Source of the DNA: Hydrogenophaga sp.
GTDB taxonomy: Bacteria; Pseudomonadota; Gammaproteobacteria; Burkholderiales; Burkholderiaceae_C
Direction of reading: 5' to 3'
DNA length: 36,921 nucleotides
NCBI GenBank assembly: GCA_030696525.1
Contig: JAUYSB010000106.1
Coordinates: 1 to 36,921 of the forward strand
The translations under genes and the position numbers were made by a program. A model generated the notes under the pieces. The model saw nothing but the letters and a program-made list of their open reading frames with translations, did no database searches and was not told the DNA's origin. Of this stretch, positions 1 to 36,921 are shown piece by piece. Position 1 is the stretch's first letter; every line of letters begins with the position of its first letter.

Positions 1-3220
<3,220 letters not shown>

Positions 3221-3221
<1 letters not shown>

Positions 3222-3790
3222 TGGGTGGCCTGCCCCACGGCGCAGAAGCGCCCTCCGGCTGGGTCACGCGCTGGGCCCAGCTGCTGGCACCAGGCGCACG
3301 CGTGCTGGACGTGGCCTGCGGCGCCGGCCGCCACACGCGCTGGCTGACGGCCCGGGGCCACAGGCTCACCGCCGTGGACCGCAATGCCGAGGCATTGAAC
3401 GGCCTGGAGGCGGTCGCACGCGTGCTGTGCGCCGACATTGAAAACGGCCCCTGGCCCCTGCCTGGCGAGCGCTTCGACGCGGTGGTGGTGACCAACTACC
3501 TCTGGCGCCCGCTGTGGCCCACGCTGCTGGACAGCCTGGCCCCGGGCGGCGTGCTGCTGTACGAAACCTTTGCCCACGGCAACGCCAGCGTGGGCAAGCC
3601 GTCGCGTCCCGACTTCCTGCTGCAACCGGGTGAGCTGTTGTTGCGCTGTCAGGGCTTGCGCGTGGTCGGCTACGAAGACGGCTTCTGCACCGCACCCGAC
3701 CGCTTTGTGCAACGCATCTGCGCCGTGCGCGAGGCGGCACCGGCGGGCGAAACGCCCCCCCGTCATCCCCTGCCCGAGCCCGCCCGGTGA
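3221..3790 (+). CDS. Class I SAM-dependent methyltransferase
   Basis: This 189-residue Rossmann-fold methyltransferase carries the SAM-binding motif I VLDVACGAGRHTRWL near the N-terminus, the acidic end of strand beta-2 (TAVDRN) and the post-motif DAVVVTNYLWRP, as in small cytosolic methyltransferases of the UbiE/TehB-like type. The acceptor is unknown. The chosen ATG at 3221 overlaps the stop of the preceding 42-residue gene (TGATG); an upstream in-frame extension would run back through the MFS gene and is not plausible. The gene ends 70 bases before the dapA ATG and probably shares the transcript of the MFS gene. Confidence 0.82.
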
Positions 3791-3806
3791 GGTGGCGGCC
3801 ACTGGG

Positions 3807-3812
3807 TAGAAT
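3807..3812 (+). promoter_or_regulatory. -10-like box (TAGAAT) upstream of dapA
   Basis: TAGAAT lies 48 bases before the dapA ATG, giving a predicted leader of about 40 bases. No good -35 was found at the expected spacing. The leader contains the short hairpin at 3821-3837. Confidence 0.4.
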
Positions 3813-3820
3813 GTCGCGAT

Positions 3821-3837
3821 GGCGCCCGACTGGCGCC
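3821..3837 (+). other. Short hairpin in the dapA leader
   Basis: GGCGCC, five bases, GGCGCC form a six-base-pair stem between the presumed transcription start and the dapA ATG. The half-sites are themselves palindromic. It may affect translation or be chance in GC-rich DNA; it is far too short for a lysine riboswitch. Confidence 0.25.
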
Positions 3838-3860
3838 GCTCTCTGATACGGATTCGAGTC

Positions 3861-4748
3861 ATGACCCCCATCACCGGCAGCATCGTCGCCCTCGTCACCC
3901 CCTTCCACCCCGACGGCAGCGTCGACTACCCCGCTCTGCGCAAGCTGATCGACTGGCACATCGCCGAGGGCACCGACTGCATCGGCGTGGTGGGCACCAC
4001 CGGCGAGTCGCCCACGGTGAACGTGGACGAACACTGCGAAATCATCCGCGTCTCGGTGGAACAGGCCAAGGGCCGCGTGCCCATCATGGCCGGCTGCGGT
4101 GCCAACTCCACCGCCGAAGCCATCGAGCTGGCCCGCTTCGCCAAGACGGTCGGTGCCGACTGCCAGCTGCAGGTCGTGCCCTACTACAACCGGCCCACGC
4201 AAGAGGGCCAGTATCAGCACTTCAAGGCCATCGCCGAAGCCGTGGGCGACCTGCCCATGGTGCTCTACAACGTGCCCGGCCGCAGCGTGGCCGACATGGC
4301 GCACGACACCGTGCTGCGCCTGGCGCGTGTGCCCGGCATCGTCGGCATCAAGGAAGCCACGGGCAACATCGAGCGCGCCCAGTGGCTGATCAAAGAGACG
4401 CCGGCCGAGTTCGCCGTGTATTCGGGCGACGACGCCACCGCCGTGGCACTGATGCTGTGTGGTGGCCAGGGCAACGTGAGCGTGACCGCCAACGTGGCGC
4501 CGCGCCTGATGCACGAGCTGTGTGTGGCCGCCATCGCCGGCGACCGCACGCGTGCCATGCAGATCCAGTTGCAGCTGCTGCCGGTGCACAAGCACCTGTT
4601 TGTGGAAGCCAACCCCATCCCGGTCAAGTGGGCCGTGGAACGTTTGGGCCTGTGTGGCGGCACCATGCGCCTGCCCATGACGCCGCTGTCGGCCGCCGCA
4701 CAGCCGGTGGTGGAACAAGCGCTGCGCGACGCCGGCCTGCTGGCCTGA
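3861..4748 (+). CDS. dapA: 4-hydroxy-tetrahydrodipicolinate synthase (DapA)
   Basis: DapA condenses pyruvate with aspartate semialdehyde, the first committed step to diaminopimelate and lysine. The protein is 295 residues, the normal length for the family. The Schiff-base lysine is Lys164 in GIKEAT. The catalytic triad is Thr47 in GTTGES, Tyr136 in LYNVPGR and Tyr109 in VPYYNRP, and Arg141 matches the residue that binds the substrate carboxylate. The start at 3861 (MTPITGS) is chosen because it aligns with the family N-terminus; the in-frame ATG at 3819 would add 14 atypical residues that overlap the leader hairpin. bamC follows after 43 bases, the usual dapA-bamC arrangement in proteobacteria. 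Confidence 0.96.
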
Positions 4749-4791
4749 GCGCGCCCGCCCCCTTTTGTTTTCTGCCATTTCTGGGTACACC

Positions 4792-5925
4792 ATGCCTGCA
4801 CGCCGCAACGCCTTTTCCCACCTCTCCCGCCCGACCGCCCGCCTGGGCGTGTTCGCCCTGGCCGCCCTGCTGGCCAGCGGCTGCAGCGTGCTGGAGACGG
4901 ACAAGATCGACTACAAAAGCGCCAAGCGTGCCTCCACCCTGGAAGTGCCGCCTGACCTGACCCAGATCAACCGCGAATCGCGCTACGTCATCCCGGGCGC
5001 CAGCGTCACCGCCAGCGGCTTCCAGACCACCCAGGCCACGGCCGCCACCACCGCCGGCACGTCGGTGGCCGCCGCCAGCCTGGGCGACGTGCGCATCGAG
5101 CGTTCGGGCTCGCAGCGCTGGCTGGTCATCAAACGCCCGGCCGACCAGCTGTGGCAGCCGGTGGTGGACTTCTGGCAGGAAAACGGTTTCCTGCTGACGC
5201 TTGACCAGCAGGCCCTGGGCATCATGGAAACCGACTGGGCCGAGAACCGCGCCAAACTGCCGCAGGACTTCATCCGCAGCTCGCTGGGCAAGGTCTTCGA
5301 CTCGCTCTACTCCACCGGCGAACGCGACCGTTTCCGCACCCGCCTGGAGCGCGGCGCCGACGGCAGCACCGAGATCTACATCAGCCACCGCGGCATGATC
5401 GAGGTCTTCTCCAGCGAGCGCAAAGACCAGACCATGTGGCAGCCGCGCCCGGCCGATCCGGAACTGGAAACCGAATTCCTGCGCCGCCTGATGGTCAAGC
5501 TCGGCGTGCCGCAGGAGGCTGCCAAGGCCCAGGCCGCCAGCGTCACCGTGCCCAGCGCTGCGCGCGCCACCACCGTCAACGGTGGCCCGGCGGTGGAGTT
5601 CGACGACAACTTCGACCGCGCCTGGCGCCGTGTTGGCCTGTCGCTGGACCGCACCGGCTTCACCGTGGAAGACCGCGACCGCGCGCAAGGCCTGTACTTT
5701 GTGCGTTATGTGGCACCCGATGCCAATTCGGGCAAGGAGCCCGGCTTCCTGGGCCGCCTGTTCGGCGCCGGCAAGCCGTCTGAAGCCACGCCGGTGCGCT
5801 ACCGCATCCTGGTGCGCAGTGCGGGCGACAAGACCACCGTCTCCGTGCTCGACGCCCAAGGCCAGCCCGACAAATCGGCCAACGCCCAGCGCATCACCCA
5901 GGTGCTGGTGGACGACCTGAAGTGA
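4792..5925 (+). CDS. bamC: Outer membrane protein assembly lipoprotein BamC
   Basis: BamC (formerly NlpB) is a lipoprotein subunit of the BAM complex that inserts beta-barrel proteins into the outer membrane. The 377-residue product has an N-terminal signal with lipobox LASGC (lipidated Cys31). This is followed by the extended linker with KIDYKS and LEVPPDLTQ that binds BamD in known BamC proteins. Two helix-grip domains follow, one around residues 100-230 and one from about 265 to the end. The start at 4792 gives a clean positively charged n-region (MPARRNAF); an in-frame ATG at 4765 is less likely. It is the last gene of the dapA-bamC unit, with a strong hairpin just after its stop. Confidence 0.92.
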   Translation: MPARRNAFSHLSRPTARLGVFALAALLASGCSVLETDKIDYKSAKRASTLEVPPDLTQINRESRYVIPGASVTASGFQTTQATAATTAGTSVAAASLGDVRIERSGSQRWLVIKRPADQLWQPVVDFWQENGFLLTLDQQALGIMETDWAENRAKLPQDFIRSSLGKVFDSLYSTGERDRFRTRLERGADGSTEIYISHRGMIEVFSSERKDQTMWQPRPADPELETEFLRRLMVKLGVPQEAAKAQAASVTVPSAARATTVNGGPAVEFDDNFDRAWRRVGLSLDRTGFTVEDRDRAQGLYFVRYVAPDANSGKEPGFLGRLFGAGKPSEATPVRYRILVRSAGDKTTVSVLDAQGQPDKSANAQRITQVLVDDLK

Positions 5926-5950
5926 GCCCGCGCTGAGGCGCTGCCACTGA

Positions 5951-5976
5951 CAAGGGCCACCCTCGGGTGGCCCTTG
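5951..5976 (+). terminator. Strong hairpin after bamC
   Basis: A perfect 11-base-pair stem (CAAGGGCCACC / GGTGGCCCTTG) closes a CTCG tetraloop 25 bases after the bamC stop. The downstream bases (GTCCGTCT) have only scattered T, so it is not a textbook intrinsic terminator. Its position and stability still make it the likely 3' end or stabiliser of the dapA-bamC transcript. Confidence 0.65.
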
Positions 5977-6017
5977 GTCCGTCTGGTGCGGCCTGCACCG
6001 CCGCGCGAAGTGCCGGG

Positions 6018-6035
6018 CTGTCACGAAATTGACAC
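6018..6035 (+). promoter_or_regulatory. Candidate PHO box upstream of the MCP operon
   Basis: CTGTCAC-gaaa-TTGACAC is two seven-base direct repeats with 11-base periodicity, matching the PhoB box pattern (CTGTCAY-N4-CTGTCAY) at 12 of 14 positions. Ten bases downstream is CATTCT (6046-6051), a weak -10 in the position used by PhoB-dependent promoters. The ATG of the chemoreceptor follows at 6080. Found by eye, not by matrix scoring. Confidence 0.5.
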
Positions 6036-6079
6036 CCGATTGCCTCATTCTCTGAGGCTTCGCATCTTCAAGCTTCCCC

Positions 6080-7669
6080 ATGCATTGGTTGCTCTCACTG
6101 CGCATCGGCGCGCGGCTCGCGCTCGCTTTCGGCGTCCTGCTGTTGCTGCTCGCCGCGCTGGCCGCCGCTGCCCTGGTTGGCACGCAGCGGCTGGCCACCA
6201 GCGGCGAGGTGCTCTACACCCAACGCACCTTGCCGCTGGTCCAGCTGGCACAGGTCGATTCGCTGCTCGGTCAGAGCCGCACGCTGGTGATGGACATGCT
6301 CATCGACCCTGGCTCCGCCAACGTCGAACGCCGCAGCAAGGCATTGCGCGCCAACGTCGAACAGGCCCGCGCCGCCTGGGCAAGCTACAGCGACGCCGAG
6401 CTGGCCCCGAACGAACAGACCCGGTCCCTGGTGCAAGCCTTCGAGCCGCTGCTGGCCGCCTACCTCGACAAAGGCCTGGCACCTGCCGCGCAGGCCGCAT
6501 CCGAAGGCCGCTACGACGACACCGTGGCCATCTACAGCGACCACATCGGCCCGCTGGCACCGCAGGTGGCCCAGGCCATGAGCGCCCTGACCGCCGCCGA
6601 AGTGGCGCTGGCGCAGACCGAGTTCGCGCAGGTGCAACAGGTGGCGCGCTCCACCCGCTGGCTGATGTGGGGCGGCGCGCTGCTGGCGCTGCTGCTGGGC
6701 GCCTGGCTGGCCTGGGCCATCACTCGCTCGGTGACGGTGCCGCTGCGCCAGGCGGTCGGTGTGGCTGGCGCCATCGCCCAGGGTGACCTGCGCGCGCCGC
6801 CCGCTCCGGTGGGTCGCGACGAATGCGCCGAACTGCAACACGCGCTGGGCCGCATGTGTGGCCAGCTCAGCGACGTGGTCGAGCAGGTGCGCCTGGGCAG
6901 CCACGGCGTGGCCCACGGCGCCGACGACGTCACTGCCGGCACCGGCGACCTGTCGCGGCGCACCGAACAACAGACAGCCAGCCTGGAGGAAACCAGCGCG
7001 GCGATGGAAGAACTCACCCGCATGGCCGACCACGGCCGGCACACCGCGCAACAGGCCAGCGCGCTGGCCCGCTCGGCCAGCGAAACCGCCAGCGCCGGCG
7101 GTGCGGCGGTGGCACAGGTGGTGGCTACCATGGCCGGCATACACGAGAGCTCGCGCCGCATCGGCGACATCATCGGTGTCATCGACGGCATCGCCTTCCA
7201 GACCAACATCCTGGCGCTCAACGCGGCGGTGGAAGCGGCCCGCGCTGGCGAACAGGGCCGGGGGTTTGCCGTGGTGGCGGGCGAGGTGCGAAACCTGGCG
7301 CAACGCAGTGCCCAGGCCGCGCGCGAGATCAAGACGCTGATCGGCGACAGCCTGAGCCAGGTGGCCAACGGCGCCACCCAGGTGCGCGAGGCCGGCGAAC
7401 GCGTCGGTGGCCTGGTGGCCCAGGTGGACGAGGTGCGCGGCCTCATCGATGTGCTGCACAACGCCAGCCAGCAGCAGAACCACGCGGTGCAACAGATCGC
7501 ACACAGCGTCGGCCTGATCGACCAGAACACGCAGTCCAACGCGGCGCTGGCCGAGCAAAGCGCCGCCTCGGCCGACAGCCTGCACCAGCAGGCGCAGCGC
7601 CTGATCGCGCTGGTGGCCATCTTCCGCACCCACCACCCGCCCCGGGCCCTGGCCCTGGGCCGGCACTGA
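6080..7669 (+). CDS. Methyl-accepting chemotaxis protein
   Basis: This 529-residue transmembrane chemoreceptor has TM1 at about residues 12-33, a periplasmic domain of about 160 residues (four-helix-bundle 4HB_MCP size), TM2 at about 194-214, a HAMP domain at about 215-267 and a long cytoplasmic coiled coil. The hairpin tip that contacts CheA/CheW is intact (GIAFQTNILALNAAVEAARA, followed by GRGFAVVAGEVR). No C-terminal NWETF-type CheR/CheB tether is present. The ligand is not known. The gene is 27 bases upstream of ppk2 and heads a co-directional set with a GGDEF-EAL protein and a PhnD-like binding protein. Because a PHO-box candidate precedes it, a role in phosphorus taxis is plausible but inferred. 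Confidence 0.9.
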   Translation: MHWLLSLRIGARLALAFGVLLLLLAALAAAALVGTQRLATSGEVLYTQRTLPLVQLAQVDSLLGQSRTLVMDMLIDPGSANVERRSKALRANVEQARAAWASYSDAELAPNEQTRSLVQAFEPLLAAYLDKGLAPAAQAASEGRYDDTVAIYSDHIGPLAPQVAQAMSALTAAEVALAQTEFAQVQQVARSTRWLMWGGALLALLLGAWLAWAITRSVTVPLRQAVGVAGAIAQGDLRAPPAPVGRDECAELQHALGRMCGQLSDVVEQVRLGSHGVAHGADDVTAGTGDLSRRTEQQTASLEETSAAMEELTRMADHGRHTAQQASALARSASETASAGGAAVAQVVATMAGIHESSRRIGDIIGVIDGIAFQTNILALNAAVEAARAGEQGRGFAVVAGEVRNLAQRSAQAAREIKTLIGDSLSQVANGATQVREAGERVGGLVAQVDEVRGLIDVLHNASQQQNHAVQQIAHSVGLIDQNTQSNAALAEQSAASADSLHQQAQRLIALVAIFRTHHPPRALALGRH

Positions 7670-7696
7670 ACACCCCACTTTGCAGAGGCCCTCGCC

Positions 7697-8611
7697 ATGA
7701 CCCACAACGAAGACCTGGTGCGCCGCATCGAGCGCGACCTGATCGACAGCTACGACGAAGAACTCGAACTCGAGATCGAGGACCGCAACCCGGACGCCGC
7801 CAGCCGCGCCCTGGGCGTGGGCGACACTGACGCCGACAAGTCCCAGCGCATGGCCTACTTCCGCGAGCTGTTCCGGCTGCAGGCCGAACTGGTCAAGCTG
7901 CAGGACTGGGTGGCCGCGAGCAAACAGAAGGTGGTGATCCTCTTCGAAGGGCGCGACGCGGCCGGCAAGGGCGGCGTCATCAAACGCATCACGCAGCGCC
8001 TGAACCCACGCGTGTGCCGCGTGGTGGCCCTGCCCGCGCCCAACGACCGCGAGCGCACGCAGTGGTACTTCCAGCGCTACGCCACCCACCTGCCGGCGGC
8101 CGGCGAGATGGTGCTGTTCGACCGCAGCTGGTACAACCGCGCCGGCGTCGAGCGGGTGATGGGCTTTTGCAGCGACGACGAGTACGAGGAATTTTTCCGC
8201 TCGGTGCCCGAGTTCGAACGCATGCTGGTGCGCTCGGGCATCAAGGTGCTCAAGTACTGGTTTTCCATCACCGACGACGAGCAGCACCTGCGCTTCCTGG
8301 GCCGCATCCACGACCCACTCAAGCAGTGGAAGCTCAGCCCCATGGACCTGGAATCGCGCCGCCGCTGGGAGGCCTACACCCGCGCCAAGGAAACCATGCT
8401 GGAGCGCACCCACATCGCTGAAGCGCCCTGGTGGGTGGTGCCGGCCGACGACAAGAAGAAGGCGCGCCTGAACTGCATCCACCACCTGCTGTCGCAATTC
8501 AACTACGAAGAAGTGCAGCGCCCCGAGGTGTTGCTGCCGGCCCGCGAACGCAACCCCGACTACCTGCGCCACCCGGTGCCCGCCGACATCATCGTGCCGG
8601 CGGTGTACTGA
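7697..8611 (+). CDS. ppk2: Polyphosphate kinase 2 family protein
   Basis: PPK2 enzymes transfer phosphate between polyphosphate and nucleotides, usually making NDP or NTP from polyP. The 304-residue single-domain protein has the Walker A motif EGRDAAGKGG (residues 84-93), the Walker B/lid-entry motif FDRSWYNRAGVERVMGF starting at residue 141 (Asp142), and the lysine/arginine-rich lid region. A single domain of about 300 residues fits class I PPK2; whether it prefers ADP, GDP or AMP cannot be read from the sequence. The N-terminus is acidic (EELELEIED), as in other class I members. It lies between the chemoreceptor (27-base gap) and the GGDEF-EAL gene (five-base gap), so co-transcription is likely. 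Confidence 0.9.
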   Translation: MTHNEDLVRRIERDLIDSYDEELELEIEDRNPDAASRALGVGDTDADKSQRMAYFRELFRLQAELVKLQDWVAASKQKVVILFEGRDAAGKGGVIKRITQRLNPRVCRVVALPAPNDRERTQWYFQRYATHLPAAGEMVLFDRSWYNRAGVERVMGFCSDDEYEEFFRSVPEFERMLVRSGIKVLKYWFSITDDEQHLRFLGRIHDPLKQWKLSPMDLESRRRWEAYTRAKETMLERTHIAEAPWWVVPADDKKKARLNCIHHLLSQFNYEEVQRPEVLLPARERNPDYLRHPVPADIIVPAVY

Positions 8612-8616
8612 CCCCG

Positions 8617-10992
8617 GTGCCATCGTTCCTACCGGACCTGTCGCCGGGCTCGCTCAACGCGCCCGGCGGCCACCTGGCCACGCTGTCGCGCCGCATTTCG
8701 CTGACCTGGGGCGGCATGGCGCTGGCCAGCGTGGCCCTGCTCGTCATTTGGGCCGCCACCTGGCAGCGCACGGAATCCGAGCGGCAACTGCTGGAATCTA
8801 ACGCGCTCGCACAGCAGCGCAGCGTGGCGGTGATCCTGTCCGAAAACCTGACCCAGGTGGTCGACCGTGGCCGCATGCTGGCACTGTCGGTGGACGACTG
8901 GTTTGACGGCCAGAGAACCGACACCGTGACGCGAACCGCCAGCCGGCTGACAAGCGATCAGGTGTTCCTGCGCGCAGCGCTGTACGACCGAGCGCTCAAC
9001 CTGCAGTTCCAGACGTCGCCTTCGCCGCACGGCATGCAGGATGCCGCGCCTTTGCAGGCGGCCGTCACCCGCCTGCAGCTTGCGCAAGGGCGGTCGGTGG
9101 AAGCCGTCATCGCCACGCCCGATGGCGGTGCCAACAGCTGGTCCCTGCCACTGCTGTATGCGGTGCCTGGCAGCGCCGGGGACACCGCAGGCTACCTGCT
9201 GTTGTACCTCGACTTGGGCTACCTGCTTCAGCAGTACCGCGATGTCGAACTGGGCGACACCGGCTCGATTCGACTGCTCGCGCCCGACAACACGGTGCTG
9301 GCCGAAGCGCGGGCCGCTGGCCTGCTCGAACGCACGCGTCTCGAGCGCTTCGAAGGCCTGGGCGGCGGCGACGCCAACGACGGTCACCGCGTGCTGGCCA
9401 CGGGCCACAGGGGAGAGGCCCAGTTCCACGCCTTCAAGCGGGCGCAGCACACCCCCTTCAAGGTGGTGGTCAGCCGCAGCGTGAGCGAGGTCATGGCCGA
9501 ACACGAACGCTTCAGCCTGCGTGTCTGGATCACCCTGGCACTGCTCTCGGCGGTGCTGCTGCTGGCGGCTTCGCTGCTGCTGCGAGGCCTGCGGCGGCAA
9601 CAGGCCCTGATCCAGGCGCTGAGCCGATCGGACCAGGAAAAGCATGCGCTCATCGTGCAGCTGGAAGAGGAAAAATCGCGTGCGCTCGCCCTGGCCTCAC
9701 AAGACCACCTGACGGGCTTGAACAACCGGCGCATGTTCAACCAGCTCGCAAGCAGCCACCTGGCGGCGGCGCGGCGCAGCCGCAAACACTACGCCCTGCT
9801 CTACCTGGACCTCGACCGTTTCAAGCCCATCAACGACAGCCTGGGCCACCACGTGGGCGACCTGCTGCTGCAGGAGGTCGCTGCCCGCCTTCAGAACCAG
9901 GTGCGCAGTGGCGACATTCTGGGTCGCCTCGGCGGAGACGAATTTGCGCTGCTGGTGACTGGCGTCGACGCCACGTCCGACGTGAGCGTGATCGCCACCA
10001 AACTGGTCACCGCGCTCAGCCAGCCCTACCCCGATCTCGACGGCCACGAGTTGCACATCACGCCCAGCATCGGGGTTGCCCTGTTTCCGCGCGACGGCCA
10101 CGATGTGACCAGCCTGATCCGCAGCGCGGACACCGCCATGTACCAGTCCAAACGGGCGGGTCGCGGTCGCTATTCCTACTACGACGCCAGCCTCAATCCG
10201 TCTGGTTCGCGGCGCTACGCACTGGAGCGCCAGCTGCCACGCGCCATCCAGGACGGCGAGCTGGTGCTGCACTTCCAGCCCAAGGTCCAGCTCAGCGACA
10301 TGCGGCTGGTCGGTCTGGAGGCGCTGGTGCGCTGGCAACACCCCGAGTTTGGCCTGGTCCATCCGGGCGAATTCATCGAACTGGCCGAGCAGGCTGGTCT
10401 GATCGGCGCACTGGGCGACTGGGTGATGTCGGCCTGTTGCGCGCAACAGGTGCGGTGGCGGGACGACGGACTGCCCCTGGTGCCGCTGGCCTTCAATGTG
10501 TCGCCGCAGCAGCTGCGCGACCCCAGCCTGCCGACCCGCATCGGCGCCTTGCTGCGGCAGCACCACCTGGCCGCGTCCGAGATCGAGATCGAAATCACCG
10601 AAAGCTCGCTGGTGGAGCCGATCGACATCGCGGCCAAAGTCTTGCGCGAGCTCGAACGCATGGGCGTGGGCATCGCTCTCGACGATTTCGGCAGTGGCTT
10701 CTCCAGCCTGGGCCAGATCCGCCAGTTGCCGATCGACAAGCTCAAGATCGACCGCTCCTTCATCAACGACCTGCGCAGCAGCGCCGACGTTGGCGTGATC
10801 GTGACGTCCATCATCACACTGGCCCACAACCTCGACATGCGCGTGGTGGCCGAAGGCGTGGAGCTGATGGACCAGCTGGTCTACCTCAAGACCGCCGGCT
10901 GCGACGAAGTCCAGGGCTATTTTCTGGGCCGTCCTCAGCCGGTCGAGGACACCTCACGGCTGCTGCTGCAGCGCCACATCCACCCGCAATGA
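8617..10992 (+). CDS. GGDEF-EAL cyclic-di-GMP turnover protein with periplasmic sensor
   Basis: The 791-residue inner-membrane protein has TM1 at about residues 32-49, a periplasmic sensor region of about 250 residues, TM2 at about 302-322, a short coiled coil, a GGDEF domain and an EAL domain. GGDEF is intact at 439-443 and is preceded five residues earlier by RSGD, the inhibitory I-site. The EAL motif is intact at 568-570, with the metal/catalytic signatures EIEITES, DDFGSGFSS, KIDRSF and EGVE also present. Both diguanylate cyclase and phosphodiesterase activity are therefore possible. The start is taken as GTG 8617, five bases after the ppk2 stop; the next ATG is at 8713 and would remove part of TM1. 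A PhnD-like binding protein follows after 13 bases. Confidence 0.9.
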   Translation: MPSFLPDLSPGSLNAPGGHLATLSRRISLTWGGMALASVALLVIWAATWQRTESERQLLESNALAQQRSVAVILSENLTQVVDRGRMLALSVDDWFDGQRTDTVTRTASRLTSDQVFLRAALYDRALNLQFQTSPSPHGMQDAAPLQAAVTRLQLAQGRSVEAVIATPDGGANSWSLPLLYAVPGSAGDTAGYLLLYLDLGYLLQQYRDVELGDTGSIRLLAPDNTVLAEARAAGLLERTRLERFEGLGGGDANDGHRVLATGHRGEAQFHAFKRAQHTPFKVVVSRSVSEVMAEHERFSLRVWITLALLSAVLLLAASLLLRGLRRQQALIQALSRSDQEKHALIVQLEEEKSRALALASQDHLTGLNNRRMFNQLASSHLAAARRSRKHYALLYLDLDRFKPINDSLGHHVGDLLLQEVAARLQNQVRSGDILGRLGGDEFALLVTGVDATSDVSVIATKLVTALSQPYPDLDGHELHITPSIGVALFPRDGHDVTSLIRSADTAMYQSKRAGRGRYSYYDASLNPSGSRRYALERQLPRAIQDGELVLHFQPKVQLSDMRLVGLEALVRWQHPEFGLVHPGEFIELAEQAGLIGALGDWVMSACCAQQVRWRDDGLPLVPLAFNVSPQQLRDPSLPTRIGALLRQHHLAASEIEIEITESSLVEPIDIAAKVLRELERMGVGIALDDFGSGFSSLGQIRQLPIDKLKIDRSFINDLRSSADVGVIVTSIITLAHNLDMRVVAEGVELMDQLVYLKTAGCDEVQGYFLGRPQPVEDTSRLLLQRHIHPQ

Positions 10993-11005
10993 CACGGGAG
11001 CCCAC

Positions 11006-11923
11006 ATGCCGAACCCGACACGACGTATGAGCACCAGCCGCCGACTCTGGCTGACGGGGCTGGCCAGCCTGCTGGCGTGTTCCGCCAGCTGGTCGGCCGT
11101 ATGCGACGACCCCACCAGCCTGCGCGTGGCGCTGATACCCAAATCCAGGGCACAGGAACAGCGCACCACGCTGTTGCCGCTGCTGCAAGCGCTTGGGCAA
11201 AGCACGCAGCGCCGCGTGGAGCTGACCCTTCCAAGCTCGTACAGCGCGGTCATTGAAGGGCTGCTGGGCGGCACCGTCGACGTCGCAGAACTGGGGCCCG
11301 CGTCCTACGCGATGCTGATGGAACGCGCACCGGCCGTCAGCGTTTTTGCCGCACTCTCCAGCGCAGACGGCACAGATCCCCAGCAACCCGCGCGCTACCA
11401 CGCCTTGCTGCTGACCAACGCGGACAGCGGGCTGGACACCTTGGCCAAACTCCAGGGCAAACGTGTGGGTCTGACCGATCCGGTGAGCACCTCGGGCGCC
11501 TTGTTGCCACGCGCGGGCGTTTTGCGCCTCACCGGCCAAGCGCTTGAATCGTATTTCGGCCAGGTGAGCTTTGCGGGGTCACACGACCGCGCGCTGGCCT
11601 CCCTGCGCAAAGGCCAGGTGGACGCGGCCTTCGTCTCCAGCACGCGGCTTGACGAAGCGGTTCGCGCAGGCGCACTCAAGCGCGAGGACGTGCGCGAGCT
11701 CTGGCGCTCACCCGCCGTCCCCACCAACCCCTACGTGGTGCGCAAGCGCCTGTGCCCCAAGCTGCAAGCCAGCGTGCGCGATGCCTTCCTCAAGCCCAGG
11801 CCCGGCTTCGAGGGCATGTACCGGCAACTCGGAACAGGCCCGTTCGTTCGCGCCGACGACGCGGACTACCAGGCCGTGCGCGAATTGCTGGGCGCTGCAG
11901 CCACCCAGCCAGCGCCGCGCTGA
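11006..11923 (+). CDS. PhnD-like phosphate/phosphonate-type periplasmic binding protein
   Basis: This 305-residue secreted binding protein belongs to the PhnD/phosphonate-binding family (PF12974 type). It has a signal peptide (LWLTGLASLLACSASWSA), the strand LRVALIPKS after it, a ligand loop region SSYSAVIEGLLGGTVDVAELGPASYAM, and the second-lobe signature GKRVGLTDPVSTSGALLPRAG. No permease or ATPase gene is adjacent, so it is an orphan. Its place 13 bases after a GGDEF-EAL gene suggests a periplasmic sensory subunit for that protein or for the chemoreceptor. The start at 11006 has a GGGAG ribosome-binding site; ATG 11027 is the alternative. Confidence 0.82.
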   Translation: MPNPTRRMSTSRRLWLTGLASLLACSASWSAVCDDPTSLRVALIPKSRAQEQRTTLLPLLQALGQSTQRRVELTLPSSYSAVIEGLLGGTVDVAELGPASYAMLMERAPAVSVFAALSSADGTDPQQPARYHALLLTNADSGLDTLAKLQGKRVGLTDPVSTSGALLPRAGVLRLTGQALESYFGQVSFAGSHDRALASLRKGQVDAAFVSSTRLDEAVRAGALKREDVRELWRSPAVPTNPYVVRKRLCPKLQASVRDAFLKPRPGFEGMYRQLGTGPFVRADDADYQAVRELLGAAATQPAPR

Positions 11924-11956
11924 GCCCTGCGACGGGCGAACCCGGCCGGCGCCAGC

Positions 11957-12250
11957 TCAGGTGGTGGCTGCGGCACCTGGGCCCGCGTGCGGGCTTGCAG
12001 CGGCGTGCTGGTCGGTCAGCGTGACCGACGCGCCCAGCAGCCTGAGCTTGCCGCTGTAGTAGCGGTCCAGCCGCCATTCGGCGATCACCTCCAGTGCCAA
12101 CTCAAAAGCTTTGTAGTCAAGTCGGTACAGGGCGCTGAGGTCGAAAGGCACTTCCGACTCCAGCGCCACCACCAGACGAGACAACACGATGGCCGCCGCG
12201 TCGTTGGGCTGGGCTTCGATGAGACGTCGGGCTTTTTTGATGGCGCGCAT
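11957..12250 (-). CDS. Small conserved protein of unknown function (97 aa)
   Basis: The product is a 97-residue soluble protein, MRAIKKARRLIEAQPNDAAA and onward, mostly helical with a central KAFELALEVIAEWRLDRYYSGK. I recall similar short proteins in related Burkholderiales annotated as hypothetical; no function can be given. A good ribosome-binding site (AAAAAGG) lies about seven bases before the ATG at 12250. The longer reading from 12358 would cross a strong leader hairpin (12269-12300) and has a basic, Cys-rich unnatural N-terminus, so it is not used. The C-terminus (HAAASPHAGPGAAATT) is low-complexity. It is convergent with the PhnD-like gene, 33 bases apart. Confidence 0.65.
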   Translation of the reverse strand: MRAIKKARRLIEAQPNDAAAIVLSRLVVALESEVPFDLSALYRLDYKAFELALEVIAEWRLDRYYSGKLRLLGASVTLTDQHAAASPHAGPGAAATT

Positions 12251-12268
12251 GAACAACCTTTTTGGGGT

Positions 12269-12300
12269 GCCGTGGCCCTTGCACCGGCAGGGGCCACGGC
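12269..12300 (-). other. Hairpin in the leader of the 97-aa gene
   Basis: GCCGTGGCCC and GGGCCACGGC form a perfect 10-base-pair stem with a 12-base loop, 18 bases before the ATG at 12250 on the minus strand. No T tract follows on either strand, so it is not a normal terminator. It may control translation or stabilise the mRNA. Confidence 0.45.
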
Positions 12301-12480
12301 AGTCAGTAGAAACCCTGAAAGCATAGCCCGCGACCCCCACTTTTTTTGCGTCAATCAAATGACAGGCGCATGAACGTTCCGCAACGCCAGGGCCGCCAGC
12401 TTCACAGGCTTGTCATCCGTTTGCCACGCGCACTTCACCCCCGGTTCGCACCATGGCGTGGAACACATGGAGAACACATC

Positions 12481-13920
12481 ATGAAGATTGCGGTGGTGGG
12501 TGCGGGCTACGTGGGCCTGGTGACGGCGGCCTGTCTGGCGGAGCTGGGCAACGATGTCGTGTGCATCGACAGGGACCACGGTCGGGTGGCCTTGTTGCAG
12601 GCCGGCGGCGTGCCCATCTACGAGCCCGGGCTCGACGACTGGGTGCAACGCAACCAGCACGCGGGCCGGCTGCGTTTCAGCACCGCGCTGCCGGCAGCGG
12701 TGGCGCATGCCGAGGTGATCTTCATTGCCGTGGGCACGCCACCGCAGGAAGACGGCTCGGCCGACCTGCAGCACGTGCTGGCGGTCGCTCAGCAAATCGG
12801 CCGCCACATGGACGGCTTCAAGGTGGTGGTCAACAAATCGACCGTGCCGGTGGGCACGGCGCAGCAGGTGGAGCAGGCGCTGCGTGAACACGGACAGCAC
12901 GACTTTGCGGTGGTCTCCAACCCCGAGTTCCTCAAGGAGGGCGCGGCCATCGACGACTTCATGCACCCGGACCGCATCGTCATCGGCGTGCCCGAGGGCG
13001 CGGCCGGCGAACGCGCCCGCACGCTCATGGCGCGGCTGTACGCGCCCTTCAACCGCCACCACGAGCGCACCGTGTGGATGGACGTGGCCAGCGCCGAGCT
13101 GACCAAATACGCGTCCAACGCCATGCTGGCCATGCGCATTTCCTTCATGAACGAAATGGCGCTGCTGGCCGACGCGCTGGGCGCCGACATCGATGCCGTG
13201 CGCCGTGGCGTGGGCGCCGACAGCCGCATCGGCCCGAGCTTCCTGTACGCCGGCACCGGCTACGGCGGCAGCTGCTTCCCCAAGGACACGCGCGCGCTGG
13301 TGCACAGCGCCGCAAGTCAGGGCCTGCGCATGCGCCTGGTGGAGGCCACCGAGGCCGTCAACGCGGCGCAGAAACAGGTGCTGGTGCAGCAGGTCTGCGC
13401 GCGTTTTGGCAACGATTTGCGCGGCCTGCGCTTCGGGCTCTGGGGCCTGGCCTTCAAGCCCAACACCAACGACATGCGCGAGGCGCCCAGCCGCACCGTG
13501 ATTGCCGAGCTGCTGGCGCGTGGCGCCGAGCTGCTGGCCCACGACCCGGTGGCCACCAGCGAGGCCCAGCGCGCCCTGGCGGCCGACCTCGGGCGCCCCA
13601 TCGCCGACATCCCGCAGCTGCACTTTGTGGACATGCCGCTGGACGCGCTGCACGATGTGGACGCCCTGCTGGTGCTGACCGAATGGAAGTGTTTTCACCA
13701 CCCCGACTTCGCGGCCATGGCGCAGCGCATGCGCGCGCCGGTCGTCTTTGACGGCCGCAACCTGTTCGACCCGGCGCAGATGCAGGAACTGGGTTTTGTC
13801 TACCAGGGCATAGGCCGGCGCAACCGCGCTGCGCGCCCTGTGCGCGTGCCACGCGCCAGCCACGGGCCGCTGCTGGCCACGGCAGCGCAGGCACGCCCGG
13901 CCAGCCGGCTGCACCCTTGA
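12481..13920 (+). CDS. ugd: UDP-glucose 6-dehydrogenase
   Basis: The enzyme oxidises UDP-glucose to UDP-glucuronate with two NAD+, supplying precursors for capsule, LPS or glycolipid. The 479-residue protein has the NAD-binding VVGAGYVGLV (residues 5-14), KSTVPVGT (119-126), NPEFLKEG (148-155), the sugar-binding KYASNAMLAMRISF (209-222) and the catalytic Cys265 in GYGGSCFPKDT. The C-terminus is extended by about 30 basic residues (RRNRAARPVRVPRAS and onward) that are not part of the family core. ATG 12481 is preceded by GGAG about nine bases upstream; an in-frame upstream ATG at 12346 gives an implausible N-terminus. It is convergent with the glycosyltransferase gene. A related dehydrogenase such as GDP-mannose dehydrogenase is less likely given length and motifs. 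Confidence 0.92.
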   Translation: MKIAVVGAGYVGLVTAACLAELGNDVVCIDRDHGRVALLQAGGVPIYEPGLDDWVQRNQHAGRLRFSTALPAAVAHAEVIFIAVGTPPQEDGSADLQHVLAVAQQIGRHMDGFKVVVNKSTVPVGTAQQVEQALREHGQHDFAVVSNPEFLKEGAAIDDFMHPDRIVIGVPEGAAGERARTLMARLYAPFNRHHERTVWMDVASAELTKYASNAMLAMRISFMNEMALLADALGADIDAVRRGVGADSRIGPSFLYAGTGYGGSCFPKDTRALVHSAASQGLRMRLVEATEAVNAAQKQVLVQQVCARFGNDLRGLRFGLWGLAFKPNTNDMREAPSRTVIAELLARGAELLAHDPVATSEAQRALAADLGRPIADIPQLHFVDMPLDALHDVDALLVLTEWKCFHHPDFAAMAQRMRAPVVFDGRNLFDPAQMQELGFVYQGIGRRNRAARPVRVPRASHGPLLATAAQARPASRLHP

Positions 13921-14017
13921 CGCCGCGCGCCGCACCCCGCGGCCGCCGTGCGGGTGGGTTTGGGGCGGGCCCTGATCTGGCGCGGCCGGGGCATGCGTCG
14001 GCAGCGCCGTGCCGGTG

Positions 14018-15280
14018 TCATGCGCCTGCCGTTGGCCGCCAGCCGCGCAACGCGCCCAAACTGATCTGGGTTGGCTCGCCAGCGGGCAGCAGCACCAGCT
14101 GCTCCCAGATGCCTTCGACCTGGCCGACGATTTGCGACCAGTCCTGCGCCAGCGTGGTGCTGCGCGCGCGCTCGCGCAGGTGCTGCGCCAGCGCAGGGCT
14201 GGCGGCCAGGTCGGTGGCGCGGCGCACAAAGGCGTCGGCGTCGCCAAAGGGCACCAGCAGACCGTTGTCGCCGTGGCGCACCAGTTCGGCGGCGGCGGCG
14301 TAGTCGAAGGCCAGCAACGCCAGGCCACTGGCCAAGGCCTCCGGAGTGACGTTTCCATAGGTTTCGGTCAGGCTGGTGAACAGGAACAGGTCGGCGCTGG
14401 CGTAGTGCTGGGCCAGGGCCTCGCCGCTGAGCGAGCCCACCAGCAGCGCGTCGGGGCAGGCCTGTTGCAGCGCGGCGCGCTCGGGGCCGTCGCCCACCAC
14501 CACCAGTTTCAGGGCAGGGCAGACCTGGCGCATGGCGTGCATGCATCGCACCAGCAAATCAAGGTTCTTCTCGGCCGCCAGCCGGCCCACCGACAGCAGC
14601 ACCGGCTGTTCAGGCGCCACGCCCCACTGCGCGCGCAAGGCCTCGCTGCGTTTGGCGGGGCTGAAACGTTCGGTGTCCACCCCGCGCGCCACCACCAGCA
14701 GGCGCTCGAAACCCATGGCGCCCAGCTCGCGCTGCAGCTCGGGCGTGGGCACCATGGTGCAGTGGGCCAGGTTGTGGAATTTGCGCAGGTAGGCCGCGAT
14801 CGGCTGGCGCAACCAGCCCACACCGTAGTGCCGGCTGTAGGCGTGGAAGTTGGTGCGGAAATCGGTGCTCACCGGCAGCTTGAGTTTGCGCGCGGCCTGC
14901 AGGGCCGACCAGCCCAGCGGGCCTTCGGTGGCCACGTGCACCAGGTCGGGCCGGCGCTGCGTCCAGTGCGACAACAACACCCGTTTCATGGGCAGGCCCA
15001 GGCGCAGCTGCGGGTAGCGCGGAATCGGCAGGCCCCGGCCCAGCACCTCGTCCAGCGCAACGTCGCCGGGGCCGCCCTCACCCACTGGCTGGCGCGGGCG
15101 CACCAGCTGGATGGCGTGGTGGCGCGCCTGCAGGCGTTGCACCAGTTGCTGCACCGTCAAGGCCACGCCATTGACTTCGGGCGGGTAGGTTTCGGTCACC
15201 ACCGCCACCCGCAACGACGGGCGCGACAGCGGCAGTTGCTCGACCATGAGGGTGTCGGTGCTGGGGTTCATGCCAAACAT
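14018..15280 (-). CDS. GT4-family glycosyltransferase
   Basis: This GT-B retaining glycosyltransferase of the MgtA/PimB/SqdX-like branch has the N-terminal acceptor-domain signature TETYPPEVNGVALT, the linker DFRTNFHAYSRHYG, the donor domain opening LLSVGRLAAEKNLDLL and the nucleotide-sugar motif E-x7-E (Glu306 and Glu314 in TETYGNVTPEAL). Members of this branch glycosylate diacylglycerol or phosphatidylinositol, or build exopolysaccharide. The acceptor cannot be read from the sequence. The start is uncertain: ATGs at 15340, 15280, 15271 and 15247 are in frame and none has a clear ribosome-binding site; 15280 is a compromise (420 residues). The neighbouring ugd could supply UDP-glucuronate as donor, but that is inference. 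Confidence 0.83.
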   Translation of the reverse strand: MFGMNPSTDTLMVEQLPLSRPSLRVAVVTETYPPEVNGVALTVQQLVQRLQARHHAIQLVRPRQPVGEGGPGDVALDEVLGRGLPIPRYPQLRLGLPMKRVLLSHWTQRRPDLVHVATEGPLGWSALQAARKLKLPVSTDFRTNFHAYSRHYGVGWLRQPIAAYLRKFHNLAHCTMVPTPELQRELGAMGFERLLVVARGVDTERFSPAKRSEALRAQWGVAPEQPVLLSVGRLAAEKNLDLLVRCMHAMRQVCPALKLVVVGDGPERAALQQACPDALLVGSLSGEALAQHYASADLFLFTSLTETYGNVTPEALASGLALLAFDYAAAAELVRHGDNGLLVPFGDADAFVRRATDLAASPALAQHLRERARSTTLAQDWSQIVGQVEGIWEQLVLLPAGEPTQISLGALRGWRPTAGA

Positions 15281-15364
15281 GCTGGCGGCCCCGCGTGACA
15301 ACCGTGTGGCAAGTGCCCGGCCACCGATCTGGCGCCACATGGCAGGGCCATGAACACCCCTGCC

Positions 15365-15382
15365 CTGTCACCGCGTTTTCAC
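15365..15382 (+). promoter_or_regulatory. Candidate PHO box upstream of the Mpo1-like gene
   Basis: CTGTCAC-cgcg-TTTTCAC matches the PhoB box at 12 of 14 positions with correct 11-base periodicity. Ten bases on is CAACAT (15393-15398), a weak -10 that keeps the key A2 and T6. The downstream ATG is at 15443. No matching box is oriented toward the divergent glycosyltransferase. Confidence 0.4.
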
Positions 15383-15442
15383 GCAGCGCCGCCAACATCC
15401 GCCGCAGGGCCACGCCGGCCCGCATCTCTGAACAGGACACGC

Positions 15443-16045
15443 ATGAACAACTTCATTCAGACCCTTGAGGAACAGCGCTGGGACGACCACCGCTACTACC
15501 ACCACAGCCGCATCAACCAGAGCCTGCACCTGCTCAGCGCCATGAGCTTTCTGGTGGCCTACGCGCTGCTGTTCAAGGACCCGGCGCTGGCCGCGCTGGT
15601 GGCATGGCTGGTGTCCATGGTCAGCCGCCAGGCCGGGCACTTCTTCTTCGAGCCCAAGGGCTACGACCACATCAACCAGGCCACCCACGAACACAAGGAA
15701 GCCATCAAGGTGGGCTACAACCTGCAGCGCAAGGTGGTGCTCATGGCCATCTGGGCCGCGTCGCCGCTGCTGCTGGTGTGGCAGCCCGATCTGTTCGGCC
15801 TGTTCGAGCCCCACTCCACCTGGCAGGCACTCGCGCGCAACGTCGGCTGGATGTGGTTGTGGGTGGGCGTGGGCGGGCTGCTGTTTCGCGTGGCGCAGCT
15901 GTGGATGCAGCAAAGCCTCATGACCGGCGTGGTGTGGGCGACCAAGATCCTCACCGACCCCTTCCACGACATCAAGCTCTACCACCGCGCGCCGCTGCAC
16001 CTGCTGCGGGGCGAGTGGATGGACCCAGGCCCTCACCAGCGCTGA
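15443..16045 (+). CDS. Mpo1/DUF962-like multi-pass membrane protein
   Basis: The 200-residue membrane protein has about four hydrophobic segments and conserved-looking histidines. The first helix is preceded by YYHHSRINQSLHLL, and a later loop carries RQAGHFFFEPKGYDHINQ. These resemble the N-x3-H and Q-x2-GH-x2-FE patterns of the Mpo1 family (DUF962), iron-dependent enzymes of 2-hydroxy fatty acid alpha-oxidation. The second half (HEHKEAIKVGYNLQRK, then two more helices) is longer than typical Mpo1. A fatty-acid hydroxylase-like enzyme is the alternative. The start has an AGGA ribosome-binding site. It abuts the aminotransferase gene tail to tail with no gap. Confidence 0.6.
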   Translation: MNNFIQTLEEQRWDDHRYYHHSRINQSLHLLSAMSFLVAYALLFKDPALAALVAWLVSMVSRQAGHFFFEPKGYDHINQATHEHKEAIKVGYNLQRKVVLMAIWAASPLLLVWQPDLFGLFEPHSTWQALARNVGWMWLWVGVGGLLFRVAQLWMQQSLMTGVVWATKILTDPFHDIKLYHRAPLHLLRGEWMDPGPHQR

Positions 16046-17692
16046 TCAGCGCGCCCGCCACATCTCCTTGAGGATCTGGCGGCCGAAGTCGCGGCCCGTT
16101 TTGCCGGCGGGCACGGTCCACCAGCCATCCCCGCGCATCTGCTGGCACGCCAGCACAAAACGGCGTTGGATGTCGGCCATGTCGTCATCGGTGTGCGCCA
16201 GCGTGAACACCAGGCGGCCGGTGCCGACCCAGCTCAGCGCCAGGCCTTGCTCGCGCAGGTAGAACTGCAGCATCCAGTGGTAACGGGAGGGGGCGGTGAA
16301 GTTCACCGTCCAGATGCTGGACAGGGCGGCCACACGCACCGGCACATCGGCCCGCTGCAGCCCCTGGTTGAAGGTGTTCAGGCGCTGTTGCCAGCGCTCA
16401 TCCAGGCCCTCGTACAGCGCGCGCACTTCGTCGGTGTCGAGCCGGCGCAGAAAGGCGTTCATGGCGCCCATCACGTAGGGGTGGGCGTTGAAGGTGCCAC
16501 GCGCAAAACAGATGTCGGCCGGGCGATCGGGGCGGTAGCGCTGCATCCAGGCGGCGCGGCCACACACCACGCCCACCGGCAAGCCACCGCCCAGGGTTTT
16601 GCCGTAGGTGACGAAGTCGGCCAACACGCCGTAGTGCGCCTGCGCGCCACCGCGCGCCAGACGAAAGCCCACAAACACCTCGTCGAAGATGAGTGCGATG
16701 CCGCGCTCGGTGCAGACCGCGCGCAGGCGCTGCAGCCACTCGGTGTAGGCCGCGCGCGTGGCGGGTGTGCTCTGGCGGGCGCTCACCAGCGTGGAGTCGC
16801 CGGGCGCGTTGCGATTGGGGTGCAAGGCCTGCAGCGGGTTGACCAGCACACAGGCGATGTCGCGCTGCGTGCGCAGCACCTGCAACGCGCGCTCGTCCAT
16901 GTCTTTCAGAGTGAGGGTGTGGCCCGGTGGCATGGGGTTGCCGGGGCCGGGCTGAACATCGTCCCACCAGCCGTGGTACGCGCCACAAAAACGCACCAGG
17001 CGCTTGCGGCCGGTGTGGTAACGGGCCAGGCGCACGGCCTGCATCACCGCTTCGGTGCCCGACATGTGGAAGCTCACCGCGTCCATGCCCGAGAGGCTTT
17101 TGAGCCGCGCCACGTTGTCGGCCACACAGGGGTGGTAGCCGCCCAGCACCGGGCCGAGCGTGGCGCCCAGCGCAGCGCCTTCGGCCATGGTCGCCTTGTA
17201 GAAGTCCACCCCGAACACGTTGACGCCGTAAGAACCCGTGAGGTCGTGGAAGCGGTTGCCGTCGAGGTCGCTCAAGGACACACCGTCCGCGTGTTCCCAG
17301 AACGCCGGCAGCGGCAGGTGCTGGCGCACGAGTTCGCTGAACTGGAAAGGCACACGGTAGCGGCCGGTGAACTGCAGATCGGGTAAGCCCGCGCGCGCCT
17401 GTGTGGTCAGTGCCAGGCCTTGGGGCGCCATGCCCTGCAGCGTGGCGCTCAGGCGAAAGAAGCCAGCACGCCGCTGCGCCGCCACACTGGCCGGCGCGCC
17501 ATCGGCCCCAAAAAAATGCGCCTCGCCGTAGCTGTAGCCCGGCACCCAACGCGCCAGGCGTTTGGCCAGGCGCGAATGCCCGGCCAGCGAGCGGTGTTTG
17601 GCGCGCGACAGCAACAGGCGCCGGTGCAGCCAGGGAAACGCGGCAGCCAAGGCGCCGGCGGACAAAACCCATTCGGTGGACATCTGACACAC
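16046..17692 (-). CDS. Class III PLP aminotransferase, glutamate-1-semialdehyde aminomutase-like
   Basis: This is a fold-type I PLP enzyme with the class III layout: SGTEAVMQAVRLAR (phosphate-binding), GAYHGWWDD, IFDEVFVGFR (the Asp pairs with the pyridine nitrogen) and the Schiff-base lysine Lys365 in VTYGKTLGGG. The catalytic domain starts around residue 130 (AFWEHADGVSLSDLDGNRFH). The preceding part, about 125 residues, is an unusual extension that opens with a hydrophobic stretch (WVLSAGALAAAFPWLHRRLLL) and may anchor the enzyme to the membrane. It is too long for HemL and lacks its neighbours, so the substrate is unknown. The start is GTG 17692 or ATG 17683. It is divergent from psd across a 50-base gap that holds a six-base inverted repeat. 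Confidence 0.78.
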   Translation of the reverse strand: MCQMSTEWVLSAGALAAAFPWLHRRLLLSRAKHRSLAGHSRLAKRLARWVPGYSYGEAHFFGADGAPASVAAQRRAGFFRLSATLQGMAPQGLALTTQARAGLPDLQFTGRYRVPFQFSELVRQHLPLPAFWEHADGVSLSDLDGNRFHDLTGSYGVNVFGVDFYKATMAEGAALGATLGPVLGGYHPCVADNVARLKSLSGMDAVSFHMSGTEAVMQAVRLARYHTGRKRLVRFCGAYHGWWDDVQPGPGNPMPPGHTLTLKDMDERALQVLRTQRDIACVLVNPLQALHPNRNAPGDSTLVSARQSTPATRAAYTEWLQRLRAVCTERGIALIFDEVFVGFRLARGGAQAHYGVLADFVTYGKTLGGGLPVGVVCGRAAWMQRYRPDRPADICFARGTFNAHPYVMGAMNAFLRRLDTDEVRALYEGLDERWQQRLNTFNQGLQRADVPVRVAALSSIWTVNFTAPSRYHWMLQFYLREQGLALSWVGTGRLVFTLAHTDDDMADIQRRFVLACQQMRGDGWWTVPAGKTGRDFGRQILKEMWRAR

Positions 17693-17713
17693 GCCTGCAA
17701 AGTGAAGGTGTGA

Positions 17714-17729
17714 CAGTTGTAGGCAACTG
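17714..17729. repeat. Inverted repeat between aminotransferase and psd
   Basis: CAGTTG-tagg-CAACTG is a perfect six-base-pair dyad in the middle of the 50-base divergent gap. It could be an operator for a regulator shared by both genes. No regulator gene is adjacent, and chance cannot be excluded. Confidence 0.3.
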
Positions 17730-17742
17730 CTTTGACAAAACC

Positions 17743-18720
17743 ATGAACAAACCCGGCTGGCGCGAAAAAATCCTCTTGCAGGAAGACCTCAACTTCCTGC
17801 TCACCAACCGGGTGCCGCGCATGGCGCTGACCCGCTTCATGGGCTGGTTCAGCCGCATCCGCAGCCCGTGGCTCACGCGCCTGTCCATCGCTGTGTGGCG
17901 GCTGTTCACCGAGCTGGACCTGAGCGACGCGCGCGAGCAGCGCTTTGACAGCCTGCACGCCTGCTTCACGCGCCAGCTCTTGCCGGGCGCCCGCCCATTT
18001 GACGCGCAGCCCGACGTGATCTGCTCGCCCAGCGACGCGATCGTGGGCGCGTGTGGCGAGGTGAACGGCGCCGACATCCTGCAGGCCAAAGGCTTTCCCT
18101 ACCAGGTGCGCGAGCTGCTGCAAAGCGATGCTCTTACCCACACCATGCAGGGCGGCCGCTACGTGACGCTGCGCCTGACCTCGGCCATGTACCACCGCTT
18201 CCATGCGCCGCACGACCTGGTGGTGGACCGCGTGACCTACCTCAGCGGCGACACCTGGAACGTCAACCCCATTGCGCTCAAGCGGGTGGAAAAGCTGTTC
18301 TGCAAAAACGAACGCGCCGTCATCGAAACCCGGCTCAGCGCCTTCGGCAATGCCCCCCTGGTGCTGGTGCCGGTGGCCGCCATCCTGGTGGCCAGCATCC
18401 GCCTGCATTGCCTCAACGTGTTGCTGCACCTGCGCTGGCCCGGCCCCCAGGTGATGACCTGCAGCGCCGACCACGACAAGGGCCAGGAGATGGGCTGGTT
18501 CGAACACGGCTCGACCATCATCGTGTTTGTGCCGCCGGGGTTTGAACTGGCGTCGGGGATTGCCACTGGCACGCGCTTGCGGGCCGGAGAGGGGCTTTTT
18601 TTTGGCCGCAGCACTGACCCAACAGCCATGCGCCCTGTCACACAGCCGTCACACCACCGACCTACAACCGACACGGTCTCCCCACCCCATCCCAATCCAA
18701 GCTCACCATGCACACCCTGA
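17743..18720 (+). CDS. psd: Phosphatidylserine decarboxylase proenzyme
   Basis: Psd converts phosphatidylserine to phosphatidylethanolamine in the inner membrane, using a pyruvoyl group made by self-cleavage. The residues of the catalytic triad are visible: Asp98 in SPSDAIVG, His154 in MYHRFHAP and Ser257 in the cleavage motif HGST (LGST in many relatives). The family core ends around residue 289 (GEGLFFG). After it come about 35 Pro/Thr/Ser-rich residues that look non-functional and are encoded by the promoter region of the next gene. The frame passes a run of eight T at 18596-18603; one extra T would give a stop at 18615-18617, so a frameshift or slippage there should be considered. The stop overlaps the next start by 13 bases. 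Confidence 0.88.
   Translation: MNKPGWREKILLQEDLNFLLTNRVPRMALTRFMGWFSRIRSPWLTRLSIAVWRLFTELDLSDAREQRFDSLHACFTRQLLPGARPFDAQPDVICSPSDAIVGACGEVNGADILQAKGFPYQVRELLQSDALTHTMQGGRYVTLRLTSAMYHRFHAPHDLVVDRVTYLSGDTWNVNPIALKRVEKLFCKNERAVIETRLSAFGNAPLVLVPVAAILVASIRLHCLNVLLHLRWPGPQVMTCSADHDKGQEMGWFEHGSTIIVFVPPGFELASGIATGTRLRAGEGLFFGRSTDPTAMRPVTQPSHHRPTTDTVSPPHPNPSSPCTP
18635..18652 (+). promoter_or_regulatory. Candidate PHO box upstream of the beta-propeller lipoprotein gene
   Basis: CTGTCAC-acag-CCGTCAC is two direct repeats with 11-base periodicity and matches the PhoB box at 13 of 14 positions, the best match found in the window. Exactly ten bases downstream is TACAAC (18663-18668), a good -10. The ATG at 18708 follows. 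The box lies within the 3' coding extension of psd. Confidence 0.65.
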
Positions 18721-20366
18721 TCCGCCCTGCCCGTTTCTTTGCCCTGTCCCTCGTGACCGCCACCCTGCTCGCCGCCTGCGGCGGTGGTGACGACGATGAA
18801 CGCACGCCCGCCAGCCTCACGCTCAGCAAGATCGGCGGCTTCACACACGAGAGCGGCGAAGCCTCGGCCGAGATCACCGCCTTCGATCCGCTGAGCAAAC
18901 GCCTGTTTGTGGTCAACGGCGCGCTGGGCACGGTGGACGTGCTGGACCTCAAGGACCCGACCTCGCCCAAGCTCATCAGCAGCATCGCGGCCAGCAGCCT
19001 GGGCAGCAACCTCGGCGCCGTCAACAGCGTGGCGGTGCACCAGGGCATCGTGGCACTCGCGGTGGAAGCCAGCCCCAAACAGGGCAACGGCATCGTGGCC
19101 TGGGTGCGCGCCAGCGACCTGGCCGTGCTGGGCACCGACACCGTGGGCGCCCTGCCCGACATGGTGACCTTCAGCCCCGACGGCAAACACCTGCTGGTGG
19201 CCAATGAGGGCGAACCCAGCAGCTACAACCAGCCCGACTCGGTGGACCCCGAAGGCAGCGTCAGCCTGATCGCCGTCAGCGGCCTGTCGCCCACGGCCAC
19301 CAGCCTCACGCGCACCGTCACGCAGCTCGGCTTCACGGCCTTCAATGGCCAGATGGACAGCCTGCGCGCAGCGGGCGTGCGCATCTTCGGCCCCGGCGCC
19401 ACCGTGGCGCAAGACCTGGAGCCCGAGTACATCACCGTCTCGGCCGACAGCCGCACCGCCTACGTGACCCTGCAGGAAAACAACGCTGTGGCGGTGGTGG
19501 ACATCGCCAGCAAAAGCATCACCGCCATCAAGCCCCTGGGCACCAAGAACCACAGCCTGCCCGGCATGGGCATGGACGTGAGCGACGAAGACGGCGGCAG
19601 CAACACCAACAGCGGCACGCCGGTCATCAAAATCGCGCCGGTGCCCACCAAAGGCCTGTACCTGCCCGACGCCATCGCCAGCTACCAGGTGGCCGGCACA
19701 ACCTACCTGATCACCGCCAACGAGGGCGATGCGCGCGAGTACGACGGTTTTGAAGAAGAGGTGCGCATCCGCGCCCATTGCGACCAGGGCCTGGACCCGA
19801 CCGTTTTCACCAACGCCGAACAGCTCATCCTCGACAGCAACCTGGGCCGCCTGCGCGTGACCGCCGCCCCCAACGGCAACGTGACCGGCAAAAACGCCGC
19901 CGGCCAGTGCACCGAGCTCTACACCTATGGCGCGCGCTCCTTCACCGTGTGGGATGCCGCCAGCGTGACGCCGGTGTTCGACTCAGGTGATGCCTTCGAG
20001 CAGGCCACCGTGGCCCTGCCCAACGCCAGCTTCAACGCCAGCAACAGCAACAACGACCTGGACGGCCGCAGCACCAGCAAAGGCCCTGAACCCGAAGGCG
20101 TGGCGATCGGCAAGATCGGCAACAAGACCTTTGCCTTCATCGGCCTGGAGCGCGTGGGCGGCGTGATGGTGTACGACGTCAGCACGCCGTCGGCACCGGT
20201 GTACGTGACCTACCTCAACACCCGCGAAGGCGTTGCCGGCGACCGTGGCCCCGAGGGCCTGGCCTTCGTGCCCGCCGCCGATTCGCCCAACGGCAAGCCG
20301 CTGCTCATCGTCGGCAACGAAACCAGCGGCACCACCGCCGTGCTGCAGCTCAACCTGACGTATTGA
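18708..20366 (+). CDS. Choice-of-anchor I family beta-propeller lipoprotein
   Basis: The 552-residue exported lipoprotein has an N-terminal signal with lipobox LLAAC (Cys24), then GGGDDDE. The body is a beta-propeller with repeated strands of the type LFVVNGALGTVDVLDL, MVTFSPDGKHLLVANEGEP, YITVSADSRTAYVTLQENN and PEGLAFVP. It matches the family called choice-of-anchor I, whose members are sometimes annotated as alkaline-phosphatase-like or phytase-esterase-like. No enzymatic residue can be named with confidence. A PHO-box promoter candidate directly upstream suggests induction on phosphate starvation, which would fit a cell-surface phosphoester hydrolase. The gene is convergent with the PhnZ-like gene, overlapping by 17 bases. 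Confidence 0.8.
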   Translation: MHTLIRPARFFALSLVTATLLAACGGGDDDERTPASLTLSKIGGFTHESGEASAEITAFDPLSKRLFVVNGALGTVDVLDLKDPTSPKLISSIAASSLGSNLGAVNSVAVHQGIVALAVEASPKQGNGIVAWVRASDLAVLGTDTVGALPDMVTFSPDGKHLLVANEGEPSSYNQPDSVDPEGSVSLIAVSGLSPTATSLTRTVTQLGFTAFNGQMDSLRAAGVRIFGPGATVAQDLEPEYITVSADSRTAYVTLQENNAVAVVDIASKSITAIKPLGTKNHSLPGMGMDVSDEDGGSNTNSGTPVIKIAPVPTKGLYLPDAIASYQVAGTTYLITANEGDAREYDGFEEEVRIRAHCDQGLDPTVFTNAEQLILDSNLGRLRVTAAPNGNVTGKNAAGQCTELYTYGARSFTVWDAASVTPVFDSGDAFEQATVALPNASFNASNSNNDLDGRSTSKGPEPEGVAIGKIGNKTFAFIGLERVGGVMVYDVSTPSAPVYVTYLNTREGVAGDRGPEGLAFVPAADSPNGKPLLIVGNETSGTTAVLQLNLTY

Positions 20367-20907
20367 GCCGCGCACAGGCCGCCACACGCGGCCAGAAATG
20401 CGCCAGCGGCTCGGTGTCCATGCCGGGCCGCTTGGCGCCTTCGTCCCAGTGGCGCAGGCGCAGCGCGTCCTGCGCAAAGGGCAAAGCGTCGAAGGCCTGG
20501 GCTTGCGCCTCGGTCATCGGCCCACCCTGCAGCACCAGGCTGCGCAACGAGTCTTCGGTCAGCACCTTGAGGTAGGCCGGGTTCAGGCACAGGCGGCGTT
20601 TGGCCGCCACGTGCAAGGCCACCGGCAACACCACCTCATCGCCAAAACAGCGCGCCAGCACCTCGGCGGCCAGCGCCTCGTGGCGGTCGTCCACACCGAT
20701 GGCGCTGGGCGTGCCGAGTTGGCCATGCCACAGGTGGCCGATGTCGTGCAGCAGCGCGGCCACCACCAGCGCATCGCTGGCGCCCGCGCGTTCGGCCAGC
20801 GTGGCGGCCTGCAGGGCGTGTTGCAGGTGCGTCACCGGCTCGCCGGTGTAGCGCTCGTGGCCACGCTGTTTGAGCAGCTGCATCAGGTGTTCCGGGTGTG
20901 TCGTCAT
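20350..20907 (-). CDS. phnZ: PhnZ-family HD-domain phosphonate oxygenase
   Basis: The 185-residue HD protein belongs to the phosphonate-operon-associated HDIG family (TIGR03276). The model PhnZ is a di-iron oxygenase that cleaves (R)-2-amino-1-hydroxyethylphosphonate to glycine and phosphate. Visible ligands and markers are the lid motif YTGE (Tyr20, Glu23), His30, the HD pair in LLHDIGH (His54, Asp55, His58), His76, His99 and Lys103, and the family signature LQGGPMTEAQA followed by RHWDEGAK. All key positions of PhnZ that I can recall appear conserved, so activity is likely. The usual partner PhnY is not in the window. The gene is divergent from the aminophosphonate importer, sharing an 82-base control region. 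Confidence 0.85.
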   Translation of the reverse strand: MTTHPEHLMQLLKQRGHERYTGEPVTHLQHALQAATLAERAGASDALVVAALLHDIGHLWHGQLGTPSAIGVDDRHEALAAEVLARCFGDEVVLPVALHVAAKRRLCLNPAYLKVLTEDSLRSLVLQGGPMTEAQAQAFDALPFAQDALRLRHWDEGAKRPGMDTEPLAHFWPRVAACARLNTSG

Positions 20908-20919
20908 GTTGTCTTGTTT

Positions 20920-20937
20920 CGGTCACGGATGTTTCAT
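20920..20937 (+). promoter_or_regulatory. Weak PHO-box candidate toward the aminophosphonate operon
   Basis: CGGTCAC-ggat-GTTTCAT has the 11-base spacing but matches only 11 of 14 positions. A poor -10 (CACCAT) lies ten bases on at 20948-20953, and the ATG is at 20990. At this match level chance hits are expected in a window of this size. Confidence 0.25.
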
Positions 20938-20951
20938 CTTGGCGCCGCACC

Positions 20952-20969
20952 ATGTCCGGCTGATGACAC
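20952..20969 (-). promoter_or_regulatory. Weak PHO-box candidate toward phnZ
   Basis: On the minus strand GTGTCAT-cagc-CGGACAT matches 11 of 14 positions, with CAAGAT ten bases downstream and the phnZ ATG at 20907. Only its position in the divergent control region of phosphonate genes raises it above chance. Confidence 0.25.
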
Positions 20970-20989
20970 CCACCCCACCGGAGCGCCCC

Positions 20990-22030
20990 ATGCACACCAC
21001 CCCACTGACCCGCCGTTTCCTCATGACCAGCGCCGCCGCGCTGAGCCTGGCCCTGCCGCTGGCCGCACAGGCGCAGGGCAAGACCGAACTGCTGGTGTAC
21101 ACCGCACTTGAAGCCGACCAGATCAAGGCCTACAAGGAAGGTTTCGAGAAGGACCACCCGCAGATTGAACTGAAGTTCGTGCGCGACTCGACCGGCATCG
21201 TGACGGCCAAGCTGCTGGCCGAAAAAGCCAACCCGCAGGCCGATGTGGTGTGGGGCCTGGCCGCCACCTCGCTCAAGCTGCTCGACAAGGAAGGCATGTT
21301 GCTGCCCTACGCCCCCAAGGGCCTGGACGCCATCAAGCCCCACATGCGCGACCCGCGCGCCCAGCCCACCTGGGTGGGCATGAACGTGTGGTCCTCGGCC
21401 ATGTGCGTCAACACCGTTGAAGCCGGCAAGAAGGCCATGCCCGTGCCGAAAAGCTGGGCCGACCTGACGCAGCCCGCCTACAAGGGCCAGATCACCATGC
21501 CGCACCCGGCCAGTTCGGGCACCGGCTACCTGATGGTGGCGGCCTGGTTGCAGATGATGGGCGAACAAAAAGGCTGGGCCTACATGGACGCGCTGCACCA
21601 GAACATGGGCACCTACACCCACTCGGGCAGCAAGCCCTGCCGCCAGGCCGGTGCGGGCGAATACGCCGTGGGCCTGAGCTTTGAATACCGCGCCAACAAG
21701 ACCAAGAAGGAAGGCGCACCAATCGCCATCGTTCTGCCCAGCGAAGGCCTGGGCTGGGACATGGAAGCCACCGGCGTGATGAAAACCAGCAAGAAGCCCG
21801 ACGCCGCCAAGGCCCTGGCCGACTGGGCCGTGACCCGCAAGGCCAACGAGCTGTACGCCAAGAACTTTGCGGTGGTGGCCCTGCCCGGTGTGCAGGAAGC
21901 GCTGGAGTACATCGAAGTAGACGTGGAAAAGCTGCTGGCCAAGAACGACTTTGACTGGGCCGCCGGCAACCGCGAACGCGTGCTGGCCGAATGGAGCCGC
22001 CGCTATGAAGGCAAGGCCGAGAAGAAGTGA
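20990..22030 (+). CDS. phnS: 2-aminoethylphosphonate-type ABC importer, substrate-binding protein
   Basis: This 346-residue periplasmic binding protein has a signal peptide with a twin-arginine-like start (TRRFLM) and hydrophobic core, cleaved near AAQAQG. The mature part begins ELLVYTALEADQIKAYKEGF and contains the ligand-loop elements VRDSTGIVTAKLLAEK, HPASSGTGYL and SFEYRANK, as in the FbpA-like family assigned to 2-aminoethylphosphonate uptake (TIGR03261, PhnS2/AepX type). The start at 20990 has GGAG seven bases upstream. It is the first gene of an operon that includes the ATPase, double permease, a FAD oxidoreductase and PhnX, which supports an aminophosphonate ligand rather than iron. 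Confidence 0.87.
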   Translation: MHTTPLTRRFLMTSAAALSLALPLAAQAQGKTELLVYTALEADQIKAYKEGFEKDHPQIELKFVRDSTGIVTAKLLAEKANPQADVVWGLAATSLKLLDKEGMLLPYAPKGLDAIKPHMRDPRAQPTWVGMNVWSSAMCVNTVEAGKKAMPVPKSWADLTQPAYKGQITMPHPASSGTGYLMVAAWLQMMGEQKGWAYMDALHQNMGTYTHSGSKPCRQAGAGEYAVGLSFEYRANKTKKEGAPIAIVLPSEGLGWDMEATGVMKTSKKPDAAKALADWAVTRKANELYAKNFAVVALPGVQEALEYIEVDVEKLLAKNDFDWAAGNRERVLAEWSRRYEGKAEKK

Positions 22031-22048
22031 GTCGCGCCGGTTGAGCAC

Positions 22049-23177
<1,129 letters not shown>

Positions 23178-23185
<8 letters not shown>

Positions 23186-24875
23186 GCTGCGCGCACCGGC
23201 GCCCGGCCAGATGGCCGCCAGCGGCCTGCAGGACAAACACCTCAGCGGCCTGGCCACCGCACTCATGCTCGGCCTGGGCCTGCTGTTTGTGGTGCTGCCG
23301 GTGTGGGCGCTGCTGCAACGCAGCCTGTGGACGGCCGACGGCGCGTGGCTGGGCCTGAGCCTGTTTGCGCAGTACCTGGAAACCCCGGCCCTGCTCGATT
23401 CGGCCTGGCGCAGCCTGCGCCTGTCCGCGCTGTCGGCGCTGATCTGTGTGGGGCTGGCCTATGTGTACGCCTTCGCGCTCACACAAAGCCAGATGCGCGG
23501 CAAAGGCTTCTTCCGCGCCGTGGCCCTGCTGCCGCTGCTGGCGCCCTCGCTGCTCATGGCCATCAGCCTGGTCTACCTGTTCGGCAACCAGGGCCTGCTC
23601 AAGGGCTGGCTGCCCGGTGGCATCTATGGCGAGACCGGCATCGTCATCGGCTCGGTGTTGTGGACCTTCCCGCACGCACTCCTGGTGTTGCTGACCAGTC
23701 TGGCCACACTCGACGGCCGCCTGCCTGAAGCCGCGCGCACGCTGGGCGCGGGGCCGTGGCGCATCTTCTGGACCGTGACCGTGCCGGCCAGCCGCTACGG
23801 CCTGATGATGGCGCTGGTGGTGGTGTTCGTGCTGGTCATCACCGACTTTGGCGTGGCCAAGGTGATTGGCGGGCAGGCCAACGTGCTGGCCACCGACCTC
23901 TACCGCCAGGTGGTGGGCCAGCAGAACTTCGGCATGGGTGCCGTGGTCAGCGTGTGGTTGCTGCTGCCGGCCGTGGGGGCCTTCTTTTTGGAGCGCCACT
24001 TCCGCCGCCGCCAGGCCGCCAGCCTGGGCGCGCGCGCCAGCGTGTTCCAGCCGCGCCCACACACGCTGCGCGACCACACGCTGCTGGCCGTGTGCGTGCT
24101 GATCGCCCTGGCGCTGCTGGCGGTCATCGCCGTGGCGGTGTTTGCGTCTTTGGCCACCTACTGGCCCTACAACCTGACCCCCGGCTTCAAGAACTACGAC
24201 TTCGACAACATGGACGGCGGCGGCTGGGCCACCTACGGCAACTCGCTGCGCCTGGCCGTCCTGGTGGCGCTGCTGGGCACCGCCGCCGCTTTCGCCAGCG
24301 CGTGGCTGGTGGAAAAACCCCGCCACCACGGCGCCCTGCGGGAGGCCCTCAACCTGGTGCTGGCGCTGCCGCTGGCCGTGCCCGGGCTGGCGCTGGGCCT
24401 GGGCTACATCCTGTTCTTCAACACACCGGGCAACCCGCTGCAAGGGCTGTACGCGAGCATGGCCATTCTGGTCATCTGCACCGTGGTGCACTTCTTTTCG
24501 GTGGCCCACCTCACGCTGCTGGCCGCGCTGCGCCAGCTGGATCGCGAGTTCGAGCTGGTGGCCGAATCGCTCGGCGTGCCGGCATGGCAAACCCTGTGGC
24601 GGGTGCACCTGCCGGTGTGCCTGCCGGCGCTGCTGCAGGTGGCGGGCTTCTTTTTTGTCAACGCCATGACCACGGTGTCGGCGGTGGTGTTTTTGTACGC
24701 GCCACACACGCAGCTGGCCTCGGTGGCCGTGCTCAACATGGACGACGCCGGCGACGTCGCCCCGGCCGCTGCGATGGCGGTGCTGATCTTCCTCACCTCG
24801 GCCGCCGTGCGTGGCCTGTTTGCCCTCGCCTCCCACTTCGCGCTGCAACGCACCCAGGCGTGGCGGCAGCGCTGA
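23178..24875 (+). CDS. phnU: 2-aminoethylphosphonate-type ABC importer, fused double permease
   Basis: The 565-residue inner-membrane permease consists of two tandem BPD_transp_1 units of about six helices each. The first carries an EAA-type loop around EAARTLGAGPWRIFWTVTVP, the second around VAESLGVPAWQTLWRVHLP, both contacting the ATPase. One gene encoding both halves is typical of the TIGR03262 group and of FbpB-like iron permeases. The ATG at 23178 overlaps the end of the ATPase gene by eight bases (MAELRAPAPG); no upstream start is better. The FAD oxidoreductase gene follows after six bases. Confidence 0.88.
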
Positions 24876-24881
24876 AACCTC

Positions 24882-26006
24882 ATGACGAACAACACACACT
24901 TTGACCTGCTGGTGGTCGGCGCCGGCATCGTTGGCCTGGCCCACGCCTGGATGGGCGCGCGGCGCGGCTTGCGCGTGGCCGTGGTGGACCGCCACCACCG
25001 CTGCGTCGGCGCCTCCATACGCAACTTCGGCTTTGTCACCGTCACCGGCCAGGGCGCGGGCGACACCTGGCGGCGCGCCCGCCGCAGCCGCGATCTGTGG
25101 GCCGAGCTGGCGCCGCAAGCCGGCATCCCGGTCTTGCACAAGGGCCTGTGGCTGCTGGCCCAGCGCCCGGCCGCCATGGCCGTGGTGGAAGCTTTTGCCG
25201 ACACCGACATGGGCGCCGAATGCACGCTGCACACCGCCGCGCAGGCGGCCGACCTGGCGCCCGAACTGCGCACCGATGGCGCGGCCGGCGCGCTCTACAG
25301 CCCACACGAATTGCGGGTGGAGTCGCGCGAGGCCATCCCGCAGATCACCGCCTGGCTGGCGCAAGCCCACGGTGTGCAATTTTTCTGGGGTGAAGCCGTG
25401 CAACACGCGGCCGCACCTGTGGTGCAAACCGCCACCCGCGTGCTGCATGCCGAGCGTGTGGTGATCTGCCCCGGCACCGAACTGACTGGCGTGGCCCAGC
25501 CGCACCTGCAACACCACGGCATGGCGCTCACGCGCCTGCAGATGCTGCGCGTGCGCCCCGAACCCGGCTTCAGGCTGCACGCCGCCGTGATGAGCGACCT
25601 GAGCCTGGTGCGCTACACCGGCTACGCCGCGCTGCCCGAAGCAGCGCCGCTGCTGGCCCAGTTGTGCGACGAAGTGCCGCAGAGCCTGGACGACGGCATC
25701 CACCTGATCGCGGTGCAAAGCGCCGACGGCACGCTGGTGGTGGGCGACTCGCACCACAACCACGCCACGCCCGACCCCTTTGGCAGCGAGGCGGTGGACC
25801 GCCGCATCCTGCAGCACCTGCGCGAAACCCTGCAGCTCGGCCAGTGCGAGCTGGTGGAGCGCTGGGTGGGCTACTACCCCACGGGCGCGGGGCGCGACTG
25901 CGTGATCGAAGCCCCCGACGCCGCTACCCGCGTGGTGGTGGTCAGCAGCGGCACCGGGGCCAGCACGGCCTTTGGCATCGCCGAAGACGTTTTTGCCAAC
26001 TGGTGA
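24882..26006 (+). CDS. DAO-type FAD oxidoreductase of phosphonate operons
   Basis: The 374-residue flavoprotein has the FAD-binding VVGAGIVGLAHA at residues 11-22, an acidic strand end (VAVVDRHHR), and the subgroup signature GASIRNFGFVTVTGQ. This fits the glycine-oxidase-like family linked to phosphonate degradation (TIGR03364). Members of such FAD enzymes are reported to oxidise 2-aminoethylphosphonate or its N-methyl form to phosphonoacetaldehyde, bypassing the transaminase PhnW. That fits here, since PhnX follows after 13 bases and no phnW is present. Which amine is preferred cannot be told. The C-terminal FAD motif (VVSSGTGASTAFGIAEDV) is intact. The start ATG is six bases after the permease stop. 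Confidence 0.88.
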   Translation: MTNNTHFDLLVVGAGIVGLAHAWMGARRGLRVAVVDRHHRCVGASIRNFGFVTVTGQGAGDTWRRARRSRDLWAELAPQAGIPVLHKGLWLLAQRPAAMAVVEAFADTDMGAECTLHTAAQAADLAPELRTDGAAGALYSPHELRVESREAIPQITAWLAQAHGVQFFWGEAVQHAAAPVVQTATRVLHAERVVICPGTELTGVAQPHLQHHGMALTRLQMLRVRPEPGFRLHAAVMSDLSLVRYTGYAALPEAAPLLAQLCDEVPQSLDDGIHLIAVQSADGTLVVGDSHHNHATPDPFGSEAVDRRILQHLRETLQLGQCELVERWVGYYPTGAGRDCVIEAPDAATRVVVVSSGTGASTAFGIAEDVFANW

Positions 26007-26019
26007 CAGGAACACACCC

Positions 26020-26835
26020 ATGACTTTCAACACCCTCCAGGCCGTGGTTTTCGACTGGGCCGGCACCGTCATCGACTTCGGCAGCCAGGCGCCCATGGGC
26101 GCGTTTGTCGAGCTGTTCGCGCGCCACAACGTGGCCATCAGCATCGCCGAGGCGCGTGGCCCCATGGGCCTGCCCAAGTGGCACCACATCCAGGCCCTGG
26201 GCCAGCAGCCGCGCATTGCCGCCGCCTGGCAAAACGCCCACGGCCGCCCCTTCAGCGATAGCGACGTGGACGCGCTGTACGAGGAGTTCACCCCCATGAA
26301 CGCCGAGTCGGTCAAGCAACACGCCACGCTGATCGCCGGTGCCGCCGACATGGTGGCCCGCCTGCGCGCGGCCGGCCTCAAGATCGGCTCCACCACCGGC
26401 TACAACCGCCCCATCATGGACACCGTGGTGCCGCTGGCCGCCGCGCAAGGTTTTGCGCCCGACAACCTGGTGTGCGCCGGCGACCTGCCCGAATCGCGCC
26501 CCTCGGCGGCCGGCATGTTGCACACGCTGCAGGTGCTGGGCGGCATCGCCCCCCAACGCGCGGTGAAAGTGGACGACACCCTGCCCGGCCTGCTCGAAGG
26601 CCGCAACGCCGGCGCCTGGACCGTGGCCGTGCTGGCCAGCGGCAACGCCGCCGGCCTGAGCGAAGCGCAGTGGTTCGCCATGGGCGAACCCGAACGCGAC
26701 CTGGTGCGCATGCGCGCCCGCGACGAACTGGCCGCAGCCCAGCCCGACGCCTGGGTGGACACCGTGGCCGACCTCTGGCCCGTGTTGCTGGCGCTGGACG
26801 CACGCGCCACCACCGCACTGGGCCAGCCCGCATGA
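26020..26835 (+). CDS. phnX: Phosphonoacetaldehyde hydrolase (phosphonatase)
   Basis: PhnX cleaves the C-P bond of phosphonoacetaldehyde to acetaldehyde and phosphate. The 271-residue HAD-superfamily protein shows the nucleophile Asp12 in VVFDWAGTVIDFG, the Schiff-base Lys53 in MGLPKWHHI within the cap domain, the motif II threonine in GSTTGYNRPIM, and the DDT at KVDDTLPGLLEGRNAG. Numbering matches the Bacillus cereus enzyme at both catalytic residues, so it should be active. The start at 26020 (MTFNTLQ) is preferred over an in-frame ATG at 25972, which lies inside the FAD gene. Its stop overlaps the PAP2 start by four bases. Confidence 0.95.
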   Translation: MTFNTLQAVVFDWAGTVIDFGSQAPMGAFVELFARHNVAISIAEARGPMGLPKWHHIQALGQQPRIAAAWQNAHGRPFSDSDVDALYEEFTPMNAESVKQHATLIAGAADMVARLRAAGLKIGSTTGYNRPIMDTVVPLAAAQGFAPDNLVCAGDLPESRPSAAGMLHTLQVLGGIAPQRAVKVDDTLPGLLEGRNAGAWTVAVLASGNAAGLSEAQWFAMGEPERDLVRMRARDELAAAQPDAWVDTVADLWPVLLALDARATTALGQPA

Positions 26836-27422
26836 CACCCGCCGACCTGCACAACAACGTGCCGGGCGCCTTCGGCCAGGCCCGCCGCAGCGCATGGGAC
26901 TTGCGCGCCTTCGCCCGCCTGGGCGGCGGCCATGCGGCGCGAACGCTGCCACTGCACGCGGCGCTGCTGATCGCACGCGGCAGCAGTGGCCTGCTGCTGA
27001 TCGTGCTGCTGCTGGCCACGTGGTTGACGGCCGCGCCGTTGGCAAGCGCCACGGTGATCTTGCTGCTGGCAGGCGCCACACAGTACGCCGGCAAACGCCT
27101 GGCCCACCGCCACGGCGCGCCCCGCCCCTACCACCTGGGCCTGAGCCCCAACCACCTGCAACAAGGCGCACGCGGCGGCTGGCCCAGCAGCCACGCGCTC
27201 AGCATGGCCTGCGTGTGTGGCGCGCTGTGGGTGCTTGCGGGCCCCAGCGCGCTGTGGGCGGCCGCTGTGCTGCTCACTCTGGCCACCGGCTGGGCGCGCG
27301 TCTATGCCGGCGCGCATTTCCCGTCCGACGTGTTCGCGGGCTGGGGCCTTGGCCTGGCCAGCGGCTCGCTGGGCATGGCGCTGTGCCTGCCCTGGCTACC
27401 GACCGCCACCGCAATCGCCTGA
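26832..27422 (+). CDS. PAP2-family membrane phosphatase
   Basis: The 196-residue membrane protein has four or five hydrophobic segments and the three PAP2 phosphatase motifs in loose form: KRLAHRHGAPRP, WPSSHALSMA and WARVYAGAHFPSDV. The catalytic histidines (in PSSH and AGAH) are present. Family members dephosphorylate lipid phosphates or undecaprenyl pyrophosphate with the active site on the periplasmic face. Inside this operon it might release phosphate from lipid- or diester-derived substrates; that role is inferred from context only. It starts in the phnX stop (ATGA) and ends four bases before the next ATPase gene, so it is an integral operon member. Confidence 0.8.
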   Translation: MTPADLHNNVPGAFGQARRSAWDLRAFARLGGGHAARTLPLHAALLIARGSSGLLLIVLLLATWLTAAPLASATVILLLAGATQYAGKRLAHRHGAPRPYHLGLSPNHLQQGARGGWPSSHALSMACVCGALWVLAGPSALWAAAVLLTLATGWARVYAGAHFPSDVFAGWGLGLASGSLGMALCLPWLPTATAIA

Positions 27423-27426
27423 ACCC

Positions 27427-28461
27427 ATGGCCGCCATCGAACTGCGCGGTGTCACCAAACACTGGGGCGGCAGCACCGCCCTGCACGGCATTGCTGCGTC
27501 CATTCCGGCTGGAACCTTCTGTGTGTTGCTGGGCCCGTCGGGCTGCGGCAAGTCCACCACCCTGCGCATCCTGGCCGGGCTGGAAACCGCCAGCAGCGGT
27601 CAGGTGCTGATCGGCGGGCGCGACGTGACCGCACTGCCGCCAGCGCAGCGGGGCATCGCCATGGTGTTCCAGAACTACGCGTTGTTTCCGCACCTCAGCG
27701 TGGCCGACAACATCGGCTTTGGCCTGCAAGTGCGCAAGACGCCGGCGGCCGAAGCGCGCCAGCGCCTGCACGAAGCCGCCGAGCTGCTGGGCTTGACACC
27801 GCTGCTGTCGCGCAAGCCGTCGCAGCTCTCGGGCGGGCAGCAGCAGCGCGTGGCACTGGCGCGCGCGCTGGTGGCGCGCGCCCAGGTCTGCCTGATGGAC
27901 GAGCCGCTGTCCAACCTCGACGCCCAGCTGCGGCAGGACATGCGCACCGAACTGCGCGAGCTGCAGCAGCGCCTGGGCCTGACCGTGGTCTATGTGACCC
28001 ATGACCAGGCCGAGGCCATGGCCATGGCCGATCAGGTGCTGCTGCTCAACGCCGGCCGCATCGAACAGGCGGCGCCACCGCGCGCACTCTATGCCGAGCC
28101 GGCCACCCTGTTTGCGGCGCGTTTCATCGGCACGCCGGCCATGAGCGTGTTGCCGACCGGTGCGCTGCCGCCCCACATCGAACGGCCCGCCAACGCCCAC
28201 TGGCTGGGCCTGCGGCCTGAGGCCTTGCGCCTGGCCAACCCGGGCCAGCCAGGTGCCATGCGTGTGAGCGTGCGCGCGCTCGAGTACCTGGGCGCCGACC
28301 TGGTGCTGCACTGCCTGCTGGGGCCACACGCGCTGACCGTGCGCACGCCCGGCCACACCGTGGCCACGCCGGGCCAGCAGCTGGACCTGCAGTGGGCCAC
28401 CCACGACAGCCATTTTTTTGACGCCCAGGGGCGCCGCCTTTCCCCTCCCGCCTCCACCTGA
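27427..28461 (+). CDS. ABC importer ATPase, UgpC/MalK-like
   Basis: This second ABC ATPase of the operon has 344 residues, with Walker A GPSGCGKST (36-44), Q-loop VFQNYALFP, signature LSGGQQQR (134-141), Walker B VCLMDEP (154-160) and switch region VYVTHDQAEAMAMADQ. The C-terminal part is a TOBE domain (LGLRPEAL, VRALEYLGADLVLHCLLG), as in UgpC, MalK and other sugar or glycerol-phosphate importers. It serves the UgpB-like binding protein and two permeases that follow. The start ATG at 27427 lies four bases after the PAP2 stop. Confidence 0.9.
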   Translation: MAAIELRGVTKHWGGSTALHGIAASIPAGTFCVLLGPSGCGKSTTLRILAGLETASSGQVLIGGRDVTALPPAQRGIAMVFQNYALFPHLSVADNIGFGLQVRKTPAAEARQRLHEAAELLGLTPLLSRKPSQLSGGQQQRVALARALVARAQVCLMDEPLSNLDAQLRQDMRTELRELQQRLGLTVVYVTHDQAEAMAMADQVLLLNAGRIEQAAPPRALYAEPATLFAARFIGTPAMSVLPTGALPPHIERPANAHWLGLRPEALRLANPGQPGAMRVSVRALEYLGADLVLHCLLGPHALTVRTPGHTVATPGQQLDLQWATHDSHFFDAQGRRLSPPAST

Positions 28462-28484
28462 CATCCAACCGAAGAAAGCGAACC

Positions 28485-29774
28485 ATGCAACGCAAGACCT
28501 TCACCCGACTGCTCATCTCCACGCTGGCCACAGCCGGCCTGTCCGCACCCGCGCTGGCGCAAGCGCCGGTCGAGATTTCCTTCTTCTACCCGGTCGCCGT
28601 AGGCGGCCCCATCACCAAGACCATCGACGGCTACGCCGCCGACTTTGCGCGCGACAACCCCGGCATCAAGGTCAACCCCATCTACGCCGGCACCTACCAG
28701 GAAACCATCGTCAAGGCGCTGACCGCGCACAAGTCGGGGCAGCCACCGGTCACCTCGGTGCTGCTGTCCACCGACATGTTCACGCTGATCGACGAAGACG
28801 CCATCGTGCCCATCGACAGCTTCGTCAAGACCGCCGACGACAAAGCCTGGCTGGAGAGCTTCTACCCCGCCTTCATGCTCAACAGCCGCAGCGGCGGCAA
28901 GACCTGGGGCGTGCCGTTCCAGCGCTCCACCATCGTGCTGTACTACAACAAAGAGCTGTTCAAGGCCGCCGGCCTTGACCCCAACAAGGCACCCACCACC
29001 TGGGCCGAGATGGCCGACATGGCCAAGAAACTGACCGTGAAAGACGCCAGCGGCAAGACCACCCAGTTCGGTGTGCAGATCCCGTCCAGCGGCTTCCCTT
29101 ACTGGCTGTTCCAGGCGCTGGCCATCCAGAACGGCGTGGCACTGGCCAACGACGCTGGCAACACCGTGCGTTTTGACGACCCCGCCGTGGTGCAGGCCCT
29201 GCAGTACTGGGTGGACCTGGCCAAGAGCGGTGCGCACCCGGGCGGCATCGTCGAATGGGGCGCCACGCCCAAGGACTTTTTCGAAAAGCGCGTGGCCATG
29301 ATGTGGACCACCACCGGCAACCTCACCAACGTGCGCAACAACGCCAAGTTCGACTTTGGTGTGGCCATGCTGCCGGCCGGCAAACAAAAGGGCTCGCCCA
29401 CCGGCGGTGGCAACTTCTACATCTTCAAGAAGTCCACGCCTGCGCAGCAGGAAGCCGCGTTCAAGTTCATCAAGTGGATCACACAGCCCGAGCGCGCCGC
29501 GCGCTGGAGCATGGACACCGGCTACGTGGCCGTGTCGCCCGCCGCCTACGACACCGCCACCCTGCGCGACTACGGCAAGGCGTTCCCGCCCGCCCTGGTG
29601 GCACGCGACCAGCTGCCCTTTGCGCTGGCCGAGTTCTCGACCCACGACAACCAGCGCGTGACCAAGGCCCTCAACGACGGCCTGCAGGCCGCCCTGACCG
29701 GCGCCAAGACACCGGCCGATGCCATGCGCGACGCACAGCGCGAAGCCGACCGCCTGCTGCGCAGCTACAAATAA
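28485..29774 (+). CDS. UgpB-like extracellular solute-binding protein
   Basis: The 429-residue family 1 binding protein has a Sec signal peptide cleaved after about residue 26 (ALAQA). Mature features that resemble glycerol-3-phosphate-binding UgpB are VNPIYAGTYQETIVKAL (compare YKGNYEQ in E. coli), WGVPFQRSTIVLYYNKELF, and GGGNFYIFKKS near the second-lobe hinge. The ligand is probably a small organophosphorus compound such as a glycerol-phosphate-type ester, by homology and operon context; a plain sugar cannot be excluded. A GAAGAAAG-like ribosome-binding site lies about eight bases before the ATG. It sits 23 bases after the ATPase gene. Confidence 0.85.
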   Translation: MQRKTFTRLLISTLATAGLSAPALAQAPVEISFFYPVAVGGPITKTIDGYAADFARDNPGIKVNPIYAGTYQETIVKALTAHKSGQPPVTSVLLSTDMFTLIDEDAIVPIDSFVKTADDKAWLESFYPAFMLNSRSGGKTWGVPFQRSTIVLYYNKELFKAAGLDPNKAPTTWAEMADMAKKLTVKDASGKTTQFGVQIPSSGFPYWLFQALAIQNGVALANDAGNTVRFDDPAVVQALQYWVDLAKSGAHPGGIVEWGATPKDFFEKRVAMMWTTTGNLTNVRNNAKFDFGVAMLPAGKQKGSPTGGGNFYIFKKSTPAQQEAAFKFIKWITQPERAARWSMDTGYVAVSPAAYDTATLRDYGKAFPPALVARDQLPFALAEFSTHDNQRVTKALNDGLQAALTGAKTPADAMRDAQREADRLLRSYK

Positions 29775-29789
29775 GCCGGCGCACGCCCC

Positions 29790-30659
29790 ATGAACCAGCG
29801 CGCGGTCCACGCCTACCTGTTGCTGCTCCCGGCGCTGGTGCTGCTGTTCGGCTTCACCCACCTGCCAGCGCTGCAGTCGGTGGTGGACAGCTTTTTCTCC
29901 ACGCCCAGAGGCGCCCGAGCGGCGGTGCGGGTGGGGCTGGAGAACTACGCCGTGATGGTGGACGACCCCACCTTCTGGCGTGCGCTGCGCAACAACCTGT
30001 GGTTCGCGCTGGGCACCATCCCGGCGTCGATTGCGCTGGCGCTGTGCATGGCGGTGTGGGTCAATGGCCACATGGCTGGGCGCACCTGGCTGCGCATGGC
30101 CTACTTCACACCCACGGTGCTGCCCATGATCGCGGTCGCCAACATCTGGCTGTTTTTCTACACGCCGGGCTATGGGCTGCTGGAGCAGCTCACCGGCGCG
30201 CTGGGCCTGCCTTCGCACAACTGGCTGGGCGACCCCAGCACCGCACTGGGCGCGGTCACGCTGGTGGCGGTGTGGAAGGAAGCCGGCTTCTTCATGATCT
30301 TCTACCTCGCGGCCCTGCAGGGCCTGAGCCCCAGCCTGGCCGAGGCGGCCGCCATCGAAGGCGCGTCGCGCTGGCAGTTCTTCCGCCGGGTGCAGTGGCC
30401 GCTGCTCATGCCCACCACGCTGTTCGTGCTGGTCAACGCGGTCATCAACGCGTTTCGCATGATCGACCACATCGTGGTCATGACGCGCGGCGGGCCCGAC
30501 AACGCCACCACCCTGCTGCTCTACCACCTGTTTGAGGTCGGCTTCAAGTTCTGGGACACCGCCTACGCCGCGGCGCTGACCGTGGTGCTGCTTGCCCTGC
30601 TGGGCGCGGTGGCGTGGCTGCAGTTTGCCGTCATCGACAAGCGGGTGCACTACCAATGA
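29790..30659 (+). CDS. ABC importer permease, UgpA-like
   Basis: The 289-residue membrane permease has about six helices and the EAA loop EAAAIEGASRWQFFRRVQWPLL. The N-terminus (LLLLPALVLLFGFTHLPALQSVVDSFF) and the P-loop-like YFTPTVLPMIAVANIWLFFY are typical of the MalF/UgpA subunit. It pairs with the UgpE-like protein encoded next; the two genes overlap by four bases (ATGA). It lies 15 bases after the binding-protein gene. Confidence 0.9.
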   Translation: MNQRAVHAYLLLLPALVLLFGFTHLPALQSVVDSFFSTPRGARAAVRVGLENYAVMVDDPTFWRALRNNLWFALGTIPASIALALCMAVWVNGHMAGRTWLRMAYFTPTVLPMIAVANIWLFFYTPGYGLLEQLTGALGLPSHNWLGDPSTALGAVTLVAVWKEAGFFMIFYLAALQGLSPSLAEAAAIEGASRWQFFRRVQWPLLMPTTLFVLVNAVINAFRMIDHIVVMTRGGPDNATTLLLYHLFEVGFKFWDTAYAAALTVVLLALLGAVAWLQFAVIDKRVHYQ

Positions 30660-31483
30660 GCCCCTCCGGCGCGCAGCTGTACGGCCCCGGCCGGCTCGAC
30701 ACCCTGGCCGCCTGGGCGCTGGGTCTGCTCTGGGTGCTGCCCCTGCTCTACGCGGTGTGGACCGCCTTCCACCCCGGCGAGTACTCGACCCGTTTCGTGT
30801 GGGACGCACCGCTCACGCTCGACAACTTCGCCCGCGCGTGGGCGGCCGCGCCCTTTGCACGCTACTTCCTCAACACCGTGCTGCTGGTGACCATGATCCT
30901 GTGCGCCCAGCTGGTGCTCAGCACGCTGGCGGCCTACGCCTTTGCGCGCTTCGAGTTTCCCGGCCGCTCAGTGCTGTTTGCGCTGGTGCTGGTGCAGCTC
31001 ATGGTCATGCCCGACATCCTGCTGGTGGGCAACTACGCCAGCATGGCCCGGCTCGACCTGGTGGACACCCTGCTGGCCGTGGGCCTGCCCTACTTTGCCT
31101 CGGCGTTCGCCATCTTCCTGCTGCGGCAGACCTTTCTGGGCGTGCCGCGCGAACTCGAAGAAGCCGCCCGCGTGGAGGGCGCCAGCCCGCTGCAAATCCT
31201 GCTGCGTGTGTTCGTGCCGCTGGCGCGCCCGGTGTACCTGGCCTTCGCGCTGGTGTCGGTCAGCCACCACTGGAACAACTTCCTGTGGCCGGTCATCATC
31301 ACCAACACGCCCGAGTCGCGTCCGCTCACCGTGGGTCTGCAGGTGTTCTCATCCACCGACCAGGGCATAGACTGGTCCATCATCACCGCCGCCACCCTCA
31401 TGACCTCGGCCCCGCTGCTGATCGGCTTTCTGCTCTTTCAGCGCCAGTTTGTGCAGAGCTTCATGCGGGCGGGCATCAAATGA
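30656..31483 (+). CDS. ABC importer permease, UgpE-like
   Basis: The 275-residue partner permease has about six helices and the EAA loop EEAARVEGASPLQILLRVFVPL. The opening (WALGLLWVLPLLYAVWTAFHPGEY) and LVLVQLMVMPDILLVGNY match the MalG/UgpE subunit. It starts within the stop of the UgpA-like gene and its stop overlaps the start of the EEP hydrolase gene (ATGA), so translation of all three is coupled. Confidence 0.9.
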   Translation: MSPSGAQLYGPGRLDTLAAWALGLLWVLPLLYAVWTAFHPGEYSTRFVWDAPLTLDNFARAWAAAPFARYFLNTVLLVTMILCAQLVLSTLAAYAFARFEFPGRSVLFALVLVQLMVMPDILLVGNYASMARLDLVDTLLAVGLPYFASAFAIFLLRQTFLGVPRELEEAARVEGASPLQILLRVFVPLARPVYLAFALVSVSHHWNNFLWPVIITNTPESRPLTVGLQVFSSTDQGIDWSIITAATLMTSAPLLIGFLLFQRQFVQSFMRAGIK

Positions 31484-32352
31484 GCCCCACCATGAAACTC
31501 ATCACCTGGAACACCCAATGGTGCCTGGGCCTGGACGGCCAGAGCAGCCCGGCGCGCATCATTGAACATGCGCGCGAGATGGCCGATTTCGATGTGCTGT
31601 GCCTGCAGGAAATCGCCGTCGACTGCCCCGGCCTGCCGGGCGTGGGCGCCATGGACCAGGTGGCCTGGCTGAGGGCGCTGCTGCCCGGCTTTGACGTGCA
31701 CTTTGGCGCCGCCTGCATCGAACGCGGCCCCCACGGGCGGCTGCAGCAGTTCGGCAACCTCATCGCCACCCGGCTGCCGGTGCAACAGGTGCAGCACCAC
31801 AGCCTGCCCTGGCCGGCCGATCCGCGCCAGCCGTCCATGCCGCGCATGTGCACCAGCGTCACCGTGCAACACGGGGAACGGCTGCTGCGCGTGATGACCA
31901 CCCATCTGGAGTATTACAGCGCGCTGCAGCGCACGGCGCAGGTGCTGGCGCTGTGCGAGCTGCAGCGCCAGGCGGCCCGACTGGCCGCCACGCCGCCCGT
32001 GGGCGGCGGCGCCGGCACCCCGTTCCAGGCCAAGCCGCACACGGCCAGCGCCATCGTCTGCGGCGACTTCAACATGGCGCCCACAGACAGCGCCTACGCT
32101 CAACTGCTGGCCGCCACCGACGACCAGCACCGGCCGCTGTGGCAGGACGCCTGGCGCGTCTGCCATGGCCAGGCGCCGCACCCACCCACCTTCCGCCTGT
32201 ACGACCGCAGCCACGGCCCCGAGCCCGTGGCGTGCGACTTCATCTTTGTGAGCCCCGACCTCGCCCCGGCCGTGCGTGCGGTGCAGGTGCGCGCCGACAC
32301 CCAGGCCTCGCACCACCAGCCGGTGCTGCTGGAACTGCACCCACCGGGCTGA
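31480..32352 (+). CDS. Endonuclease/exonuclease/phosphatase (EEP) fold hydrolase
   Basis: The 290-residue metal-dependent phosphoesterase has the EEP motifs in order: WNTQW (residues 10-14), LQEI (42-45, metal Glu44), THLEYYS, GDFN (195-198) and SHHQPV (277-282, catalytic His). No signal peptide is visible, so it acts in the cytoplasm. EEP proteins include nucleases, sphingomyelinases and phosphodiesterases. As the last gene of the phosphonate/Ugp-like operon, coupled to the permease by an ATGA overlap, it more likely hydrolyses an imported phospho- or phosphonodiester than DNA; this is inference. ATG 31492 is an alternative start. Confidence 0.83.
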   Translation: MSPTMKLITWNTQWCLGLDGQSSPARIIEHAREMADFDVLCLQEIAVDCPGLPGVGAMDQVAWLRALLPGFDVHFGAACIERGPHGRLQQFGNLIATRLPVQQVQHHSLPWPADPRQPSMPRMCTSVTVQHGERLLRVMTTHLEYYSALQRTAQVLALCELQRQAARLAATPPVGGGAGTPFQAKPHTASAIVCGDFNMAPTDSAYAQLLAATDDQHRPLWQDAWRVCHGQAPHPPTFRLYDRSHGPEPVACDFIFVSPDLAPAVRAVQVRADTQASHHQPVLLELHPPG

Positions 32353-32364
32353 GGCGGCGGGCTT

Positions 32365-33198
32365 TCAGCGCCCGTTGTCAGACCAGTGCGGCGGGTCGTT
32401 GAGGTTCTTGATCACGCCATAGGTGGCGGCCACCTTGTGCAGCGTGGGGTTGGAGCCGTCGTGTGGACTCGCCAGGCTGTGCACGCGGCCGAGCGCGTCC
32501 TTGATCTTGACCTCGCCCTGCCACGACAGCGTCATGTCGATGGCGCGGCCCGCGATGTGGCGTGAGTTCAACGAGGGCTGGTAGCGCAGCGCAAAACACT
32601 CGACCATGTCCTTGGCCGCGTCCACCGACGCCGCCGTGCTGCCGTGGTCCCACACGATGTCGCACTCCGGGTCCAGCGGCACCTCGGCCGCCGACAGCTT
32701 GCCCTTGGCAATCATCCAGCAGTGGTGCATCACGTAGGCGCGGTGCTTGTTGCGCCGCGTCGAGCTGATGCGCACCGCAACCCCGGCGGCCTTGAGCGCG
32801 GCCAGAAAGGCCTCCACTTTTTTCCTGAAGCTGCTGTCCAGCGTGGTCAGCGAATCGCTGTTGGGGTACTTGGCCTGCTGGGCGCGGAACCAGCTCGCCC
32901 CGCTGAGCCGCGCCGCCGACACCGAGCCCGGCGCCGGCTTGTAGGGCGAGAGGTGGGCCAGCAGCAGCTTCCAGGTCCGCCCGTTGGGGTCCACCCGGCC
33001 GTCCACCGGCTTGAGCCCCACCAGCTTGTGCTGGAACGCGCGGATCGCACCCACCGTGGCCGGGCCGATGCGGCCGTCCACCTTCAGGGCCTTGAGGCCC
33101 AGCAGGCGCACGTAGCGGTTGAGCAAGCCCTGCACCACACGCACATCCGCCTCGCGATTGGCGCCGCCATGCCCCACCGATTGCGCAATCTTCGCCAT
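32365..33198 (-). CDS. Peptidoglycan-binding M15 peptidase
   Basis: The 277-residue protein has an N-terminal PG_binding_1-type domain (about residues 15-82, DVRVVQGLLNRYV, DGRIGPATVGAIRAFQ) and a C-terminal M15 zinc peptidase. The zinc ligands are visible: His214 and Asp221 in SRHIAGRAIDM and His271 in DPPHW. The CwlK/endolysin-like M15C arrangement predicts cleavage of L-Ala-D-Glu or similar peptide bonds in peptidoglycan. There is no signal peptide or lipobox, so export would need a phage-type holin or a type VI-type route. A strong AGGAGG ribosome-binding site precedes the ATG. It follows a small lipoprotein gene by 23 bases on the same strand. Confidence 0.85.
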   Translation of the reverse strand: MAKIAQSVGHGGANREADVRVVQGLLNRYVRLLGLKALKVDGRIGPATVGAIRAFQHKLVGLKPVDGRVDPNGRTWKLLLAHLSPYKPAPGSVSAARLSGASWFRAQQAKYPNSDSLTTLDSSFRKKVEAFLAALKAAGVAVRISSTRRNKHRAYVMHHCWMIAKGKLSAAEVPLDPECDIVWDHGSTAASVDAAKDMVECFALRYQPSLNSRHIAGRAIDMTLSWQGEVKIKDALGRVHSLASPHDGSNPTLHKVAATYGVIKNLNDPPHWSDNGR

Positions 33199-33221
33199 GC
33201 CTGCCTCCTTGGCATCCCGGT

Positions 33222-33611
33222 TTATTCGATCCCAGCCTCGTAGTCCTTCAAGGCCTCCAGCACATCGGCGCGCCCGGCGTACCGGGTGCGCAGCGCCGCC
33301 AGTGCGGCGTCCGTGCCCTTGCAGTAGCGGTCCAGCAAAGTGTCCAACTCGGCCGCGCGCTTGTCGTCGCTGGCTTCTTCGCCGCGCAGCTGGTCGCAGC
33401 TGTCGCGCGATGACTTGAACTCGACCACGTCGGCGGGCAGTCCAGGCGCTGTGGTGGTGGGGTCAGGTGCGGGCGCCACCAGGGGCGCCGTCGGCAGATT
33501 TGAAGCCGGGGCGGCCGGCGCGGGCGCGTCAGAGGCCTGCCCGCAACCCCACAAGGCCAGCGGCAGCAGACACATCACGGCACAGCGGGCCCACACAGCA
33601 CAACGCATCAT
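33222..33611 (-). CDS. Small lipoprotein, possible immunity partner
   Basis: The 129-residue product has a signal peptide ending in a lipobox-like LWGC (Cys23), a Pro/Ala-rich linker of about 45 residues (APAPAAPASNLPTAPLVAPA) and a helical domain with two cysteines (RDSCDQLRGEE and DRYCKGTD). The cysteines may form a disulfide in the periplasm. It is transcribed just before the M15 peptidase gene. I do not recognise the family. A lipoprotein beside a peptidoglycan hydrolase without a signal is the pattern of periplasmic immunity proteins; this is inferred. ATG 33608 is an alternative start. The tryptophan at -2 of the lipobox is unusual. Confidence 0.68.
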   Translation of the reverse strand: MMRCAVWARCAVMCLLPLALWGCGQASDAPAPAAPASNLPTAPLVAPAPDPTTTAPGLPADVVEFKSSRDSCDQLRGEEASDDKRAAELDTLLDRYCKGTDAALAALRTRYAGRADVLEALKDYEAGIE

Positions 33612-33617
33612 GCGGAC

Positions 33618-33646
33618 AGTGTGGCCAATGCCCAGGGCATCGTCAA
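33618..33646 (-). promoter_or_regulatory. Candidate promoter of the lipoprotein-M15 pair, with dyad
   Basis: On the minus strand TTGACG (33646-33641), 17 bases, CACACT (33623-33618) precede the ATG at 33611. The spacer holds ATGCCC-t-GGGCAT (33640-33628), a perfect six-base dyad sitting between -35 and -10, where a repressor would block RNA polymerase. Confidence 0.4.
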
Positions 33647-33719
33647 GACAACACGGTTCCACCTGATTCCGTTCGCCCCGGGCCTGTCCAAGGACCGGCT
33701 CCATCAGCGGTTGTCACCG

Positions 33720-33756
33720 GCCCACCCGGGTTTCGCAGGCCTCGGCGCGGGTGGGC
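33720..33756 (-). other. Long-loop hairpin after the DUF599 gene
   Basis: GCCCACCC and GGGTGGGC pair as an eight-base stem with a 21-base loop just past the DUF599 stop on the minus strand. No T tract follows. It may end or protect the pirin-DUF599 transcript. The gap 33612-33772 otherwise shows only the promoter candidate and the palindrome at 33760-33773. Confidence 0.3.
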
Positions 33757-33759
33757 GAC

Positions 33760-33773
33760 AGGTGCCGGCACCT
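33760..33773. repeat. Perfect 14-base palindrome
   Basis: AGGTGCCGGCACCT is a perfect palindrome at the DUF599 stop codon. It could be part of the transcript end or a protein-binding site. Its function is unknown. Confidence 0.25.
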
Positions 33774-34468
33774 CACTCCCTGAGAATCCCCAGCACCTCG
33801 GAATGAAACTCGCGGCGGTAGAGGATGAGCACCACCAGCAGGGTGCCGCCGACCATGGCCAGGGGCGAAAAAAACCAGGCCAGGGCGGCGAAGGAGAAGT
33901 AGTAGGCGCGCAGGCCGTCGTTGAAGGTTTCGGCAGCGGCGCCCACCATGTCGGCGGCACGCTGCACAAACCGCTCCCGGTCGAACTGGCCCGACGCGAA
34001 GTCCTTGGGGTCGGGCAGGCCACCGATCAGCAGCGAAACGAAGGTGTACTGCCGCATGGACCACGAAAAACGAAAAAACGCGTAGACGAACACCGCCAGC
34101 AAGACCAGGATCTTGAGCTCCAGCACCGCCAGCGAGGTGGCCTGTGCGAATGGCATCTCGCTGACCATCTCGGCGGCTTTTTCGGTGGTGCCGAGCACCG
34201 CAAACAGGCCGCCGATGATGAGGATGGAGGTGGAGCAGAAGAAGGCCGGCGTCTGCGACAGGCTCTGGGTGATCAGGCCATCCAGCATGCGCGGGTCGCG
34301 CGACGTGGCCTGCAGCATCCAGAAGCCGCGGTAGCGGTTGGTGGTGCCCAGCAGCGACGGCCTTCTGGCGCCCCAGGCCTTGGCAAACCAGGCGTAGCCG
34401 GCCCACAAGGCGGCAAAACAGACCAGCGCCAGCCAGTCGGCCCCGGGCAGCACGGAGATGAATTTCAT
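33773..34468 (-). CDS. DUF599 family membrane protein
   Basis: The 231-residue inner-membrane protein has about four hydrophobic segments, with the conserved RYRGFWMLQATSRDPRMLDG near the N-terminus, LKILVLLAVFVYAFFRFSWS in the middle and AAETFNDGLRAYYFSFAALAWF later. These match the DUF599 family (PF04654), whose function is not known. It lies 20 bases downstream of the pirin gene on the same strand, so the two are likely one transcript. The start ATG at 34468 gives MKFISVLPGADWLAL, a typical membrane-protein N-terminus. Confidence 0.85.
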   Translation of the reverse strand: MKFISVLPGADWLALVCFAALWAGYAWFAKAWGARRPSLLGTTNRYRGFWMLQATSRDPRMLDGLITQSLSQTPAFFCSTSILIIGGLFAVLGTTEKAAEMVSEMPFAQATSLAVLELKILVLLAVFVYAFFRFSWSMRQYTFVSLLIGGLPDPKDFASGQFDRERFVQRAADMVGAAAETFNDGLRAYYFSFAALAWFFSPLAMVGGTLLVVLILYRREFHSEVLGILRE

Positions 34469-34488
34469 CCCCGGATGTTAAGCCCCGT

Positions 34489-35190
34489 TCAGGGCGCCAA
34501 CTCGAACACCAGCACCTCGGCGTCCTGGCCCTGGGTCAGCGTCAGCCGCGATTCGCCCTCGATCAGCGCAGCATCGCCGCCTTGCAGCACCTCGCCGTTG
34601 ACGACCAGGCTGCCGCGCACCAGGTGCACGTAGGCCTTGCGCGCCGGGTTCAGCGCCAGCTCGGCCTGCTCGTCGCCGTCAAACAGGCCCGCGTACAGCG
34701 CCGCATCGGCGTTCATGCTGACCGAGCCTTCGGCGCCGGTGGGCGAGGCCACCAGGCGCAAGCGGCCGCGCTTCTCGGCCTCAGCAAAGGTCTTCTGCTC
34801 GTAGCCAGGTTTGATGCCGGTGAACTTGGGTTCGATCCAGATCTGCAGAAAGTGCGTCTGCTGGTTGGGCGCGTGGTTGAACTCGCTGTGCATCACGCCG
34901 GTGCCGGCGCTCATGCGCTGCACGTCGCCGGGCGGGATGCCTTTGACGTTGCCCATGCTGTCCTTGTGCGCCAGCTCGCCCGAGAGCACGTAGCTGATGA
35001 TCTCCATGTCGCGGTGGCCGTGGGTGCCAAAACCGGTGCCAGGGGCGATGCGGTCTTCGTTGATGACCCGCAGCTTGCCCCAGCCCATGTGGGCCTGATC
35101 GTAATAACCGGCAAACGAGAAGGAGTGAAAACTCTTGAGCCAGCCGTGGTCGGCGTAGCCGCGTTCCTGGGATCGTCTCAGCGTGAGCAT
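34489..35190 (-). CDS. Pirin family protein (YhhW-like)
   Basis: The 233-residue bicupin has the pirin N-terminal metal site in GTHGHRDMEIISYVLSG and SAGTGVMHSEFNHA, supplying the three His and one Glu ligands. The short form with a degenerate C-terminal cupin resembles E. coli YhhW, which shows quercetin 2,3-dioxygenase activity. The physiological substrate is unknown. ATG 35190 has AAGGAG eight bases upstream; the longer frame to 35277 lacks support. The gene is divergent from a LysR regulator, an arrangement often seen with pirins, and the shared gap carries an inverted repeat at 35276-35292. Confidence 0.92.
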   Translation of the reverse strand: MLTLRRSQERGYADHGWLKSFHSFSFAGYYDQAHMGWGKLRVINEDRIAPGTGFGTHGHRDMEIISYVLSGELAHKDSMGNVKGIPPGDVQRMSAGTGVMHSEFNHAPNQQTHFLQIWIEPKFTGIKPGYEQKTFAEAEKRGRLRLVASPTGAEGSVSMNADAALYAGLFDGDEQAELALNPARKAYVHLVRGSLVVNGEVLQGGDAALIEGESRLTLTQGQDAEVLVFELAP

Positions 35191-35275
35191 CTGTGTTCTC
35201 CTTCGTGTGGGTGATCGATGTATGTGACTGTAGGCCTTCGAGCCACCCGCCGGGGGCTGCGGCTTTGACGCCATC

Positions 35276-35292
35276 ATTCAAAACAATTGAAT
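35276..35292. promoter_or_regulatory. Candidate LysR operator between pirin and lysR-type gene
   Basis: ATTCAA-aacaa-TTGAAT is a perfect six-base dyad with a T-N11-A core, the LysR-type operator form. It overlaps the first base of TAGAAT (35292-35297), a likely -10 of the regulator gene, so binding could give autorepression. The pirin start is 86 bases away on the other strand. Confidence 0.55.
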
Positions 35293-35297
35293 AGAAT
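35292..35297 (+). promoter_or_regulatory. -10 box (TAGAAT) of the LysR gene
   Basis: TAGAAT lies ten bases before the ATG at 35308, implying a leader of only a few bases. TTGACG at 35265-35270 is the nearest -35-like hexamer, but the 21-base spacer is too long for a standard promoter, consistent with a need for an activator. Confidence 0.4.
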
Positions 35298-35307
35298 TTT
35301 GCCCATC

Positions 35308-36255
35308 ATGCAAAACCCACGCAGCGCGCTCTCACCCGAGAACCTCAAGCTCATCGAGACCGTGGCACGCCAGGGCAGCATGGCGGCGGCCGCGCGCGAA
35401 CTCGGCCTGGTGCCCAGCGCCCTGACCTACCGCGTGCGCCAGGTGGAGGACGCGCTTGACGTGTTGCTGTTCGACCGCAGCGCCCGCCGCGCCCAGCTCA
35501 CACCCGCCGGTGCCGAGCTGCTGCGCGCCGGCGAACACCTGCTGCTGGAGCTGGACGCGGTGGCCCAGCGCGTCAAGCGCATCGCCACCGGCTGGGAGCC
35601 CCAGCTCACCATCGCGGCCGACGCCATCATCGCGCGCAGCACCCTGTTCGAGCTGTGCGAGGCCTTTTACGCACTGGGCGCGCCCACCCGCCTGAAGCTG
35701 CGCGCCGAAACCCTGACCGGCACCTGGGAAAGTGTGCTCAACGGCAGCGCCGACCTGGCCCTGGGCGTGGCCGCCGACCTCACGCCGTCCACCGGCATTG
35801 CGCTGGCCGACATGGGCCACCTGCCCTTCATTTTTGTGGTGGCACCACACCACCCGCTGGCCGCCGTGGAGGGCAAGCTCAGCGACGCCCAGCTGCAGCC
35901 GCACCGCGTGGTGGCCGTGGCCGATTCGACCCAGCGCGGGCGCAGCGTCAGCCTGGGCATCCTGCCGGGGCAGGACGTGCTGACCGTGCCCACCATGCAG
36001 CACAAGCTGGAGGCGCAGCTGCGCGGCCTGGGCTGCGGCTTTCTGCCACAACCGCTGGTGCAGCCCTACATCGACGCCGGCCTGCTGGTGGTCAAACCCG
36101 TGGCCCGCCCCACCCGTGTGGTGCGCGTGGCCTACGCATGGCGCGTCACCAGCCCCGACCGCAAAGACGAAGGCCGCGCGCTGAGTTGGTGGCTGGACCA
36201 ATTGCGCCACCGCAACACCCGCCAGGCCTTGCTGGAAAACCACCACCGCAGCTGA
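35308..36255 (+). CDS. LysR family transcriptional regulator
   Basis: The 315-residue regulator has an N-terminal winged helix-turn-helix (residues about 10-65, LIETVARQGSMAAAARELGL, then SALTYRVRQVEDALDVLLFD) and a C-terminal periplasmic-binding-like effector domain from about residue 95. The ALTYRVRQ recognition helix is of the YafC/LrhA-like type. It is divergent from pirin and is its probable regulator. A TTG at 35287 would extend the protein by seven residues, but that start lies within the operator and -10, so ATG 35308 is chosen. The inducer is unknown. Confidence 0.9.
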   Translation: MQNPRSALSPENLKLIETVARQGSMAAAARELGLVPSALTYRVRQVEDALDVLLFDRSARRAQLTPAGAELLRAGEHLLLELDAVAQRVKRIATGWEPQLTIAADAIIARSTLFELCEAFYALGAPTRLKLRAETLTGTWESVLNGSADLALGVAADLTPSTGIALADMGHLPFIFVVAPHHPLAAVEGKLSDAQLQPHRVVAVADSTQRGRSVSLGILPGQDVLTVPTMQHKLEAQLRGLGCGFLPQPLVQPYIDAGLLVVKPVARPTRVVRVAYAWRVTSPDRKDEGRALSWWLDQLRHRNTRQALLENHHRS

Positions 36256-36299
36256 CGCGGCGGCTGTTACAGTGACCTCAACAACTCCACACGGTGACC

Positions 36300-36921
36300 A
36301 TGAACAAGAAGCGCCCCTCCGCCCCCAAAGCCACCCGCCCGCCGGACGCCACCGCGACGGCGGCCCGACAGCGACACATCGCCGTCATCGGTGCCGGCAT
36401 CGCCGGCGTGGTGTGTGCCCGCACCCTGGTGCAGGCCGGCCACCGCGTGACCCTGCTGGAAAAAAGCCGTGGTTTTGGCGGCCGCATGGCCACGCGCCAC
36501 ACCGAGTTTGGCGACTTCGACCACGGCGCCCAGTACTTCACCGTGCGCGACCCGCGTTTTGTGACCTTGCTCAAGACCGTGCCAGCCCTTGCGCGGCCCT
36601 GGAGCGCCAACACCGTGCGCGTGCTCGATGAGCTGGGCCATGTGCTGGCCAGCGCGCCGCCGCCCAGCGAGGCCCACTTTGTGGGTGCCCCCAGCATGAA
36701 CGCGCTGGTGCGCCACTGGGCCCAGCCGCTGAACGACGGCAGCCTGAGCGCCGAGACCCTGCTGGAGACCCGCGTCACCCACATCGAGCGCGACGCGCTC
36801 GATGCCACCCGTTGGCAGCTGCGCACCGAAGGCCCGGCCGACGCCCAGCATGTGTACGGTGGCTTCGACCAGGTGCTGCTGGCCCTGCCCCATGTGCAGG
36901 CCGACAGCCTGCTGCGCGCCA
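36300..36921 (+). CDS. Renalase-like FAD/NAD(P)-dependent oxidoreductase, 3' end outside window
   Basis: The first 207 residues are present; the right edge cuts the gene. After a basic 25-residue N-terminus the FAD-binding Rossmann motif AVIGAGIAGVVCARTL appears, followed by VTLLEKSRGFGGRMATRH and DHGAQYFTVRDPRF, the hallmarks of the bacterial renalase-like amine-oxidase family. Renalases oxidise aberrant forms of reduced nicotinamide nucleotides; whether this one does is unknown. The gene starts 44 bases after the LysR gene on the same strand and may be co-transcribed. The ATG at 36300 is the only plausible start. Confidence 0.83.
   Translation, partial: MNKKRPSAPKATRPPDATATAARQRHIAVIGAGIAGVVCARTLVQAGHRVTLLEKSRGFGGRMATRHTEFGDFDHGAQYFTVRDPRFVTLLKTVPALARPWSANTVRVLDELGHVLASAPPPSEAHFVGAPSMNALVRHWAQPLNDGSLSAETLLETRVTHIERDALDATRWQLRTEGPADAQHVYGGFDQVLLALPHVQADSLLRA

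Follow-up and report, generated by a model that had tools for sequence, protein, structure and literature searches.

We found that the window, the whole analysed stretch of 36,921 nucleotides from Hydrogenophaga sp., carries 11 co-directional genes in one run, in which phnS2-phnT2-phnU2-hpnW (pbfD type)-phnX are followed by genes for a PAP2 phosphatase, for UgpC-, UgpB-, UgpA- and UgpE-like importer subunits and for an EEP-fold hydrolase, with intergenic gaps of -8 to +23 bases along the whole operon. The phn half is an ordinary phosphonate operon, and the second half is very probably an independent phosphorus-scavenging module, C-B-A-E-EEP. The features are as follows (profile scores in bits, with the cut-off of each family).

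20350..20907, minus strand, PhnHD-type HD-domain oxygenase, divergent to the operon (TIGR03276, 212.0, just below the cut-off of 214.6)
20952..20969, minus strand, Pho-box-like site before phnS2 (score 12.4, exceeding 98% of shuffles)
20990..22030, plus strand, PhnS2-type aminoethylphosphonate-binding protein (TIGR03261, 510.9; cut-off 392.75)
22049..23185, plus strand, PhnT2-like ATPase (TIGR03265, 389.5, under the cut-off of 457.7)
23178..24875, plus strand, PhnU2 permease (TIGR03262, 745.8; cut-off 593.25)
24882..26006, plus strand, HpnW, PbfD-type FAD aminophosphonate oxidase (TIGR03364, 416.6; cut-off 285.1)
26020..26835, plus strand, PhnX phosphonoacetaldehyde hydrolase (TIGR01422, 311.4; cut-off 220)
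26832..27422, plus strand, PAP2 membrane phosphatase (PF01569, 52.9; cut-off 27.2)
27427..28461, plus strand, UgpC-like ATPase of the C-B-A-E-EEP module (NF008653, 390.5; cut-off 432)
28485..29774, plus strand, UgpB-like binding protein, a UgpB paralogue (NF008211, 183.9; cut-off 411)
29790..30659, plus strand, UgpA-like permease (NF007852, 122.5; cut-off 335)
30656..31483, plus strand, UgpE-like permease (NF008210, 127.5; cut-off 297)
31480..32352, plus strand, EEP-fold metal-dependent phosphoesterase (PF03372, 54.2; cut-off 24.5)

The first half was recognized as a phosphonatase (AEP) operon of the pbfD/hpnW-phnX type, with PhnX, HpnW, PhnU2 and PhnS2 over their cut-offs and PhnT2 under; PbfD1 is annotated in TIGR03364 according to excerpts of PMC10590968. 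The operons of this type in Achromobacter and Rhodoferax koreense have phnSTU, hpnW, phnX and a nearby phnHD in common with it, while PAP2, Ugp-like and EEP genes go unmentioned in the descriptions in the excerpts of PMC11203657 and PMC10590968 ('ugp' occurs 0 times in PMC11203657). The PhnHD-type gene also stays beside the phn operon in relatives of the genus.

Profile searches confirmed the original prediction that PAP2, a complete UgpB/A/E/C-like importer and an EEP protein lie downstream of phnX (26832-32352, plus strand), and that these genes are translationally coupled or nearly so holds by the measured gaps (PhnX/PAP2 -4, PAP2/C +4, C/B +23, B/A +15, A/E -4, E/EEP -4 bases); the order of the importer genes, given there as B-A-E-C, is instead C-B-A-E. 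The PAP2 protein has the PSSH and RX5HX3D motifs, and KX6RP was not found in the motif scan of the protein. As a part bridging the two halves PAP2 was rejected: across 200 genomes of the family the best match besides itself was 42% identical, and in the loci fetched no such gene neighboured PhnX or UgpC.

Leaving PAP2 aside, the genes of the second half make up a module, C-B-A-E-EEP, that occurs on its own in Comamonadaceae. All five genes stood on a single strand in 43 of 80 named EEP loci, 41 of these with less than 500 bases between E and EEP, and all five were present in 14 of 31 family EEP loci, in one of which (L058) EEP is far off. Moreover, EEP was found in 18 of the 20 family genomes having the UgpB-like protein (3.2 expected, p 4e-15). 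In 14 of 32 family genomes, however, EEP is present and the importer is not, and seven Variovorax loci likewise have EEP without it at the same SDR-flanked spot, so the two need not work together. The flanking-gene survey gave no neighbours conserved across genera beyond the module. The SDR, antiporter, PHB polymerase and thiolase neighbours belong to Variovorax synteny, and the PBP1C-type and FMN dehydrogenase neighbours to a Comamonas/Delftia-type synteny. A literature search, for which subscription journals were mostly out of reach, turned up no description of the module.

Indeed, the importer is a second one, as had been proposed, since the genome bins a separate canonical ugpBAECQ operon; for the same reason the name Ugp is too narrow for it. 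Contig C142 of the source genome encodes UgpC (512.6), UgpA (393.1) and UgpQ (345.7), all over cut-off, with a UgpE-like ORF between, and a separate over-cut-off UgpB was present in 15 of 15 module genomes examined, the source genome included. Canonical Ugp, for glycerol 3-phosphate and glycerophosphodiesters, resembles the module in transporter type and subunits and, as predicted for EEP, in a cytosolic phosphodiesterase encoded with the importer, but all four module subunits score below the NCBIfam cut-offs of the true Ugp family, the order is C-B-A-E, most glycerol-contacting residues are lost, and the esterase is EEP-fold whereas UgpQ is GDPD-type. No GDPD-type UgpQ was linked to the module, in which EEP takes its place; UgpQ sits with the separate operon on C142.

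The pocket of the UgpB-like protein (predicted structure, pLDDT 90.2) was compared by alignment with that of Phaeobacter UgpB, for which the excerpts of PMC12718374 give Tyr64, Ser143, Ser266 and Tyr342 as phosphate contacts and Glu88, Arg393, Trp188, Trp191 and Gly303 as glycerol contacts. Three of the four phosphate contacts are identical (Tyr71, Ser148 and Tyr347, in 38 of 38) and the fourth, Ser266, is replaced by Thr (37 of 38). Of the five glycerol contacts Gly303 alone is kept, the others aligning with Ser95, Thr393, Val/Ile197 and a gap, although in a second alignment one module aromatic may pair with a UgpB Trp.

Importers related to this one are found beside other esterases. On IncF plasmids of E. 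coli, an operon with the order A-E-GpdQ-C-B encodes a UgpB-like protein 36.5% identical to that of the window (true UgpB of the family, 25-28%); as the module presumably also does, it combines an importer with a small phosphodiesterase, but GpdQ (match over 274 of 274 residues) is a calcineurin-type metalloenzyme and not an EEP. GpdQ is a characterised glycerophosphodiesterase, and the operon offers it a natural setting. In Acuticoccus the partner is a GDPD-family protein. Altogether, of 14 annotated plasmid regions from other taxa, 7 have a phosphoesterase, of one of several families, next to the importer; the remaining 7 have none adjacent (in Thermus, one lies five genes on). By comparison, a phosphoesterase was adjacent in 0 of 7 sugar importer regions, these controls being archaea and Deinococcus, taxa that differ from the test set. 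The recurrence of the importer beside unrelated phosphoesterases and the retained phosphate-contacting residues bear out the general idea that esterified organophosphorus is taken up and cleaved, while the proposed link of this uptake to the phn half found no support. As for the cargo itself, we lean slightly towards a phosphodiester.

The cargo could alternatively be nucleotides or short oligonucleotides, with EEP as a small-nucleotide phosphodiesterase or phosphatase, which we consider unlikely. The folds nearest to the UgpB-like protein are E. coli UgpB, M. tuberculosis UgpB with glycerophosphocholine and the Thermus thermophilus dinucleotide-binding protein (7c0f series; function from PDB titles and excerpts of PMC12718374), the second-ranked among binding-protein folds being a cyclic-sugar binder, which speaks against a phosphodiester cargo. 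The Thermus protein is 24% identical in the structural alignment and alike at some pocket positions, and it is not known to have an EEP neighbour; in the profile alignment it shares with the module an aromatic residue and a Gln at the two positions that are Trp in E. coli UgpB. In addition, EEP is closest to TDP2, nocturnin, CNOT6L and exonuclease III types, and its nearest structures are mostly DNA/RNA enzymes or entries of unknown function. Against a nucleotide cargo, the sequence is closer to UgpB (1.2e-50) than to the Thermus protein (2.1e-33), and the esterase partners elsewhere include GpdQ and the GDPD-family protein.

A sugar phosphate or other phosphomonoester as the cargo, with EEP as a phosphatase, appears slightly less likely still: the importer is CUT1-type and the EEP model resembles the mannosyl-6-phosphatase Bt3783 (4c1r), which is among its nearest structures, but the module has no sugar kinase or dehydrogenase and the esterases found with the importer elsewhere belong for the most part to diesterase families.

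When characterizing the EEP protein (predicted structure, pLDDT 96.5), we observed that the catalytic domain stands at the very start of the model (its first strand spans residues 5-11), and the enzyme therefore looks cytosolic. The residues N11, E44, H142, D196, N198, D253, D278 and H279, which we take to be the catalytic set of the fold, were all present in 80 of 80 named relatives. The EEP of the window has all except D278, the position directly before His279, which is His here but Asp in all 80 of these relatives and also in the 29 remaining rows of the family alignment. Recent decay of this EEP has no support beyond D278H, its divergence being ordinary (rank 9 of 44, outside the six largest residuals).

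As a possible role, the original prediction had further joined both halves in a single route: a phosphonate ester (e.g. glyceryl aminoethylphosphonate) would enter through the importer and be cleaved by EEP, and the aminophosphonate set free would go to HpnW and PhnX. The tight coupling of the genes in the window, the concern of both halves with phosphorus and the action of HpnW/PbfD enzymes on aminoethylphosphonates (excerpts of PMC10590968) agree with such a route. However, the gene-neighbourhood survey, which the original prediction had named as its own test, marks the halves as separate and showed them joined in 0 of 157 fetched loci of relatives (0 of 31 family EEP loci, 0 of 36 family phn loci, 0 of 10 genus phn loci and 0 of 80 named loci), and genome-wide co-occurrence was at chance level, EEP and HpnW being together in 4 of 200 genomes (5.9 expected, p 0.46) and the UgpB-like protein and HpnW likewise in 4 of the 200 searched (3.7 expected, p 0.77); moreover, the phn half comes with a binding protein and a permease of its own. 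With neither a second joined case nor co-occurrence the single route was discarded, and we regard it as improbable.

An assembly or binning artefact is the least probable explanation: the join is unique, known from one contig of 309 in a metagenome-assembled genome that is 80% complete, and none of the 59 further genomes of the genus that were searched had the module, but the ORFs cross the seam unbroken, with an overlap of 4 bases on one side of PAP2 and a gap of 4 bases on the other, tetranucleotide use of the two halves is not unusual (z 0.78 and 0.67 against 21 background pieces of the genome), and window GC (0.683) lies inside the range of 17 readable other stretches (0.627-0.703). Tetranucleotide use likewise gave no sign of a foreign composition of the module.

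Candidate Pho-box-like sites, scored with the Pho-box consensus and weights, are enriched before both stand-alone modules and phn operons. Among ugpC-like upstream regions 30% of 40 were at or above the 95th percentile, compared with 5.6% of 143 others, the regions being mutually related so that the p value is too small; related phnS2 upstream regions reached that percentile in 15 of 18 cases. These results rely on shuffled sequences and upstream controls, an earlier scan with random 300-mers having been biased by composition; plain match counts gave a weak signal (9.4 vs 8.7 in shuffles).

Taken together, the second half probably imports phosphodiesters and has a cytosolic esterase of its own; we presume that it was captured behind the phn promoter, where it serves as a second unit for scavenging phosphorus. 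The UgpB-like protein would capture a phosphoester anion, most likely a diester of glycerophosphodiester type, held otherwise than UgpB holds glycerol 3-phosphate; the permease-ATPase complex would bring it in, and EEP would cut it in the cytosol, in the role that UgpQ has in canonical Ugp. The module, with the PAP2 gene at the seam, would have come to lie behind phnX in this lineage, probably because both units scavenge phosphorus, and would be read from the phn promoter, whose Pho-box-like site may place it under PhoB control. The halves would thus be transcribed together and serve one aim, obtaining phosphorus under starvation, without having a substrate in common.

Further, and more speculatively, C-B-A-E-X might be a general, as yet unnamed class of organophosphorus uptake, one importer lineage that is paired with interchangeable esterases (EEP, GpdQ type, other metallophosphoesterases, GDPD) and takes up a phosphodiester outside the range of true Ugp; welded here to an aminophosphonate operon, it could form one Pho-controlled transcript that harvests ester- and carbon-bound phosphorus, e.g. 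from the debris of lipids bearing both.

Many Ugp-like importers carry the annotation of glycerol 3-phosphate transporter by similarity. The sequence comparisons show that the module is a conserved paralogue beside true Ugp; since its pocket is changed and it is accompanied by an esterase of its own, such annotations may be wrong for it, as may the gene counts of phosphorus cycling in soil or water that draw on them. Identification of the cargo would provide a substrate for an entire class of phosphorus uptake in the environment.

We found eleven plus-strand genes at 20990-32352 of the window, with intergenic gaps of -8 to +23 bases; the window is a single contig of a 3.97 Mb MAG (309 contigs, 80% complete). 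After PhnX come PAP2, UgpC-, UgpB-, UgpA- and UgpE-like importer genes, in the order C-B-A-E, and an EEP hydrolase, a second-half gene set which the original prediction had named and which family searches bore out. The second half pairs a Ugp-paralogous importer with an EEP esterase and, in this genome, is fused to an aminophosphonate operon of standard type.

Matches of the phn genes in the window
20350-20907, divergent to the operon, PhnHD-type gene (212.0 bits, cut-off 214.6)
Plus strand, first of the eleven genes, PhnS2 (510.9 bits, cut-off 392.75)
Plus strand, PhnT2-like (389.5 bits, below the cut-off of 457.7)
Plus strand, PhnU2 (745.8 bits, cut-off 593.25)
Plus strand, HpnW (TIGR03364, 416.6 bits, cut-off 285.1)
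Plus strand, PhnX (311.4 bits, cut-off 220)

The first half is an already known type, and all five phn genes were present in 19 of 36 family HpnW loci (within the roughly 10 kb fetched). In the portions available, PMC11203657 lists hpnW, phnS, phnX, phnU and phnT with lysR and phnHD in Achromobacter, and PMC10590968 places the PbfD1 annotation in TIGR03364, has N-methyl-AEP and AEP oxidised to phosphonoacetaldehyde by PbfD enzymes, and reports pbfD-phnX in Rhodoferax koreense. The PhnHD gene (where seen) and genes further upstream were also kept across 10 genus relatives. In the genus relatives L234, L237 and L239, glycosyltransferase, Mpo1-like, class-III aminotransferase and phosphatidylserine decarboxylase genes stay grouped in the neighbourhood of the phn operon or of HpnW; the same group, perhaps a lipid pathway, lies at 14018-18720 in the window. 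The contig also carries a further phosphorus gene, polyphosphate kinase 2 (7697-8611), and a GGDEF-EAL protein gene (8431-10992) with, right after it, that of a PhnD-like phosphate/phosphite/phosphonate-binding protein (11006-11923; TIGR01098, 200.0 bits, cut-off 112.05), a pair (8431-11923) that may form a cyclic-di-GMP-linked phosphorus sensor.

Reading frames pass cleanly across the phnX-PAP2-ugpC join, which is known from one contig; tetranucleotide use of both halves is ordinary for the genome and the GC of the window falls inside the range of the genome's other readable stretches. In other genomes the second half stands alone. EEP relatives occurred in 32 of 200 family genomes, and C, B, A, E and EEP together in 14 of 31 family EEP loci (window's own left out), including L058, where EEP is far from E; none of the 31 showed PhnS2, HpnW, PhnX or PAP2, and their PhnT2/PhnU2 matches were weak (26-36%). 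Among the best 80 EEP loci of the named-genome scan, 43 had the five module genes on one strand (Variovorax, Ramlibacter, Rhodoferax, Delftia, Comamonas, Diaphorobacter and others), 41 of them with an E-EEP spacing below 500 bases, and HpnW, PhnX and PAP2 were found at 0 of the 80, many of which end at contig ends. At one of these, L182, an importer of 30-32% similarity lies about 2.5 kb off on the opposite strand, and five further loci have ATPase matches of 31-40%. PAP2, UgpB, UgpA, UgpE and EEP were seen at none of the 36 family and 10 genus HpnW loci, where there was a single ATPase match (36%, L240). EEP was present in 1 of 60 genus genomes, the window's own, and HpnW in 11 of 67, own included.

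At a threshold of E 1e-120 or better, the UgpB-like protein was present in 20 of the 200 family genomes, 18 of which had EEP (3.2 expected, Fisher p 4e-15). HpnW exceeded its cut-off in 37, together with EEP in 4 (5.9 expected, p 0.46) and with the UgpB-like protein in 4 (3.7 expected, p 0.77); each set of 4 includes the window's genome, and elsewhere the genes lie on separate contigs or hundreds of kb apart. Since the halves were unjoined at every other surveyed locus and co-occurred at chance level, the single route once proposed, in which the second half takes up and cleaves an esterified organophosphorus compound and the first half uses the freed aminophosphonate or phosphate, gives way to chance adjacency as far as these samples go. 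The gene set named in the prediction is confirmed and its interpretation is half right, the link between the halves being unsupported.

The module's importer is not Ugp. In all 15 module-bearing genomes searched (own included), the UgpB family search gave a separate over-cut-off match, the module's own protein scoring 168-190 bits. Another contig of the MAG, C142, carries this separate UgpB match (427.4 bits, truncated by the contig end), UgpA, a UgpE-like ORF, UgpC and UgpQ in that order.

Over-cut-off matches on C142
UgpA (393.1 bits, cut-off 335)
UgpC (512.6 bits, cut-off 432)
UgpQ (345.7 bits, cut-off 264)

In the tree, module and plasmid proteins (27 rows) stood apart from the 7 rows of canonical UgpB at support 100/100, under a long-branch warning for three rows; it grouped the window's protein with four EEP-linked rows (100/96). 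The UgpB-like alignment (38 rows, mean column identity 75%) has an invariant set of its own. Mapped onto the Phaeobacter UgpB contacts in the available part of PMC12718374, all 38 rows match at three of the four phosphate contacts, and 37/38 have Thr at the fourth, Ser266; the glycerol contacts retain Gly303 but have Ser for Glu88, Thr for Arg393 and Val or Ile for Trp188, with Trp191 opposite an alignment gap, an aromatic at 195 perhaps pairing with one Trp in the profile alignment. The nearest fold to the AlphaFold model (pLDDT 90.2) is E. coli UgpB, followed by a cyclic maltosyl-maltose binder, M. tuberculosis UgpB with glycerophosphocholine and a Thermus dinucleotide-binding protein. Alignment and model fit a predicted ligand which is phosphate-bearing and other than glycerol 3-phosphate.

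The importer's esterase partner is exchangeable. Relatives of the UgpB-like protein were found in 256 plasmid records (195 Escherichia), from which 15 regions were chosen, 14 annotated and one (Halomonas) without annotation. A phosphoesterase lay beside or inside the importer operon in 7 of the 14: EEP in Bradyrhizobium and, with one gene intervening, in Comamonas odontotermitis, a metallophosphoesterase in two Pantoea regions (the Pantoea enzyme compared being nearest a "putative dimetal phosphatase", 1.5e-13), a phosphodiesterase in Nitratireductor (GpdQ/Rv0805 family, 7e-22) and one E. coli plasmid, and a convergent GDPD-family gene in Acuticoccus. The E. coli plasmid L331 (NZ_CP033761.1) has gpdQ inside the operon (A-E-GpdQ-C-B), its esterase matching 2dxl and 2zo9 over 274/274 residues (5e-181 and 3e-180); the portions available of PMC6205647 and PMC4926365 give 2ZO9 as GpdQ and glycerophosphoethanolamine as its natural substrate, respectively. 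No adjacent phosphoesterase was seen in the other seven (two Chelatococcus, Pseudoroseomonas, Neorhizobium, Ruegeria, Paroceanicella and Thermus, the last with one five genes further on). Control regions, 7 of 23 records matched by a sugar-importer binding protein, had 0/7 phosphoesterases within the 5 kb fetched and carried sugar kinases, aldolases and dehydrogenases, a rough comparison as they are archaeal and Deinococcus.

The solved folds closest to the EEP model (pLDDT 96.5) are 4ruw (an uncharacterised EEP), 3mpr, TDP2, nocturnin, Bt3783 mannosyl-6-phosphatase, exonuclease III types and CNOT6L. N11, E44, H142, D196, N198, D253, S277, D278 and H279 are conserved in 80/80 best named relatives; residue 278 of the window's EEP, whose overall divergence is ordinary, is His (codon CAC). 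Judged by the role of this Asp in other EEP enzymes, the replacement may weaken the enzyme; it may also be without effect, or reflect an error in the sequence. In seven Variovorax loci (L160, L152, L161, L186, L188, L196, L198) EEP stands beside the same SDR gene without the importer, so a separate role for EEP is possible. Partial UgpE copies occur directly 3' of EEP in a Rhodoferax MAG (L164:10894-11211) and in L058 and L221, where the module is split.

Pho-box-like sites were scored with a Pho-box consensus and ranked against shuffles of each region. At least the 95th percentile was reached by 30% of 40 stand-alone ugpC-like upstream regions versus 5.6% of 143 control upstream regions from those loci, the rows being related, and by 15 of 18 phnS2 upstream regions (usable start in 18 of 46 loci). 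In the window, a Pho-box-like site lies at 20952-20969 (98th percentile of shuffles) and scores for the module are low. By these upstream sequences both the module and the phn operon look like phosphate-starvation genes, a shared trait that could favour keeping the two fused.
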